A stretch of 64,000 bases of DNA from Hanstruepera neustonica (lineage in GTDB: Bacteria > Bacteroidota > Bacteroidia > Flavobacteriales > Flavobacteriaceae): the NCBI RefSeq assembly GCF_002895005.1, contig NZ_POWF01000001.1, forward strand, positions 124,001 through 188,000. The letters run 5' to 3'. Position numbers and translations under genes: made by a program. Below are positions 1 to 64,000 of the stretch, piece after piece. Numbering within the stretch: the stretch's first letter is position 1; the number at the start of each line of letters is the position of its first letter. The notes beneath the pieces were generated by a model, which did not search any database, was not told the DNA's origin, and saw only the letters and a program-made list of their open reading frames with translations.

Positions 1-1169
1 CATGGTGACCCTTGACTTGTATCAATACTAAACCAGGTCATGCCAACACTTTCCAAAAATGGATTTATGGCTTCAAACAAAGAAGCTACTCCAGTATTTA
101 AAGATTCACCAAACCCTGTTTGGTTAAACTTTTCGTTTAAGCCATTGTCAAATCCCCACCATTTCATAATATATCCAATAATGGATATCACTGTTGAAAT
201 TATAAAGGCTTTTCGTTTTCCCCATTTATTGGCTATTGCTGAAATAATAGGAATTACAACAAACGCCGTAATAACAGCTGTTATGGTTGAAAACCAAGCT
301 GGCCACGTACCTGCTTCTCCATAACTGCCATTGTACATGTAAAAAACAATAATATAAACGCTAAAAGCAGCTACCATTTGAAAGCCATTAAAAACCAAAA
401 AAGTAGCTCCACATAGTTTCATAAAAGGTTTGTTTTTAGAAACTTGAATAATACTTTGCCATAGCTCTTTTAAGTTTTTAGCTAATGTCTTTAAATTGAT
501 GTCCTTTCTGTTTTTCATGTGAGCTGCATCAATTCCTCTACAAAAAATAGCTGGTAATACACCTAACACAACACAAACCAAACCAACAATGATTGATAAA
601 TGCCTGACTCCTATATCTTGAGATTCATAAATCTGTGGATCAGCAATAATGACCCAAAACCAAGGTACAATCATCCAAGCAATTTGTCCCATAGTGTTTG
701 AAAATGCCATTAATCGTGTACGCTCATTATAATCTGAAGTCATTTCATATCCCAAACCAACCAAAGGTGTAGCATACATGGTATTACCTACCAAAAACAA
801 AATAGACAAGATTAAGAAGTACCAAAAATTATAAACTTGAGAATTTTCAGGAGACATTTGCCAAGTTAAGGCAAACAATAAACCGCTTAAGATAGCGCCA
901 ATAAATATATAAGGTCTTCGTCTTCCCCATTTTGACTTTGTATTGTCTGAAATAAAGCCCATAATAGGATCGGTTATGGCATCGAAAAATCTGGGTAGAG
1001 CTCCTAAAATTCCAGCATAAAGCGGATCCATTCCAAAGGCAGTCAACAAAAAAAACATGAAGAAGCCTAATGCTCCAGGCAATAAATTCAAAACAAAATG
1101 TCCTGCACCAAATGCAGCTTTTTGTCCAATTGGTACTTTGTCTTTAGCAGCGGTTTTATAATGTGACAT
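1..1169 (-). CDS. MFS sugar transporter of the GPH (glycoside-pentoside-hexuronide:cation symporter) type, 3' end outside the window
   Basis: This is an inner-membrane carrier that probably imports glucose or beta-glucan oligosaccharides with a cation. The reading frame starts with ATG at 1169 and stays open to the left edge, so about 389 residues are visible and the C-terminus is missing. The N-terminal part shows the GPH signature: a hydrophobic helix, then DAITDPIMGFISDNTKS followed by WGRRRP, the loop after the second helix that is typical of the MelB/GPH group. It begins 22 bases after the GH30 gene on the same strand, so it is the last visible gene of the beta-glucan operon. Its place next to a cytoplasmic glucan phosphorylase suggests that it carries oligosaccharides rather than only glucose; that substrate is inferred. 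Confidence 0.88.
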   Translation of the reverse strand, partial: MSHYKTAAKDKVPIGQKAAFGAGHFVLNLLPGALGFFMFFLLTAFGMDPLYAGILGALPRFFDAITDPIMGFISDNTKSKWGRRRPYIFIGAILSGLLFALTWQMSPENSQVYNFWYFLILSILFLVGNTMYATPLVGLGYEMTSDYNERTRLMAFSNTMGQIAWMIVPWFWVIIADPQIYESQDIGVRHLSIIVGLVCVVLGVLPAIFCRGIDAAHMKNRKDINLKTLAKNLKELWQSIIQVSKNKPFMKLCGATFLVFNGFQMVAAFSVYIIVFYMYNGSYGEAGTWPAWFSTITAVITAFVVIPIISAIANKWGKRKAFIISTVISIIGYIMKWWGFDNGLNEKFNQTGFGESLNTGVASLFEAINPFLESVGMTWFSIDTSQGSP

Positions 1170-1191
1170 AACTTTTGGTTTTGATTTGTGT

Positions 1192-2697
1192 TTAGTATTT
1201 ATCTATTACAATGGTTTGCAAAGCCTGTGGATTGATTTGTAAATTCACAAGATTACCATTTAATTCAAGCGTATAGTGTTTAGGTTTGGTTTCTGGATTA
1301 AAAACAACAAGTGCTAAAGATTGGTTAGGGTTTTCAACAGCGGTAACCAATAATGACTTATCTGAATTATCAATATGAATTACCTTTGCACCAGGCCTGA
1401 TATATTTACTAAAATGTGCCATGACATAATACAATGGCGTGAAATAGACTTCATCTGCCTGTGGGTCTACAATAACTGGTGCAACACACCAATTTTCAAA
1501 CCAATTTGGGCCTCCTTGTCTATCGAGAACCATATTCCAATCTACCCAGCCATCAACCCAATTGTTCAGGCACCCAATAATATCTCTGGCATAACGATTT
1601 ACAGGAGCATACTTTGGGTGCAGGTATTTTTCATCTTCTGCTGCCCAATCCCAGCCCCAATCTGTGGCTTCTTTTTTCCAATACCAAGCATCATCTTTCC
1701 ATTTTGGTACTTCGGAATCCACACAACCTTCTGTTTCAATTAAGAATTTGTTTGGTGCTTTTTGATGTGCATATTGCAAGGCTACTGGAAATACTTCATA
1801 GGTGCTTTCGTACCAATGAATGGCCGTTCCGTCAAAATATTTTGAAGATGCTTCTGTGGCATACATAACATCTACCCATTCTTTTAAACCAGCTCTATTT
1901 TGATCGTAACCTAAAATTTTCACATCTCTTTTCCCCTCTGCTTCTAATTTTGGTCCTAAATGATTCTGAACAAAATCTGTTTCTTCAGCTGGGTTAAAAT
2001 GCATACTTTCCCAGTTATTACCATTACCATGTGGTTCATTTACTGGCGTAATTCCCCAAATATCAATTCCTTCAGCTTTATAGGCTTCTAAATACTTATT
2101 AAAATACAAAGCAAATGCGTCATAAAACTCTGGTAGTAATTTTCCGCCAACATATTTTTTATTGTCTTTCATCCAAGGCGGAGCAGTCCAAGGTGAGGCT
2201 ATGATTTTAAACCCATCTTTTGAAGTGGCCATAGCGTCCTTTATCATAGGAATAAGATCTTCTCTATCTTCTTCAATAGAAAAATTAGTTAATTCTAAAT
2301 CTCCTTCATCTGGTGCATAGGTGTAATTATTTAAAGAGAAATCGCACGAAGCTATATGGGTTCTCGTTAAAGAATAGCGTGCACCATCTTCAGAAAAATA
2401 GGCATCTAACACTTTTTTTCTATTAGCTTTACTGAGCTTGTTTAATAAATATGCTGAAGATTCTGTAAATGAACCTCCAAACCCAGTGATGGTTTGATAT
2501 TTCTTTTCAGGGTTTATTTTTAATATGGCCGAAGAATCAGCGGTTTCAAAATCTTGGCGTTTGGTTAGTTTGTTTCCACTAGCGGAAGTTTCATAAACCT
2601 CAACTTTTAAAGTCTTATTTTGTTTTTCTTGATTACAACTAACCATAAACCCTAAAAAAAGACAAGCCATTATATAGCCTAGTGATTTCATATTCAT
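1192..2697 (-). CDS. GH30 family glycoside hydrolase lipoprotein (probable beta-1,6-glucosidase/glucanase)
   Basis: The 501-residue protein has a lipoprotein signal with the acylated cysteine at about residue 21, followed by a GH30 catalytic (beta/alpha)8 barrel and its small beta-sandwich. The acid/base glutamate is E221 in TPVNEPHG, and the nucleophile is E323 in the IETEGC motif, equivalent to the SEAC motif of human glucocerebrosidase. GH30 enzymes of marine Flavobacteriia that sit next to GH17 and GH16 genes remove the beta-1,6-linked glucose branches of laminarin, and this is the likely role here. It is expected in the periplasm or on the outer membrane. The gene lies 19 bases downstream of GH17 in the same operon. 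The family call is firm; the linkage specificity is inferred from context. Confidence 0.92.
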   Translation of the reverse strand: MNMKSLGYIMACLFLGFMVSCNQEKQNKTLKVEVYETSASGNKLTKRQDFETADSSAILKINPEKKYQTITGFGGSFTESSAYLLNKLSKANRKKVLDAYFSEDGARYSLTRTHIASCDFSLNNYTYAPDEGDLELTNFSIEEDREDLIPMIKDAMATSKDGFKIIASPWTAPPWMKDNKKYVGGKLLPEFYDAFALYFNKYLEAYKAEGIDIWGITPVNEPHGNGNNWESMHFNPAEETDFVQNHLGPKLEAEGKRDVKILGYDQNRAGLKEWVDVMYATEASSKYFDGTAIHWYESTYEVFPVALQYAHQKAPNKFLIETEGCVDSEVPKWKDDAWYWKKEATDWGWDWAAEDEKYLHPKYAPVNRYARDIIGCLNNWVDGWVDWNMVLDRQGGPNWFENWCVAPVIVDPQADEVYFTPLYYVMAHFSKYIRPGAKVIHIDNSDKSLLVTAVENPNQSLALVVFNPETKPKHYTLELNGNLVNLQINPQALQTIVIDKY

Positions 2698-2716
2698 TTG
2701 TTTTCATTTCTAGCGA

Positions 2717-4012
2717 CTATCGATGAGCCATTAATTCTTCATGTGATGGCGGCACCAAAACATCAACCATTAACGATTTGTATTCACCGTTGTAGGTTTT
2801 TGAAATTGCATTGCCATTTCGGGTTAAACCTTTAAAAACACCTTTGTCTACCAACTCCCAAATGGGATATTTGGCTTGACCATCTATTGTAAATAGCCCA
2901 AAATGATTTTCAGATCCCTTTGGATTATGGGCATCTTTCCATTTTTCATTGAATGCTTCAAAATAAAAGCAGGAAATGTTATTGTTATTTGTCCATTCCC
3001 TTATTTGCCTGTAATAAAGCCCTTGTTTATACTCATCAGTGGCTTTAGAACCATTTGGTCCATAATGACCGTTAGACACGCTGGCCCAGCCTGTTTCTCC
3101 TATATGTATGGGTTTGGTTATGCCTAAACTTTTTACATAATTAGAAACACTATCATATTGTTTTTTTGAAAATTGAATAGCCCGTTTCATGGCTGCATTA
3201 ATTTTTTCAATACTGGATAATTCTGTTTCATCTTCAGGAACTACCCAAAATTGTGGGTTATAATGCGTATTATGATATGGGTAAGTGTGCATTGAAATAT
3301 AATCAACGGCTTCAATTAATTTATTTAAATCCTCATTATGATATTGGCTATCACCTCCTCCCCAAGATGCAAAATCATCGGAGCTTGTTATCCATAAATC
3401 TTTTGGAAGTTTATCTTCCTTTTTCAAGTCTTGTAAATGGGTAACCCATTTTAAAATGACATGAGGCTGCACATAGTAACTTGTTGCCCATTTTACCATG
3501 GCCTCATTACCTACAGCTATAATTTTCACTATATCAGGAAATGCATTTGCTAATTTTACGGCACGTTCAATTTCTCCTGCATTGTTGGGACTTTCTATAT
3601 CGTGATTGGGAGCTTGATCTGTCCATGCATTTAAACAGTCTATCCAAGCACCTAGCATGACGTACATTTCAAAATTTGGGTCTTCAGATTTTAACTCTTT
3701 AATAGCCTTCAATACGTTAGGCGCATGATCTAGTTGTACGTTGTAGGTACGTAAAATTTTAATTCCCATGGCAGACAATAGTCTCATATCATTTTTAAGC
3801 TGCTTAATGGTTGGCTGACTATCTCTGGATATCTCTCTGTAACCACCATAGGATATTGCTAGATATTCTGGATTACCCAAAATATCTTTTGCTGTTAAGT
3901 TCTTCACTTTTTTCACAGGTACTGTATTGCTCTTTTTTGGGTTTGAATCATTACATGAAAACATAACTATTGATAAACAGAAATAGATGATATGTAATGA
4001 TGTTATTTTCAT
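2717..4012 (-). CDS. GH17 family beta-1,3-glucan hydrolase lipoprotein
   Basis: The 431-residue protein carries a lipoprotein signal with its cysteine at residue 20 (VMFSCND). The rest matches the GH17 barrel: the first strand motif ISYGGYRE, then MGIKILRTYN, the acid/base glutamate E170 in VGNEAM, and the nucleophile E306 in HIGETGWAS. GH17 enzymes in Bacteroidota hydrolyse linear beta-1,3-glucan in an endo or exo fashion and usually prefer debranched laminarin, which fits the GH30 enzyme encoded next to it. It is expected to act in the periplasm or on the cell surface. It starts only six bases after the phosphorylase stop codon, so the two are almost certainly cotranscribed. Confidence 0.93.
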   Translation of the reverse strand: MKITSLHIIYFCLSIVMFSCNDSNPKKSNTVPVKKVKNLTAKDILGNPEYLAISYGGYREISRDSQPTIKQLKNDMRLLSAMGIKILRTYNVQLDHAPNVLKAIKELKSEDPNFEMYVMLGAWIDCLNAWTDQAPNHDIESPNNAGEIERAVKLANAFPDIVKIIAVGNEAMVKWATSYYVQPHVILKWVTHLQDLKKEDKLPKDLWITSSDDFASWGGGDSQYHNEDLNKLIEAVDYISMHTYPYHNTHYNPQFWVVPEDETELSSIEKINAAMKRAIQFSKKQYDSVSNYVKSLGITKPIHIGETGWASVSNGHYGPNGSKATDEYKQGLYYRQIREWTNNNNISCFYFEAFNEKWKDAHNPKGSENHFGLFTIDGQAKYPIWELVDKGVFKGLTRNGNAISKTYNGEYKSLMVDVLVPPSHEELMAHR

Positions 4013-4018
4013 TGGTTT

Positions 4019-7000
4019 TTATTCTTTTAAAGAAACTAGTATATAGTTTATTTCACCTTTTCTTTTAAAGACGCTCTCACTTGATTTTATATCCATAATT
4101 AGAGAATCAAAGACTTCTGATTTACCATTGTTTTTGACTACTTCAATAGAACTTTGACTAGATAGTTTATATACGATAGGCACTTGACAATAGGTGAAGC
4201 AAATAGATTTTTCATCGACAGGCAATTTTTTGATTTCGTTATTCAGTGCTGTGTAAACAAAGGTTTTAGGTTCTTTTAAGAATTCATTGCCTCTTAATAG
4301 TTTAGGGTTGAAGACTATTTTTCCGTTTTCCACAAAAACACCTAATTCACCAAAACGACATAGAATATCTTCTTTTACTTGACCTGTCATTCCGGGTTGT
4401 TGAGCGCCTTTCCCTAAAGGTGTATGCGAATATGGATCTGTTGGAAGGGCTCCATATAGTTTTGGCGATTTGTGAACACCAATACCTTCGTTAATTTCAT
4501 AGTAATGGTCCAACAAGCCTCCAATAGTCACTTCACTCTCACCATCTTTGTACGCTTTCAAACTGGTTTCTTGAACTGCCAACAATAACTTTGATACCAT
4601 GTGCCAGTAAATGGAACCAAGACCTTCATATCCAAAAAATGTTCCCGAACGTCCTGTAAACGCCTTATGATTAAACAGTTCTTCATAGGTGTTTAAAAGT
4701 AAGGTTCTGTCTTTTTTAACAAGTGCTTCATACTTTTGTGGTAACGCATCAAGAGCTTCCTTCAATCTATCTGCATTATTAAAGTTGCCATTAAAATGGT
4801 AACTATTTAAAACATCTTGTTGAATAATCTGCTTATTTCCATCCTTGAGTAATTGTTGCAACAATTGAGACTGCTCAACAGCTTGTTTAGGTAGCTTATT
4901 TTTTTCAAAAAATCCTGGAAGCTCCTTGTTTGGATATAATAAATAACTATACTGATCTGGCCTGAACAAAGCACTAGCTTTTAAGGCGTTTAAAACTTCT
5001 AACGATTGCTCTCCAGAAATATAACCTGAACTTAAAACAGCTACTTGTCCTTCCAGCATTTCTGGTAAATATGAAATTGCTATTTCAGAATCACCTTTAA
5101 CAGTCATTAAATTGTAAGCGTGATAGAGTTTGTCTTCACGTTGATTGGCGTTGATAGAATGCTCAAGATAGGCATTGGATAAATCTAGAAACTGTGAAAT
5201 ACTAGCATTAGTTATGTTGCCTTTATTTCCTGAAAATCCGTTATCGTAAATTTTCAATCTAAAATCACTTCCGGCTTGACCTAGTCCATCTAGCACCAAT
5301 TTTCTATCGCTATCTGAAAAACCAGTGTTTAGGTGATTTTTAAAATCATTAAAAGTGTTCAGTATTCCATCAAAAAACACTTTTAGTTCTTCTGAAACTT
5401 CAAAAGATTCGGTTTCAGTATTTGATACTATGTTTTCAAAAAAGCTAATGAATCGTCTCAAATAATATAGCGTAACCATAGAAACACCGTTTCCTACCAA
5501 GGCATTATTGGCATCGTTCCATTCCGGTCTTTGCGTATTCATCCAAATACCGCCTTCAGGTATAAAATTGGACAATTTTGCCAAAACAGTTGCCAAAAGC
5601 TTTTCCATTAAATTAGCCTTACAGATGTCTTTTGTTTTATCTCTCAACAAAGCGCCATCAGCTCCAAACTCTTCACGTAAGTGATGTATTTCGGCATCAA
5701 GTGCATCATTAAAAACAATGGTGTCTTTTGGGTTTTTTAACAAATCTGAATAAGCTTTTATCTTGTATGGTACGTTGGCATACACAAACATATTCTCATT
5801 AAAATAAGTAGCTAATTTATGTGGATAATGACTTTCTATAATTTCTAAAAACTTGAGGAGGTAAATAATTTGGTGGTCTCCCCAATAACCTATGTAAGAC
5901 CATGGATCATCTGGCTCAATAGTTTCCCAATCAAAACCATCTTTTGTAACTCTGTAAGGATTGTACCCATCAAAGGTTGTTGCATTTAAGAATTTATGAA
6001 TCATACCTTCAATAAATTCTGGATACGCATGTGCTAGGGCTTCCCAATTCTGAAAGATATCACGCCAATTGCCTTCGTAGTCTAAAATTTTGGAACCATC
6101 AACCTCACTTCTTGTGTTAATTGAAAACTGATTCCATGGACGACTTGGATCGCCATGTCTTCTACTGAATTTTAATGGTAAATATTCATAACAAAGCCTT
6201 TTAAAATCACTGTTATTATCAGCGTTTGCGAGACCTTTTAGGTGTTCCAGACTAAAGGTTTCTGGTAAACTATTTAATGCATGCGCCTTTTCTTTATAGA
6301 CCTGTTTATTCGCTTTTTGTAAATATGGTATAACGTCGGTTTTTTCAATTTGATAGTTGTCGTCAAAAATACCTCCACGCATAATGTTGAATAAGGTATT
6401 TGAGAAATGACGCGCATTGCGCAACTTGTTTCTGCTTAATTGCATGGCATCAGATGCTCCTGCCAATTCTAACAAGTGCTTGGTACCTAAATCAACATTC
6501 TCTAAAACTTGAGCTCTTAAGTCAACCTCATTTTTTATTTTTTCAGAAATACCAACCACATCACTAATGCTTTGGTTAACATTGGCAACAAACAACCAAT
6601 CTTGTTTCTGTCCTGGCTCCAAGTTAAGATCAGTAGAAATAAAATAGGCGCCTTTTTCGGCTTTTACATCGGTTTCATTTTGAATAGTTTCGCCTCTTCT
6701 AAATCTATCCAATTGTAAAGACGAAAGAAGATATTTTGGTTTTTCAAATCCTAAACTCCAAACGGTATTTGCCTTTAAGGCTTCGCTAGGTTCAGCCTTG
6801 TCAACTATTATGGCACTTAAAGCGAATATGCCGATTCCTGTTTCTTCTTGCAACTCACTACGCTTGTAGGCATCAACCAAATTACTGTAACTATTTTGTA
6901 GGTCTGACCCAACTCCGAAAGGAATTAAATTTTGAAGGCCATCTAAAACACCAATTTTCACAATAGCGCTTGAATGATTAACTAGCTTTGATTTTTTAAT

Positions 7001-7531
7001 AAACCCAAACGTATTACTGGTACACCACTGATAGCTAAAAGTCAGTTCTAAATCATGGTTAATTTCTTCAAAAACCACTTTATTACCATATTGATTTTTG
7101 TAGACATTTCTTTGAATATTATAAATACCATAGTACTTGCTTGAAAAAGGCTCCCATACATGAACATTTCCGTTTTTATTGGCTTGCAGTATGGTTTTGC
7201 TTCCGGTGGTTTCAGCAGATTCTGTTATTTTATCATCCGTGTAATATGGAAACAAAGCATGATTGGCATCTTTTCTTCCTGCCGAAAGACCGCCATTACT
7301 TGATATAAACATCCAATGATTGGAATTACTGATGAGACTCATAAAAAATGGTCTCATTTTATCTGAATTGGAAATTTTATAATATACCTCACCTTCAAAA
7401 TTTATTAATTCACCTGTAATCTCTTCTTCTTTAAAAGAAGCCTGATTATTGCCGATATAAATTTTGTTGGAATTCATGCTTGTTTTTCTTACTTCTAAAT
7501 TTTGATTGTTAGTTAAAATTTTTGTTGTCAT
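4019..7531 (-). CDS. GH149-type beta-1,3-glucan phosphorylase
   Basis: The 1170-residue protein has no signal peptide and should be cytoplasmic. Its size and layout fit the GH149 beta-1,3-glucan phosphorylases, relatives of GH94 that cleave beta-1,3-oligoglucosides with phosphate to give glucose-1-phosphate. It has an N-terminal beta-sandwich part, then an (alpha/alpha)6 barrel. A motif RPEWNDANNALVG near residue 670 resembles the region carrying the general-acid Asp in GH94 enzymes, and a C-terminal glycine-rich block near residues 1040-1070 (TPLGKGAQQPGMTGQV) may take part in phosphate binding. The gene sits between GH16 and GH17, as expected for laminarin use. The assignment to GH149 rather than GH94 rests on length, missing export signal and neighbourhood. 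An alternative start at Met19 is possible. Confidence 0.8.
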   Translation of the reverse strand: MTTKILTNNQNLEVRKTSMNSNKIYIGNNQASFKEEEITGELINFEGEVYYKISNSDKMRPFFMSLISNSNHWMFISSNGGLSAGRKDANHALFPYYTDDKITESAETTGSKTILQANKNGNVHVWEPFSSKYYGIYNIQRNVYKNQYGNKVVFEEINHDLELTFSYQWCTSNTFGFIKKSKLVNHSSAIVKIGVLDGLQNLIPFGVGSDLQNSYSNLVDAYKRSELQEETGIGIFALSAIIVDKAEPSEALKANTVWSLGFEKPKYLLSSLQLDRFRRGETIQNETDVKAEKGAYFISTDLNLEPGQKQDWLFVANVNQSISDVVGISEKIKNEVDLRAQVLENVDLGTKHLLELAGASDAMQLSRNKLRNARHFSNTLFNIMRGGIFDDNYQIEKTDVIPYLQKANKQVYKEKAHALNSLPETFSLEHLKGLANADNNSDFKRLCYEYLPLKFSRRHGDPSRPWNQFSINTRSEVDGSKILDYEGNWRDIFQNWEALAHAYPEFIEGMIHKFLNATTFDGYNPYRVTKDGFDWETIEPDDPWSYIGYWGDHQIIYLLKFLEIIESHYPHKLATYFNENMFVYANVPYKIKAYSDLLKNPKDTIVFNDALDAEIHHLREEFGADGALLRDKTKDICKANLMEKLLATVLAKLSNFIPEGGIWMNTQRPEWNDANNALVGNGVSMVTLYYLRRFISFFENIVSNTETESFEVSEELKVFFDGILNTFNDFKNHLNTGFSDSDRKLVLDGLGQAGSDFRLKIYDNGFSGNKGNITNASISQFLDLSNAYLEHSINANQREDKLYHAYNLMTVKGDSEIAISYLPEMLEGQVAVLSSGYISGEQSLEVLNALKASALFRPDQYSYLLYPNKELPGFFEKNKLPKQAVEQSQLLQQLLKDGNKQIIQQDVLNSYHFNGNFNNADRLKEALDALPQKYEALVKKDRTLLLNTYEELFNHKAFTGRSGTFFGYEGLGSIYWHMVSKLLLAVQETSLKAYKDGESEVTIGGLLDHYYEINEGIGVHKSPKLYGALPTDPYSHTPLGKGAQQPGMTGQVKEDILCRFGELGVFVENGKIVFNPKLLRGNEFLKEPKTFVYTALNNEIKKLPVDEKSICFTYCQVPIVYKLSSQSSIEVVKNNGKSEVFDSLIMDIKSSESVFKRKGEINYILVSLKE

Positions 7532-7543
7532 AGTAGTGTTTTA

Positions 7544-7630
7544 AACCTACTGAATTACTGCTAGTAGGTTAGATTGGTCATTATAAAATTTGGGTGTGCT
7601 TTAAAAGGTCGAGAGGTTTACCCGACCTTT
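7544..7630 (-). other. Two stem-loops in the GH16-GH149 spacer
   Basis: The 123-base gap between these two operon genes holds two perfect 8-base-pair stems. One pairs AACCTACT (7544-7551) with AGTAGGTT (7563-7570); the other pairs AAAGGTCG (7604-7611) with CGACCTTT (7623-7630). Both loops are 11 bases long. Neither is followed by a clear T-run in the transcribed direction, so they look more like mRNA processing or stability elements than full terminators. Their function is not shown by the sequence. Confidence 0.5.
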
Positions 7631-7654
7631 AATTAAATATGTTAACGGGTTTTT

Positions 7655-8470
7655 TTATTGATACACTCGAACGTAGTCCACATACATAGTCTGTGGGAAA
7701 ACCGTATTGTCGTTTGGAGGTCCTCCATAATTACCACCTACTGCAACATTCATGATTATGTAAAACGGTTGGTTATCAAAAATCCAAGGACCAGGAACAT
7801 CCTCTGGTGTTATTTGATTGTACAACACATCATCTACATAAAAGTTAATGTATCCTTGACCCCATTCAATACCAAAGACATGGAAACCTGTATCAAACCT
7901 ATCATTTACTAAATCGTAAGCTTTTGATATAGATTCTCCTGCTGAATATCCAGGTCCGTGTACTGTTCCATTTATAATAGTTGGTTCACTCCCTCGGTTT
8001 TCCATGATGTCAATCTCGCCACAGGCTGGCCATTCAACCACATCAGAATTTGAGCCTAACATCCAAAAGGCTGGCCACATACCTTGTCCCCATGGTAACT
8101 GAATGCGGGCTTCAAAACGTCCGTATTTTTTTTCAAATAAATCTTTAGTTTGAATTCTGGCCGAAGTAAAACCTGAACCTTCATAAGATTCCTCACGAGC
8201 AGTAATCATCAGCATACCATCTTGAACAGTAATATTTTCAGGTCTATCGGTATAATACTGTAGTTCATTGTTTCCCCAACCAGGTATTCCTTGTTCAGAA
8301 CCATTGCCTATGTCGTAATTCCACTTACTGGTATCTATTGGTCCATCTGTATTAAACTCATCTTGCCATACCAGTTGATTTAAGGTAGTAACCGTTTGGG
8401 TGTCATCTGTAGAACAACCCAAAAACCCAACTAGGACAAATAGAATAATAATATATTTTGATTTTTTCAT
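7655..8470 (-). CDS. GH16 family endo-beta-1,3-glucanase (laminarinase) lipoprotein
   Basis: The 271-residue protein begins with a lipoprotein signal whose cysteine is residue 19 (GFLGCS). A single GH16 jelly-roll domain follows, with the typical opening WQDEFN, the substrate-cleft segment MWPAFWML, and the catalytic motif GEIDIME, giving nucleophile E152 and acid/base E157. The extra residue in this motif (E-I-D-I-M-E) is typical of laminarinases (subfamily GH16_3) rather than lichenases. It probably makes the first endo cut in beta-1,3-glucan at the cell surface. There is no carbohydrate-binding module in the chain; the neighbouring lipoprotein may serve that purpose. Confidence 0.94.
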   Translation of the reverse strand: MKKSKYIIILFVLVGFLGCSTDDTQTVTTLNQLVWQDEFNTDGPIDTSKWNYDIGNGSEQGIPGWGNNELQYYTDRPENITVQDGMLMITAREESYEGSGFTSARIQTKDLFEKKYGRFEARIQLPWGQGMWPAFWMLGSNSDVVEWPACGEIDIMENRGSEPTIINGTVHGPGYSAGESISKAYDLVNDRFDTGFHVFGIEWGQGYINFYVDDVLYNQITPEDVPGPWIFDNQPFYIIMNVAVGGNYGGPPNDNTVFPQTMYVDYVRVYQ

Positions 8471-8490
8471 CTTTCTATGGTTTCTTTTTA

Positions 8491-10440
8491 TTAGTCAATT
8501 ACCTTCAAATCGTCATAATAGTAAGTGCTACCATCTCCAGCCAAACCTGGTACAAATTCAAAAAACACAACTATTCTAACATAATCTACAGAAGGATTAT
8601 ATAAACCACTAAAGTCCCACTCCAGTTCTTCCCATTCATTTAAAGTGGTTGTAGATGCATCCAATTCTATTCCAGCCGTATTATTCTGGTCTTCTAATCG
8701 AACACGGATAGGTATACCACTTTTAGGTGATAACACTTTCATTCTAAACTTTTGTGATGTTGAAAAGTCCATTGGTGAATCTAAATTCAAAAACGTCCCC
8801 GCAAAAAATTGAGCGCCAGGTGTTTTTATAGATCTCATTACCAATGACGTTGGGTTTATTCCGCCAGTCATTGGATTGGCTTCTATGGATGAGTCTGCAC
8901 CTTCAAACCCTTCAAAATCATAAACCAAACTGGTAGATTGGAAACCGACAGGTAACGCCACTTCGGTTGCTGCAGAATCGTCAACTGGTGGTGTTGGGTC
9001 AACAACCTCTTTGTAATAATAAATGTTGTCTACATAAATATTTGATATGGTAGGGACATTAGCACTATTATTTGAAATAAAGAAAATTAATCCTAATTCT
9101 GATCTGCTTGCCAATCCTGTAAACTCTCCTAATGGAATATCATAGCTTCCCCAACCATTAGAAACTAAATCAGAAGCTGGGATTACTACCGAGCCCGAAG
9201 TTTCGTTTGCAGTTTGTACACCATTAATTAATTGTACTCTTAATTGGTCTCCTGGATCCAAGGCCTCGTTTACATTAATATCTACGTGCATGTGCGTCAT
9301 TTCAGTAGCATTGACAGGAGCTACATTTAAGAATGTCCCAATACCTACAAAATTCAAATCGGTGTAGTTGATAACTTGGTCGCCATTTATATCAATTGGT
9401 GGTGCTCCTCCTTGAGTGGTTTGTCCATCACCATTAAAAAACCCGTTGTAATAGTCTACAGGTACATTGTCATAGGCATCACTAAAAACAGATATCACAT
9501 TTTCAGGTGCTACGTCAGGAACTGGAGCCGTTTCAAATTCGCCCAAAGAAATAATAGTTAATGAACCTTCTGCATCTACACCATTAATTGATGCTGTAAT
9601 CATTGCTGTACCCGAACCAACAACAGAAACAAAGCCAAATTCATCTACAGTTGCCACGCCAGGATTAGAAGAGGTAAAATCAAAATAGGATGGTGCTGCC
9701 AAAACGGTTTGGTCTTGTCCGTTTCCTAGATTAAAGGTTTGTGTTAAACCTGTTAGTGGTCTGTTTGCGCCAATAAATGTTTCTGACACAATATCTTGAC
9801 CATTTAAAATTGCCGGTCTAGGTTGTGCCACAGTTCCTAATCTTTCAAACCTAATTTCATCTAACCAAATGGTATATCCAAAACCATTAGTGGCTTGTGT
9901 TCCTGCAGCATATCTAAATACACCTCGTTCTTCTACTAACTTTGAAGGGTCTGGAATGGGAACCACATACTTGTTCCAACCCGTTCCAATACTCACTCCA
10001 ACAATAGATGCTTGGTATTTATTATCAATAAAATCTTCACCAAATCCTATGGCATCCAAGCTCACCCCTTGAGAAGCTTTGGCATAAAACGTTAAGGCAT
10101 CAAAGCCTGTTAAATCTCTTCCCGCGCCATCAACTCTTAAAATAGCACCAGCATAGTTTCCTTCTGGATCATCTGCATTAGGCACACTAATTTCAATTGA
10201 GGTATTTCCTTTGTAAGTTTCTGTACCATCAAATGAGACAGCATCAGGTTTAGAACCGTTATAAGGGAAATAAAAATTACTTCCTAGAGCTATTGGTCCA
10301 TCAGTAAAAACAGCTCCTTCTTTGGAAAACCCAGCTAAAACGGCATCATCGGATAAATCGCGTTCACAACCTGCCAAAACCAATAATACCAAGGTTAAAA
10401 GCAGTGTGTTTTTAAAATAATTGTATTTTATATTTTTCAT
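8491..10440 (-). CDS. Multidomain surface glycan-binding lipoprotein
   Basis: The 649-residue protein has a lipoprotein signal with cysteine at residue 25 (LAGCER) and no recognisable catalytic motif. Three beta-sandwich-like units can be seen: an N-terminal module (about 45-200) ending in the typical CBM phrase WLDEIRFE, a bacterial Ig-like (Big_2) domain around 215-300 with SSNPGVATVD and GSGTAMITAS, and two further CBM-like modules around 310-480 and 500-649, each ending in a YVDNIYYY or YYYDDLKV strand. A short DINGDQVINYTD sequence near residue 350 looks like one dockerin or EF-hand-type calcium loop. It probably holds beta-glucan at the surface for the GH16 and the barrel-fused glycosidase, filling the place of SusE/SGBP-type proteins. 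Confidence 0.78.
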   Translation of the reverse strand: MKNIKYNYFKNTLLLTLVLLVLAGCERDLSDDAVLAGFSKEGAVFTDGPIALGSNFYFPYNGSKPDAVSFDGTETYKGNTSIEISVPNADDPEGNYAGAILRVDGAGRDLTGFDALTFYAKASQGVSLDAIGFGEDFIDNKYQASIVGVSIGTGWNKYVVPIPDPSKLVEERGVFRYAAGTQATNGFGYTIWLDEIRFERLGTVAQPRPAILNGQDIVSETFIGANRPLTGLTQTFNLGNGQDQTVLAAPSYFDFTSSNPGVATVDEFGFVSVVGSGTAMITASINGVDAEGSLTIISLGEFETAPVPDVAPENVISVFSDAYDNVPVDYYNGFFNGDGQTTQGGAPPIDINGDQVINYTDLNFVGIGTFLNVAPVNATEMTHMHVDINVNEALDPGDQLRVQLINGVQTANETSGSVVIPASDLVSNGWGSYDIPLGEFTGLASRSELGLIFFISNNSANVPTISNIYVDNIYYYKEVVDPTPPVDDSAATEVALPVGFQSTSLVYDFEGFEGADSSIEANPMTGGINPTSLVMRSIKTPGAQFFAGTFLNLDSPMDFSTSQKFRMKVLSPKSGIPIRVRLEDQNNTAGIELDASTTTLNEWEELEWDFSGLYNPSVDYVRIVVFFEFVPGLAGDGSTYYYDDLKVID

Positions 10441-10450
10441 AATCTTAATA

Positions 10451-13400
10451 TTATTTGCCTATGTTAATATGAATATAGGTTCTAATTTCCCATTCATCGC
10501 CATCTGGAAAACCAACTGGACTTAAAATAGGTAAAGTTGAAAACCCTTCCACAGCTGCAGGAGCATATCTGTTAGAATATTGGTCTAGAGTACGGTATGT
10601 TCCTCTAATCCCTATTTGTGTGTTTGGGAGTATAAACCAATCTGGTTTGCCAAGGGTTGTAGATAAATCAAGCATCACTTGAACAGGGAATGTTAAGTTA
10701 AAATCGCGATGGTAATCATAAGGTCCCCAATCATTAAATTTTGATGAGTACACTAATTTCAATTTTTTATAAATAACCCTAACATCACCTCCATAGCGTT
10801 CTATTAATCTGGCGTCACTACCATTTGCTTGGGCATTTCCGAAATATAAGTTCGCTATTATCCCAAAATCTGAATGCATTTTAGAAACAATTCTAGTATT
10901 AGATTCCCATAGGTCTTCTGCTGGTGCAGCACCAGGGAATGCAAACGTTGTTCTTCCGTCAGGTAAAATACCAATTGCCGCATCTTGTGATGTAGGTAAA
11001 TGACGGTAAACAAAACCCGTACTGAAAGCGAACTTGGCATCTTCTTGTCTGTCATTGTCCCACTGATACATCCAGGTACCTGGAGTAGGGTCAAAGGTCA
11101 AAAGTAACTCACCGCCTACTGTTTCTCTATTTGCTCTTACTGCAAACGGGTCATCCTGAATGTTTCTCAATCTTCCTGGTGCTCCAACATCTCCTGGCAT
11201 TGGATCTACCAAGGGTTTTTGCCATAAGAAATTAGGAGCTACTTGCAAGTTTCCAAATGAATAGGTAAACCCTGTTAAAAAGTTGGTTTGGTTTCCACTG
11301 CCAGAATCCTTTAGTCTCCAACCTGTGAATGTTTGAGTGGCATCTGCTCCTCCATTAGCAACCAATCCCATAACGGCTCCTTGTGCATACCAGTTAAATC
11401 GCCCTTGAGAATAAGTGATTTTGGCTTTTCCTCCCCAATTATCTTTACCACTTATTTCATCTTCATAAACGGTATAGTTTCCTGGCTCACCTACAGCATA
11501 TTGAAACTTACGTCCATTTAAAGGTTGACCTCCCCAAATTCCACCAATTTCAAGACCTACATTTCCTATTTTGGTTTTAGCATACAGGGATGCCCTTCTA
11601 GTCTGTGGTAATGGTACTGCAATAGATGATACTGCTTGAGGCGCATCATCAATATCATTATGAAAAACAGCAGCAACATCAAATTTACCTAAGGTTCTTT
11701 CATATTTTAAAAGAAATGCCGGGTTAGCTCCCCACCATAACTGTGGCCCAAAAGCGGCCTTTAGCCCTTTTAGAGATCCTTTGGCATCAATTTCCATACC
11801 TGAAATCTCACCATTATAAATGTCTAAATTTGGACCATAATTGGCTTCGGGATATAACCCAAAAAAGTCTCCCTCATATTGCCAATGATAGTGATTGGTT
11901 CTGTAAAACCCTCTTAAATCAAAGTTTTTGTGGTTCCATTCATACTCTGCACTATACACTTTTACGCGCTCAATATCTGAAAGTTCTAAATCACCATCAG
12001 TCGTATTTACAGCACGTCTTCTAGCTCTATTTTCGTAAAATATTTCATCAATTGGATTTTCTGCCACATTACCAACAATGTTCACATTCACTTCTGCCCG
12101 CATATTTGCTGTTGGATTGGCCTCAACACCTACATAAAAAGATTGCATATGATCAAACCCTAATTCATCTGGGTAAACAAGTTCATCTTCGCTGGCTTGA
12201 TCAGGAGTGGTTATTAAACTTCCGCCAGTATTAAAGGTGGTGAATTCTGCTCTCAATTGACTGATTCCTAGTTTTTGAGAACTTTGTGATTGAAGTGCTG
12301 CCTTGTCTCCTCTGGCTCTTAAAACAGCATCCATTATTTGTATATTCTTGAAATAGTTATTAAGGAATTCTGGGGTCATTCCTTCATCATATGGGTTTAA
12401 TTGGTGAGCTTCCTTAAGTGTGTAGTAAGCTGCACGTGGGTAAAGTTCATATAGTCCTCTTTCGCTTGTTGGGCCTTTAGCACAAATTCCAAACCACTCT
12501 TCATTCATGTTGTTTTCACCTGGTGCCAAATCATGAGGATAACCACCATTGGCCCATGAAGCATTGCTGTCATGCAGGTCAGCATTCTCTCTGTCATCAA
12601 AACCATATTTCCACCAACCATCGCTAAATTGAAAGGTGAAACCCCCAATTGAAATACCTGTTTTACCGAGACCTGCAGCATGTTCATAAATCTCTTTCCA
12701 ATTTCCTAACATGTAGTAAGCCTGCATTTTTTGGTCTTCCTTCTTTTCTATTTCATTGAAGGCGTCTGCACCAAATTCTGTGAACAATAAAGGCATATCC
12801 AATTTTTCTTTGACTACATCGAACATATCCGTAAAGGAAACGCCTCGATACGTGTTTGTACCATAAATATCTACGTCTTTACATTCTTCGGCAATAATAT
12901 CTATAAACAAAACATCTCCGTTACAAATTGCTACTGGGTGTGATGTGTCTGCTGCCTTCATGCGTTTGGCAGCTTCATTCATTAATCGGTACATAGGCCT
13001 TCCTCTTTTTTCACCTATATATTCCTTTTCCTTCTCATCATCTGGAAAATCTTCGGTTTCTGCACCTTGCCAAAACAAACCATAGTTGTTTTCATTACCA
13101 AGTAGGTACATGAGCAGACCTGGTGTGTTTTTGTATTCATTAACCAAAGCATCCACTTCAGATAAAAGGTGTTCTTGTGTTTTGGGATCGTCATAAATGG
13201 TTATAGGCGTCCAAACACCATCAAGGGTTAATCCGTAGCGTCCAAATGAATGGTTAAGCATGGTGTAAATGCCATACTTTTCATAAATATATTTAATCCA
13301 TCTGGCTGGTACACCAGTGTATTGTCTAATTACATTTACGCCCATGTTTCTTAACAAGGACATTTCTGTGTCAAGACCTTCTTTAATAATGTCGTCTGGG

Positions 13401-13597
13401 TTTTCCCAAAATCTGGCATCTACGGTGTTTTTTCCAATGGGAATGTAATCCCAATTCATACCATTGACAATAAAGTCTTTACCGTTAACCATCAAACGCA
13501 TTCCGGAAGCATCTTTTTTGACCGTGACCATGTTTTGCTGCGAAAAGCTAAAACAGGTAAAAAAGAAAAGAATTATTCCTGCTAGATTGTTTCTCAT
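10451..13597 (-). CDS. TIM-barrel glycosidase fused to an outer-membrane beta-barrel
   Basis: This 1048-residue protein has a signal peptide (about 1-20) and two very different halves. Residues about 25-430 form a clan GH-A TIM barrel: the opening FIVNGMNWDYIP, the strand MGVNVIRQY, an acid/base candidate E169 in LLGNEN and a nucleophile candidate E274 in FTEFGAD. The spacing of 105 residues and the general layout recall beta-1,3-glucanosyltransferases (GH72) as well as the GH2/GH5 barrels; the exact family is uncertain. From about residue 530 to the end there are alternating aromatic-rich strands of an outer-membrane beta-barrel. Linkage of an enzyme to a barrel would fix it at the cell surface or periplasmic face. 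It begins the operon and precedes the glycan-binding lipoprotein by ten bases. It may hydrolyse or transglycosylate beta-glucan; a pore role is speculation. Confidence 0.75.
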   Translation of the reverse strand: MRNNLAGIILFFFTCFSFSQQNMVTVKKDASGMRLMVNGKDFIVNGMNWDYIPIGKNTVDARFWENPDDIIKEGLDTEMSLLRNMGVNVIRQYTGVPARWIKYIYEKYGIYTMLNHSFGRYGLTLDGVWTPITIYDDPKTQEHLLSEVDALVNEYKNTPGLLMYLLGNENNYGLFWQGAETEDFPDDEKEKEYIGEKRGRPMYRLMNEAAKRMKAADTSHPVAICNGDVLFIDIIAEECKDVDIYGTNTYRGVSFTDMFDVVKEKLDMPLLFTEFGADAFNEIEKKEDQKMQAYYMLGNWKEIYEHAAGLGKTGISIGGFTFQFSDGWWKYGFDDRENADLHDSNASWANGGYPHDLAPGENNMNEEWFGICAKGPTSERGLYELYPRAAYYTLKEAHQLNPYDEGMTPEFLNNYFKNIQIMDAVLRARGDKAALQSQSSQKLGISQLRAEFTTFNTGGSLITTPDQASEDELVYPDELGFDHMQSFYVGVEANPTANMRAEVNVNIVGNVAENPIDEIFYENRARRRAVNTTDGDLELSDIERVKVYSAEYEWNHKNFDLRGFYRTNHYHWQYEGDFFGLYPEANYGPNLDIYNGEISGMEIDAKGSLKGLKAAFGPQLWWGANPAFLLKYERTLGKFDVAAVFHNDIDDAPQAVSSIAVPLPQTRRASLYAKTKIGNVGLEIGGIWGGQPLNGRKFQYAVGEPGNYTVYEDEISGKDNWGGKAKITYSQGRFNWYAQGAVMGLVANGGADATQTFTGWRLKDSGSGNQTNFLTGFTYSFGNLQVAPNFLWQKPLVDPMPGDVGAPGRLRNIQDDPFAVRANRETVGGELLLTFDPTPGTWMYQWDNDRQEDAKFAFSTGFVYRHLPTSQDAAIGILPDGRTTFAFPGAAPAEDLWESNTRIVSKMHSDFGIIANLYFGNAQANGSDARLIERYGGDVRVIYKKLKLVYSSKFNDWGPYDYHRDFNLTFPVQVMLDLSTTLGKPDWFILPNTQIGIRGTYRTLDQYSNRYAPAAVEGFSTLPILSPVGFPDGDEWEIRTYIHINIGK

Positions 13598-13897
13598 ATT
13601 TTCAAGTTTTAGTTTGGCTAGTGGTATGAATTAATGGATTAAGAATTAGTTAGATTTTCATTACACCAAATACCACAATTGTAAATTTAACCTTTGATAA
13701 TATGAATTTGGCAATTTCAACCCCAACAAAAAACATACATTTCAAAAAAAACACCCAAAAATTATCAAATCAATAACATTATCCCGTAAAAACAGCATAA
13801 ATTGTAGTGTCTAGCATAAGGAATACAGGAAAAAATAAGTTCTCCTAATCACAAATGTTGTGGTAATGTATAGTTAAAAACAAAGATTGTTGTATAT
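13598..13897. promoter_or_regulatory. 300-base intergenic region upstream of the beta-glucan operon
   Basis: This gap separates the regulator from the first gene of the operon, so the operon promoter should be in it. I found no exact TAnnTTTG box on the minus strand. It is very AT-rich, has an 8-base palindrome ACAATTGT near 13676-13683, and contains AATGTATAGT at 13865-13874, which is repeated upstream of the regulator gene. No small gene is evident. Confidence 0.45.
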
Positions 13898-16702
13898 CTA
13901 CAAATCCAAGATGTAGTCCGTTAAGCTAGTTTCATGCTCTAATTCCATTTTTTTACGCAAACGATATCGCTTTACTTCAACGCTTCTAACAGAAATATTT
14001 AACAAAGGTGCTATTTCCTTTGAAGAAAGATTCAGTCTTAAATAAGCACATAATCGAAGATCATTGTGTGTCAAGGATGGGTGCTTGGACTTCACTTTTT
14101 TTAAGAAATCTTTGTCAGCATTATTGAAGGCTTCTTCAAAAAACTCCCAATCGTTTGTATTGTTGATATTTCTATCAATCAATCTGATTACGGGATTTAG
14201 CTTCTTGTCAGTATTTATTTTCTTTAACTCTTCCTTAATATTATTTAAAAACTCGTTTTTCTTTATTAGACTCATTGTTGAAATTGCCAACTCACGATTT
14301 TTATTTTCAATATCTTGAGTTAAACTGTCATTCTTGAAATTAACTATTTGCTGTTGGTTTTCAAGTTCTTTCAGTTCCAGATCTTTTTGGGTTTGCTCCA
14401 GTATTTTCTTTCTTTGGTTTTTATAGTATGCCCTGTAAGTTAGATGGATTGTCAAAAGCATAATGATACCACTAATGGTGTAAATTGCTATAAACAGATT
14501 TGAAAGATACCATGGCTTTTTAATTTGAAAGTTAAATGAAGCTGTATTTATGGTTTCAACATTTCCAATTTTTCCTCTAACTTTAAAAATATAATCACCA
14601 TGAGGCAAGTTTTCAAAAAAATGAAAATTTTCTGGAGACCAATCACTCCAGTTATTATTATATCCCTCTAAAAAATATTGATATCGCTTTTCAGAATATT
14701 TGAAGTATTCTGGAATACTAAATGAAAAATAAATATTATTGGTTTCATTATTAAATATTGATGATCCGTTAAGAGAAACTTTCTTCATTTCGGAATCAAG
14801 TGCACCAACTTCAACATGATTAATATGTATATTGAATTTATCGTCAGCCTTTAGTTTTGATAAATCAATTATTAAATAACCATTTGAAGTTCCTAGCAAA
14901 TAATGGTTATCATATAAATAACTAATATTCTCATATCCATTCTTATCATTAATAAGTTTTTTAGGTAACGGAATCGTTATTAGCTCCGGAATATTACTAA
15001 ATGAATCAAAATCAAGAAAGGCTAGATTGTGCTTTGAGAATCCCCATAATTTATTTTTTTCGTCTACAACAAGTTTACCAGATGTATACTCAATTTCATT
15101 ATACAGTTTTGAAAAAATAGAATCTTTAAAAAATCCATCTTTTAAATTATCATATTTAAAGACACCACTTTGATTTGCATAGAAAACAGACTCTTTATAT
15201 TGGATCAACCCGGAATTAAGATCTTTTTCAAAATCTGGTTCTTTGTCAACTTTTATAGTTTCCTTAAAAGTTGAATCCAATTCAATTTTAAAAACACCCT
15301 TATATTCATGACTTACAAAAACCTTACTGGCAATTAATTCAAAGTACCTGGAAGAAATATCGAATCCTTCAATTTTATTCCGAAAACGCCAATCACCATC
15401 TTCCCTTTCCAAGATATTTAGTCCGTCATAGGTTCCTTGAATCAATAGGTTTGGATTATCTTGAATTGATTTAACAGCCCATGTGCCTTGGGTGTTGGGA
15501 ATCAAAACAGCTAGATTATTATCTTTAATAACAAACGTGCCTCGATCATGGCCACAGAATAACTCACCATTGATTTCCGACAAACCCCAAACTTGTCCAT
15601 TTGTTTCTGGAATAAGTAAAAACTCTTCGTTACTAGCAATTCTCCTATAAAATAATCCTTGATTTGTCCCTAAATAAATATTATTGTTAAATACAATTGA
15701 CGCATAAATAGTTCCTAATTTGCCTGAATAATCATAATATATCTCATAAGGCGAATTACTTTTTATAAAATTGATGCCGTTATCTAATCCAAGCCAAATA
15801 TTATTATCAATATCTTCAATTATTGAAAGAACGGTATTATTTTGAAGCCCCCTAGTTTGATTAATATGGTAAAGGAATTTCCCGTCGTAGTCAAGAGCAA
15901 TCAAGCCATCAGAAATGGTTCCTAGTAAAATAGTTTTGTCTTTTAATATATCAGCTGAATAGACTGTAATGCCCTTAAGGCTATCACTATATTCAATATC
16001 CCATAAACTGAAATCACCTTCATTGAAATAATAGAAACCTTTCCTTTCTGTTAAAACCAAATAACCGTTGTTATAATCAAACATATTTACAACTCTGGAC
16101 TCCAAAATTTCAGGTGAATCAATAAATAATTCTGAAGTGCCATTTTCAATTTTAAAAATACCCTCTCCAAATACCTGATAGAAAACTTGGTCATCAATAT
16201 TGTACATTTTAACAATGCCCGATTTTGGCTCCACAACATCAAAGCTTTCGTCTAGAGTATTGTATATGTATATTCTGTCCAGTGATTGAAATAATACCCA
16301 GTTTTTTATGTTAATGATTTTCCAAAATTCTTCATCCTCAATGATGCTTTCAAGTTTATTGGATAAAGATTTGTAGATTAATGTTCCTGTTTCGTCTTTA
16401 GCCCAATAGCCAAATTCCATGTAACTACCAGTATATACTCGGTCCCCAACAACATGAACAGATCTCATGACAGTTTCATTAGGTGTTTGATAAAAATTCC
16501 ATGTAGCCCCGTTATACTCTAATAAACCTTTATTATTGGCTACATAAATATATTTGTTGGGTGATTGTGAAATATCCCAATTTTGATTATCAGCATCATA
16601 TGCTTGAGGCGTAAAGCTTTCTATTGGTGGCAGTTCTTGAGCAAAAATATTCCCATACAATAGAAAAAATAGCATTAACACTATTTTAGATGAATATCCC
16701 AT
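13898..16702 (-). CDS. Membrane-spanning regulator: propeller sensor, Y_Y_Y domain, LuxR-type HTH
   Basis: The 934-residue protein is a one-piece sensor and transcription factor. A signal peptide (1-21) leads into a long periplasmic beta-propeller of Reg_prop-like repeats (for example TVLSIIEDIDNNIWLGLDNG), then a triple-tyrosine (Y_Y_Y) domain at about 650-740 containing YQYFLEGYNNNWSDW. A transmembrane helix near 750-772 is followed by a cytoplasmic coiled coil and a C-terminal LuxR-type helix-turn-helix (LSSKEIAPLLNISVRSVEVKRYRLRKK). There is no histidine kinase or receiver domain, which separates it from hybrid two-component regulators. Its position 300 bases upstream of, and parallel to, the glucan operon makes it the likely inducer-responsive activator; the ligand is presumably a beta-glucan oligosaccharide. 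Confidence 0.9.
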   Translation of the reverse strand: MGYSSKIVLMLFFLLYGNIFAQELPPIESFTPQAYDADNQNWDISQSPNKYIYVANNKGLLEYNGATWNFYQTPNETVMRSVHVVGDRVYTGSYMEFGYWAKDETGTLIYKSLSNKLESIIEDEEFWKIINIKNWVLFQSLDRIYIYNTLDESFDVVEPKSGIVKMYNIDDQVFYQVFGEGIFKIENGTSELFIDSPEILESRVVNMFDYNNGYLVLTERKGFYYFNEGDFSLWDIEYSDSLKGITVYSADILKDKTILLGTISDGLIALDYDGKFLYHINQTRGLQNNTVLSIIEDIDNNIWLGLDNGINFIKSNSPYEIYYDYSGKLGTIYASIVFNNNIYLGTNQGLFYRRIASNEEFLLIPETNGQVWGLSEINGELFCGHDRGTFVIKDNNLAVLIPNTQGTWAVKSIQDNPNLLIQGTYDGLNILEREDGDWRFRNKIEGFDISSRYFELIASKVFVSHEYKGVFKIELDSTFKETIKVDKEPDFEKDLNSGLIQYKESVFYANQSGVFKYDNLKDGFFKDSIFSKLYNEIEYTSGKLVVDEKNKLWGFSKHNLAFLDFDSFSNIPELITIPLPKKLINDKNGYENISYLYDNHYLLGTSNGYLIIDLSKLKADDKFNIHINHVEVGALDSEMKKVSLNGSSIFNNETNNIYFSFSIPEYFKYSEKRYQYFLEGYNNNWSDWSPENFHFFENLPHGDYIFKVRGKIGNVETINTASFNFQIKKPWYLSNLFIAIYTISGIIMLLTIHLTYRAYYKNQRKKILEQTQKDLELKELENQQQIVNFKNDSLTQDIENKNRELAISTMSLIKKNEFLNNIKEELKKINTDKKLNPVIRLIDRNINNTNDWEFFEEAFNNADKDFLKKVKSKHPSLTHNDLRLCAYLRLNLSSKEIAPLLNISVRSVEVKRYRLRKKMELEHETSLTDYILDL

Positions 16703-16741
16703 ATCGTTACTTAAATCCTTTTATTTATACAATATACGAAG

Positions 16742-16783
16742 AATGTATAGTCAAAATTAAAAAAAATTAAACCTATACAGGTT
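16742..16783. promoter_or_regulatory. Inverted repeats upstream of the regulator gene
   Basis: TGTATAG (16744-16750) and CTATACA (16773-16779) form a perfect 7-base inverted repeat around 22 AT-rich bases. A second, overlapping repeat pairs AACCT (16770-16774) with AGGTT (16779-16783). They lie 40 to 80 bases upstream of the regulator start, where an autoregulatory site could be. The left arm is part of AATGTATAGT, which also occurs at 13865-13874. Function is inferred. Confidence 0.4.
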
Positions 16784-16893
16784 ACAATAATGAGCTAATA
16801 ATCCTTTTGATGTCATTCAAAAAGTAAGACTGGAATTCTGGCGCAAAAGAAGATCAAATTCTTAATAGAATTGTAAACCTTTATATTAAAAAC

Positions 16894-16925
16894 CAAAAAA
16901 GCCTCTACATTTCTGTAAAGGCTTT
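16894..16925 (-). terminator. Intrinsic terminator after tRNA-Asn
   Basis: Read on the minus strand, a hairpin with arms AAAGCCT and TACA (one internal mismatch) and a four-base loop is followed by a run of T residues. It starts about 12 bases after the tRNA 3' end and should end that transcript. Confidence 0.75.
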
Positions 16926-16936
16926 CTGTTGTTAAG

Positions 16937-17010
16937 CTCCCCCTCTTGGGCTCGAACCAAGGACCCTTTGATTAACAGTCAAATGCTCTAACCAACTGAG
17001 CTAAGGAGGA
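16937..17010 (-). tRNA. tRNA-Asn (GTT anticodon)
   Basis: The 74-base gene folds into a standard cloverleaf. The acceptor stem pairs TCCTCCT with AGGGGGA (one G-T pair) with G as discriminator base. The D arm is GCTC/GAGC, the anticodon stem TTTGA/TCAAA encloses the loop CTGTTAA with anticodon GTT, and the T arm is CTTGG-TTCGAGC-CCAAG. CCA is not encoded. A strong promoter lies just upstream and a terminator just downstream, so it is transcribed alone. Confidence 0.96.
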
Positions 17011-17032
17011 GTGTTATTCGCTTTTGCGAGCG

Positions 17033-17063
17033 CAAATATAAAGTATTTATTAGTTTCTACAAA
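17033..17063 (-). promoter_or_regulatory. Bacteroidota-type promoter for tRNA-Asn
   Basis: On the minus strand TTTG (17063-17060), a 19-base spacer and TATATTTG (17040-17033) match the Bacteroidota consensus TTTG-N19-TAnnTTTG exactly. The tRNA starts 22 bases downstream of the -7 box. Confidence 0.82.
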
Positions 17064-17091
17064 TATATTATTTAAAAAATCTCCCTAAAAA

Positions 17092-18420
17092 TTAATTAAA
17101 TATCGCTTTGTAAATATCGTTGCCATTGGCAAACAATACCAAAGCAATTAGTAGAATGAATCCAATTAACTGGGCATACTCCAAAAACTTATCACCAGGC
17201 TTTCTGCCAGAAATCATTTCATACAATAAAAACATGACGTGACCTCCATCCAAAGCTGGAATAGGCAATAGATTCAGAACACCCAACATAATCGATAAAA
17301 AGGCTGTAATGGCCCAAAAAGCTTTCCAGTTCCACTTCGCTGGGAACATATTGCCAATAGCTGCAAAACCACCAACTTGAGTGGCTCCTTTTTTAGTGAA
17401 AATATATTTAAACTGCGCCAAATAATCCTTAATAGTCCAATATCCTAACGACGTTCCTTTTACAATACTTTCTCCAAAGGAATACGATTTGTGATGTGAC
17501 GCCACATAGTTTTCATCGGTTGCCGAAGTCATAATACCAATGGTGTTGTCTTCACTCGGAACAACATTCAATGAAATAGAGTCCGTTCCTCTCTCAACTA
17601 AAAGTTCAATAGACTTCCCTTGACTATCTTTAAGATTATAGCTTAAATCGGAGAAATATTGAGTAGGGTTACCATTGATACTAATAATGCGATCGGTTTC
17701 CAATAACCCAGCTTTATCTGCTGGCGAATCAGGAACTATTGAATCCAATCGAAATGGCATTCGTGGTGTCATGGCAGGTAAATCACCAGCTTCAAATAAT
17801 TGGGTGCCTATATCTTCCGGAACAGTAAGTTCGGCTAATTCTCCAGAAGTTCTTTCGACGGTAATATTTGAAATATCTCTAAATAACAAATAGGCATTGA
17901 TGTCGGTGACTTCATTAAAAGGTTTTCCATCCACAGATACTATCTTATCACCTTGTTGAAAGCCATATTGTTCCATGGTTTTAGTAACTCCAAAACCGTA
18001 TTTTATATCGTCTTTGTTAGAGTATTCTGTTCCCCAAACAAAAAGAATCATCATATAAATGATAAATCCTAAAATAAAATTGACAATCACTCCGCCAAGC
18101 ATGATAATCAATCTCTGCCAAGCTGGTTTTGTTCGAAATTCCCAAGGTTGTGGTGGTTGTGCCATTTGCTCCTTGTCCATGCTCTCATCAATCATTCCGG
18201 CTATTTTCACATAGCCTCCAAGAGGTAACCAACCAATACCATAAACGGTTTCGCCTATTTTCTTTTTGAATAATGAAAACTTGATGTCAAAAAACAAATA
18301 GAATTTCTCAACACGGGTTTTAAATGCCTTTGCAGGGATAAAGTGTCCTAACTCATGTAAGACTATAAGGATAGACAGACTTAAAAATAATTGAGCTGCC
18401 TTAATTAATATCACACTCAT
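17092..18420 (-). CDS. rseP: RIP metalloprotease RseP (site-2 protease)
   Basis: The 442-residue integral membrane zinc protease cuts membrane-embedded anti-sigma factors and signal-peptide remnants. The zinc site HELGH is at residues 22-26 in the first membrane helix, and the second conserved motif NLLPIPALDGGH lies in a C-terminal helix near residue 390. Two PDZ-like domains sit between them (around 125-200 and 205-290; one shows SPADKAGLLETDRIISING). Length and order are typical for the family. It has its own -7 box just upstream. The specific substrate in this organism, probably an anti-sigma factor, is not encoded nearby. Confidence 0.95.
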   Translation of the reverse strand: MSVILIKAAQLFLSLSILIVLHELGHFIPAKAFKTRVEKFYLFFDIKFSLFKKKIGETVYGIGWLPLGGYVKIAGMIDESMDKEQMAQPPQPWEFRTKPAWQRLIIMLGGVIVNFILGFIIYMMILFVWGTEYSNKDDIKYGFGVTKTMEQYGFQQGDKIVSVDGKPFNEVTDINAYLLFRDISNITVERTSGELAELTVPEDIGTQLFEAGDLPAMTPRMPFRLDSIVPDSPADKAGLLETDRIISINGNPTQYFSDLSYNLKDSQGKSIELLVERGTDSISLNVVPSEDNTIGIMTSATDENYVASHHKSYSFGESIVKGTSLGYWTIKDYLAQFKYIFTKKGATQVGGFAAIGNMFPAKWNWKAFWAITAFLSIMLGVLNLLPIPALDGGHVMFLLYEMISGRKPGDKFLEYAQLIGFILLIALVLFANGNDIYKAIFN

Positions 18421-18447
18421 AAATTGCGGTTTCTTTTAAATAACGCA

Positions 18448-18455
18448 CAAAAGTA
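18448..18455 (-). promoter_or_regulatory. Probable -7 box for rseP
   Basis: TACTTTTG on the minus strand fits the TAnnTTTG box and lies 27 bases upstream of the start codon. No good TTTG was found at the -33 position. Confidence 0.5.
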
Positions 18456-18495
18456 GTGTTTTTATGTGCAACTATGAAAAGAGAAACATAATTGA

Positions 18496-20439
18496 TTATT
18501 CTTTTACAACTCTTTTAACAATGACACCTTTATTGGTATATAATTTCAAGAAATATAGCCCATCACTCAAAGTATCAACCATAATAATGCTGGGACTATC
18601 CAGAGACAAAACTTTTTGCCCCAAAGTGTTATAAACTTCAACATTTGAAATGGTTACTTTTTCGGGTTTTTGAATAGTGATATAGGATTCCGTTGGATTT
18701 GGATAAATTATCAACGCTTGATCCAATTCATAATCTGAAATACTCAACGTTATATTATTGTTTTTGGAAATGATATCGAATTCAGGGTCAAACAATACAT
18801 TACTGACCTCAAAATTTACCGTTTCCAAAAATGTTTCGCCATCGAATGAATTGTTCAAAACCAAATCCAGATTCTCGCCTCCAGTGCCAACCAATCGAAT
18901 GGGTACTGGTGCTTCAAAAAAATCAACCGAAGCATCACTTTGTGTCTGATTAATTTGAATTAAAACCTGATTTCCGCTTGCTGGACTAACATCAATGGTA
19001 TAGCTCGGGTATCCCTGATTATAAACCCAGTCGTTAAAAAATTCTGTCAAATCTTCACCTGAAGCTGCTTCCATTTTCGTCTGATAATCGGGAGTTTTGG
19101 CATAGGCAAAAGCCAGTTCTGGTGTTGCCAAATAATCTTGCATACCTTGATAAAATTGGGCATCACCAATTTTTTTTCGTAACATGTGCAACACCATGGC
19201 ACCTTTGTTATAACTCAAACGGCTGCTGAAAATTCTATTCACACTGGTCGTATCGGCATCAGATAAATAAACAGCTCCTGATGGCGATGATGTTATTGAG
19301 CTAATACGTTGTTCTTTCCAATTTCTGAAAGCCCCATTGCCATCAAAATCTTCAATGACTAATCCTGATAAATAGGTAGCAAAACCTTCGTTTAACCAAA
19401 TATCCTTCCAGCTGCCACAGGTAATTTTATTGCCAAACCATTGGTGAGCCAACTCATGGGCTATCAAACCACGGCTAAAACCTCCCATAAACGATACAGT
19501 CGTGTGTTCCATACCACCACCCCAACCAAATTGGGCATGACCATATTTTTCATTGGCATAAGGGTACTCTTCAAACAAGTTAGAGAATAAATTCATAATA
19601 TCCACGGTGACAGGAGTGCTGGCTTGTGCCGACGCCAGGTTTTCTGGATATACATAATTTACAATTTCAAATGGATTACCATTATTTGGTACCGTATGAG
19701 AATACACTTCATAATTGGTAACGGCTATTGCGACTAGATACGCAGGTATAGGATAACGATGCTTATATCGGGTTGTCTTGCTATCACCATCTATTATTTG
19801 ACTTAATTCCACACCATTGGAAACAGCTATGTATTCTTCATTCGAGGGATTTAAAGTTGGTGTCGTTAGATACACATCGATACTGTCAATTTTATCAATC
19901 AAATCTTGTTTACAGGGCCACCAACCTTTGGCTCCATAAGGCTCGGAGAGGGTCCATATAATGGGGTCACCACTATGTGTAGTTTGAGCAAATGAACCAA
20001 AACCAGAACTAATGGGATTGCCTGAATAACTGATGGTCAATGAGTCCAATACCCCTAAATTTTGAGTTTGCGGCAAGGTGATGACAACCTCATCATCCGC
20101 ATTTTGAGAAAACGATAAGCTAGATCCGCGTTGCAATACTTCAGAAACAATCATATTATCTGTCAACTCAAAGGTAACTTGTGACAAGTTTTCCTTGGCT
20201 TCAAAATAGGTAGTAACTTGTCCGGAAATGGATGCCTGACTGGGATCGATATCAAATTCCAGACGATGGTATTTAATATCATAATTCCCAGTATTCATGT
20301 TTCTGGAATAGTTTTGCGACATACGTCTCATGGCCGCCTTGGCTTCCGCTTCTGAAATGCTTGTTAATTCCCGATCAAAATTTTGCGAAAAAGTAGTGCT
20401 GGTCCATAAAACAATGAGTAAAGTATATAATATTTTCAT
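18496..20439 (-). CDS. Secreted M1 family aminopeptidase with T9SS sorting domain
   Basis: The 647-residue protein has a signal peptide (1-18), the N-terminal M1 beta domain, and a gluzincin catalytic domain around residues 230-450. The exopeptidase motif GGMEHT and the zinc motif HELAHQWFG followed 18 residues later by NEGFATY (HEXXH-X18-E) are intact. The last 75 residues, beginning near ALIIYPNPTESYI and ending in a GLYFLKLYTNKG-like strand, form a type A T9SS C-terminal sorting domain, so the enzyme should be exported and attached to or released from the cell surface. It probably trims peptides outside the cell for nutrition. It is divergent from the SCO gene. Confidence 0.93.
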   Translation of the reverse strand: MKILYTLLIVLWTSTTFSQNFDRELTSISEAEAKAAMRRMSQNYSRNMNTGNYDIKYHRLEFDIDPSQASISGQVTTYFEAKENLSQVTFELTDNMIVSEVLQRGSSLSFSQNADDEVVITLPQTQNLGVLDSLTISYSGNPISSGFGSFAQTTHSGDPIIWTLSEPYGAKGWWPCKQDLIDKIDSIDVYLTTPTLNPSNEEYIAVSNGVELSQIIDGDSKTTRYKHRYPIPAYLVAIAVTNYEVYSHTVPNNGNPFEIVNYVYPENLASAQASTPVTVDIMNLFSNLFEEYPYANEKYGHAQFGWGGGMEHTTVSFMGGFSRGLIAHELAHQWFGNKITCGSWKDIWLNEGFATYLSGLVIEDFDGNGAFRNWKEQRISSITSSPSGAVYLSDADTTSVNRIFSSRLSYNKGAMVLHMLRKKIGDAQFYQGMQDYLATPELAFAYAKTPDYQTKMEAASGEDLTEFFNDWVYNQGYPSYTIDVSPASGNQVLIQINQTQSDASVDFFEAPVPIRLVGTGGENLDLVLNNSFDGETFLETVNFEVSNVLFDPEFDIISKNNNITLSISDYELDQALIIYPNPTESYITIQKPEKVTISNVEVYNTLGQKVLSLDSPSIIMVDTLSDGLYFLKLYTNKGVIVKRVVKE

Positions 20440-20459
20440 AGCTAACTATTTGGATTATA

Positions 20460-20467
20460 CAAAAATA
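20460..20467 (-). promoter_or_regulatory. Probable -7 box for the M1 peptidase
   Basis: TATTTTTG on the minus strand fits TAnnTTTG and lies 20 bases upstream of the start codon. The -33 element is not clear. Confidence 0.45.
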
Positions 20468-20524
20468 CAATAATCATCACATCTTTAAGTAACCAATGTC
20501 ACACATGCTAAAGAATTTATGTTG

Positions 20525-20532
20525 TAATTTTG
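20525..20532 (+). promoter_or_regulatory. Probable -7 box for the SCO gene
   Basis: TAATTTTG fits TAnnTTTG and ends 11 bases before the ATG at 20544, which would give a very short leader. The second ATG at 20550 remains an alternative start. Confidence 0.45.
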
Positions 20533-20543
20533 CATCATAAAAT

Positions 20544-21221
20544 ATGACCATGCTTTCCTTTTTTAAAGACTATAAATATTTTGCTATAGTTTTTGCCATA
20601 TTATCAATTATAATCATTTCCATTATTTTTAATATTCTGGATGTGGAAAAACCGCTTCCAGTTTACCAACCTGCAATGGTAAATTCGGAGTTGGTTGATA
20701 CCTCTTTAATTGATGTCAGAAAATATCATAAAATCGCTGATTTTAGCCTGATAAACCAGAATGGAGAGACAATCACACAAGACGACTACAAAGACAAAAT
20801 ATACGTGGCCGATTTCTTCTTTACAACTTGTCAAACCATTTGCCCAATTATGACGGATCACATGTATTACATACAAAAGGAACTTAAAAATGATGCTGAC
20901 GTGATGCTGCTTTCTCATTCCGTGACACCAGAAATTGACTCCGTAGCACAATTAAAAAAATATGCATTACGGAAAGGTGTTGATGACAGTAAATGGAATT
21001 TGGTGACAGGTGATAAAAAACAAATTTATGATTTGGCTCGTAAAAGCTATTTAGCTGTAAAGGATTATGAATTTGGCGGTCAATATGATATGATCCATAC
21101 CGAAAACTTTATGCTCATTGATAAAAAGCGTCAAATCAGAGGTTTTTATGATGGCACCAATCCAAATGAAATTACCAGATTGATTGCCGATATAAAAAAG
21201 CTCAAAAAAGAATATGAATAG
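20544..21221 (+). CDS. SCO1/SenC/PrrC family thioredoxin-fold protein
   Basis: The 225-residue protein is anchored by one N-terminal membrane helix (about 12-32) with its thioredoxin-like domain outside. The copper site CXXXC is C96/C100 in TTCQTICP, and the third ligand is H185 in MIHTENFML. SCO proteins bring copper to the CuA site of cytochrome c oxidase or act as thiol reductants. No oxidase genes are nearby; instead it is followed 72 bases later by feoAB on the same strand. It may have a wider metal or redox role here, but that is inference. Confidence 0.92.
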   Translation: MTMLSFFKDYKYFAIVFAILSIIIISIIFNILDVEKPLPVYQPAMVNSELVDTSLIDVRKYHKIADFSLINQNGETITQDDYKDKIYVADFFFTTCQTICPIMTDHMYYIQKELKNDADVMLLSHSVTPEIDSVAQLKKYALRKGVDDSKWNLVTGDKKQIYDLARKSYLAVKDYEFGGQYDMIHTENFMLIDKKRQIRGFYDGTNPNEITRLIADIKKLKKEYE

Positions 21222-21259
21222 TTTTTAGTCAACTATTTTTTTACCCTGATATTTTACTT

Positions 21260-21267
21260 TATTTTTG
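21260..21267 (+). promoter_or_regulatory. Probable -7 box for feoAB
   Basis: TATTTTTG fits TAnnTTTG, with TTTT in place of TTTG 19 bases upstream. It lies 26 bases before the feoA start. No operator like the one at 24447-24464 was found beside it. Confidence 0.5.
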
Positions 21268-21293
21268 CTTCTTTAAAATCAATCTAAATAAGC

Positions 21294-21527
21294 TTGCAGG
21301 TTACTTTAGCAGATATAAAGAGAGGCGAAAAAGGCATAATTACTGATGTCTCCTCCATCCACATTCCCTTAAAATTATTGGAAATGGGATGCTTGCCTGG
21401 CAATTCTGTGGAGCTTGTGCAAGTTGCTCCATTTGCCGATCCTATGTATTTAAACATTAACGGTAGCCACTTGGCCATACGAAAAGAAACGGCTATTCAT
21501 ATCTTAATTGAAATTTCCAATGGGTAA
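21294..21527 (+). CDS. feoA: FeoA ferrous iron transport accessory protein
   Basis: The 77-residue SH3-like protein has the usual FeoA pattern: TLADIKRGEKGIITDV at the start, LLEMGCLPGNSVELVQVAP in the middle and GSHLAIRKETAIHILI at the end. It helps FeoB in Fe2+ uptake on the cytoplasmic face. The start is a TTG: an in-frame stop lies three codons upstream and there is no ATG before residue 31, which would destroy the domain. It overlaps feoB by eight bases. Confidence 0.9.
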   Translation: MQVTLADIKRGEKGIITDVSSIHIPLKLLEMGCLPGNSVELVQVAPFADPMYLNINGSHLAIRKETAIHILIEISNG

Positions 21528-23619
21528 ACAAATTAATGTCGCACTTATTGGAAACCCAAATACCGGAAAAACCTCTGTTTTTAATGCCCTCACAGGTTTA
21601 AATCAAAAAGTTGGCAATTATCCGGGTATTACTGTAGAAAAAAAAGAAGGTATTTGTAAGCTTCCACGAGGCGTCAAAGCCCATATCATTGATTTACCAG
21701 GGACTTATAGTCTTAACGCCTCCTCACTCGACGAGAACGTCGTTATCGAATTGCTATTAAATAAAAATGATAAGGATTTTCCTGATGTAGCTGTTGTGAT
21801 AAGTGACGTGGAAAACCTTAAACGAAATCTACTATTATTTACGCAAATAAAGGATTTGGAAATCCCAAGCATATTGGTAATCAATATGGCCGACCGAATG
21901 GCTTACAAGGGGATTTCTTTAGATATTCCCTATTTGGAAAAGCAATTAGAAACCAAAATAGCCCTTATTAGCACTCGAAAAAACCAAGGCGTAAAAGAAC
22001 TCAAGGAATTAATTGCCAATTATAAAGATCTATCTGTTAAGCCTTGTTTGAATGCTTCTGAAATTGACGTCGAATATTTCAATAACCTGCGAGAAACATT
22101 CCCAAATCAACTCCTTTATAAATTGTGGCTGGTTATTACCCAGGATGTCAATTTTGGTAAGACTGATAGAAATGAAATTGATGCCGTTGCCAACTTCAAA
22201 ACCAAATCCAAAAGCGATTTAAAACGGTTGCAGCAAAAAGAGACGATTAAACGCTATCAATTTATAAATGACACCTTAAAAAAAGGGCAGAAAATTGATT
22301 TAAGTACTGCAAAGGACATACGTATTAAACTCGATAGGGTGTTAACCCACAAAGTCTGGGGCTATCTCATTTTTGGTGTTATTTTATTGACCATATTCCA
22401 AGCGATCTACGACTGGTCAAGCATCCCAATGGATTTTATTGACAGTTTATTTGCCTCATTAAGTGAATGGACCAAAAATGCATTGCCAGCTGGAGCTTTC
22501 ACCAATTTAATAGCCGAAGGGATTATTCCTGGTTTAGGAGGTATTGTCATTTTTATTCCTCAAATCGCCTTCTTATTTCTCTTTATTTCAATTTTAGAAG
22601 AAAGCGGTTATATGAGTCGTGTTGTGTTTTTAATGGATCGCATCATGCGACGATTTGGTTTAAGCGGAAAAAGTGTCGTGCCACTGATTTCAGGGACTGC
22701 CTGTGCTATTCCAGCCATTATGGCAACCCGAAATATTGAAAGTTGGAAAGAACGGCTTATAACCATTTTGGTCACACCTTTCACAACATGTTCTGCCAGA
22801 TTACCAGTTTATTTAATAATCATTGCGTTGGTTATACCAGAAGGGCGCATTTTAGGGTTAAGCTATCAAGCTTTGACTTTGATGCTTTTATATTTAATTG
22901 GATTTGGGACAGCTATCTTATCGGCTTACATTCTGAATAAGGTTTTAAAAATAAAAAGCAAGACGTTTTTTGTTGTAGAAATGCCTAATTATAAATTGCC
23001 TATGTTTAAAAACGTGGCTCTGACAGTTTTGGAAAAAACAAAGTCATTCGTATTTGGAGCCGGTAAGATTATTCTGGCTATTTCAGTTGTTCTGTGGTTT
23101 TTGGCATCTTATGGTCCTGGCGAAAACTTCAATAATGCTGAAACGATTATTACGAATGAATATGCTTCTCAAAATCTTTCTGATGACGAATTACAACAGC
23201 ATATTGCATCCTATAAATTGGAACATTCCTTCATCGGAATTACAGGTCGCGCCATTGAACCTGTTATCAGTCCATTGGGATACGATTGGAAAATAGGCAT
23301 TGCCATAGTTAGTTCCTTTGCTGCCCGTGAAGTGTTTGTAGGTACATTGGCAACCATTTACAGTGTTGGTAGTGATGAGGAGGAAACTATAAAAAACAGA
23401 ATGGCCGGTGAAATTAACCCCATCTTAGGTGGCCCACTATTTAACTTTGCATCAGGAATTTCACTGTTACTCTTTTATGCTTTCGCCATGCAATGCATGA
23501 GTACTCTAGCAATAGTTAAACGTGAAACCAATACCTGGAAATGGCCCATATTGCAATTGGTTATTATGAGTAGTTTTGCCTATATAGTAGCCCTAATAGC
23601 TTATCAATTATTAAAATAA
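21520..23619 (+). CDS. feoB: FeoB ferrous iron transporter
   Basis: The 699-residue protein takes up Fe2+ across the inner membrane. Its N-terminal G domain has the P-loop GNPNTGKTS at residues 11-19, the G3 motif DLPGTYS and the G4 motif NMAD. Then come a helical linker and two Gate regions with the FeoB phrases GYMSRVVFLMDRIMRRFGLSG, SGTACAIPAIMATRN and AAREVFVGTLATIYSVG split over several helices. The ATG at 21520 is preferred to a TTG four codons upstream because it gives the usual MGKQINVALIGNP start and the typical feoA-feoB overlap. Transcription is shared with feoA. Confidence 0.96.
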   Translation: MGKQINVALIGNPNTGKTSVFNALTGLNQKVGNYPGITVEKKEGICKLPRGVKAHIIDLPGTYSLNASSLDENVVIELLLNKNDKDFPDVAVVISDVENLKRNLLLFTQIKDLEIPSILVINMADRMAYKGISLDIPYLEKQLETKIALISTRKNQGVKELKELIANYKDLSVKPCLNASEIDVEYFNNLRETFPNQLLYKLWLVITQDVNFGKTDRNEIDAVANFKTKSKSDLKRLQQKETIKRYQFINDTLKKGQKIDLSTAKDIRIKLDRVLTHKVWGYLIFGVILLTIFQAIYDWSSIPMDFIDSLFASLSEWTKNALPAGAFTNLIAEGIIPGLGGIVIFIPQIAFLFLFISILEESGYMSRVVFLMDRIMRRFGLSGKSVVPLISGTACAIPAIMATRNIESWKERLITILVTPFTTCSARLPVYLIIIALVIPEGRILGLSYQALTLMLLYLIGFGTAILSAYILNKVLKIKSKTFFVVEMPNYKLPMFKNVALTVLEKTKSFVFGAGKIILAISVVLWFLASYGPGENFNNAETIITNEYASQNLSDDELQQHIASYKLEHSFIGITGRAIEPVISPLGYDWKIGIAIVSSFAAREVFVGTLATIYSVGSDEEETIKNRMAGEINPILGGPLFNFASGISLLLFYAFAMQCMSTLAIVKRETNTWKWPILQLVIMSSFAYIVALIAYQLLK

Positions 23620-23625
23620 TTGCCT

Positions 23626-23763
23626 ATGACAACTATAATTCAAAATATTCTTGTGGTGGTTGCTTTAATAATTGCTGTGGTATTTCTCATTGGAAAATTC
23701 ATCTATAGTCCTCAAAAAAAGACCTCCAAAAATTGCGACTCCAACGATTGTGGTTGTCATTAA
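23626..23763 (+). CDS. Small Cys-rich FeoB-associated membrane protein
   Basis: A 45-codon gene starts six bases after feoB. It encodes one membrane helix (about residues 5-27) and a short cytoplasmic or periplasmic tail ending in NCDSNDCGCH, with three cysteines and a terminal histidine. Proteins of this shape follow feoB in many Bacteroidota and are annotated as FeoB-associated Cys-rich membrane proteins, similar in position to FeoC. The tail probably binds iron or an Fe-S cluster; this is not proven. Confidence 0.85.
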   Translation: MTTIIQNILVVVALIIAVVFLIGKFIYSPQKKTSKNCDSNDCGCH

Positions 23764-23793
23764 TAAAAAGTCCCATTTTAATTTTTTGTAAAA

Positions 23794-23812
23794 AACTATT
23801 TTTAAAATAGTT
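23794..23812 (+). terminator. Palindrome after the feo operon, possible terminator
   Basis: AACTATTTT and AAAATAGTT form a perfect 9-base inverted repeat around one T, 30 bases after the last feo gene. It is GC-poor and lacks a long T-run, so it may act as a weak terminator or a protein-binding site. Confidence 0.4.
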
Positions 23813-23829
23813 ACACCACTTTAAATGTA

Positions 23830-23854
23830 TTTTAAGTTCAAATTTGAATTAAAA
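23830..23854. repeat. Long AT-rich palindrome between feo and the DtxR-type block
   Basis: TTTTAA-G-TTCAAA is followed directly by TTTGAA-TTAAAA, giving 12 paired positions with a single bulged G. It lies 3' to the feo genes and 3' to the minus-strand gene at 23941, so it could serve as a terminator for both or as a binding site. No function is shown. Confidence 0.4.
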
Positions 23855-23940
23855 AATCGCCATTAAACCCGATTTTAATTTAAAAATTGATTACCAGTAC
23901 TTTAATTAAAAAAAGTAAAACTATTACTTAAATAGGAAAA

Positions 23941-24357
23941 TTAATCTTCAACTACTAATTGCAGGGTATAATCTTCCTTTTTAATTTTTTCTCCAAAAAT
24001 GGGATACGGCATGAGGTTAAATCCTTTAACTATTATGCGATCATCAGAAATCAAAACTGGCAATTCATTCATTAAATACGTCGTTGGGGTAATTTGGATG
24101 ACTTTCTCCTCTATAAACTCATGTCCGTCATAAATAGCTACCAGAACTTTAGCTTCCCCTGCCCTAACGCAATTGACATTTTTAGGACACCTGGAATCAT
24201 TGATGACATCCTTGAACTCAACACTTATATTTTTGGAAATTAATTGCTTCCCAAATTGCAATTTGGTAACAATTATTGGGGTTTCAACTTGTGTGCTATC
24301 TTGAGCAAAACTTGAACTAGCAAATAAAATTGTTATAAAAAGTGCCAAATGCTTCAT
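23941..24357 (-). CDS. Secreted protein of unknown function with a conserved Cys pair
   Basis: From the ATG at 24357 the protein has 138 residues with a clear signal peptide (MKHLALFITILFASSSFAQ). A longer form starting at 24417 would run over the promoter of the divergent repressor gene and is not favoured. The mature part is a small beta-rich domain with the motif DSRCPKNVNCVRAGEA, two cysteines five residues apart that may form a disulfide. I know this pattern from uncharacterised Bacteroidota proteins but cannot name a function. Its divergence from a metal-dependent repressor suggests, without proof, a link to metal handling. Confidence 0.7.
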   Translation of the reverse strand: MKHLALFITILFASSSFAQDSTQVETPIIVTKLQFGKQLISKNISVEFKDVINDSRCPKNVNCVRAGEAKVLVAIYDGHEFIEEKVIQITPTTYLMNELPVLISDDRIIVKGFNLMPYPIFGEKIKKEDYTLQLVVED

Positions 24358-24408
24358 GCTGTTTGTTTTGGTTAATCTGTACTGAAATCGTGCCAAAAAG
24401 TAAAATAT

Positions 24409-24439
24409 TTTGCTCATTTACATGTTTTAACTATATTTG
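24409..24439 (+). promoter_or_regulatory. Promoter of the DtxR/MntR-type gene
   Basis: TTTG (24409-24412), 19 bases, then TATATTTG (24432-24439) match the Bacteroidota promoter consensus exactly. Transcription should begin near 24446, at the edge of the palindrome listed next. Confidence 0.82.
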
Positions 24440-24446
24440 AATTTTA

Positions 24447-24464
24447 TTTTAAGCTTACTTAAAA
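24447..24464. promoter_or_regulatory. Probable operator for the DtxR/MntR-type repressor
   Basis: TTTTAAG-CTTA-CTTAAAA is a perfect 7-4-7 inverted repeat of 18 bases. It covers the predicted transcription start directly after the -7 box and lies 20 bases before the repressor gene, the classic place for a dimeric autorepressor. DtxR-family sites are palindromes of similar length. Assignment to this regulator is inferred from position. Confidence 0.65.
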
Positions 24465-24484
24465 ATATTTTAAAGTATTTATAA

Positions 24485-25144
24485 ATGTCAACAGCAGTCG
24501 AGAATTTCATTAAAGCCATCTACAAAAATGATAAACATGATGGTAATGACACCAAACCTGGTAACATTGCTAAAAAATTAGGCATATCAAATGCGGCGGC
24601 AACCGATATGGCCAAAAAATTAGCATCCAAGGACCTTCTAAATTACGAAAAATACCAAGAGCTTCGACTTACAGAGAAAGGCTCTAAAATGGCATTAAAT
24701 ATCGTGAGGAAGCATAGGCTTTGGGAGTCTCTTTTATTTAAGCTGTTCGATATGTCCTTACATGAAATTCATCGTGAAGCTGAATTATTAGAACATCAAA
24801 CATCCGATTTTTTGGCTAATAAGATAAGTGCCTATTTAGGCAATCCAAAGTTTGATCCGCATGGTGATCCCATACCCAATGAACATGGGGAAATCACAAC
24901 AGTCGATAATTCCATTCAATTATCACAAACACAAGCAGGAAAATCGTACATCATTTCTCGATTGATGAGTGACGACAAAGAGTTTTTTGATTTTTGTGCG
25001 TTGCATGGGTTAAAATTTGGCAATAGAATTATGGTCACCAATCAATTCCAAAACAATAAAATGACCCAGATTTCAATTAATTATAATACGATCCTTTTAA
25101 ATGAAGATTTCACAAACATCATCTATGTCAATGAAATCAATTAA
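24485..25144 (+). CDS. DtxR/MntR family metal-dependent transcriptional repressor
   Basis: The 219-residue protein has an N-terminal winged helix (NIAKKLGISNAAATDMAKKLASKDLL, listed here only as a region near 27-52), the dimerisation and metal-binding domain with the phrase RKHRLWESLLF and ligand-type residues in HEIHREAELLEHQ, and a C-terminal FeoA-like SH3 domain from about residue 155. Bound Fe2+ or Mn2+ turns such proteins into repressors. It is followed by an outer-membrane-like protein and a metal ABC importer with overlapping or near-touching ends, so it probably controls its own operon. Whether it answers to manganese or iron cannot be decided from the sequence. Confidence 0.93.
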   Translation: MSTAVENFIKAIYKNDKHDGNDTKPGNIAKKLGISNAAATDMAKKLASKDLLNYEKYQELRLTEKGSKMALNIVRKHRLWESLLFKLFDMSLHEIHREAELLEHQTSDFLANKISAYLGNPKFDPHGDPIPNEHGEITTVDNSIQLSQTQAGKSYIISRLMSDDKEFFDFCALHGLKFGNRIMVTNQFQNNKMTQISINYNTILLNEDFTNIIYVNEIN

Positions 25145-25925
25145 GAACATATCATTATTCCTTTTATTGAACACTTCTACACTTTTGAATGCTCAAGAAA
25201 AGGAGAGTACCATCGAGACAGATCGGCCTGATATGACGGAAGCCTCCAGTACTGTTCCAAAAGGATTTTTGCAAATTGAAACGGGAGCTTTCTATGAAAC
25301 TTTTAAACAAAATCAAGTCAAAACCCAAAGTTTTACTTATAACACAACATTATTGCGTTATGGAATATTCAATACTTTTGAACTGCGATTGGGTTGGGAT
25401 ATTCAAGAGATAACAACTACTGTTAATGGTAAAAAATTAAATCCAAACATTTCAGGATTAAATCCAATGTTGTTAGGCATGAAAGCTTATATAACAGAAG
25501 AAAAAGGATGGATTCCTGAAATTAGCCTAATAGGTCATATTCATTTGCCCTTTACTGCCAGTAAAGACTTCAAACCTGAAACCACCAGCGTAGATTTCAG
25601 GTTTTCGTGTTCACACAGCTTAAGTAAGTCATCTAGTCTTGGATATAATTTTGGTATTGCCTGGGAAGATGATGCTACAGAAGCAAGCTATATATACACA
25701 TTAGCATACGGCCACAGTATTTCAGAAAAATTTGGTGTTTTTGCAGAACTTTATGGTGATTTACTTGAAGACAATAAAGCGAATCATTTATGGGATGCCG
25801 GAATAACCTATTTAGTTTCAAATGATTTTCAACTGGATATGTCTTTTGGAACAAGCATTACGGAAGGCCAGGATTTCTTTATCAGTGCTGGAGCCAGTTT
25901 TAGATTACCAATAATAAATAACTAG
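25131..25925 (+). CDS. Outer-membrane beta-barrel-like protein of the transporter/MetA-phenol group
   Basis: From the ATG at 25131 the protein has 264 residues; an ATG at 25125 is equally possible and one at 25101 would lie deep in the repressor gene. A signal peptide (to about LLNAQ) is followed by IETDRPDMTEASSTVPKG, the hallmark start of a widespread outer-membrane protein group often labelled as putative transporter or MetA-pathway protein. The remainder is alternating beta strands ending in a typical barrel strand (ISAGASFRL). Its location between a metal repressor and a metal importer suggests that it lets metal or a metal complex pass the outer membrane. Confidence 0.75.
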   Translation: MKSIKNISLFLLLNTSTLLNAQEKESTIETDRPDMTEASSTVPKGFLQIETGAFYETFKQNQVKTQSFTYNTTLLRYGIFNTFELRLGWDIQEITTTVNGKKLNPNISGLNPMLLGMKAYITEEKGWIPEISLIGHIHLPFTASKDFKPETTSVDFRFSCSHSLSKSSSLGYNFGIAWEDDATEASYIYTLAYGHSISEKFGVFAELYGDLLEDNKANHLWDAGITYLVSNDFQLDMSFGTSITEGQDFFISAGASFRLPIINN

Positions 25926-25926
25926 T

Positions 25927-26838
25927 ATGAAAAACATCATAATAATATGCATTATCAGTTTGACATTTTCAGGTTGTAAAGACACCAATAAGCAAAATGA
26001 CAAACTCAATGTAGTTACGACAACTTCCATGATTACCGATTTGGTTTCCAATATTGGAGGTGACGCTATAAATCTTCAAGGCCTGATGGGAAGCGGTGTT
26101 GACCCACATCTATACAAGGCAAGTGAAGGTGATGTTACTAAATTGGTAAACGCCGATTTAATTTTTTACAATGGGCTTCATCTGGAAGGCAAGTTGGTTG
26201 AAGTTTTTGAGAAAATGGAACATCAAGGGGTTAAAACCATTGCCATATCTGATACCTTGGACAAAAATACCTTGATTGGTTCTGAATATTTTGCATCAAA
26301 TTATGATCCACATATTTGGTTTAATATTGAATATTGGGAACAGGTCACAACTTTTGTTGTGCATAAGCTGTCAGAAGCCATTCCATCAGAAAGCAGTGTT
26401 TTTGAAGAAAATGGGCAACAATATCTTGACAAATTAAAAGAGTTGAAAGAAGAGATTACCAACACTATTTCAAGTTTGCCAAAAGAAAAACGTATTCTGG
26501 TTACCGCACATGACGCCTTCAACTATTTTGGTAAATCTTTTGATTTTGAGGTAGTTGGACTACAAGGTCTTTCGACCGCAACAGAAGCTGGTGTTCAAGA
26601 TGTACAAAAATTAGCTACCTTTATTATTGATAATCAGGTGAAGGCCATATTTGTCGAAAGCTCTGTTCCAAAGCGAACTATTGAAGCGCTTCAGGCAGCA
26701 GTAAAATCAAAAGGCCATGATGTTAAAATTGGTGGTACTTTATATTCGGATGCTTTAGGAAATGCTGGAACTGTTGAAGGTACCTATATCGGTATGTTTA
26801 AATACAATGTAAATACCATAGTTAACGCACTAAAATAA
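25927..26838 (+). CDS. Metal ABC transporter substrate-binding lipoprotein (ZnuA/TroA/MntA cluster)
   Basis: The 303-residue protein has a lipoprotein signal with cysteine near residue 17 (FSGCKD), and the cluster A-I metal-binding fold. Candidate ligands are the histidines in DPHLYKAS and DPHIWFN, His in [10 protein letters not shown], and the Asp in LYSDALG. It lacks the long His-rich loop of many ZnuA proteins, which together with the adjacent MntR-type regulator favours Mn2+ or Fe2+ over Zn2+, but this is only an inference. It is translationally coupled to the ATPase gene (stop and start share a base). Confidence 0.92.
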
Positions 26839-27572
26839 TGCAAAAAATTGCTGTTCAAGTAGATGATTTAACTGTAGCTTATAACTACAAACCAGTCCTT
26901 TGGGATATTGATCTTGAAATTCCCGAAGGTGTGCTCATGGCCATTGTAGGACCTAATGGCGCTGGCAAATCGACACTTATTAAATCCATTTTAGGAATTT
27001 TGAAACCCATTGCAGGAAGTATCAGTATTTATGGGAAGCCTTACGAAAAGCAGCGCTCTCTTGTGGCTTATGTCCCCCAAAAGGGAAGTGTTGATTGGGA
27101 TTTTCCAACAACCGCTTTAGATGTCGTTATGATGGGAACCTATGGTAGTTTAGGGTGGGTAAAACGTCCTGGTCAAAAAGAAAAGAAAGCTGCATTAGAA
27201 GCTCTCGAACAGGTTGGTATGTTACCATTTAAAAACAGACAAATAAGCCAGTTATCAGGTGGTCAGCAACAACGGATATTTTTAGCGCGCGCTTTAGTTC
27301 AGGATGCATCCATTTACTTTATGGACGAGCCCTTTCAAGGGGTTGATGCCACGACAGAAATTGCCATTATCAATATTTTAAAAGCCTTACGCAAAGCCAA
27401 TAAAACAGTGGTTGTTGTGCATCATGATTTGCAAACGGTTCCGGAATACTTTGATTGGGTGACTTTTTTAAATGTAAAAAAAATAGCCACAGGACCTGTA
27501 AAGGATATTTTTAATGATGATAACCTAACGAAAACTTACGGCATTAACTATAAAGTCAGTATACAGAAATAA
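26838..27572 (+). CDS. Metal ABC transporter ATP-binding protein
   Basis: The 244-residue protein powers the importer. It has the Walker A motif GPNGAGKST, the Q-loop region VPQKG, the signature LSGGQQQR, Walker B IYFMDEP and the switch histidine in VVVHHD. It belongs to the manganese/zinc/iron subfamily (MntB/ZnuC/TroB). It is encoded between the binding protein and the first permease. Confidence 0.95.
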
Positions 27573-27587
27573 TTCAATTTTTAAACT

Positions 27588-28715
27588 ATAGACTTTCAAG
27601 AATACATAGAGCTCGTTTTTAACGATTACACATTACGAACAATCACCCTTGGTACAGCTATCCTTGGTGCCGTTACGGGGATGTTGGGAAGTTTTGCTGT
27701 TTTAAGGAAACAGAGTTTATTGGGAGATGCCATATCGCATGCTGCATTACCTGGAATAGCTATAGCCTTTTTGCTGACTGGTACTAAAGACAGCAATATT
27801 CTCTTGTTGGGGGCTTTAGGAAGTGGATTGATAGGAACCTTTTGGATTCGTGGTATCATTAATAAAACACACTTGAAATCAGATACCGCATTAGGGCTTA
27901 TTTTATCTATTTTTTTTGGTTTTGGTATGTTATTATTGACATTTATTCAAAAACAGCCCAATGCTAACCAAGCAGGGCTTGATAAATATTTGTTTGGTCA
28001 GGCAGCAACATTGGTTGAAAGCGATGTGTGGCTAATGGCTTTGATAACGGGATTATGCCTATTGGTGCTAGTGCTATTTTGGAAAGAATTCAAAATCTTG
28101 TTATTTGATAAAGACTACGCCAATACACTAGGCTTTAATACCAAAACCATTGACATTCTGATAACGTCATTTATTGTTTTGGCTATTGTTCTAGGATTGC
28201 AAACTGTAGGTGTTGTTTTAATGAGTGCCATGTTGTTAGCCCCTGCCGCAGCTGCAAGACAGTGGACAAATAAATTGGGAACCATGGTCTTTTTAGCCGC
28301 CATTTTTGGAGCATTTTCCGGAGTGTTTGGCACAGCAATTAGTGCTACACAAAACAACTTATCTACTGGTCCAGTTATTGTTATTGTAGCTTCTGTATTT
28401 GTCATGTTTTCTTTTATTTTTTCACCTAATCGTGGCTTGTTATTCCGGCAAATTCGGTTTATCAAAAACCGTCGTGATTTAGAGCTCCATAAAACTTTAG
28501 CTTTTATGTATCATATTGCTAAAAGTCACGAGAATATTTCGCATCCGCACACCATCAAAATATTAAACGATTTCCAAGGGTATACTAAAAGCACCTTAAA
28601 AAAATTAGTAGATAAAAACTACGTGACGTTGCAAGGTAATATGTGGAGCTTGACTACCGAGGGATTTGATACGGCTGCTAATTTATACAATCAACAACTT
28701 AAAAAAGATGAGTAG
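27588..28715 (+). CDS. Metal ABC transporter permease 1 with C-terminal winged-helix-like tail; start codon probably ATA
   Basis: This ABC-3 family permease has about eight membrane helices and the cytoplasmic coupling segment LLGDAISHAALPGIA. The first ATG in frame (27681) would cut the first helix in half. Upstream the frame stays open to a stop just before ACT ATA, and the residues IDFQEYIELVF from ATA at 27588 look like the normal N-terminus, so I place the start there (375 residues). After the last helix, residues from about 285 onward (SHENISHPHTIK, YTKSTLKKLVDKNYV, MWSLTTEGF) form a helix-turn-helix or winged-helix-like domain, as known for some Bacteroidota metal permeases. It overlaps permease 2 by eight bases. 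Confidence 0.85.
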   Translation: MDFQEYIELVFNDYTLRTITLGTAILGAVTGMLGSFAVLRKQSLLGDAISHAALPGIAIAFLLTGTKDSNILLLGALGSGLIGTFWIRGIINKTHLKSDTALGLILSIFFGFGMLLLTFIQKQPNANQAGLDKYLFGQAATLVESDVWLMALITGLCLLVLVLFWKEFKILLFDKDYANTLGFNTKTIDILITSFIVLAIVLGLQTVGVVLMSAMLLAPAAAARQWTNKLGTMVFLAAIFGAFSGVFGTAISATQNNLSTGPVIVIVASVFVMFSFIFSPNRGLLFRQIRFIKNRRDLELHKTLAFMYHIAKSHENISHPHTIKILNDFQGYTKSTLKKLVDKNYVTLQGNMWSLTTEGFDTAANLYNQQLKKDE

Positions 28716-29868
28716 CGCACAAATTGAAATACAAGTTATAGCCAGTTTGGTAGCAGTAGCATGTGCTATCCCTGGCACATTTTTGGTACTCCGGAAAATG
28801 GCCATGATTAGCGACGCTATCAGCCATTCTATATTGCCTGGTTTGGTTATTGGCTTCTTCATTACCCAAGACCTCAACTCCCCTATGTTAATATTATTAG
28901 CTGCAGTGACAGGTGTTTTAACGGTTGTTTTGGTCGAACAAATTCAGAAAACTGGGCTTGTTAAAGAGGATACAGCAATTGGTTTAGTGTTTCCAGCATT
29001 ATTCAGTATTGGGGTAATTATGATTGCGAAAAATGCGAATGATGTGCATTTGGATGTTGATGCTGTTTTGCTTGGCGAACTCGCTTTTGCTCCTTTTGAT
29101 AGACTCATTGTTTCTGGTGTGGATATTGGCCCTAAATCTTTATGGATTATTGGTGTGATACTTTTGATAACCATAGCATTACTTTTTGCTTTTTTTAAAG
29201 AATTAAAATTAAGCACCTTTGATGCTGGATTGGCCACATCATTAGGATTTTCTCCTGTAGTTATTCATTATGGATTAATGACTGTATCGTCAATAACTAC
29301 GGTTGGTGCTTTTGATGCCGTTGGTGCTATATTAGTCGTTGCCTTGATGATTGCTCCAGCCGCAAGTGCCTATCTTTTGACAACTGACTTGAAAAAAATG
29401 CTGTTATTGTCAATTGTTTTCGGAGTTTTCAGCGCCATATCAGGTTATTGGGTTGCGCATTGGTTAGATGCCTCAATTGCTGGCTCTATAACCACCATGT
29501 TAGGCTTACTGTTTTTAATTGTTTATTTATTTGCGCCTAGTAAGGGCTTGATAGCCGTTATGTATCGCGAAAAGCAACAAAAAATTGAGGTATCACTCCT
29601 GACATTTTTATTACACCTAAAAAATCACACCGAAGAAAACGAGCGCCATGTCAATCATCTCCGAGAACATATTAATTGGCAAAAAATCCGTGCTAAAACG
29701 GTTGTAGATTTAGCATTAAAAAACAACATGATTACCATAGATAATCATATTGTTTCCTTAACTGAAAAAGGGGACGAGTTTACTTCTCAAGCCATAGACT
29801 ACATCATTACCAATCAAGATACCCAAATTGAAGATATGAAAGATGACTTCTTTTTGTTTCGTGGTTAA
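28708..29868 (+). CDS. Metal ABC transporter permease 2 with C-terminal winged-helix-like tail
   Basis: From the ATG at 28708 this protein has 386 residues; the start is chosen because it gives MSSAQIEIQV and the short overlap with permease 1, while the frame upstream lies within that gene. It is also an ABC-3 permease, with MISDAISHSILPGLVIG as coupling segment and eight or so helices. The cytoplasmic tail from about residue 300 (VSLLTFLLHLKNH, KTVVDLALKNNMITI, IVSLTEKGDEF) again resembles a winged helix. Together with permease 1 it should form a heterodimeric channel, as in TroCD. Confidence 0.92.
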   Translation: MSSAQIEIQVIASLVAVACAIPGTFLVLRKMAMISDAISHSILPGLVIGFFITQDLNSPMLILLAAVTGVLTVVLVEQIQKTGLVKEDTAIGLVFPALFSIGVIMIAKNANDVHLDVDAVLLGELAFAPFDRLIVSGVDIGPKSLWIIGVILLITIALLFAFFKELKLSTFDAGLATSLGFSPVVIHYGLMTVSSITTVGAFDAVGAILVVALMIAPAASAYLLTTDLKKMLLLSIVFGVFSAISGYWVAHWLDASIAGSITTMLGLLFLIVYLFAPSKGLIAVMYREKQQKIEVSLLTFLLHLKNHTEENERHVNHLREHINWQKIRAKTVVDLALKNNMITIDNHIVSLTEKGDEFTSQAIDYIITNQDTQIEDMKDDFFLFRG

Positions 29869-29869
29869 T

Positions 29870-30292
29870 TTACTTTTTGATAAAATTTCTTTTTACAATC
29901 CAGAAAACATCTGACTTAAAGAACTTTAATGAAGTGGGAACTACCTTATCTGATTTGTCCCTTGGAGACTTAACGATAAATCGTGCTTTCGAATTATTAA
30001 AATCAAGAGTATATTTCTCAACAATATCCGATTCTGAAACAAGGAAGGTTACTATTTGATTTTCCAATTTCCATTTTCCTTTTCCAAATGTATTCCGCTC
30101 TGGAGGAACACCGCCTTCATGCTTATCATATTCATGAAAAGTAAAAGTACCATCAGCATTTAAAATTAAAATGTCTTCAATTACCGCATTGCTAGTAGCT
30201 AATTTAAACTCATAGGTTCCTTCAATGGCAATATTTTGGGAGTATGCAGATATAACTACAAACGTAAAAAACAAGGATAGTAGAACTTTCAT
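29870..30292 (-). CDS. Secreted lipocalin-like protein of unknown function
   Basis: The 140-residue protein has a signal peptide ending near SAYSQ. The mature part reads like the small lipocalin-like domain frequent in Flavobacteriia: IEGTYEFKL, ILNADGTFTFHEYD, GKGKWKLENQIVTF. It shares no obvious operon with the metal importer, with which it converges with a one-base gap. No specific function can be given. Confidence 0.7.
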   Translation of the reverse strand: MKVLLSLFFTFVVISAYSQNIAIEGTYEFKLATSNAVIEDILILNADGTFTFHEYDKHEGGVPPERNTFGKGKWKLENQIVTFLVSESDIVEKYTLDFNNSKARFIVKSPRDKSDKVVPTSLKFFKSDVFWIVKRNFIKK

Positions 30293-30336
30293 AATGTTGG
30301 TTTAGAGCATCGAAACTTCAAGAATTATGCCAACAG

Positions 30337-30528
30337 TTACTCTTGTATATCATTCCTGTCGTCTGCTTGAAGAGTATTTTCCACCATTTCAATATCCTGT
30401 TTTTTGTATGTGCTGGGATGGTCCATAATCCCCAACTGGGAATCAGGATTTTCTTTGGTATTAATAGATAGTTTAATGATAATATAAGCAATGACAAAAA
30501 TGGCTATGGTTCCAACTAAATAGTACAT
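30337..30528 (-). CDS. Small single-helix membrane protein
   Basis: The 63-residue protein has one membrane helix (about 3-20) and a charged, Asp/Glu-rich tail. It starts one base after the stop of the TerB/J-domain gene on the same strand, which supports its being real and cotranscribed. I do not recognise a family. Confidence 0.6.
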   Translation of the reverse strand: MYYLVGTIAIFVIAYIIIKLSINTKENPDSQLGIMDHPSTYKKQDIEMVENTLQADDRNDIQE

Positions 30529-30529
30529 A

Positions 30530-31291
30530 TTAAAATCCTTTTTCTTTTTGTAATTGCTCGTAAGCCTGTTGCACCTGTCTGAATTTTTCTTCAGCGCCCT
30601 CTTGATGTTCCTTGCCCAAATGAATCACTCTGTCGGGATGGTATTTTTTAGCCATTTTTCGGTAAGCTGCTTTAATTTCAGTTACTGATGCATTTTTATC
30701 AATTTCAAGGATTTTGTAAGCATTATCAGTACTGTTATAAAACATCGCTTTAATACTTTCATAGTCTCTGGAACTTATTCCCAAATAACCTGAAATAGTA
30801 TGAATCTGATTGACTTCAGATTGGGTAACATGACCATCTGCTTTAGCAATTCCGAATAAAAAATGGAGCAACTGCAAGCGCGATGGGTGATCCATCATTT
30901 GCCGAATTTGCATACAGACCTGACGAACAGGTATTTGCTGCTTATTGATGTTTTTGAACAATTTAAAGGCATGATTGGCACGTTCTTTACCATACATCTG
31001 TAAAAATTGTTGTCTTACAAAATCCAATTCACGTTGGTCTTGTTTACCATCAGCTTTGATGACTATAGAAGATAAAATCAGTAAGCTAACCTCAAAATCA
31101 CCTGATTGGGTCCTGACGTTGCTTCTGTTGGAACCTTGTGTTCTCCTATATTGTTCCTGTCTAAAAATAGTTTCCTTTCCATTACCTGACATGGCATCAA
31201 CTACACCACCCAATGCCATACCAATTATGGCACCTATTGGTCCACCAAACGACCAACCCAAAGCTGCTCCTATCCATTTAGAAAAACTCAT
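30530..31291 (-). CDS. TerB and J-domain protein (DjlA-like)
   Basis: The 253-residue protein begins with a glycine-rich hydrophobic segment ([18 protein letters not shown]), followed by a TerB-like helical domain at about 70-165 with two metal-type [10 protein letters not shown] / [10 protein letters not shown] segments, and ends in a J domain (about 185-250) with the HPD motif in KYHPDRV. This is the DjlA layout: a membrane-linked co-chaperone that stimulates DnaK ATPase. The client is unknown. Confidence 0.87.
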
Positions 31292-31366
31292 TCTATCATA
31301 AATTTTATTTATCCGTAAATATACTATTTGTTAGTAGAAAGCTTATCGAGTTTGTTACACAATTGG

Positions 31367-31374
31367 TATCTTTG
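31367..31374 (+). promoter_or_regulatory. Probable -7 box for the bacilliredoxin gene
   Basis: TATCTTTG fits TAnnTTTG and lies 35 bases upstream of the ATG. A TTTG occurs 12 bases upstream, which is too close for a standard -33 element. Confidence 0.45.
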
Positions 31375-31409
31375 CACTACATTAAATTATAATCATAAAA
31401 TTAAAATAT

Positions 31410-31820
31410 ATGTATCCAGCAGAATTAGTAAAACCTATGCGCGAAGATTTAACCAATGTAGGTTTTGAAGAATTACAAACTGCCGATGCCGTTGATAGTG
31501 CTCTGGCTAAATCAGGTACTACCCTAGTAGTTGTCAATTCGGTTTGTGGTTGTGCAGCAGCCAATGCCAGACCAGGTGCACGTATGAGCTTACAAAACTC
31601 AAAACGTCCTGACCATATTGTTACCGTATTTGCAGGAGTCGATAAAGAAGCGGTTGAAAAAGCTCGTGAATATATGGTACCATTTCCTCCAAGCTCGCCA
31701 AGTATGGCTTTGTTTAAAGATGGTGAATTGGTTCATATGTTGGAACGTCATCATATAGAAGGTCGGCCAGCAGAGCTTATTGCAGAAAATTTAATTGATG
31801 CCTATAACGAACATTGTTAA
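31410..31820 (+). CDS. Bacilliredoxin, BrxA/BrxB (YphP/YqiW) family
   Basis: The 136-residue thioredoxin-like protein has the active-site CGC (C46/C48) in NSVCGCAAANARPG and the family end motif ERHHIEGRPAELIAENL. Such proteins remove bacillithiol from oxidised proteins. The length is normal. It is a single-gene unit, flanked by its own promoter and a strong terminator. Confidence 0.93.
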   Translation: MYPAELVKPMREDLTNVGFEELQTADAVDSALAKSGTTLVVVNSVCGCAAANARPGARMSLQNSKRPDHIVTVFAGVDKEAVEKAREYMVPFPPSSPSMALFKDGELVHMLERHHIEGRPAELIAENLIDAYNEHC

Positions 31821-31841
31821 AAGCAACTAGTAAAAAATAAG

Positions 31842-31866
31842 ACCACGATTTTATCGTGGTTTTTTT
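31842..31866 (+). terminator. Intrinsic terminator after the bacilliredoxin gene
   Basis: ACCACGAT and ATCGTGGT form a perfect 8-base stem with a TTT loop, directly followed by six or more T residues. Confidence 0.88.
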
Positions 31867-31885
31867 ATGCTTTAGACTTATTGGT

Positions 31886-31893
31886 TAATTTTG
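31886..31893 (+). promoter_or_regulatory. Probable -7 box for the acyltransferase gene
   Basis: TAATTTTG fits TAnnTTTG and lies 20 bases before the ATG at 31914. Because a terminator lies just upstream, the gene needs its own promoter. Confidence 0.55.
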
Positions 31894-31913
31894 TAGTTCT
31901 AAATTTAATTGAC

Positions 31914-32651
31914 ATGCGAAAATTGTTAGCATACCCGCTTACTGTTCTTTATGCAATTGTTTTCTTGCTAACACTTTTAATTTTTCATCCAATACAGTGG
32001 TTTTGTTTCAATGTTTTAGGCTATCAGGCTCACAAAATCAGTGTGGATTGGCTGCAGTTCTTTATCTTAAGATGCCTCAATGTATTAGGAACACGTTTTA
32101 CGTTCCAAAATGATTTTAATATACCAACCAATAAACCTCTAATTATTGTCGCCAATCACCAGAGCATGTATGACATTCCACCTATAATTTGGTATATGCG
32201 TCAACATCATCCTAAATTCATAAGTAAAAAAGAACTAGGAAAAGGTATTCCAAGTGTCTCTTACAATCTGCGTCATGGCGGTTCTGTTTTAATTGATAGG
32301 AAAAACCCAAAACAATCGCTTCCTGCGATTATGAAATTTGGCGAGTATATTGAAAAAAACAAACGTGCTGCCGTTATTTTTCCAGAAGGGACCAGAAGTA
32401 AAAATGGCAATCCCAAACCCTTTCAAACCAAAGGTCTTGATATGTTATTCAAAAAAATTCCTTCGGCTGTAATAGTTCCTATAACAATCAATAACTCTTG
32501 GAAAATGTTACGTTATGGGAAGTTCCCTATGGGCATAGGGAATCATATCAAGTTTAAAGTACAACAACCTATTGTCTTGAATGATTATTCAGGTAATGAC
32601 CTTGTAAAACATATTGAAAATCAAATTGTAAAAGACATTATTAATGAGTAG
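31914..32651 (+). CDS. 1-acyl-sn-glycerol-3-phosphate acyltransferase (PlsC family)
   Basis: The 245-residue membrane-associated enzyme transfers the second acyl chain to make phosphatidic acid. It has an N-terminal membrane helix, the catalytic block NHQSMYDIP (NHXXXXD form) and the substrate block FPEGTRSKNG. The ATG at 31914 is chosen; an upstream TTG at 31881 would fall before the predicted -7 box. It overlaps the HD-domain gene by eight bases. Confidence 0.9.
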   Translation: MRKLLAYPLTVLYAIVFLLTLLIFHPIQWFCFNVLGYQAHKISVDWLQFFILRCLNVLGTRFTFQNDFNIPTNKPLIIVANHQSMYDIPPIIWYMRQHHPKFISKKELGKGIPSVSYNLRHGGSVLIDRKNPKQSLPAIMKFGEYIEKNKRAAVIFPEGTRSKNGNPKPFQTKGLDMLFKKIPSAVIVPITINNSWKMLRYGKFPMGIGNHIKFKVQQPIVLNDYSGNDLVKHIENQIVKDIINE

Positions 32652-33300
32652 CACGGCAATTATAGAAAAAACTAAAGCTTTTGTAGAGGCTGAATTAGCA
32701 AATGCTGAAGGTGGACATGATTGGTTTCACATACAGAGGGTACATAGTAACGCCTTAAACATCTGTAAAACAGAATCTGTAAATGTTCTAGTGGTGGAAT
32801 TGGCTGCTTTACTTCATGATATAGCCGATAGCAAATTTTACAATGGTGATGAAACTATTGGGCCCAAAAGGGCTAGGGAATTTTTATTTAATGAAAATGT
32901 GTCCTCGGAAGTTATTGAACACGTAGTAAACATTATTGCCAACATGTCTTACAGTAAATCTCTAGAAGGAAAAATACCATTTACGTCATTAGAGCTTCAG
33001 GTCGTTCAAGATGCTGATCGTTTAGACGCCTTGGGAGCTATTGGAATTGCTAGAGCTTTTAATTTTGGTGGTTTTAAAAATCGAGCACTTTATAATCCAG
33101 ATATAAAACCTAATCTGAATATGAGTAAAGCAGAATATAAAACCTCTACGGCTCCAACCATCAATCATTTTTATGAGAAATTATTGTTGCTTAAGGACAT
33201 GATGAACACGAAAACTGGTAAAGCACTCGCTGAAAAACGCCATAAATTCATGTTGCAATATCTTGAACAATTCTATACTGAATGGGATGGAAGACAATGA
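32644..33300 (+). CDS. HD-domain phosphohydrolase
   Basis: The 218-residue protein carries an HD domain: His in HDWFHIQRV, the HD pair in LLHDIADSKF and the later Asp in VQDADRLDALGAIGIARAF. This matches the YedJ-like group of metal-dependent phosphohydrolases. The substrate is not known. The gene overlaps both neighbours and belongs to the plsC transcript. Confidence 0.87.
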   Translation: MSSTAIIEKTKAFVEAELANAEGGHDWFHIQRVHSNALNICKTESVNVLVVELAALLHDIADSKFYNGDETIGPKRAREFLFNENVSSEVIEHVVNIIANMSYSKSLEGKIPFTSLELQVVQDADRLDALGAIGIARAFNFGGFKNRALYNPDIKPNLNMSKAEYKTSTAPTINHFYEKLLLLKDMMNTKTGKALAEKRHKFMLQYLEQFYTEWDGRQ

Positions 33301-33745
33301 CATAAAATACCATACCATTGAAGGTCTTCCAAAAAATGACTTATTAGATGAAATTCTATGTTTATATCAAGACATTTTTAGTGATGCTGATAGTAAATTC
33401 TTCATTGAGAGAATACAGCAAGAATTGAATGTGTTTTCTGTTTTAGCTTTTAACAATGGCAAACTCATTGGTTTTAAAATTGGTTATCCTAAAAACCAAG
33501 AAATATTTTACAGCTGGATTGGTGGTGTAAAAACCCAATATAGAAGCCAAGGAGTCGGAAAAACTCTGGCAGAACTTCAAGAAGTACATGCCAAACATTT
33601 CGGTTTTCAAAAACTTCAAACCAAATCTATGAACCGTTTTAAGCCCATGATGATATTAAACTTAAAAAATGGGTTTAACATTACTAAAGTTTACACAAAC
33701 GAAAAAGGACAGACCAAAATTGTTTTTGAAAAAGACCTGATTTAA
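33287..33745 (+). CDS. GNAT family N-acetyltransferase
   Basis: From the ATG at 33287 the protein has 152 residues. The acetyl-CoA loop is YRSQGVGKTLAELQ, and the following helix and strand (FQKLQTKSMNRFKPMMILNLKNGF) fit the GNAT fold. The substrate is unknown. The start overlaps the end of the HD gene by 14 bases, suggesting coupling; the stop codon overlaps that of the convergent radical SAM gene. Confidence 0.85.
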   Translation: MEDNDIKYHTIEGLPKNDLLDEILCLYQDIFSDADSKFFIERIQQELNVFSVLAFNNGKLIGFKIGYPKNQEIFYSWIGGVKTQYRSQGVGKTLAELQEVHAKHFGFQKLQTKSMNRFKPMMILNLKNGFNITKVYTNEKGQTKIVFEKDLI

Positions 33746-34815
33746 AATAGTTTTAACTGCCCTTCTTTATATTGTTCGTGAAGTGTTGTATTTAATTTTG
33801 GCATGGCTTTGTCCTTAAAGTATTTGTGCCTAGCCAATTTAATTAAATCATGAATCTGTTTCGCTATTTCGCCTTCTCCTCTCATACGCTTGCCAAACCG
33901 TGAATCGTTTAGTTTACCACCATGACAACTTTCAATTTGATGCAATACTTTATCAGCACGATCAGGCATGGCTTTTTTAATCCACTCTGTGAAAATTTCA
34001 CCTATGGCACCATTTAACCTTACTAAAGTATGCGCAATGGACAAGGCTCCAGCCTCTTGTACTTTTTTTGCCATAGGCAAAATTTCATGACTGTTTATGG
34101 ATGGTATTATTGGCGCCAACATCACATTAACGGGAATCCCATTTTCTGAGAGTACTTTAACAGTTTCTAAACGTTTTTTAATAGTAGCTGTTCTTGGTTC
34201 TAAAACACGTCTTGTTTCTTCGGATAATGACGTGATGGATATATTAACCGCAATTAAATTGTCATTTGCTAATGCTTTTAAAATATCTAAATCTCGAAGT
34301 ATTAGTGCATTTTTGGTGATGATCCCCACTGGATGTTTATACTTTAAAAACACTTTCAAACATTCTCTGGTTATTTCAAACTGTTTTTCGGCTGGTTGAT
34401 AACAGTCTGTGTTTCCTGACATCACTATGGGAAAGGCTTTCCAGTTTTTTCGCTTGATAAATGCTTCCAATAGTTTTGGCGCATCTTTTTTTACCAATAT
34501 GCGTCTTTCAAAATCCAAGCCCGCACTATAACCCCAATATTCATGACTGTTTCTGGCATAGCAATACACACAGCCATGCTCGCAACCTTGATACATATTC
34601 ATGGAATATCCCATGCCTACATCTGGACTGGTAACTTTATTGACTATAGTTTTTGGAAAAACAGGCAGGTATAAGGTTTTATTCTTGTCAGCTTGTTCAC
34701 CCTCCTTGGCACAATACTCTAGAAAATCGTCACGGAGCTCGTGGCTTAATTCAAAAAAACGATTGGGTACATTGTGCTGCGCACCACGCCCTTTTAGGAT
34801 AGACTTGGGATTCAT
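33742..34815 (-). CDS. Radical SAM protein of the PA0069/Rv2578c group
   Basis: The 357-residue protein has the radical SAM iron-sulfur motif CEHGCVYCYAR (CXXXCXXC) near residue 80 and further group features such as PIVMSGNTDCYQPAEK and VNVMLAPIIPSINSHE. These proteins are related to spore photoproduct lyase-like enzymes, but their reaction is not settled. It stands alone on the minus strand. Confidence 0.9.
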   Translation of the reverse strand: MNPKSILKGRGAQHNVPNRFFELSHELRDDFLEYCAKEGEQADKNKTLYLPVFPKTIVNKVTSPDVGMGYSMNMYQGCEHGCVYCYARNSHEYWGYSAGLDFERRILVKKDAPKLLEAFIKRKNWKAFPIVMSGNTDCYQPAEKQFEITRECLKVFLKYKHPVGIITKNALILRDLDILKALANDNLIAVNISITSLSEETRRVLEPRTATIKKRLETVKVLSENGIPVNVMLAPIIPSINSHEILPMAKKVQEAGALSIAHTLVRLNGAIGEIFTEWIKKAMPDRADKVLHQIESCHGGKLNDSRFGKRMRGEGEIAKQIHDLIKLARHKYFKDKAMPKLNTTLHEQYKEGQLKLF

Positions 34816-34923
34816 TTAGCTAATAAATTGTGTGATTATAAAACCTGACACATTAAAATTAGCCATTTTTTAACCCAAAAAATGTTAAAGTAAATTTAGG
34901 TTATCAACAAAAAGCAAATGCAA

Positions 34924-36828
34924 CTAATTATTTATATCTCTTAAAGGGTTTCCTTTCTCTTCAAGATATTTTTCTGCTATCAACCGTGAACCAATAACAT
35001 TTAGATGATAAAAGTCTCTGTAAACTATTTGATTGTTTACTTCATAATCACATTTACCATCATCACACATAACATCTTTTAAATCAATAACTGTAACGGA
35101 TGGAAATCTTCTTTTGATTTCATTTACAATATGTCTTTCTGCATTTTTGGAATATGGAATTAATAAATCCTCTTTCGGAAATTGAACGCCTATTTTGGTT
35201 TTATTCAATTTCATTTTATGAATATTCATTTCACTTGTCATGCCCAAATGATCTATAATCACAACCTTTTTTTTCAATGCTACCAATTCTTCTATGGCTT
35301 CAAGCATTCGATTATAATTTTCTGAATCAATTTTTATAGCGCTCCAAAATGCGGCTACACAAATAACATCTAATGTTTTGGCGTATTCAAACCGTTCGTT
35401 TGCAAAGTCATCGCCAAAATTATTTGGTAAATCTAAATTCCGCAATAAGGGATATCCTGGAACCGAGCTAACATTAAAATATAAATTGGCGTCTTTTGCT
35501 AAAACATCAAGAAAGAAACCCGTATGACAGGCAAAAGAATCGCCTATCAAAATACCATCAACCTTATTTTTGGTTGTCCCTATATTACATGCTTCAAAAT
35601 TTCCAACTCTTAATTTATTATAACAGCCAGACCTTACCTCGTTTGGAAAGTTCTCTCGTTTATCAAACTCTGTTAGATTAGGGAACCTATTGGTAAATCC
35701 ATCATTACCATCAATGACACCATAAATCAAACTAGCAATAATTAAGCTTGGTAATAAAATATATAATAAAGCCTTTGAAAATGTATATTTGAATTTATAC
35801 CGAAAAGGTTGTTCAACAAACTTCCATGAAAAATACGATAACAATATTGTAGCTGCAATAATACTTAAAACCATAGATACTGTTAACTCATAACCCAAGT
35901 ACTTCATAAAGACTATTATTGGCCAATGCCATAAATACATGGAGTAGGACAGCAGCCCTAAAAACACCATGCTCTTTAACTCCAATAAATTATTAACAAC
36001 CCCTTTCGAATCCTTTTCTTTACCCGTCAAAATGACTAACACAGCACCTAAACAAGGCCAAAAGGCATTAAGACCTGGAAAAACACTCATTTTTGTTAGT
36101 ACAATAGACGGTATAATCACTAATAAAATTCCTATAATTGAAATGATGTGATTTGTTGGTTTTGAAAATTTTGGAATTCGGTCCCACAATATGGCTAAAG
36201 TCCCCCCCATTAAAAGTTCAAAAAATCGAGCCGGCAATAAATAATAGGCCATTGACTTGTCCAATCCAGTCATATAGATAGATAACAGAGTAGTTCCTAT
36301 CAAAAGCGCTATCACTGCATATGTTATATTCTTTACATTTAAAAAACGGTGAAGGATATACAGTAAAATAGGCCAAATGATATAATATTGCTCCTCAACA
36401 GACAAAGACCATGTGTGGAGCAATGGCATAAGTTCCGTGTTTCCAACAAAATAATTGTTGTTGGCAGACCATAAATAGAAGTTATTGGTGCTCAACATGG
36501 TATGTAAAACTGTTCGCGAATAACTTTCAAAGTCATCAGCAAACAAAAACAAATATGCTGGTATCGTTACTACTATTAAAACAAAAATCAAAACAGGTAT
36601 AATCCTTTTGATTCTTCTTAAATAAAATTCTTTGAAAGAAAACGAGTTATTGGAAATTTGTTTGTTTATGGAGCTCGTTATCAAATAGCCTGAAATCACA
36701 AAGAATATATCAACACCAATAAACCCACCGGTAAATAATGTAGAATCTACATGATATAGTATTACTAGAAGTACCGAAATTGCCCTTAAACCGTCAATAT
36801 CTGGGCGATAGGTGATAATTTTACTCAT
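34924..36828 (-). CDS. Membrane acyltransferase with SGNH domain (OafA/YrhL type)
   Basis: The 634-residue protein has an Acyltransferase-3 domain (about 1-355) with ten or so membrane helices, opening with YRPDIDGLRAISVLLVILYH and containing FFVISGYLIT and the RIKRI motif. It continues with a periplasmic SGNH-like domain: GDSFACH near 430 supplies the Ser and DFYHLNVIGS near the end the catalytic Asp and His. Such enzymes acetylate surface polysaccharide or LPS. No glycosyltransferase genes are close, so its target is unknown. Confidence 0.92.
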   Translation of the reverse strand: MSKIITYRPDIDGLRAISVLLVILYHVDSTLFTGGFIGVDIFFVISGYLITSSINKQISNNSFSFKEFYLRRIKRIIPVLIFVLIVVTIPAYLFLFADDFESYSRTVLHTMLSTNNFYLWSANNNYFVGNTELMPLLHTWSLSVEEQYYIIWPILLYILHRFLNVKNITYAVIALLIGTTLLSIYMTGLDKSMAYYLLPARFFELLMGGTLAILWDRIPKFSKPTNHIISIIGILLVIIPSIVLTKMSVFPGLNAFWPCLGAVLVILTGKEKDSKGVVNNLLELKSMVFLGLLSYSMYLWHWPIIVFMKYLGYELTVSMVLSIIAATILLSYFSWKFVEQPFRYKFKYTFSKALLYILLPSLIIASLIYGVIDGNDGFTNRFPNLTEFDKRENFPNEVRSGCYNKLRVGNFEACNIGTTKNKVDGILIGDSFACHTGFFLDVLAKDANLYFNVSSVPGYPLLRNLDLPNNFGDDFANERFEYAKTLDVICVAAFWSAIKIDSENYNRMLEAIEELVALKKKVVIIDHLGMTSEMNIHKMKLNKTKIGVQFPKEDLLIPYSKNAERHIVNEIKRRFPSVTVIDLKDVMCDDGKCDYEVNNQIVYRDFYHLNVIGSRLIAEKYLEEKGNPLRDINN

Positions 36829-37120
36829 TTATTAATTTACTCTGAAATATTATACGCTTTACACACAGCATGACCTTAGACAAGAGATTCTAACTGAAAA
36901 TGTGAAACTTAAAATCGGGCAAAAATAGTATTTTTCTGATTAAGAAATCAGTACGTCTTTTTAGACGGCTCAAAAGAGTTGATTTTTCCTGATATTGTAA
37001 TCTAAACCAAAATGGGATATTAACAGACTTGACTTTGTAAATTAAAAAAACGAACTTCGTTAACGTCTGATATAGACAATTAAAAAAGTCCATATCAAGA
37101 TAGTTAAACGAACTTGTAAA
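36829..37120. other. Intergenic region without a convincing gene
   Basis: These 292 bases separate two minus-strand genes. A 67-codon reading frame here (36890-37093) has no family features, no neighbour support and an odd composition, so I do not call it. No clear promoter or terminator was found. Confidence 0.4.
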
Positions 37121-37903
37121 TTACTCTCCTGGAAAATCAGCTTGGCGCTTTTCTAAAAAGGCTGTAGTACCTTCTTTGAAATCAGCAGTGCCAAAACAGT
37201 TTCCAAATTCTGAAATTTCAACATCAAAACCATTTATACCATCTTGATAATTGGCATTAACGGCTTTAATAGCGCCTTTAATGGCAACCGAGGAGTTGCG
37301 CATAATCTTACCAGCGATTTTTTCAGCCAATGGTATCATTTCTTCCTGTGAAGTCACATGATTTACCAATCCGTAACCATGAGCCGTTTGCGCATCAATC
37401 ATTCCTGCAGTCATGACCATTTCCATAGCACGACCCTTGCCAACCAACTGCGGTAAACGCTGTGTACCGCCATAACCTGGAATAACCCCTAATGACACTT
37501 CGGGTAATCCCATTCTGGCATTGTCACTAGCCACTCTAAAATGACAGGCCATTGCCAATTCCAAACCACCGCCTAATGCAAAACCATTTACAGCAGCAAT
37601 TACGGGTGTGCCCAAGTTCTCTACAAAATCGAATAACAATTCCTGACCTTTGGCGGCCAATTTGCCACCATTTTCAACATCAAAATCGGCAAATTCAGAA
37701 ATATCAGCTCCTGCCACAAATGCTTTTTCACCACTTCCTGTTACAATAATAACCTTAACGGCCTTATCTGAATCAGCCGCTTTAAAGGCCTCATGCAATT
37801 CTTGAATGGTCGCTTTGTTCAGCGCATTTAATTTATTAGGTCGGTTAATGGTAATGTAGTTTATGCTGTTTTCGGTTTTCGATAAGATGTTTTCGTAAGT
37901 CAT
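37121..37903 (-). CDS. Enoyl-CoA hydratase/isomerase (crotonase family)
   Basis: The 260-residue protein adds water to 2-enoyl-CoA in fatty acid or amino acid breakdown. It shows the crotonase features: AFVAGADISEFAD, the oxyanion segment GFALGGGLELAMACHFRVA, and LPEVSLGVIPGYGGTQRLP, in which both catalytic-type glutamates (in GGGLELA and PEVSLG) are present. It ends in FLEKRQADFPG as usual. Length is normal, and it sits alone. Confidence 0.93.
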   Translation of the reverse strand: MTYENILSKTENSINYITINRPNKLNALNKATIQELHEAFKAADSDKAVKVIIVTGSGEKAFVAGADISEFADFDVENGGKLAAKGQELLFDFVENLGTPVIAAVNGFALGGGLELAMACHFRVASDNARMGLPEVSLGVIPGYGGTQRLPQLVGKGRAMEMVMTAGMIDAQTAHGYGLVNHVTSQEEMIPLAEKIAGKIMRNSSVAIKGAIKAVNANYQDGINGFDVEISEFGNCFGTADFKEGTTAFLEKRQADFPGE

Positions 37904-37950
37904 TTTTGATTTTGTTTTGGATTTCTGTCTTTGTAGAAACGATAATTATG

Positions 37951-39408
37951 CTATTCTTTAGGGAAGGTTACTTTAAATGTCGTGCCTACACCTTCTTGTG
38001 ATGTAAAGGTAATATTTCCATTATAAGTTTCCACAATATTTTTTACCATGGCCAATCCGAGTCCCATGCCACTGGTTTTGGTGGTGAACTTGGGCTCAAA
38101 TATTTTAGATTTGTTTTTCTCTGAAATACCTCTACCATTGTCGGAAACAATCACATTTACCATATCGCCTTCACTATTGACCTCAACGATTATCTGTGGT
38201 GTTTTATTGCTGTTTTCGGGAAATGCCTGAATACCATTTTTTACTAAATTGGTAACCACACGAATGAGCTGGGTTCTGTCGAACTTGGCAATAATTTGGT
38301 CATCACTTGCTTTAAAGATAATATAATCTTCATTAAAAATATCCAATGCCAACTTCACAATTTTAACCACATTTAAAGTTTCATTCTGTTGTGCAGGCAT
38401 TTTGGCAAAATTTGAAAATGCCGAGGCAATGGAACTCATAGTGTCTATTTGCTGAATCAAGGTTTTACTGAACTCATCTACTTTTTTGGTAATATTCTCA
38501 TCCGTTGGGTCAAACTTTCTTTGGAAACTCTGAACACTCAATCGCATGGGTGTTAGCGGATTTTTGATTTCATGAGCCACCTGTTTGGCCATTTCGCGCC
38601 AAGCTTGTTCACGCTCACTGGTTGCCAATTTTACAGCACTTTCTTCCAACTCATCAATCATGCTATTATAGGAGTTAATAAGCGCCTCAATTTCTTCACT
38701 TGAAGCTCCTATATCTATCTTCTCATTTCGTTTCTCGAAACGGGTCTTACTCATAAAATCACTAACAGTCTTAAGTGATTTGGTAATGTATTTTGAAAGA
38801 AAATAGGCCAATACCACCGCTATGATGAGCATAAGCACATACGCATAACTCAAACGTTCCAAGAATTCGTTAAGTTCCTTATTTAAAAAATCGTCGTCTT
38901 CTAAATAGTGTAAATTTAAGATGGCCAAAGGTTTAAATTTCTTATCCGTAATAATGGAATAGGACGATAAATAGCCTTCTTCATTCTCAATGGTTTTATT
39001 CACATATCTGTGATCCAAGGTATTGGAAACCGTATTTAAGATATTGGCATCCAAACATTTTGGAATGGAATCGGCTGCAAAACTAGCTTTGGACGATTTT
39101 ATCAAACCACCCTCTAAATCATAGAGATTGATTTCCATATTATGAATAGTGGCAATCTCATAAATTTCGTCCTTAAAAATAAGTGGGACATTTTCAGTAG
39201 TGACAGGATAAGTAGTCTCCTTGATAGTATACTCAATACTTGAACGGATGTTCTCTTCCTTGCGCTCTAATCTATCCTGGTGATAATCTCGAGCTTCTTC
39301 ATTGTATTGATAAATGGTAACACCCGCAATAAGTACTGAAGCTAGTAGTACCAGTAGAATCATGGCAATGAAAATGCGAAATCGTAAAGACAGTTTACCT
39401 AGTTTCAT
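37951..39408 (-). CDS. Membrane sensor histidine kinase with HAMP-like domain (NtrY-like)
   Basis: From the ATG at 39408 the protein has 485 residues. Two membrane helices (about 8-30 and 185-205) enclose a periplasmic sensor, followed by a HAMP-like linker, the dimerisation box AHEIKNPLTPMRLSVQSF with the phospho-accepting His, and an HATPase with VTNLVKNGIQAF, VSDNGRGI and GMGLGLAMVKNIVE. The form of the H-box is that of NtrY-like kinases. No response regulator is encoded next to it, so its partner must be elsewhere. The start ten codons upstream is less likely. Confidence 0.9.
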   Translation of the reverse strand: MKLGKLSLRFRIFIAMILLVLLASVLIAGVTIYQYNEEARDYHQDRLERKEENIRSSIEYTIKETTYPVTTENVPLIFKDEIYEIATIHNMEINLYDLEGGLIKSSKASFAADSIPKCLDANILNTVSNTLDHRYVNKTIENEEGYLSSYSIITDKKFKPLAILNLHYLEDDDFLNKELNEFLERLSYAYVLMLIIAVVLAYFLSKYITKSLKTVSDFMSKTRFEKRNEKIDIGASSEEIEALINSYNSMIDELEESAVKLATSEREQAWREMAKQVAHEIKNPLTPMRLSVQSFQRKFDPTDENITKKVDEFSKTLIQQIDTMSSIASAFSNFAKMPAQQNETLNVVKIVKLALDIFNEDYIIFKASDDQIIAKFDRTQLIRVVTNLVKNGIQAFPENSNKTPQIIVEVNSEGDMVNVIVSDNGRGISEKNKSKIFEPKFTTKTSGMGLGLAMVKNIVETYNGNITFTSQEGVGTTFKVTFPKE

Positions 39409-39456
39409 AACTGTTTTGTAGTTGCCTAAATATAGCAATAATCAAGCCAATACATT

Positions 39457-40005
39457 TTAAGCATCTGGATTTTTACTTCTGATGTTTTTGTAAATTTTAA
39501 ATCCAAGCATCAGTAGCATTCCTAAAACGAAAATTCCAATAACACCAAAAATCCAATTAAATGCGCTTTTCAAAATCACCAAGAATACAACGGCAAACAA
39601 AATAAAGGTGGCACCTTCATTCCATAGTCTCATAAAATTAGACGATTTACAAACCTCATCACGCTGCAATTGTTTATAAAACTGATGGGTTTTTAAATGG
39701 TAAATAATCAATAAGACCACAAATCCTAATTTAACATGCATCCACGATTGCTGCAACCACGATGGCACTAAAATAAGTAACCAGACTGCAAAGGCTGTCG
39801 CTAAAATAGCCGATGGCCATGTTATGATATTCCATAAGCGTTTGGCCATAATCTTCAATTGTTTTCCTAAAATTTCTTTTTCGGGTGATGGTTTATGAAA
39901 GGCTTCAATTTGATAAACAAACAATCTTGGAATGTAAAATAATCCAGCAAACCAGGTAATGACAAAAATGAGGTGAAGGGATTTGATGTAGTTGTAGTAC
40001 TCCAT
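39457..40005 (-). CDS. hemJ: HemJ protoporphyrinogen IX oxidase
   Basis: The 182-residue protein has four or five membrane helices and the HemJ opening YIKSLHLIFVITWFAGLFY with the following PRLFVY block, where His and Arg/Tyr residues are conserved. It also contains the helix with MHVKLGFVVLLIIYH. HemJ oxidises protoporphyrinogen IX to protoporphyrin IX, the step before ferrochelatase. Most other heme genes are 4 to 14 kb away in this window, and no hemG or hemY is seen, which supports the assignment over the related CopD label. Its start shares a base with the stop of the upstream BNR-repeat gene. Confidence 0.86.
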   Translation of the reverse strand: MEYYNYIKSLHLIFVITWFAGLFYIPRLFVYQIEAFHKPSPEKEILGKQLKIMAKRLWNIITWPSAILATAFAVWLLILVPSWLQQSWMHVKLGFVVLLIIYHLKTHQFYKQLQRDEVCKSSNFMRLWNEGATFILFAVVFLVILKSAFNWIFGVIGIFVLGMLLMLGFKIYKNIRSKNPDA

Positions 40006-43000
40006 TAATCTTCAATGAATAAATAGTTTAACTGTTTATTATTAAATGCCGTGTTAAAGGCTTTTATTTCTTCTGAAACCAATACATTAAAAGCTTTTAA
40101 TTGTTCTTCAATTTTTGCAGATAATTCATTTTTTACGGCAAGATCTTGATCTGTTGGTGCAAAATCTCCCATGCTAACCAAAGCATTTAAATGGCCTAAT
40201 TTATTAGTTAAACGAATGGGGAAATTCAAAGGATCTTGGGCACTTTGATTTTTAGTTTGATATAGTGCTTTTTCAATTTCTGAAAATTGCTCACGTAGTG
40301 TCTTTGACTTTTCAATTAATTCTAGTACTTGCTCATCATCTTTATATTGCGATTCAAAGGCAGATAATTGCTTATCAATTTTACGAATCTTTTTTATGGT
40401 TTTATGAGACTCATCCAAGGTTTTGTTTACATCTGTAATAAAATCGAATTGTGCTTTCATATCCTCTAGGGAGCTTTCAGACCTGGGATCTGCTAAAATT
40501 GTAAAAGGTTTTGATAACACCTCATCATTAACTTTTAACTCTACTTTATAATTTCCAGGCACAGCTTGCGGACCAGATAAACTCGTCCACCATAAAATCA
40601 TCCCATCTAATTTTTCGGCTCCATCATAAGTCATGTTCCAGTTAAACTGATTCATACCTTTTTTAACTTCTAACTTGTCTTCTTTTTTGTTTTTTGTACT
40701 AAACGTTTTAATGGTATCACCTTTCTGGCCGAAATAAGTTAAACTCACCTCATAATCTTCCTTGTAATCTTTCAAATTGAAATACGTCATTACACCTTTT
40801 GGGTGATTGGTTCCGGCTGTTTTACTGCCTGATCGTCCTGCGCCATCCATTCTGTAGGAGTCTTTTGGTTTAAACAAGAAATTATTATCTGTATTTGAAC
40901 CATAAAGCTGATGTAAAACACTTAAATCATCAATTATCCAAAGACTTCTTCCTTGTGTAGCCACAATTAAATTATTATCCTTAATGGCTAAATCGGTTAT
41001 AGGAACAATAGGTAAATTTAATTGAAACGGTTGCCAGTTTTTCCCATCATTAAACGAGATATACATGCCTGTTTCGGTTCCTGCGTATAACAGGCCTTTT
41101 TGTTTTGGATCTTCTCGGACAACTCTCGTGAAATGTTCAGGATCTATACCATTTGTGATTTTTGTCCACGACTTTCCGTAGTCGGTTGTTTTGTATAAAT
41201 ACGGTTGAAAATCGCCAGTTTTATATTTTGTTCCTGCCACATAACATGTGCCTTCGTCAAAGGCACTAGGTTCAATACTATTAATCATCATCCATTCAGG
41301 CATCCCTTTAGGTGTAATATTTTCCCAAGTTTCGCCTCCATTTTTGGTAATATGAATAAGACCATCATCACTACCAACCCAGATTAAACCTTCTTTCAAA
41401 GGCGATTCTTGAGCTGCAAAAATGGTACAATAATATTCCACTCCTGTGTTGTCTTGAGTGATTGGTCCTCCAGACGATTTCATTTTTTCAGGATCGCTTT
41501 TGGTTAAATCTGGACTAATAATCTTCCATGATTGGCCTTCGTTTTCTGTAACATGACCATACTGCGAAAACGTATATAACCTATCTGAATTATGTCTTGA
41601 AAATATAATTGGAAAATTCCACTGAAAACGATATTTCATCCCTTCAGCTCCATATCCCATAGGATTATCTGGCCAGACATTTATTGCTCTAACCGTTCCC
41701 TTTTTATGATTAACACGCGTTAAAAATCCGCCATAACTTCCACCATATACAATATCATTATCATCAGGGTCTATAGCGATATGTGCCGATTCTCCACCTG
41801 CAGTACTTTCCCAATCGTCTTCAGTAATAGACCAACCATCTGTTCTATGTGGAATTCTTACAGTAGAATTATCTTGCTGTGCTGCATAAATGCGATAAGG
41901 AAAATGATTGTCTGTAGTAACACGATAAAACTGTGAGGTTGGCTGATTATGATAGGTACTCCATGTTTCGCCGCCATCATAAGTTACCTGCGCACCGCCA
42001 TCATCTCCAATTATCATGCGATTTGGATTTTCGGGTGCAATCCACAAATCATGATGATCACCATGTGGAGCATTATACATGTCGAAAGACTTTCCGCCAT
42101 CTGTACTTTTGTGATAACGTACATTTAAAACATAAACCACATCAACATCCTTGGTGTCGGCATACACTCTTGTATAATACCATGCGCGCTGTCTTAATTT
42201 ACGTTCGCTATTCACTTGATTCCAAGTTTCACCGCCATCATCACTCCGGTATAATCCACCTTTATCTTTGTTTTCAACCATGGCCCAAATACGCTGATTA
42301 TTTACTGGAGACACAGTTACACCAATAATACCGAGGGTATCCTTTGGAAAACCTTCGTTCAAAGAAATCTCTTTCCAAGTTTCGCCTTTATCAGTGCTTT
42401 TCCATAACGCAGATCCTTCGCCTCCAGAACTTAAACTGTAAGGTGTACGTTGTACACGCCATGTTGACGCATATAAAATTCTTGGGTTTGTAGGGTCGAC
42501 CAATAGATCAACTACACCAGCATGTTCATTTACAAACAAGGTCTTTCGCCATGTTTTTCCACCATCTTCACTTTTGTAAACACCGCGTTCAGAAGTCGGT
42601 TTATAGATATTTCCTAAAACACCTGCATAAACTACATTATGGTCACTTTGATCAATAGCAATTCGAGGAATATGTCTTGACTTTTCCAGTCCAGTCTGTT
42701 CCCAAGTTTTTCCAGCATCAACACTTTTCCATATCCCGTATCCTGAAGAGACATTGCCACGAACTGTTTTTTCTCCACCTCCAGCATACAACACATTTGG
42801 ATCACTTTTCGAAACTGAAATAGCTCCTATACTTCCACCAAAAAAACCATCTGAAATATTTTCCCATGTACGTCCACCATCTGTTGTTTTCCATACTCCA
42901 CCTCCTGTTGCTCCAAAATAAAATAAGTTTGGTTTATTGGGAACACCTGCTACAGCTGCACTTCTTCCACCGCGAAACGGTCCAAGCAAACGATACTCTA

Positions 43001-43088
43001 AAGCATCGTACTGCGATTCTTCAAATGTTTGCGCTTCAATATTAACAGGTACTAACAGTAGGCATAAAATAACTAATAACAATCGCAT
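40005..43088 (-). CDS. Secreted BNR/VPS10-like beta-propeller protein
   Basis: The 1027-residue protein has a signal peptide (to about residue 19) and at least nine Asp-box repeats of the S/T-x-D-x-G-x-T-W kind, for example TTDGGRTWENI, SEDGGKTWRKT, SDDGGETWNQV, TKNGGETWENI and TTDYGKSWTKI, spread over residues 60-700. This makes one or two sialidase-like or sortilin-type propellers. The C-terminal third has a beta domain and a helical stretch around 880-1000. The group is common in Bacteroidota and is often called glycosyl hydrolase, but no catalytic residues can be pointed out, and function is unknown. Confidence 0.85.
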   Translation of the reverse strand: MRLLLVILCLLLVPVNIEAQTFEESQYDALEYRLLGPFRGGRSAAVAGVPNKPNLFYFGATGGGVWKTTDGGRTWENISDGFFGGSIGAISVSKSDPNVLYAGGGEKTVRGNVSSGYGIWKSVDAGKTWEQTGLEKSRHIPRIAIDQSDHNVVYAGVLGNIYKPTSERGVYKSEDGGKTWRKTLFVNEHAGVVDLLVDPTNPRILYASTWRVQRTPYSLSSGGEGSALWKSTDKGETWKEISLNEGFPKDTLGIIGVTVSPVNNQRIWAMVENKDKGGLYRSDDGGETWNQVNSERKLRQRAWYYTRVYADTKDVDVVYVLNVRYHKSTDGGKSFDMYNAPHGDHHDLWIAPENPNRMIIGDDGGAQVTYDGGETWSTYHNQPTSQFYRVTTDNHFPYRIYAAQQDNSTVRIPHRTDGWSITEDDWESTAGGESAHIAIDPDDNDIVYGGSYGGFLTRVNHKKGTVRAINVWPDNPMGYGAEGMKYRFQWNFPIIFSRHNSDRLYTFSQYGHVTENEGQSWKIISPDLTKSDPEKMKSSGGPITQDNTGVEYYCTIFAAQESPLKEGLIWVGSDDGLIHITKNGGETWENITPKGMPEWMMINSIEPSAFDEGTCYVAGTKYKTGDFQPYLYKTTDYGKSWTKITNGIDPEHFTRVVREDPKQKGLLYAGTETGMYISFNDGKNWQPFQLNLPIVPITDLAIKDNNLIVATQGRSLWIIDDLSVLHQLYGSNTDNNFLFKPKDSYRMDGAGRSGSKTAGTNHPKGVMTYFNLKDYKEDYEVSLTYFGQKGDTIKTFSTKNKKEDKLEVKKGMNQFNWNMTYDGAEKLDGMILWWTSLSGPQAVPGNYKVELKVNDEVLSKPFTILADPRSESSLEDMKAQFDFITDVNKTLDESHKTIKKIRKIDKQLSAFESQYKDDEQVLELIEKSKTLREQFSEIEKALYQTKNQSAQDPLNFPIRLTNKLGHLNALVSMGDFAPTDQDLAVKNELSAKIEEQLKAFNVLVSEEIKAFNTAFNNKQLNYLFIED

Positions 43089-43139
43089 AATTTTTTTTGG
43101 TTTTGGTTAATGAGGACTAAAAATAAGGATTATTAAGCA

Positions 43140-44492
43140 CTAATCTATTTCGATTATCAGGTTTCGTTTTATTTCTCTATTTAAGAAGTACGCCGTAACA
43201 ATGGTTGCTAAAACATCGGCTAATGGGAATGACATCCAAACACCTAATTCACCATAAAATATTGGTAATATGAAAATGAGTGGAATAAAGAAAAACCCTT
43301 GTCGCGTTAATGTGAGCAGAAGAGCAGGTATTGCTTTACCCACAGCCTGAAAATAAGCTGCGCCAATAAGTTGAATCGCAATAATGGGAGTAGCTGCAAA
43401 TACCCAACGCATGGCACTTGGTGTTTGAGCAATAACTTCTTTATTGGATGTAAACATTCGCGTAATGGTTTCCGGGAAAGTCATCAACAATACAAAAACA
43501 ATCGTTGCCAGTACAACAGCATATTTTATAGCCGTATTTATGGTTACTCGCACCCTATCATACTTTTTGGCGCCATAGTTAAATCCTGCAATAGGCAAAA
43601 ATCCTTGTGTTATACCAAATACAGGAAATAAAGCAAACATGAGCATCCTTCCAACAATCGCATAGGCCGTAACCGAAGTTTCTCCACCAAGCTCAAATAG
43701 AATGTTATTCATAAACAAATAGGTTATACTCACAACTGCCTGACGTGCCATGGTTACAAATCCCAATGAACTGATTTCTTTTACAATGGGAAAGTTTAGT
43801 CCAAAGTGATGCCATTTAATTTTTAGTTCAGAATTGTCTGATAAAAAGAACCAAAGGATAAAAGCAAAACACAACAAATAAGATCCCGTGGTTGCCCAAG
43901 CGGCACCAGCCATACCAAAATCCAAAACGTTAATAAAAAGATAGTCCAAAAGCAGATTCCCAACCGAAGGAATCATCATGGCATACATGGCAAATTTAGG
44001 CTTGCCTTCTGCCCTGATAACGGTATTCCCCATCATACACAGTGCTAAAAAAGGCACCCCATAGAGAACAATTTTATAATAGATTTTTGCCGGTTCAAAA
44101 ATATTTCCCTTACCGCCAAATGCCGGAATAATATCATTGACATAATACAAGCCAAAGGCTATCATGGTTACTGTTAACAATAAGGTTAGGGTTAGCTGAT
44201 TTCCAAATGTTTTTAGAGCTTTATTGTTATCATTGGCCCCTAATGCCCTTGAAATTATTGAAGACCCTCCAACACCTATACTCATTCCTAAAGCGGCAAT
44301 AAAAAATGACACAGGAAGCACCACATTTATAGCAGCTATAGCGGTTGAGCCTATCCAGTTTCCTACGAAAATTGTATCCACTAGAATATTAAGCGACATG
44401 ACCAAAATCCCAATAGAAGCTGGCACAGCTTGTTTAATCAACAGCTTTCCAATAGGCTCGATGCCTAAATCTACAGAAGTGGTTTTTTTCAT
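43140..44492 (-). CDS. MATE family efflux transporter
   Basis: The 450-residue protein has twelve membrane helices and the MATE opening PIGKLLIKQAVPASIGILVM with GSSIISRALGANDNNKA after the second helix, and the mirror-image motif GFLPIAGFNYGAKKYDR in the second half. It probably exports cationic or hydrophobic compounds with Na+ or H+. Its ATG overlaps the hemH stop (ATGA), so the two are translationally coupled, which hints that it may relate to porphyrin or drug export. Confidence 0.92.
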   Translation of the reverse strand: MKKTTSVDLGIEPIGKLLIKQAVPASIGILVMSLNILVDTIFVGNWIGSTAIAAINVVLPVSFFIAALGMSIGVGGSSIISRALGANDNNKALKTFGNQLTLTLLLTVTMIAFGLYYVNDIIPAFGGKGNIFEPAKIYYKIVLYGVPFLALCMMGNTVIRAEGKPKFAMYAMMIPSVGNLLLDYLFINVLDFGMAGAAWATTGSYLLCFAFILWFFLSDNSELKIKWHHFGLNFPIVKEISSLGFVTMARQAVVSITYLFMNNILFELGGETSVTAYAIVGRMLMFALFPVFGITQGFLPIAGFNYGAKKYDRVRVTINTAIKYAVVLATIVFVLLMTFPETITRMFTSNKEVIAQTPSAMRWVFAATPIIAIQLIGAAYFQAVGKAIPALLLTLTRQGFFFIPLIFILPIFYGELGVWMSFPLADVLATIVTAYFLNREIKRNLIIEID

Positions 44493-45523
44493 TCAGATAA
44501 AATGGTTTCAGACATGGCCCATTCGTTAATCCATTCGGCTAATAAATTCACCCAGGCATCATCATCATTTAGACAGGGTATGGTTGTAAATTCACTCCCT
44601 CCCATTTCATGAAAAATCTCTTGACCTTCCATAGCAATCTCTTCAAGGGTTTCCAGACAATCACTCACAAATGCTGGCGTCACAATAGCCATATTCTTGA
44701 CACCTTCCTTTCCTAACCTTTCTATTGTACGATCCGTATATGGTTGTAACCATGGGTCAAAACCTAATCGTGATTGAAAACTGGTTGAATAGGTGCCTTC
44801 TTGTAAATTGAGCTTTTCGGCGACCAAACGTGTTACCTCAAAACACTGATGTCGATAACAAAACTCATGGGCTTTTGACGGTGTTTTACAACAACTCCCA
44901 TCAATTTTACAGTGCGATTTGGTCACATCGCTTTTACGAATATGACGTTCTGGAACACCATGGTAAGAAAACAATAAATGGTCAAAAGTTTTACCTTGAA
45001 GGTGGTGCCTAATCGAATTTGAAAGCACCTCAATATATTTTGGTTTATTGTAGAAAGCTGGTAAATCAGTCACTTCCAAATTAGGGAAATGCGACTTTCT
45101 AACTTCTTCTGCCAACACCAAAATAGTTTCTGTTGTGGCCATCGCAAATTGTGGATATAAGGGAATTAATAACACCTCATCAACACCTTTATCCACTAAT
45201 TCTTGAAATCCTTTTTTTATGGTCATACTGCCATATCGCATCGCTAAAGCAACTGGAAAAGTAACTTGATTTTGAACTTTCGCTTTTAATCGCTCCGATA
45301 TTACTATAAGCGGAGAGCCCTCATCCCACCATATTTTTTTGTATGCCGCTGCTGATGCTTTTGGACGTGTATTCAAAATAATACCTTTAACTAAAAGGTT
45401 TCTGGCCCAAAGTGGTACATCAATCACCCGCTCATCCATTAAAAACTCTCCGAGATATTTTTTGACATCTTTGGGATTGGGACTATCTGGCGAACCCAGA
45501 TTTACTAATAATATTCCTTTCAT
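44489..45523 (-). CDS. hemH: Ferrochelatase HemH
   Basis: The 344-residue enzyme inserts Fe2+ into protoporphyrin IX to give heme. It shows the family opening GILLVNLGSPDSP, the catalytic His188 in FSYHGVPERH, and the late motif AFVSDCLETLEEI. Between 205 and 227 lie five cysteines (C205, C211, C212, C222, C227), more than in simple ferrochelatases, which may bind an iron-sulfur cluster or another metal. It is divergent from hemA across the AraC-type gene and coupled to the MATE gene. Confidence 0.95.
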   Translation of the reverse strand: MKGILLVNLGSPDSPNPKDVKKYLGEFLMDERVIDVPLWARNLLVKGIILNTRPKASAAAYKKIWWDEGSPLIVISERLKAKVQNQVTFPVALAMRYGSMTIKKGFQELVDKGVDEVLLIPLYPQFAMATTETILVLAEEVRKSHFPNLEVTDLPAFYNKPKYIEVLSNSIRHHLQGKTFDHLLFSYHGVPERHIRKSDVTKSHCKIDGSCCKTPSKAHEFCYRHQCFEVTRLVAEKLNLQEGTYSTSFQSRLGFDPWLQPYTDRTIERLGKEGVKNMAIVTPAFVSDCLETLEEIAMEGQEIFHEMGGSEFTTIPCLNDDDAWVNLLAEWINEWAMSETILSE

Positions 45524-45548
45524 TTAATTTTTACTTAAGAAAAATACC

Positions 45549-46448
45549 CTATGACGATAGGGACATAATATACTTTTTAGGTGTGGTTCCATATTTCTTT
45601 TTAAACGCAGCTATAAAATGGCTGGCTGTACTGTAACCTACACGTAAACCTACTTCATTAACATTGTGGTCACCTGACTCTAATAATTTTCTGGCCACTT
45701 CCATCTTATAATCAAACAAAAAACTGAACACAGAGTCTCCGTAAATTTCCTTAAATCCTTCTTTTAATTTTTTGAGACTTAACTGAATTTCATCAGCTAA
45801 TTCCTGTAAAGTTGGTGGTTCTGCCATTCTTGATATAATAATATCTTTAGCTTTTCTGATTTTTATGACGTTGGCTTCGTCTGCCAAAAAAGGGCATTGT
45901 TCAACACTGCCTTCTTCAGTACGATTAAAAAACAAACTTAGTAATTCGTAAGCCTTGCCTTTAAAATATAGGTTCTTTATAGAGCTGTTAAGATTGAAGT
46001 TTATTAATTGATTAAGCACGATAGTCATAGAAGGTGTTATCGTGCCATCTTTATAATACTTTTTGTCACGGTTATCATCGCTTAAAAATGTAATATAGTC
46101 CGCTTCTTGTGAAAACAATCGATGAAATTTTGTTATTGAAATAACCAGTGAAACCAGCCACGAATTTGGACTGACATCTAAATGAATGGGTAAATCGCGT
46201 TGCGGATTATACAATAACAATGAGGTTTCTTCCTTTATAGACAAAGTATAAGTGCCCTGATTAAACTGAAAAGCACAATTACCTTTGACACAAAAATGAA
46301 ACTGTATATAGCTACTATCAATATCGCGTTCAACAGTTTTTACTTTATCTTCCTCATTCTTAAAGGTTAACACGATGAAGCCGTCGTCAACTTCCGTTTC
46401 TTCAAAAGAACCTCTTGCGGTATTTTTTATTTGATTATTATCCAACAT
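45549..46448 (-). CDS. AraC family transcriptional regulator
   Basis: The protein has 299 residues from the ATG at 46448; an ATG at 46481 is also possible but would place a perfect palindrome inside the gene. The N-terminal half is a cupin-like sensor region without a recognised ligand. The C-terminal half has two helix-turn-helix motifs: PTLQELADEIQLSLKKLKEGF and the following HNVNEVGLRVGYSTASHFIAAFKKKYG with the family ending TPKKY. It lies between hemH and the divergent hemA, so it may control heme synthesis; that is an inference from position. Confidence 0.88.
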   Translation of the reverse strand: MLDNNQIKNTARGSFEETEVDDGFIVLTFKNEEDKVKTVERDIDSSYIQFHFCVKGNCAFQFNQGTYTLSIKEETSLLLYNPQRDLPIHLDVSPNSWLVSLVISITKFHRLFSQEADYITFLSDDNRDKKYYKDGTITPSMTIVLNQLINFNLNSSIKNLYFKGKAYELLSLFFNRTEEGSVEQCPFLADEANVIKIRKAKDIIISRMAEPPTLQELADEIQLSLKKLKEGFKEIYGDSVFSFLFDYKMEVARKLLESGDHNVNEVGLRVGYSTASHFIAAFKKKYGTTPKKYIMSLSS

Positions 46449-46461
46449 AAAATCTTTGTTA

Positions 46462-46478
46462 TTTAGAATAATTCTAAA
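46462..46478. promoter_or_regulatory. Perfect 17-base palindrome upstream of the AraC-type gene
   Basis: TTTAGAAT-A-ATTCTAAA is a perfect inverted repeat 14 bases upstream of the preferred AraC start and between the divergent promoters. It looks like a dimer-binding operator. The regulator that binds it is unknown. Confidence 0.5.
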
Positions 46479-46508
46479 CAAATAGTTTTGAATGTATTAC
46501 TATACCTG

Positions 46509-46516
46509 CAAAAGTA
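46509..46516 (-). promoter_or_regulatory. Probable -7 box for the AraC-type gene
   Basis: TACTTTTG on the minus strand fits TAnnTTTG, 60 bases upstream of the preferred start. The palindrome at 46462-46478 lies between it and the gene. Confidence 0.5.
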
Positions 46517-46610
46517 TGACATTTATCATATTATATTGAAAATAACAATCAAAAAACGACAAACGATACTAAAAGTTCTTTTGGCGTTATTTTTATAGCT
46601 ATGAGCATTT

Positions 46611-46618
46611 TATTTTTG
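46611..46618 (+). promoter_or_regulatory. Probable -7 box for the hemA operon
   Basis: TATTTTTG fits TAnnTTTG and lies 23 bases upstream of the hemA ATG. The -33 element is not well conserved. Confidence 0.5.
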
Positions 46619-46641
46619 CTTGGTAAATTCCAAGTCAGGTG

Positions 46642-47904
46642 ATGGAGCAATACAACATTTCAAAAGGGAGTTCCTTTTACGCCATTGGTTTGAGCTATAA
46701 AAAAGCTGATGCCGAAGTGCGTGGACACTTTAGTTTGGACCAACAAGGAAAGACAAATCTCTTGATTCAAGCTAAAAAAGAAGGCATTGAAAGCCTCGTT
46801 GTGGTGTCAACCTGTAACCGAACCGAAATTTACGGATTTGCCCAGCATCCATTTCAACTTATTAAATTGCTTTGTGACAATACCAAAGGTACGGTTGAAG
46901 AGTTTCAAAACGTTGCCTTTGTTTACAAAAACAAAGAAGCCATCTCTCATATTTTCAGGGTTGGCTCTGGTTTAGATAGTCAGATTTTAGGAGACTTCGA
47001 AATTATTGGGCAGTTAAAACAAGCGGCTATAGCATCCAAAAAAGAAAATCTTTTAAATGCCTTTCAAGAACGCTTGGTTAATGCCGTTATTCAGGCCAGT
47101 AGACGCATAAAAACTGAAACTCAAATCTCTAGTGGCGCCACATCTGTTTCCTTTGCTTCGGTGCAATATATATTGAATACAGTAAGTGATATTTCCAATA
47201 AAAACATCTTGCTATTTGGAACCGGAAAAATTGGTAGAGACACTTGTGAAAATCTGGTTAAGCATACCCAAAATTCAAAAATAACCTTAATAAACAGAAC
47301 AAAAGATAAAGCTGAAGCCATTGCTGGTAAATTTGATTTAGTTGTTAAGGATTATGAAGATTTAAAAGATGAAATTCAAGCAGCTGATATTTTAATAGTT
47401 GCCACAGGAGCCCAAAATCCAACTGTTGACAAACATCTTATTCAAAACCATAAAGGACTTTTAATATTAGATCTTTCCATTCCAAAAAATGTGAATGGAA
47501 ATGTAACGTCGTTACAGAATATTGAACTCATTCATCTAGATTTTTTGTCTAAAATTACTGATGATACGCTGGAAAAAAGAAAACAAGATATTCCTATAGC
47601 AGAACAGATTATTAATGAAGTAGAATCTGAATTTAATGCTTGGCTAGATACCCGTAAATTCGCACCAACTATCAAAGCCTTAAAAAACAAACTTCAAGAT
47701 TTTAAATCGGCTGAACTGGATTTACAACGGAAAAAAATGGCTAACTTTAACGAAGAGCAAGCCGAAATTATTAGCAACAATATTATTCAAAAAATAACCA
47801 ATCATTTTGCCCATCATTTAAAAGATGATGCCATTTCTACTGATAATAGCCTAGAGCTTATAAAAAAAGTGTTTCAATTAGAAGAAACTACCCATCATGT
47901 CTAG
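46642..47904 (+). CDS. hemA: Glutamyl-tRNA reductase HemA
   Basis: The 420-residue enzyme reduces glutamyl-tRNA to glutamate-1-semialdehyde, the first step of heme synthesis by the C5 route. The catalytic Cys58 lies in VVVSTCNRTEIYG; the QILGDFEIIGQ segment and the Rossmann NADPH site (ILLFGTGKIGRDTCENL) follow, and a C-terminal helical dimerisation domain closes the chain. The ATG at 46642 is preferred to the GTG directly before it. The end overlaps hemCD by eight bases. Confidence 0.95.
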   Translation: MEQYNISKGSSFYAIGLSYKKADAEVRGHFSLDQQGKTNLLIQAKKEGIESLVVVSTCNRTEIYGFAQHPFQLIKLLCDNTKGTVEEFQNVAFVYKNKEAISHIFRVGSGLDSQILGDFEIIGQLKQAAIASKKENLLNAFQERLVNAVIQASRRIKTETQISSGATSVSFASVQYILNTVSDISNKNILLFGTGKIGRDTCENLVKHTQNSKITLINRTKDKAEAIAGKFDLVVKDYEDLKDEIQAADILIVATGAQNPTVDKHLIQNHKGLLILDLSIPKNVNGNVTSLQNIELIHLDFLSKITDDTLEKRKQDIPIAEQIINEVESEFNAWLDTRKFAPTIKALKNKLQDFKSAELDLQRKKMANFNEEQAEIISNNIIQKITNHFAHHLKDDAISTDNSLELIKKVFQLEETTHHV

Positions 47905-49474
47905 AACAATTCGAATAGGTACTCGCGATAGTGAGTTAGCCTTATACCAAGCTCAATTGGTTAAACAACAACTTGAAAATTTAGGCCATCAAACCCAATT
48001 GGTTCCCGTAAAATCTACGGGAGATATTGTTTTGGACAAACCGCTTTATGAGTTGGGGATTACCGGGATTTTTACGAAAACGCTTGACATAGCCATGCTC
48101 AATCATGACATTGACATTGCTGTACACTCGTTAAAAGATGTTCCAACTATATTACCAAAAGGTATTGTTCAGGCCGCTGTTCTAAAAAGAGGTAATGTTA
48201 GGGATACCCTTGTTTTTAAACATAATGAAGAGTTTTTAGGTGCCAAAGATGCGGTTATTGCGACAGGCAGTTTACGTCGTCGCGCCCAATGGTTAAACCG
48301 ATATCCAACACATAAAGTTGAGAACTTAAGAGGCAATGTCAATTCACGCTTACAAAAATTAGAAGATAATGAGCATTGGAATGCCGCCATATTTGCAGCA
48401 GCAGGTATTGGGCGTATAGGACTTCGTCCTGAAAATGCCATTAATCTACACTGGATGATTCCAGCACCAGCGCAAGGCGCTATCATGGTTACAGCTCTAG
48501 AAGAAGATGAAGAAATAAAGGCTATCTGTTCAGAACTCAACCATGAGGAAACGGAGATATGCACCACTATAGAACGTGAGTTTTTAAACAATTTGGAAGG
48601 CGGTTGTACAGCGCCTATTGGTGCACTGGCTACTATTAAAGATGATGAAGTTCATTTTGAAGGCGTCCTATTAAGTAAAGACGGATCTAAAAAAATTGAG
48701 GTCAAACGATCAGAAAAATTAGGGAAGCACCAAAAGATTGCCCAATATTGCGCTGACTATATTCTTGAGCGAGGTGGAAAACGACTTATGGATAGTATCA
48801 AGCATTCTGATGTAAAAACAAAAATATACTCTACCAAAACCCTCACTGACGGTCAGTTGCAATTGTTTCATGAAAACATAGCTGTTGATAGTTCTGATTT
48901 TGTAAAAATCAGCTTAAATAGAATAAAGCCTCAAGTGGTTAGAAAGCCCATACAAAATGTTGTCATAACCAGTAAAAATGCTGTTGAGGCCTTACTGCAT
49001 AATTTTTCAGCACCAGAATTGCAGTTTGAAAACATCTATTGTGTTGGTAGACGCACAAAACAACTAATTGAAAATCGTATAGGACCCGTCAAACATGCTG
49101 AAAAGAATGCCAAAAAGTTAGCAGAGTATTTAGTTGAATACATGGAAGGAACCGAAGTGACTTATTTTTGTAGTGACATCCGATTAGATGGCTTACCAAG
49201 CATTTTGGAAGACAATAATATATCAGTGGTTGAAGTTGAAGCCTATCAAACCAAACTTGACGCCATTAAACTCCCTAAAACTGTTGAAGGCGTTATGTTT
49301 TATAGCCCTTCAACCGTTCAAAGTTACAGACAGGAAAACAATGCCGAATTGATAGCCTTCTGCATAGGAGAAACAACAGCCAAAGAAGCCAAAAAACATT
49401 TCAAAGACATACGTGTTGCCAAAGTTCCAACTATTGAAAGTGTTATTGAATTGGTAAACGAACATTATATATAA
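47897..49474 (+). CDS. hemCD: Fused porphobilinogen deaminase and uroporphyrinogen-III synthase
   Basis: The 525-residue protein joins two successive enzymes. Residues 1 to about 305 are HemC, with RIGTRDSELALYQA at the start, ATGSLRRRAQ, and C237 in EGGCTAPIGA for the dipyrromethane cofactor. Residues about 325 to 525 are HemD, recognised by VVITSKNAVEALL, YCVGRRTKQLI and VMFYSPSTVQSY. The fusion would hand hydroxymethylbilane directly to the synthase. Such fusions are usual in Flavobacteriaceae. The following gap to hemE contains a repeat element. Confidence 0.95.
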   Translation: MSRTIRIGTRDSELALYQAQLVKQQLENLGHQTQLVPVKSTGDIVLDKPLYELGITGIFTKTLDIAMLNHDIDIAVHSLKDVPTILPKGIVQAAVLKRGNVRDTLVFKHNEEFLGAKDAVIATGSLRRRAQWLNRYPTHKVENLRGNVNSRLQKLEDNEHWNAAIFAAAGIGRIGLRPENAINLHWMIPAPAQGAIMVTALEEDEEIKAICSELNHEETEICTTIEREFLNNLEGGCTAPIGALATIKDDEVHFEGVLLSKDGSKKIEVKRSEKLGKHQKIAQYCADYILERGGKRLMDSIKHSDVKTKIYSTKTLTDGQLQLFHENIAVDSSDFVKISLNRIKPQVVRKPIQNVVITSKNAVEALLHNFSAPELQFENIYCVGRRTKQLIENRIGPVKHAEKNAKKLAEYLVEYMEGTEVTYFCSDIRLDGLPSILEDNNISVVEVEAYQTKLDAIKLPKTVEGVMFYSPSTVQSYRQENNAELIAFCIGETTAKEAKKHFKDIRVAKVPTIESVIELVNEHYI

Positions 49475-49478
49475 CAGC

Positions 49479-49554
49479 TGTCATTCCTGCTAAAGCAGGA
49501 ATCCAGTAAAAGCCATAATAATTTAAAAAGATTCCTGCCTTCGCAGGAATGACA
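49479..49554. repeat. REP-like inverted-repeat element between hemCD and hemE
   Basis: The 76-base element has two hairpins, ATTCCTGC-TAAA-GCAGGAAT on the left and ATTCCTGC-CTTC-GCAGGAAT on the right, separated by 33 AT-rich bases. Its outer ends, TGTCATTCCTGC and GCAGGAATGACA, are also inverted copies of each other, so the whole unit could fold as one long structure. This is the look of a REP/BIME or small MITE-type element. GC content is well above the surrounding spacers. No other copy was found in the window. Confidence 0.82.
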
Positions 49555-49557
49555 AAA

Positions 49558-50583
49558 ATGATAAAAAACGATTTATTTTTAAGAGCCTTAAAAGGCGAAA
49601 CGGTTGAAAGACCTCCTGTTTGGATGATGCGACAAGCTGGTCGCTATCTGCCGGAGTTTATGGAAATTAAAGCAAAATATGATTTCTTTACACGTTGCCA
49701 AACACCAGAATTAGCTAGTGAAATCACAGTACAACCTATCAGAAGGTATGGTATGGATGCGGCTATATTGTTTAGTGATATTTTGGTTATTCCTCAAGCC
49801 ATGAACATTGAGGTCCAAATGAAGCCTAATTTTGGTCCCTATTTACCGAATCCTGTTCGCTCTCAAAAAGATGTGGACAACGTTATTGTTCCTGATGTTA
49901 CGGTAGCGTTGGATTATGTTTACCAAGCTATAAAAGCTACCAAAGAAAAATTAAACGATGAGATTCCATTAATCGGTTTTGCAGGTTCACCTTGGACAAT
50001 TTTATGTTATTGTGTTCAAGGGCAAGGCAGCAAAAACTTTGATAAAGCCAAAGAATTTTGCTTTACCAATCCTGTTGCAGCACATCAGTTATTGCAAAAA
50101 ATCACTGACACTACTATTGCTTATTTAAAAGAAAAGGTGAAAGCAGGTTGTAATGCCGTTCAAATATTTGATTCTTGGGGAGGTATGCTCTCACCAACAG
50201 ATTATCAAGAGTTTTCTTGGCAATATATCAATCAGATTATTGAAGCACTGCATGAGGATGCGCCTGTTATTGCGTTTGGAAAAGGTTGCTGGTTTGCACT
50301 AAATGAGATGTCAAAAAGCAAAGCATCAGCATTAGGGGTTGACTGGACCTGTTCGCCTAGAAATGCACGCTATTTAACTGGTGGAAATATCACATTGCAA
50401 GGAAATTTTGATCCAACACGATTGTTTTCTCCACCAGAAGAAATCAAGAAGATGGTAACCCAAATGATCCATGAGTTTGGTAAAGACAAATACATCGTAA
50501 ACTTGGGTCATGGTATTCTACCTAACATTCCGTTAGACCATGCCAAAGCCTTTATTGATGCAGTAAAAGAATACGAAATTTAA
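49558..50583 (+). CDS. hemE: Uroporphyrinogen decarboxylase HemE
   Basis: The 341-residue enzyme removes four carboxyl groups from uroporphyrinogen III. The conserved [17 protein letters not shown] is near the start, and the motif [12 protein letters not shown] and the ending GHGILPNIP are present. The ATG at 49558 is chosen: one three codons upstream (49549) lies within the repeat element, and the protein from 49558 starts [14 protein letters not shown], as is normal. It is part of the hemA operon unless the repeat interrupts the transcript. Confidence 0.95.
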
Positions 50584-50586
50584 GTT

Positions 50587-51126
50587 TTGATTGTTAGTTT
50601 CGATTCATATTATATAGATATCATTCAAGAAAAAGATGCCTGGTCTATTTGTGATTTTGTTGTTTCCAATGAGGATCGTTTAAAACGCTTTTTTCCACAA
50701 ACCTTATATCAAAATTTAACACCTAATCTTGCCAAATCATTTGCAACAAAAAAAGTAAAGCAATTTTCAGCAAATGAAGAGCTCGTATACCTTCTAAAAG
50801 AAAAAAAGTCTCATCAATTAGTAGGAATAATTTATATCAAAGAACTTGATTGGGAAATAAAACAAGGTGAATTTGCATACTGTATTGGTTATCAATTTGA
50901 AGAAAAAGGAATAACCACTAAAGCTGTTAGACTGCTTTCTGAGTATGCATTCAAAACTTTAGGCCTCAAAACACTACAAATTATAGTAAACAAAAGCAAT
51001 ATCTCTAGTATCAAAGTAGCAACCAATAATAATTTCACTTGGAAAGAAACATTATTAAAAGAATACACACCCCCAGGTGAAGACACTCTTGATATGGAGT
51101 TATATGAATTATACCATGAAAGATAA
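50587..51126 (+). CDS. GNAT family N-acetyltransferase embedded in the heme operon
   Basis: The 179-residue protein is of the RimJ/RimL kind: GIIYIKELDWEIKQGEFAYCIG, an acetyl-CoA-type loop EEKGITTKAVRLLSEYAF, and the late NKSNISSIKVATNNNF. The start is a TTG three bases after the hemE stop; no ATG occurs until near the C-terminus, so this non-ATG start is likely. It overlaps hemF by 11 bases. Its substrate is unknown, and it has no established link with heme. Confidence 0.82.
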   Translation: MIVSFDSYYIDIIQEKDAWSICDFVVSNEDRLKRFFPQTLYQNLTPNLAKSFATKKVKQFSANEELVYLLKEKKSHQLVGIIYIKELDWEIKQGEFAYCIGYQFEEKGITTKAVRLLSEYAFKTLGLKTLQIIVNKSNISSIKVATNNNFTWKETLLKEYTPPGEDTLDMELYELYHER

Positions 51127-52018
51127 ATTCTATCAATATATACAAGATTTACAAGATACTATTACTTCTAAATTAGAATCTATTGATGGCTATGCTCAAT
51201 TTCAAGAAGATATTTGGAAGCGCCCTGAAGGCGGTGGCGGAAGAACACGCGTGATCGAAAATGGTGATGTATTTGAAAAAGGTGGCGTCAATATTTCGGC
51301 AGTCCATGGCGAACTACCTGAAACCATGCGTAACCATTTTGGGGTTTCTGAAGCCAACTTTTTTGCCTGTGGGTTGAGTTTGGTTTTGCATCCCAAAAAT
51401 CCATTTGTGCCTACTGTTCATGCTAATTGGCGCTACTTTGAAATGTATAATCAAAATGGTGATATTGTTGATCAATGGTTTGGTGGCGGACAGGATTTAA
51501 CACCATATTACTTGTTTGAAGAGGACGCCAAACATTTTCATCAAGTTTGTAAAACGGCTTGTGACAACCACAATCCCGATTTTTACAAAACCTATAAGAC
51601 TAGATGTGATGAATACTTTTACAATTCGCATCGAAATGAAGCTCGAGGCATTGGTGGTTTGTTTTTTGATTATTGCAAAACTTCCGATGTCATGTCAATG
51701 GAAAAATGGTTTAACTTTGTTAGAGAAGTTGGTGACAGTTTTTTAGAGGCTTATGTCCCTATCGTTGAAAAAAGAAAAGATTTACCCTTCACAAAAAAAC
51801 AAAGAGATTGGCAGGAAATACGTCGCGGTCGTTATGTTGAATTCAATTTGGTTCATGATAAAGGCACCTTGTTTGGCTTAAAAACCAATGGTCGTATTGA
51901 AAGTATATTAATGAGTTTACCCCCACATGTACAATGGATTTATAATTATCAACCAAAATCAGGAAGTGAAGAAGCAAAACTTCTTGAAGTTTTAAAACAA
52001 CCAAAATCATGGGTATAA
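51116..52018 (+). CDS. hemF: Oxygen-dependent coproporphyrinogen III oxidase HemF
   Basis: The 300-residue enzyme converts coproporphyrinogen III to protoporphyrinogen IX with oxygen. It carries the typical GGGGRTRVIENG, the HANWRYFEMY segment and GGGQDLTPYYLFEEDAKHFH. The ATG at 51116 overlaps the preceding GNAT gene and gives the usual length; a start at 51077 would add an unrelated leader. Presence of HemF indicates life with oxygen. Confidence 0.95.
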   Translation: MKDKFYQYIQDLQDTITSKLESIDGYAQFQEDIWKRPEGGGGRTRVIENGDVFEKGGVNISAVHGELPETMRNHFGVSEANFFACGLSLVLHPKNPFVPTVHANWRYFEMYNQNGDIVDQWFGGGQDLTPYYLFEEDAKHFHQVCKTACDNHNPDFYKTYKTRCDEYFYNSHRNEARGIGGLFFDYCKTSDVMSMEKWFNFVREVGDSFLEAYVPIVEKRKDLPFTKKQRDWQEIRRGRYVEFNLVHDKGTLFGLKTNGRIESILMSLPPHVQWIYNYQPKSGSEEAKLLEVLKQPKSWV

Positions 52019-53010
52019 AATATGTTGTTTTTGTTTTTGTATTGCTTTGTTGTAATGCTATTGTGTTTTCTCAAACAGAAAATGATTCCATTGTTTATGA
52101 TATCCAAACAGAATACATTGAAAAATTCCCGAATAGAATAACTGCTAGACTGTTTTATGTAAACACTTCCAATTCATTAAAAGTGAATGACAGAAATTCT
52201 GATCTCTATTTTAATTTAACACCCAACAAACAAAACCGCATTGGTGCTTCAGTATCCTTTCGTTCCCTGACTATTTCGTATTCATTTGCACCTAATTTTT
52301 TAGCCGAAAATAAAGACAATGAGAATTCCAAGCTTTTCAATCTTGATTTTAGAAATTATTTTGGAAGACACTGGATGCAAACTTTAGACCTTTATCAAGC
52401 AAAAGGTTTTTACCTAGAAAACAGAGATATTAATTTATATTTTCCTAGAATTAAATCTTTTAAAATTGGTGGAGCTACTTCTTACATTTTCAATGAAAAC
52501 TTCTCGTTTAGAGCCATTGCGAGTCAAGATGAAAAGCAATTAAAAAGCACGGGCAGTTTTATTCCAAGAATTGTCTATTATTATACCAAATTGAATATAA
52601 GAGGTGAAGACAACTCAACCGATACTGAACTACATACTTTTGATATCGTCTTTGCCCCTTCATATTACTATAATTTTGTGCCAACAAAAAACTTATTTAT
52701 ATCGGCTGGTGTTTCTGCAGGAATTGGGCTCAACTATTCTAAAAATGAAGACAACAACCATATTCAAGACGATGAATCATTAACATCATTGACGACTGAA
52801 TTAAATTTTAGAGGCTCTCTTACCTATGATATTTCCAGTTTTTATCTCGGCACACATTACAATTATTTAATTCTAAACCACAATACAGATAGGTCGTCCT
52901 ATGTAAATGACAACATCCCTTTCTTCCAAATTTTTGCAGGCTACCGTTTTAGAGCTCCTAAAAAACTGGTGAGAAAAGCTGATGATATAAACGAAAAAAT
53001 AAAGTTGTAA
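52009..53010 (+). CDS. DUF4421-like outer-membrane protein
   Basis: The 333-residue protein has a signal peptide (to about residue 22) and a chain of amphipathic beta strands in the manner of an outer-membrane barrel: RITARLFYVN, NRIGASVSFRSLTISYSFAP, SFKIGGATSYIFNENFSF, and the end strand FFQIFAGYRFRAPKKL. I recognise it as the DUF4421 kind of Bacteroidota protein, whose function is unknown. It overlaps hemF by ten bases and precedes hemB by nine, so it is made with the heme enzymes. Confidence 0.75.
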   Translation: MGIKYVVFVFVLLCCNAIVFSQTENDSIVYDIQTEYIEKFPNRITARLFYVNTSNSLKVNDRNSDLYFNLTPNKQNRIGASVSFRSLTISYSFAPNFLAENKDNENSKLFNLDFRNYFGRHWMQTLDLYQAKGFYLENRDINLYFPRIKSFKIGGATSYIFNENFSFRAIASQDEKQLKSTGSFIPRIVYYYTKLNIRGEDNSTDTELHTFDIVFAPSYYYNFVPTKNLFISAGVSAGIGLNYSKNEDNNHIQDDESLTSLTTELNFRGSLTYDISSFYLGTHYNYLILNHNTDRSSYVNDNIPFFQIFAGYRFRAPKKLVRKADDINEKIKL

Positions 53011-53019
53011 AATCTAAAT

Positions 53020-54009
53020 ATGTATCCATTAAGAAGAAACAGACGCTTAAGAACCAAAGAATCCATAAGAAGTTTGGTTCGTGAAACCATTATTACACCA
53101 AATGATTTTTTGGTTCCTTTATTTGTGGTTGAAGGCAAAGGCGTAAAAGATGAAATTGCTTCTATGCCTAATTATTATCGGTACAGTTTAGATTTATTGG
53201 AACAAGAAGTAAAGGAACTTTGGAGACTTGGGTTAAAATCGGTTTTATTATTTGTTAAAGTGCCTGATAACTTAAAAGACAATAAAGGAACTGAAGCGCT
53301 AAATCCAAACGGATTGATGCAACGTGCCATAAAAACGGTCAAAAATGCCTGTCCTGATATGTTAGTCATGACTGATGTGGCTCTAGACCCTTATTCATCA
53401 TATGGCCACGATGGTATCGTTGAAAATGGCCTTATTGCAAATGATGATACCGTTGCTGTTTTAGCGGAAATGAGTTTATTGCATGCCAAAGCTGGTGCTG
53501 ATCTTGTAGCACCAAGTGATATGATGGATGGTCGCATTTTAAGTATCCGGGAAGCTTTAGAAGAGGAAGGGTATTACAATACGGGCATTATGAGTTATTC
53601 GGCTAAATATGCTTCTGCATTTTATGGACCTTTCCGTGATGCGCTCGATTCTGCTCCTGTTGATATGGCTAATGTCCCTAAAGATAAAAAAACGTATCAA
53701 ATGGATCCTGCCAATCGTTTTGAAGCCATCCGAGAAACTGAAATGGATATTGATGAAGGCGCCGATATTGTGATGGTTAAACCTGGTTTGTGCTATTTAG
53801 ATATTGTCCGAGAAATTAAAAACGAAGTAGATGTTCCTGTTGCTGTATATCAAGTTTCAGGTGAATACGCTATGGTAAAGGCCGCTGCCGAAAAAGGTTG
53901 GTTAGATCATGATGCCGTGATGTTAGAGCAAATTACCGCCATTAAACGTGCTGGTGCTGATATTATAGCATCATATTTTGCAAAGGATATTGTGAAATTG
54001 ATTTCGTAA
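53020..54009 (+). CDS. hemB: Porphobilinogen synthase HemB
   Basis: The 329-residue enzyme joins two 5-aminolevulinate molecules. It has the two active-site lysine segments MSYSAKYASAFYGPFRD and MVKPGLCYLDI, and the metal region TDVALDPYSSYGHDG, which lacks the three cysteines of the zinc type and so points to a magnesium-dependent enzyme. Length is normal. It closes the hemA-hemB gene group. Confidence 0.96.
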   Translation: MYPLRRNRRLRTKESIRSLVRETIITPNDFLVPLFVVEGKGVKDEIASMPNYYRYSLDLLEQEVKELWRLGLKSVLLFVKVPDNLKDNKGTEALNPNGLMQRAIKTVKNACPDMLVMTDVALDPYSSYGHDGIVENGLIANDDTVAVLAEMSLLHAKAGADLVAPSDMMDGRILSIREALEEEGYYNTGIMSYSAKYASAFYGPFRDALDSAPVDMANVPKDKKTYQMDPANRFEAIRETEMDIDEGADIVMVKPGLCYLDIVREIKNEVDVPVAVYQVSGEYAMVKAAAEKGWLDHDAVMLEQITAIKRAGADIIASYFAKDIVKLIS

Positions 54010-54035
54010 ATTAGCTTCAACTTAATATCATTTTA

Positions 54036-55136
54036 ATGAGTGCATTAATTTTCTGGGCAACTATTTCCATTTTCTTTTCTTTTTTATGTTCCATTCTCGA
54101 AGCTGTGCTTTTAAGTGTAACACCTACTTTTATCAATGTCAAAAAACAGGAAGGTAGAGCCTACGCTCAAACATTGGAGGAGCTTAAAAAGGATGTCGAT
54201 AAACCTTTAATTTCTATTTTAACTCTTAATACCATCGCTCATACTTTGGGAGCCATGATGGTGGGTATTGAGGCTGAAAAATTACCTTATAAAATTGAAG
54301 TTTTTGGAATCAATACAGTTGGTGTCGTTTCGGCTATTATGACCTTGCTCATCTTAATTGCTTCAGAAATTATTCCCAAAACTATTGGTGCTACATACTG
54401 GAAACAGTTGGCTAATTTTACATCTAAAGCCCTAACCGTTTTAATATTCCCTTTAAGATGGACAGGGATTCTCTGGCTTTTGCAATTAACAACTAAACTT
54501 ATTGGTGGCAAAGGCCATCATGGTAGTGTTTTGAGTCGTGAAGATTTTCACGCCATGACCAGTTTAGCCGAAGAAGAAGGTGTTTTTCATGAGTCTGAAA
54601 GTAAGGTCATAAAAAATATGCTGACCTTTAAAGAAGTTCAAGCCAAAGATGTCATGACTCCTAGAACGGTCATGTCCATCGAAGATGAAAACCAGACCAT
54701 TGAGTCTTTTTTTAGGAAAAACGCCAATATCAAATTTTCTAGAATTCCTGTTTTTACTAATAATACTGATAATATTACAGGTCTTGTTTTAAAAGATGAA
54801 GTTTTTAAAGAAATGGCCTTTGGTAATGGCGATAAGCCTCTTACAGAAATTAAACGAAATATTATTGTTATTAACCGCACCATGCCAATTCCAAGATTGT
54901 TTGAGCAATTAGTGGAAAGTAAAAACCACCTAGCTTTGGTTGTAGATGAATATGGCGGTGTTAGTGGCTTGGTAACCATGGAAGATGTTATTGAAACTCT
55001 TTTGGGCATGGAAATCATGGATGAAAGTGATGATGTTCCTAATTTACAGCAACTGGCCAGAAGAAGTTGGGAAGCTCGTGCTAAACGTATAGGCTTAATA
55101 GAGGATGAAGATCCTGAAGACGAATTAAATGGATAG
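54036..55136 (+). CDS. CNNM/CorC-like membrane protein with CBS domains
   Basis: The 366-residue protein has a DUF21 membrane domain (about 1-160, three to four helices, opening with FFSFLCSILEAVLLSV) and a CBS pair at about 205-330 (AKDVMTPRTVMS, ALVVDEYGGVSGLVTMEDVIETLLG). Such proteins are linked to Mg2+ or Co2+ efflux. The transporter-associated CorC/HlyC C-terminal domain is missing; after the CBS pair there are only about 35 charged residues. It overlaps the next gene by eight bases. Confidence 0.88.
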   Translation: MSALIFWATISIFFSFLCSILEAVLLSVTPTFINVKKQEGRAYAQTLEELKKDVDKPLISILTLNTIAHTLGAMMVGIEAEKLPYKIEVFGINTVGVVSAIMTLLILIASEIIPKTIGATYWKQLANFTSKALTVLIFPLRWTGILWLLQLTTKLIGGKGHHGSVLSREDFHAMTSLAEEEGVFHESESKVIKNMLTFKEVQAKDVMTPRTVMSIEDENQTIESFFRKNANIKFSRIPVFTNNTDNITGLVLKDEVFKEMAFGNGDKPLTEIKRNIIVINRTMPIPRLFEQLVESKNHLALVVDEYGGVSGLVTMEDVIETLLGMEIMDESDDVPNLQQLARRSWEARAKRIGLIEDEDPEDELNG

Positions 55137-55602
55137 TTGTATCATAGCGTCACCACTAGGGTTCACGAGAATTATTGGTGATGATGATGGCATTGAATCT
55201 ATTACTGTCTTGAATTCAGAAGAAATTGTTTCAGATGTTATCCCAGAAAGTTTAGAGGATTGCGTGTATCAACTTCATGAATATTTCAATGGTGAGCGTC
55301 AATCATTTGACATAAAATTAAATCCGCAAGGCACCCTTTTTCAAAAACAAGTTTGGGATGAACTATTGAATATTCCTTATGGTAAAACCATTTCATATTT
55401 AGAACTCACCAAAAAATTAGGTGACATAAAAGCCATTCGAGCCGTTGCTAATGCCAATGGTAAAAATCCGCTATGGATTGTGGTACCTTGTCATCGTGTT
55501 ATTGGTAGTGATGGGAGCTTAACAGGATATGCTGGTGGATTACACAGAAAGCAATGGTTGTTGGAGCATGAAAGTCCATATAAACAACAATCGCTTTTTT
55601 AA
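55129..55602 (+). CDS. Methylated-DNA--protein-cysteine methyltransferase
   Basis: The 157-residue protein repairs O6-alkylguanine by transfer of the alkyl group to C121 in the motif VVPCHRVIG. The helix-turn-helix part (PYGKTISYLELTKKLG, AIRAVANANGKNP) is also present, as is an N-terminal ribonuclease-like domain. It is an Ogt-type enzyme without an Ada regulatory domain. Confidence 0.93.
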   Translation: MDSCIIASPLGFTRIIGDDDGIESITVLNSEEIVSDVIPESLEDCVYQLHEYFNGERQSFDIKLNPQGTLFQKQVWDELLNIPYGKTISYLELTKKLGDIKAIRAVANANGKNPLWIVVPCHRVIGSDGSLTGYAGGLHRKQWLLEHESPYKQQSLF

Positions 55603-55641
55603 TAATCATTTTTACTATATTTAGTTTTCTAAAACTACTAC

Positions 55642-56805
55642 ATGAAATTTTTAAAAAAACTACTTAAATGGGTTGTTATTGTTTTTGCACTAATCGTTGC
55701 TGTACTTTACATTACGGATACTGATTACTTACTTAAAGCCGTTAGAACGATATACCTGAAAGGTTATACAACAGCTTATCTAGAAGATTATAAAGAATTT
55801 GATAATGCCATTATTGAAAATGGCACACCACAGCCTTGGCCAAACCACAAGGACTATAATTCGGTTGAAGAAACCGAAGCCTTAAAAAAAACCAACGTCC
55901 AAAATGGAACTATAGCCTATGTTATCATTAAAAATGATAGTATTTGGTTTGAAAACTATTATGACGGTTTCGGACCTAATTCAAAATCCAACTCATTTTC
56001 CATGGCAAAAAGCTATGTGTCTGCTATGCTGGGTAAAGCCATCATGGATGGTTATGTAAAAAATTTAGATCAACCTATTTGTGATTTTATACCAGAGTTT
56101 TGTGAAGACAAAAACGAAAAAGCTTCAAAAATAACCGTAGGTGATTTATCGTCCATGGCATCAGGAACCAATTGGGACGAACGTTACTATTCACCATTTT
56201 CAATCACCACACGAGCTTATTTTGATGACGACTTAGATAAAGTAATGTTAGGGTTAGATGTGGTACGAGAACCGGGAACTGGATACAAATATGCTAGTGG
56301 TGACACCCAAATGCTAGCCATGGTTTTAGAACGGGCAACTGGTAAAAAACTATATGATTACTTAACTGAAAGTTTTTGGAAACCTCTTGGATCTGAAAAC
56401 GCTACATTGTGGCAAGTCGATAGCGAAGAACATGACATGGTAAAGGCCTATTGTTGTATAGCCAGTAACGCTAAAGATTTTGCAAGAATGGGGAAACTCT
56501 ACAAGGATTATGGTAAATGGAATGGACAACAGCTATTGGATTCTGCATTTATTGCCAAATCTGTAACGCCTCGTTTTGAAGCTAGTCCAGAATATGGTTA
56601 TGGCTGGTGGCTTAAAAAAATGAATGGAAAATCGTTTTTTATGATGCGTGGCCATTTAGGACAATATGTAATTGTTGAACCCAATGATAATGTGATTATT
56701 GTACGATTGGGTCACTCAAAAGGTCCGGGTGACGCTATTGCTACTTTTACACCAGATATCACGACTTATATCGAAGAGGCTTATAATATGTTAGAAAAAA
56801 ATTAA
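55642..56805 (+). CDS. Serine hydrolase of the class C beta-lactamase fold
   Basis: The 387-residue protein has an N-terminal membrane helix (about 8-25) and a periplasmic beta-lactamase-like domain. The catalytic S-x-x-K is S120-M-A-K123, the YAS motif (Y-x-S/N) is in YKYASGDTQML, and a late HLG/GHSKG region fills the place of the KTG triad. These enzymes act as esterases or D-amino-acid or peptide hydrolases; a role in antibiotic resistance is not implied. Confidence 0.88.
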   Translation: MKFLKKLLKWVVIVFALIVAVLYITDTDYLLKAVRTIYLKGYTTAYLEDYKEFDNAIIENGTPQPWPNHKDYNSVEETEALKKTNVQNGTIAYVIIKNDSIWFENYYDGFGPNSKSNSFSMAKSYVSAMLGKAIMDGYVKNLDQPICDFIPEFCEDKNEKASKITVGDLSSMASGTNWDERYYSPFSITTRAYFDDDLDKVMLGLDVVREPGTGYKYASGDTQMLAMVLERATGKKLYDYLTESFWKPLGSENATLWQVDSEEHDMVKAYCCIASNAKDFARMGKLYKDYGKWNGQQLLDSAFIAKSVTPRFEASPEYGYGWWLKKMNGKSFFMMRGHLGQYVIVEPNDNVIIVRLGHSKGPGDAIATFTPDITTYIEEAYNMLEKN

Positions 56806-56807
56806 AC

Positions 56808-57521
56808 ATGATTAGTAAATTAAATCTTGAAAACATTCTGTTTTTGGACATTGAAACGGTTCCAGAAACACAGCACTTTTCAGATTTAAACGAGACCAAA
56901 CGAATGCTTTGGGAAGCCAAATCACAATATCAGCGTAAAGATGATTTTACCGCTGAAGAATTTTATGATCGTGCTGGTATTTGGGCCGAGTTTGGCAAAA
57001 TAATATGTATTTCTGTAGGGTATTTTAAAATGCAAGGCGATATCAGAACATTTCGTGTCACCTCATTTTATGGTGATGAAATTAAAATTCTGAAAGACTT
57101 TAAAAACCTCCTTATAACGCATTTTAGCCAAAATAAACACTTGCTTTGTGCCCACAATGGTAAGGAGTTTGACTTTCCTTATATAGCCAGACGTATGATC
57201 ATTCATAATTTGGAATTACCCTATAAACTGAACTTGTTTGGTAAAAAACCATGGGAAGTACCGCATCTCGACACATTAGAACTATGGAAATTTGGTGATT
57301 ACAAAACATATACATCCTTAAAATTATTGACCAATGTCTTGGGAATACCTTCGCCAAAAGATGATATTGATGGCAGTGAAGTTTACCGTGTATTTTATGA
57401 AGAAAATAATATAGATCGCATAATTACATATTGCGAGAAAGATACGATAGCGGTTGCGCAAATATTTTTACGATTGCGAGGTGATGAATTACTCCACGAG
57501 AACGAAATAATTCAATTATAA
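56808..57521 (+). CDS. DnaQ-like 3'-5' exonuclease (PolB exonuclease-related)
   Basis: The 237-residue protein starts its RNase H-like fold with FLDIETVPE, giving the metal ligands D14 and E16, followed by the ExoII-like AHNGKEFDFPYIARRM and the ExoIII-like YCEKDTIAVAQIFLRL. It matches predicted 3'-5' exonucleases related to that of DNA polymerase B. It probably degrades single-stranded DNA ends. It begins two bases after the serine hydrolase gene. Confidence 0.9.
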   Translation: MISKLNLENILFLDIETVPETQHFSDLNETKRMLWEAKSQYQRKDDFTAEEFYDRAGIWAEFGKIICISVGYFKMQGDIRTFRVTSFYGDEIKILKDFKNLLITHFSQNKHLLCAHNGKEFDFPYIARRMIIHNLELPYKLNLFGKKPWEVPHLDTLELWKFGDYKTYTSLKLLTNVLGIPSPKDDIDGSEVYRVFYEENNIDRIITYCEKDTIAVAQIFLRLRGDELLHENEIIQL

Positions 57522-57553
57522 AAAAAGTCCAGATTTTGAATCTGGACTTTTTT
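57521..57553. terminator. Bidirectional intrinsic terminator
   Basis: AAAAAAGTCCAGATT and AATCTGGACTTTTTT form a perfect 15-base stem with a three-base loop. With A-run on one side and T-run on the other it can end both the exonuclease transcript and that of the convergent protease gene. Confidence 0.92.
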
Positions 57554-57572
57554 ATTAATCAATGTTTATTTA

Positions 57573-60500
57573 TTAGTTAATAATAATTTTCTGCGATTTA
57601 CTGATGGAATCACTTTCCAACTGTATCACATATACGCCAGAAGCTACATTATCAGCATTTATTTCATTTAAAGTTGAACCTCCTTCCAGTGTCGAAGTTA
57701 CAACTAATCTTCCTTGAATATCATAAACTTTAGCAACAGTAACTTCGTCCAGATGTCCTTTAATGACGATTGTTTTAGGATTGCTTTGAGTAAAAATAAT
57801 CAGCGTATTAGAATCAAACTCTGGGTTTGACAACGTTTGTGATTCAAAATGTAAAAAATAACGTCCAAGTCCAGACAATGAACTTGATACAGAAAGTATA
57901 TAGTCAGAATCGTTTAACAAGGTAAATGTATTCAAAACTGTATCTTCTAAATACAGATTAATGTTTTCCGGCAATGTATTACTTTCAATTCCAACCACTA
58001 TTTGTTGTCCTTGAGCAGCATTGATTCCCAGAGGAAAAACAATATCTTGATTGAATTCATCATACCCAACCGATTGAATAGCTATGTCATTACCTTCATG
58101 CCCTTCTACTAATGCAGAATAAATAGCGAAATTTGGTGCTGTCCCGTTAAAAACAGTGGCATCATAACCAACATCCATGGCTCTTGTAGCGAAATCTGTA
58201 AAATAAAAATCAGTATAAAAGCTATCTGTATTATTTGACATTTGAAGTCTTAAATAAGCTAAATCATTTCTTTGACTATTTCTACCAGAAATAAAATCGT
58301 CGCTTGAGCCAATGGTACGACTACTTGGTGAAAATGAAACGGTTCCTCCCCCAACTTTAGAGGATACTAAAAATCCTTGCCCAGGAGTAATTAATGCATT
58401 CGGGTTTGCTAAAGCATAAGCTTGATTCCAAATGACCCATCCATCTGACGCATCGCCATCATATCCATAAACAGCTGCACTTGTAGCCAGTAATTCAGAA
58501 ACATTATCATTTAAAAAATCTGAAAGTCTAATATAGGATGGGTAAGGATTCCCAACCAAATTCCATTCGGGATATACCGTTCCGGAATTAATAATTCCAA
58601 CATTAACAACTCCGGTGTTTACCGTTCCGCTAAAAGTAAACGTGCTATTATTAGTTGATGCAGCTCTATAGCCCACTCCAGGATCTAGAGTAATGGCTGC
58701 TTCGGCCGGAACATTGGTGTCATAAGTCAAATAGGATTCTGTGACCTTATCAAATGGCCCAAAAAGTTTCTCTGATGGGTTAGATGGATTTGAAAATATA
58801 TTAGCATTTAATGACGCAAAGTCTCCAAAAGTCTGACCTGTAACTGGTGCAGAAATTAAATCATTCCCACCTGAACTAGCATTAATATTAACGTGGCGCT
58901 TGTAAGACACATTTCCAGAAATACTACCATTTGTGATTAGGCTTGAATATTGATTTGATATCGAATTAAGCACCAAGCTACCATTATTGGTTAAATCTCC
59001 ATTTAAAATTATGGATCCCGTTTCTAATACTTCTAAAGCTGCGCCTGAATTTACAGTTAAATTATTTAAGTCAACATCCGAACCAATATTGTAGGATCCA
59101 TTGTAAATCAATGCATTGTCAGAACCTGTTAAATCAGAAGGCGCATTTGGAATCCAAACACTATCCATAAATAATAGGCCATCGTATTTCAAATTAATGG
59201 TATAATCTTCTACTTCTCCAAAATCAAAGGATTCGCAAGATGTTGGGACACCATTATACTTCATAGATACTCTCATTCTAGTGCTTTCTTCAAAAGCTAT
59301 ATCATCAGGCACCGTAAAGGTTCCACTAACTGGTGTATTTTGAGTAATTGGTTGCGACCAAACTAACTCGCCTGCATCATCAAAATCCCCATCATAATTG
59401 TAGTCTATCCAAACGGCATAACCTTCATTGTAAATCGTTCCAGTCCAAACTGGGGTTACGGTAATTGTGTATTGTGTGCCGCTTAATAAATCAGTACTGA
59501 TACTTGTGAAATCAGAATAACCAACACTTGTTGTGCCAGTTCCGGATACATTATCAATACTCGCTAGTTGAACACGACCAATATACTCGTCTACTGTGCT
59601 ATTACCATTTGAATCGCAATAAACAGGTATAATATCATCCAATATTTCTATATGGTCAATGGCCATATCGCTTCGAAAACCTCCTCCTGTAGTACCAATA
59701 AATCTAAATTTTACGTTGCTTCCAACATAACTGCTTAAATCGATAAAATGATTAAACCATTGATTTCCTTGATTACCGCTTAAGGTAAAAATATTGGTCC
59801 AATTGGATCCATCATCAACCGATATTTCCAAATCCAATGTTCCCATATTTGATCCATACATATGATAATAAAAAGAAAAATATGCTTCAGTAAGACCAGA
59901 CAAGTCATAACATGGACTATTAAGAATAGCTGTAGCGTTTGGCCCTAAATTTCCGCCGCCATTAGAAGCCTCTGTATAAAAATAATTTCCTCCTCCCGTA
60001 ATATCATCGGATGGACCGGTGTTACCAGACTGGGTACCATTAGCATCTAATGTCCAGTTACCATCATCGCCAGTAGCTTGGGTCCAATCCCCTATTCCAG
60101 CATCGAATGTTTCCAAATAGGGGTACGTGTTAATTATAGTTCCTGTACATTGCGGTGCTTGGTCCGTAGTAAACTGCCATATTGGTGACCAATTACCATT
60201 AGCACAGTTATTTATAGCTCTAACTCTCCAATAATAATCGGTATCATAAGATAGTCCAGAAAGCGATACCGAGGTATTAGTGAGCCCTGTTTGAGAGGAC
60301 ACCACATTAGATAATCCAGAGTCTGTTGCAACAACTAACTCATAAGAATCACTATTGGCAACAGCATTCCAACTTAAAGTGGGTGAAGTGCTCACTGCCA
60401 ATTGTCCGTTGGCAGGTGCTATCAATGTAGTTGTACTTAATACACCTGGAGAAATAGTATAGCTTATGTCAAATGTTCTAGTAATTCCACCACCATCACC

Positions 60501-62675
60501 GGTAATTGTTATCATATAAGTACCAAAAGCAGCTGTTCCAGGGTCTAGAGTCAATATCGAACTACCTGTAGGGGTCACGGGATTCAATGAAAAGCTTTCA
60601 GAAGCACCTGAAGGTAAGCCTGTTGTAGATAGTGTAACAGGGGTGTTAAACCCTAAAAAAGACGTCAAATCTATTGTGTAGTCAGCTGTAGCAGGAGTAC
60701 AAGACTCATTACTATCTGGTGACACCGCCATAGAGAATGTTGGTGTTGATAAATTAATTGTAAAATTTGCATTGGAAATATCGAAGAAAATATGGTTTGA
60801 ACCTCTCACCATAATTCTATTTTGTGTCCCAGGGTTATTTGGAACAACTATGTCATGTGAACCATCATTTGCAACGCCAGTAGCCAATGTTATTGGATAG
60901 GTATCGCCTCCATCAGTTGATAGAAAGATATCCACATTAGCGGCATTAATACCATTTCCTGTCGTTCCAGCAACATTCCATGTTACAGTTTGTGTAGTCC
61001 CAGCATCCCAAGCAACATTAGTATTTGGCGCTGTTACAACAAAAGGACCAGCAGCAGTCGTGACATTAACAACCATATCATCACTTTCATTTGCACCACC
61101 TCCAGCAACGTTGTCTCTTACCGTTAATCTAAAATTTAATGCTCTACTCACATTTGGAACAGCCTCCCATTGCCATGATGTTGCTCCAGTTTTTACAGTC
61201 TCTAACCTTGGGAAATAACGCTTATTGTCTGTTACAGGCTCATAAGCTCGGAAAGCGACACCTGTAGTGGCTGTAGTACTTGGATAAGTTGTTGAGGCAT
61301 TATTCTCATCCATTTGTTCCCACGAATAACTTAATACATCTCCTGCATCAGCATCTGTTGCGGTACCTTCTAACACAAAAGGGGTTGCTCTTGGTATGGT
61401 ATAGTCTGACCCGGCATTTACGACTGGCACAGCGTTCCCTGTGTTGGTATTGGTTTGACAGCTGGTACTTTTTATATAATCCGTTACTTGCTCAATTGAC
61501 ACCGCATGAAAGTTTGGGTGAACATTAGCTTGAACATCGGTTGCTCCTGTAATACCGGCATAACTCATGATGGTAGAGCCACTTCCTGGTTCAACTTGGA
61601 CATTGGTTCCTTCGTTTCCACCAAAGGTCCATGTATGATTGGCTCCGAACTGATGCCCCATCTCATGAGCCACATAATCTACATCAAAGAAATCTCCTTC
61701 TGGAACAGCAGCAGATGTCCAACCACTACCCTTTTGATTATTAACACATACGCAACCAATACATCCCGCATTTCCGTTATTCTGAAGGTTCGCGAATAAA
61801 TGACCTATATCATAATTGGCTTCACCAATGACACTTGTTAATGTAGACTGAAGTTCACTATTATAACTTCCAGTTGTATTACCGTAAGGGTCGGTAGCAG
61901 TATTTGTATAAATGACATCATCTGTGTTTGCGATAAGCACCATGGTTACGTTAAAATCCACTTCAAATATACCATTCACCCGAGTCATCGTATTATTGAT
62001 GGCTGCCAATGCCAATGGTTTAGTTCCGCCGTGATAGTTTGTATATTCGCCAGTAGCGGAAACAGCCAATCGATAGGTTCTTAAAATAGAATCATCGGCG
62101 TTGTTTCTAAATCCATTGTTGGAGTCATTTAACAGTCTATTAGCGCTTTCAACAACCGAGCACTCAAACGCATCATTATAATTTAGTTTATCTTTTCTTT
62201 TGAAAACGACATACTGTGATAAATCATCAGAAAACACTTCTATAAATGTTGCTGGTTTATTAGCAGAAATAATCATTCCTTGAAAGCCAAGAGGTGATAT
62301 GCTAAATCTCAAAACCGCTGAAGGATCTTCAATTCCTTGACCTGCATAGGATCTGATTTCAGGGTATCTTGCTTGTAGTTCTGGACTAAAAACAGAAGCT
62401 TCTATTATTCGAAAATTTTCCAATTTCCCTTCAGAATTAGGGAATGTAAGAACAATATTTGAATTAAGACGATTACTCCCTCTTTTAGGAACATTCGTTA
62501 AACTTGCTTTTAAGCCTTCAACATCCAAAGTGAATATATTTGGATTTTGAATTTGTAGTTTTTCTGTATTAATTAATGCCGGTTTTGAAGTAACTGTTTC
62601 ATTCCATAATTGCCGCTTTTGAGAATAGGCAATCGTCATGTTAACCAATACTAGTAATAGGAAAATTCTTTTCAT
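57573..62675 (-). CDS. Giant secreted reprolysin-type metalloprotease with T9SS sorting domain
   Basis: The 1700-residue protein has a signal peptide (1-18), a propeptide, and a metalloprotease domain (about 200-410) with the zinc motif HEMGHQFGANH (HEXXHXXGXXH) near residue 338 and a later Met-turn candidate TIMSYAG. Then follow a PKD/Ig-like region (415-640), a fibronectin-III domain around 745-835 (TDYYWRVRAI), a MAM-like jelly roll (840-1010), a GEVED domain ending in GEVEDYTINL near 1125, a long beta-rich part, and a type A T9SS domain in the last 80 residues ending GVYVIQLESD. It should be secreted to the surface or outside to degrade proteins. Confidence 0.93.
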   Translation of the reverse strand: MKRIFLLLVLVNMTIAYSQKRQLWNETVTSKPALINTEKLQIQNPNIFTLDVEGLKASLTNVPKRGSNRLNSNIVLTFPNSEGKLENFRIIEASVFSPELQARYPEIRSYAGQGIEDPSAVLRFSISPLGFQGMIISANKPATFIEVFSDDLSQYVVFKRKDKLNYNDAFECSVVESANRLLNDSNNGFRNNADDSILRTYRLAVSATGEYTNYHGGTKPLALAAINNTMTRVNGIFEVDFNVTMVLIANTDDVIYTNTATDPYGNTTGSYNSELQSTLTSVIGEANYDIGHLFANLQNNGNAGCIGCVCVNNQKGSGWTSAAVPEGDFFDVDYVAHEMGHQFGANHTWTFGGNEGTNVQVEPGSGSTIMSYAGITGATDVQANVHPNFHAVSIEQVTDYIKSTSCQTNTNTGNAVPVVNAGSDYTIPRATPFVLEGTATDADAGDVLSYSWEQMDENNASTTYPSTTATTGVAFRAYEPVTDNKRYFPRLETVKTGATSWQWEAVPNVSRALNFRLTVRDNVAGGGANESDDMVVNVTTAAGPFVVTAPNTNVAWDAGTTQTVTWNVAGTTGNGINAANVDIFLSTDGGDTYPITLATGVANDGSHDIVVPNNPGTQNRIMVRGSNHIFFDISNANFTINLSTPTFSMAVSPDSNESCTPATADYTIDLTSFLGFNTPVTLSTTGLPSGASESFSLNPVTPTGSSILTLDPGTAAFGTYMITITGDGGGITRTFDISYTISPGVLSTTTLIAPANGQLAVSTSPTLSWNAVANSDSYELVVATDSGLSNVVSSQTGLTNTSVSLSGLSYDTDYYWRVRAINNCANGNWSPIWQFTTDQAPQCTGTIINTYPYLETFDAGIGDWTQATGDDGNWTLDANGTQSGNTGPSDDITGGGNYFYTEASNGGGNLGPNATAILNSPCYDLSGLTEAYFSFYYHMYGSNMGTLDLEISVDDGSNWTNIFTLSGNQGNQWFNHFIDLSSYVGSNVKFRFIGTTGGGFRSDMAIDHIEILDDIIPVYCDSNGNSTVDEYIGRVQLASIDNVSGTGTTSVGYSDFTSISTDLLSGTQYTITVTPVWTGTIYNEGYAVWIDYNYDGDFDDAGELVWSQPITQNTPVSGTFTVPDDIAFEESTRMRVSMKYNGVPTSCESFDFGEVEDYTINLKYDGLLFMDSVWIPNAPSDLTGSDNALIYNGSYNIGSDVDLNNLTVNSGAALEVLETGSIILNGDLTNNGSLVLNSISNQYSSLITNGSISGNVSYKRHVNINASSGGNDLISAPVTGQTFGDFASLNANIFSNPSNPSEKLFGPFDKVTESYLTYDTNVPAEAAITLDPGVGYRAASTNNSTFTFSGTVNTGVVNVGIINSGTVYPEWNLVGNPYPSYIRLSDFLNDNVSELLATSAAVYGYDGDASDGWVIWNQAYALANPNALITPGQGFLVSSKVGGGTVSFSPSSRTIGSSDDFISGRNSQRNDLAYLRLQMSNNTDSFYTDFYFTDFATRAMDVGYDATVFNGTAPNFAIYSALVEGHEGNDIAIQSVGYDEFNQDIVFPLGINAAQGQQIVVGIESNTLPENINLYLEDTVLNTFTLLNDSDYILSVSSSLSGLGRYFLHFESQTLSNPEFDSNTLIIFTQSNPKTIVIKGHLDEVTVAKVYDIQGRLVVTSTLEGGSTLNEINADNVASGVYVIQLESDSISKSQKIIIN

Positions 62676-62787
62676 ATCTAATGCTTAAGGTATATTTTGG
62701 TGCAATAAATTTTAACTGCTAAAATAACTATTATTTTAATATATAAAATATTGATTTTAAATCTTTAGCGTAGAAATCTATTAGCAC

Positions 62788-64000
62788 TTATTGTTTTATG
62801 AATTTTTTAATTGATAAATATTTTCCATTATTCAATTCAATAAAATATAATCCAGAACTCAATAATGATACATCAATACTACCTGTTGAATTTCCTGAAA
62901 TCAGAACCTCCCCAGAAATATTTCTAATATGATAATTGAAAGCATCTACTTCTCCTATTTTCACTGTCAATATATTTGCAGTAACTGGATTTGGATATAG
63001 CTTCACATTTTCAAAATGGCTTGTATCTGTTCCTCTTGATTGTTGCACTTTTAAACTAGACTCATTCCTTCCTGTAATAGTAATTTGATCAACATAAATC
63101 TGTTCATTTTTTTTGGATGCCGCAGATTGGAATCTAAATCCAGCATTAGAAGCAAAATTGTATTGAGTTGATGAAATAACAACTGTCGCATTATTAAATG
63201 AATTGTTATTGTATCCAGAACCTACTATAAAATTAGCAGCTACTACCCAAGTGGATCCATCAAAATAGCTAAAAATTAAACTTTCGCCGTTATTAAGACC
63301 GTTGACATAAAAATAAAGATCTATCTCTATCTCCGAAAAAGGTGAGGTATCAATATTTGACAGCGTCATTGCCGAAGAAATCCCAGAATTATCTCGCAAT
63401 CTCATGGAGTAACTGCCTTCGTAAGAATAGCTCGAAGATACCCTAGAACAATCATTTCCGCCTTCAACCCAACCGTCAAGGCCTGTTTCAAAATAACCTT
63501 GATTTAATATAACGTCACTTGGAGGACATATTGGGCAATAAGAACCTCCACAATCAACTCCTGTTTCATCACCGTTTTGAATACCGTCATTACATGTTGG
63601 CGCCGCTAATGTTGTTTCATTAACTGAATTACTAGCAGAGGAAGAATTCCCTGCTGCATCTCTAGCTACAACATAAAATGAGTAGGTGGTATTTTCACTC
63701 AAACCAGTAGCTAAATAAAAAGTTCCCCAAACGCTATCAATAAAAATTCCATCTTGATAAATATCGTAGCCATCAACTCCAATATTATCTGTGGATGCAT
63801 TCCAAGATAAATCAGTAGTCGTTTCTGTAGTATTAGAAGCCGAAAGTCCAGTCGGTGTACTTGGTGCTACAGTATCTACAAATGCTTCTGTAGTTACATT
63901 CACTGTATTGCTAGCATTAGAAGCGTTCCCTGCTGCATCTCTGGCAATAACATAAAATGTGTAAGCAGTACTTGGACTTAATCCTGCAACCTGATATGTA
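62788..64000 (-). CDS. Fibronectin-III, jelly-roll and T9SS-domain surface protein, 5' end outside the window
   Basis: The frame is open to the right edge, so only the C-terminal 403 residues are seen. At least two fibronectin type III repeats are visible; one ends TAYTFYVIARDAAGN and the next runs from APSTPTGLSASN to TYSFYVVARDAAGN. A Cys-rich linker NDGIQNGDETGVDCGG follows, then a jelly-roll domain of the CBM kind (about 150-280) and a T9SS sorting domain starting at KLYPNPVTAN. The catalytic or adhesive part, if any, lies beyond the window. The two repeats are nearly alike, suggesting recent duplication. Confidence 0.9.
   Translation of the reverse strand, partial: TYQVAGLSPSTAYTFYVIARDAAGNASNASNTVNVTTEAFVDTVAPSTPTGLSASNTTETTTDLSWNASTDNIGVDGYDIYQDGIFIDSVWGTFYLATGLSENTTYSFYVVARDAAGNSSSASNSVNETTLAAPTCNDGIQNGDETGVDCGGSYCPICPPSDVILNQGYFETGLDGWVEGGNDCSRVSSSYSYEGSYSMRLRDNSGISSAMTLSNIDTSPFSEIEIDLYFYVNGLNNGESLIFSYFDGSTWVVAANFIVGSGYNNNSFNNATVVISSTQYNFASNAGFRFQSAASKKNEQIYVDQITITGRNESSLKVQQSRGTDTSHFENVKLYPNPVTANILTVKIGEVDAFNYHIRNISGEVLISGNSTGSIDVSLLSSGLYFIELNNGKYLSIKKFIKQ

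Follow-up and report, generated by a model that had tools for sequence, protein, structure and literature searches.

Among the algal sugars of the sea, laminarin is a major one. Several described systems resemble, in different respects, the locus reported here. SusC/SusD pairs combine a large barrel with a lipoprotein encoded beside it in a PUL, and the available part of one study proposes that SusC/D expression be read as a proxy for the use of polysaccharides (PMC6298971). A GH17–MFS fusion known from marine Flavobacteriia (Formosa FORMB_24740) joins a glucan-cutting enzyme to a transporter in one chain within a laminarin locus; according to the accessible sections of its description, it sits in the inner membrane, and its authors knew of no such transporter–CAZyme fusion in other bacteria (PMC6246565). 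Among enzymes, GH158 (BuGH158, PDB 6pal; the 9oro series) has a GH-A fold and comes from a beta-1,3-glucan locus, and, in the available text on BuGH158, activity was abolished when the N136-E137 and E220 residues were changed to alanine (PMC7157763). GH157 (LaGH157, PDB 9g4n) has the same fold, in a solved chain without a barrel.

The window, the whole 64,000-nucleotide stretch of Hanstruepera neustonica DNA analysed here, contains a gene that very probably encodes an enzyme and an outer-membrane barrel in a single chain, a conserved architecture whose barrel half is seen in structural models (Table 1). The initial annotation had the interval of this gene right; the gene reads from the minus strand, stop codons being abundant on the plus strand of this interval. 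Its signal peptide is, as had been proposed, recognizable by eye at the N terminus, and among 60 relatives the signal peptides of only 3 matched a simple lipobox pattern. The joining of the two parts is not a matter of chance, since full or nearly full-length copies at 69–94% identity are present in the best 80 of at least 580 loci; within its own genome the protein has no paralogue at E 0.001, with either the whole protein or the barrel profile as query. The fusion is conserved and, as far as our searches show, undescribed: our searches of the open-access literature, supplements aside, gave no account of it, and neither did the available parts of the papers cited here, of PMC10811738 or of PMC11573768. 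Together with the neighbouring lipoprotein, the fusion may form an outer-membrane beta-glucan uptake unit, acting in place of or beside SusCD, a reading based on models to which we assign an even chance.

Table 1. Features of the fusion gene and its operon, in window coordinates
Feature	Position	Strand	Details and basis
Y_Y_Y / LuxR-type regulator	13898..16702	-	Upstream of the fusion
Fusion gene	10451..13597	-	1048 aa; stop codon included
Signal peptide	13538..13597	-	Residues 1-20; SPI-like, by eye
Clan GH-A TIM barrel	12308..13528	-	Residues 24-430; Pfam, profile, structure prediction and comparison
N168-E169, acid/base	13091..13096	-	Aligned with N136-E137 of BuGH158
E274, nucleophile	12776..12778	-	Aligned with E220 of BuGH158
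Predicted outer-membrane beta-barrel	10454..12271	-	Residues 443-1048; about 24 strands, no plug; structure prediction
Surface-type lipoprotein, proposed barrel partner	8491..10440	-	CERDLSDD after lipobox
GH16 glucanase	7655..8470	-	Lipoprotein by eye
GH149 beta-1,3-glucan phosphorylase	4019..7531	-	No signal peptide by eye; 1792.7 bits, cut-off 1150
GH17 glucanase	2717..4012	-	Lipoprotein by eye
GH30	1192..2697	-	Lipoprotein by eye
MFS sugar transporter	1..1169	-	Cut by window start

The surroundings point to laminarin-type catabolism. Gene order runs regulator, fusion, lipoprotein, GH16, GH149, GH17, GH30, MFS and, outside the window, a further GH17; by sequence, the GH16, GH17, GH30 and GH149 genes suggest a laminarin-type operon, in keeping with the beta-glucan locus already proposed around the fusion. 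Across the best 80 of at least 580 loci, where many contigs end within the surroundings, GH16 was found in 75, the regulator in 67, GH149 in 54, GH17 in 47, GH30 in 31, and MFS, SusC and SusD in 16 each. The same neighbours surround genes reported by others. The available text on a Muricauda laminarin PUL has a GH2 beta-glycosidase in the corresponding position (PMC13188888), which we take to be the fusion gene because the Muricauda loci among our best 80 carry the fusion there. Likewise, in the accessible part of another study, laminarin PULs include a GH0 of no assigned family whose expression was high in a bloom MAG, and one of the variant 1 PULs lacks susCD (PMC10108472); our guess is that the GH0 of variant 1 is the fusion protein. 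A barrel is mentioned for neither gene in the available parts of these two papers (PMC13188888, PMC10108472).

The enzyme domain is, as assigned from the outset, a clan GH-A TIM barrel with E169 (LLGNEN) and E274 (FTEFGAD) intact; the N-E pair follows strand 4 and the second E follows strand 7, as expected for the clan. Both residues are invariant in relatives; N168, E169 and E274 are identical in 110/110 fused, 9/9 enzyme-only and 4/4 distant sequences. The sole Pfam match of the TIM domain at E 0.05 was Glyco_hydro_2_C (residues 34–282, E 4.1e-7, above its cut-off). In the PDB, a profile built from 16 relatives matched GH158 best (9oro, E 4.8e-14; BuGH158, E 1.1e-11), with GH2 (from 9.2e-11) and chain 9fz9 (2e-10) behind; the latter we read as GH157, as it has the same name and length as LaGH157. 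VIA-align 2 also placed GH158 first (Z 25.9, rmsd 2.7, 272 aligned residues), with a GH5 mannanase (Z 25.5), GH157 (Z 24.4) and many GH2 rows close behind. By profile and model, then, the nearest solved relatives appear to be beta-1,3-glucanases of GH158 and GH157, not GH72, and beta-1,3-glucanase would be the likeliest activity. The likeness to GH158 has limits: identity is 17–20% in structural alignments, and where BuGH158 carries a C-terminal Ig-like domain the fusion has none, its TIM domain being followed by a predicted outer-membrane barrel with membrane strands from residue 443, although this feature may not define GH158. GH157 shares the DGWWK motif with the fusion but has a lower profile score. 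Membership of GH2 was rejected, as no sandwich domains precede the TIM barrel and only Glyco_hydro_2_C matches at E 0.05, from residue 34.

From the 105-residue spacing between acid/base and nucleophile and from strand motifs, the initial annotation had suggested likeness to GH72 transglycosylases, with beta-1,3-glucan perhaps being extended or reshaped and not only cut. Transglycosylation does occur among retaining GH-A enzymes, and Pfam GH72 weakly matched 6 of the 16 aligned relatives (best 1.9e-5), against 15 of 16 for GH2_C. The spacing, however, is not diagnostic: BuGH158, one of the best matches, has 83 residues between E137 and E220 in the available part of its description (PMC7157763). 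When the TIM domain was compared with the candidate families, GH158 and GH2 scored better; Pfam GH72 was not listed for the window's TIM domain at E 1. With the solved GH158 glucanases matching best, we reject GH72 membership, and, the operon being catabolic, consider a GH72-like transglycosylase very improbable. The absence of GH72 entries among the best 60 of 118 PDB profile matches proves nothing by itself.

For the C-terminal half, the last 618 residues were folded with a shallow 81-row alignment (barrel part at least 61% identical). In this barrel-only model (mean pLDDT 71.8, pTM 0.68) we counted 24 membrane-length strands by hand; model confidence is modest, and the predicted strand number is about 24, with 22 or 26 possible. 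The full-chain prediction (mean pLDDT 70.6) has long strands from residue 443 to 1045. Prediction thus supports the C-terminal outer-membrane barrel of the initial annotation and moves its start from residue 530 to 443, and a soluble beta-sandwich in residues 530–1048 is not what the fold and structure searches gave. All of the 50 matches that Foldseek listed for the barrel-only model, and all of the 50 from the VIA-align 2 listing, are outer-membrane barrels, such as ushers, AlgE, chitoporin, OprD-type porins and TonB-dependent transporters. AlgE matches in part (Z 16.5, 266 aligned residues), whereas the model aligns almost end to end with the PapC usher (Z 14.0, 372 aligned, rmsd 5.0); among the matches listed, those of near-whole length are ushers, which have 24 strands, and TonB-dependent transporters, which have 22.

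Searches by sequence found little for this half. The barrel part of the window protein matched no Pfam family, DUF6882 matched 1 of 12 barrel rows scanned (of 81) at E 0.08, and a PDB sequence search with the barrel returned only an antibody chain at E 0.73. The fusion protein has no Plug or CarbopepD match in Pfam. A SusC/RagA TonB-dependent transporter was rejected, as neither a plug nor an N-terminal extension domain was matched; unlike SusC, the fusion lacks a match to the plug and carboxypeptidase-like domains and has an enzyme domain, and its lipoprotein neighbour has no SusD match. Median identity of the barrel to that of the window is 69.6%, compared with 69.3% for GH17 and 63.9% for GH149 in the same loci; the barrel is as conserved as these two enzymes, in loci picked by likeness to the fusion, and many of its alignment columns are invariant.

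The gaps between strands of the predicted barrel alternate in length, averaging 22.7 residues after odd strands and 5.2 after even ones (Mann–Whitney P 1.4e-4, for membrane strands chosen by hand on a modest model); the exceptions are one long even gap (21 residues) and two short odd gaps (7 residues each). Long loops of outer-membrane barrels face outside, so both ends of the barrel, and hence the enzyme, would be periplasmic, a location that the model makes probable. A different arrangement would have the enzyme carried outside through or by the barrel, as in autotransporters, to cut laminarin there. The order of domains, with the enzyme N-terminal and the barrel C-terminal, is that of autotransporters, and the linker at residues 409–435 is predicted to be partly helical. 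However, loop parity places the N terminus inside, and about 24 strands are predicted, against the 12 of a type V autotransporter's C-terminal barrel, a class that we rejected on this count. The locus already has a GH16 lipoprotein, and several enzyme-only relatives have plain signals; by eye, none of the enzyme-only relatives has a T9SS tail. Surface display is in our view quite unlikely.

The union of enzyme and barrel had been called rare, which is wrong within the phylum: 33 of 395 sampled genomes, the organism's own included, have the fusion. In this sample 56 genomes match the fusion protein, and sorting by hand gave these 33 fusions, of which one is cut by the end of a contig, together with 9 enzyme-only forms, 1 broken fusion and 13 distant or partial matches. 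In a separate search, at least 580 of 585 candidate stretches encode a relative; the best 80, which were kept, are all fused and come from Flavobacteriaceae, Saprospiraceae, Lewinellaceae and other groups. No intact free-standing barrel gene was found among 296 genomes, 30 of which the barrel profile matched, in 28 fusions (G204 split by a contig end) and 2 decayed remnants (G235, G119). Nor did the fetched enzyme-only loci have a homologous barrel gene beside the enzyme, the sole hit being the broken fusion L118. A quick tree built from 123 TIM domains shows enzyme-only forms interspersed with the fusions, and the starred branches force at least five changes between the fused and enzyme-only labels, the long ones flagged as unsure. 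At one enzyme-only locus (L119) a remnant of the first barrel residues follows the stop codon (E 7.7e-11), so at least this enzyme has lost its barrel. Four enzyme-only forms (L113, L115, L116, L120) have a lipobox by eye; for the rest, where the start is intact, the same inspection shows signals that are plain or ambiguous.

The gene that accompanies the barrel is that of the lipoprotein. The window lipoprotein has a weak Big-type Ig match and a C-terminal CBM-like domain, which resembles PDB 8qx6 (E 6.9e-7), a structure that comes from a PKD-domain protein and that we take to be a laminarin-binding module. Big-type domains occur in 15 of 20 family members; a simple pattern finds the lipobox in 35 of 60 relatives, many with an acidic stretch after the cysteine like that of the window protein. 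The family lies downstream of the fusion in all 80 of the best 80 of at least 580 loci. In the 395-genome sample, 29 of 30 fused loci have it immediately downstream of the fusion (surroundings were fetched for 32 fusions and two on contigs under 4 kb dropped), and none of 8 enzyme-only loci has it beside the enzyme (excluding the broken fusion and a ninth locus whose contig is 3 kb long). The difference has a Fisher P of 1.8e-7 with relatedness ignored; the loci share ancestry, so these counts are not independent events. At the one exception (L168) the sole candidate lipoprotein lies upstream, scoring 220 bits with the lipoprotein model and 322 with another set. A protein at the enzyme-only locus L177 scores 482 bits with the window lipoprotein but is not among the matches of the lipoprotein family model at E 10, and we take the likeness to reflect shared CBM-like domains; at another enzyme-only locus, L178, the lipoprotein model has two weak hits (34 and 25 bits), both over 6 kb away from the enzyme. 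It is thus the barrel, not the enzyme, that the lipoprotein follows.

This pattern bears on whether the barrel is only an anchor, one that keeps the enzyme on the periplasmic face of the outer membrane and transports nothing specific. Some enzyme-only relatives are lipoproteins by eye, so anchoring recurs, and the scatter of enzyme-only forms on the tree agrees with it. Yet a lipobox would do the same at less cost than a barrel of 600 residues, and neither the invariance of many barrel columns nor a lipoprotein that follows the barrel fits a mere anchor, which we regard as unlikely.

An uptake unit would have to be set against the SusCD importers of the same genomes. SusCD is absent from the window operon. 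The organism's own genome (99.99% complete) encodes two SusD (three Pfam families) and two SusC over the model cut-off; TIGR04056 has 32 matches, and the 30 of them that fall under its cut-off leave further TonB-dependent transporters in this genome. One SusCD pair lies with GH13, GH65 and, by eye, a LacI-like regulator, an alpha-glucan locus; the other adjoins an arylsulfotransferase. Compared with those found near the fusion elsewhere (reference sets from the best 80 of at least 580 loci, up to three best hits each), the best hits are 24–32% identical for SusC and 24–27% for SusD, whereas members of the reference sets share at least 47.6% and 42% identity, respectively. By sequence, neither pair belongs to the type that accompanies the fusion in other genomes.

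Among the 33 fusion genomes, 28 have SusD of PF07980, in 1 to 15 copies. The five without it are G255, G066, G051, G144 and G204; PF14322 and PF12771 searches, which covered 12 genomes, revealed SusD of other types in the last two, and G255, G066 and G051 (99–100% complete) had no match to PF07980, PF14322 or PF12771. SusC and SusD both lie within 10 kb of the fusion in 16 of the best 80 of at least 580 loci, SusCD lies within about 8 kb in 4 of the 30 sampled fused loci, and it is near the enzyme in 2 of 8 enzyme-only loci. The fusion is therefore not a strict replacement for SusCD. In Maribacter, laminarin SusC/D can lie far from CAZymes, according to the available part of PMC11345257, so the organism's own pairs could carry laminarin; unlinked TonB-dependent transporters are, by analogy, possible carriers as well. 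The fusion might then be an accessory porin that clears short oligosaccharides only, with SusCD elsewhere importing laminarin. The prevalence of SusD in fusion genomes, the SusCD genes near some fusions and the unlinked laminarin SusCD speak for this; but the organism's own pairs are unlike those near the fusion elsewhere and do not lie beside beta-glucan genes, and three fusion genomes have no SusD match. We judge such an accessory role improbable.

For the uptake unit, the coupling of cleavage to entry through the fusion's own pore is a reasonable hypothesis, as the initial annotation proposed; that annotation did not anticipate the absence of SusCD from the operon, the barrel-tracking lipoprotein, the enzyme-only relatives or the probable periplasmic side of the enzyme. 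Such a unit would fit a large barrel predicted to have no plug, a lipoprotein next to it and an enzyme facing inward. The lipoprotein and GH16 would catch and shorten laminarin at the surface, and glucan chains would enter through the predicted plugless barrel. From its tether on the periplasmic side of the pore, the enzyme would cut chains at the exit, which would keep the gradient inward without TonB; GH17, GH30, MFS and a cytoplasmic GH149 would complete the breakdown. That the unit is a TonB-independent importer, with hydrolysis driving uptake and the lipoprotein in the role of SusD, and so a laminarin route without laminarin SusCD, we put forward tentatively, as possible rather than probable.

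Many marine bacteria appear to make the enzyme–barrel fusion and may take up laminarin without the usual importer. If so, enzyme-driven uptake through an outer-membrane pore would become a testable mechanism, and PUL definitions that demand SusCD would overlook fusion loci. If the widespread fusion imports laminarin without SusCD, surveys based on SusC/D would miss part of the flux.

Past the stop codon of the enzyme-only gene of L119, a relative with the TIM domain, lies a degenerate vestige of the first part of the barrel, which is evidence that the barrel was lost at this locus. Within the fused locus L168 (G144), the fusion lies between a lipoprotein-like gene upstream and an 816-aa protein, GH18-like by eye, downstream.

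At the operon end in H. neustonica (L111), MFS and GH17 are separate genes, whereas in Formosa the two are fused in one, as described in PMC6246565. At L131 in the same genome, a SusCD pair is found close to an arylsulfotransferase bearing a T9SS tail, and no glycan enzyme was recognised beside the pair in this locus.

Coordinates of the features discussed and of other large proteins in the window
Feature	Position	Strand
MFS and GH17, adjacent	L111:10673-13169 (window 1-1169 and outside)	
Enzyme-only gene with remnant	L119:2025-3690	+
Distant relative, 352 aa	L124:5645-6703	
Distant relative, 331 aa	L125:5550-6545	
SusCD region	L131:4608-12664	
Fused locus, G144	L168:6743-14203	
Sortilin-Vps10/BNR repeat protein, 1027 aa	window 40005-43088	-
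Reprolysin-type metallopeptidase, 1700 aa, with MAM, GEVED, fn3 and T9SS sorting tail	window 57573-62675	-

The distant relatives in L124 and L125 (24-31% identity) appear lipoprotein-like by eye. GH149 and GH17 adjoin these genes too, and the association with beta-1,3-glucan may therefore be older than the enzyme-barrel fusion.
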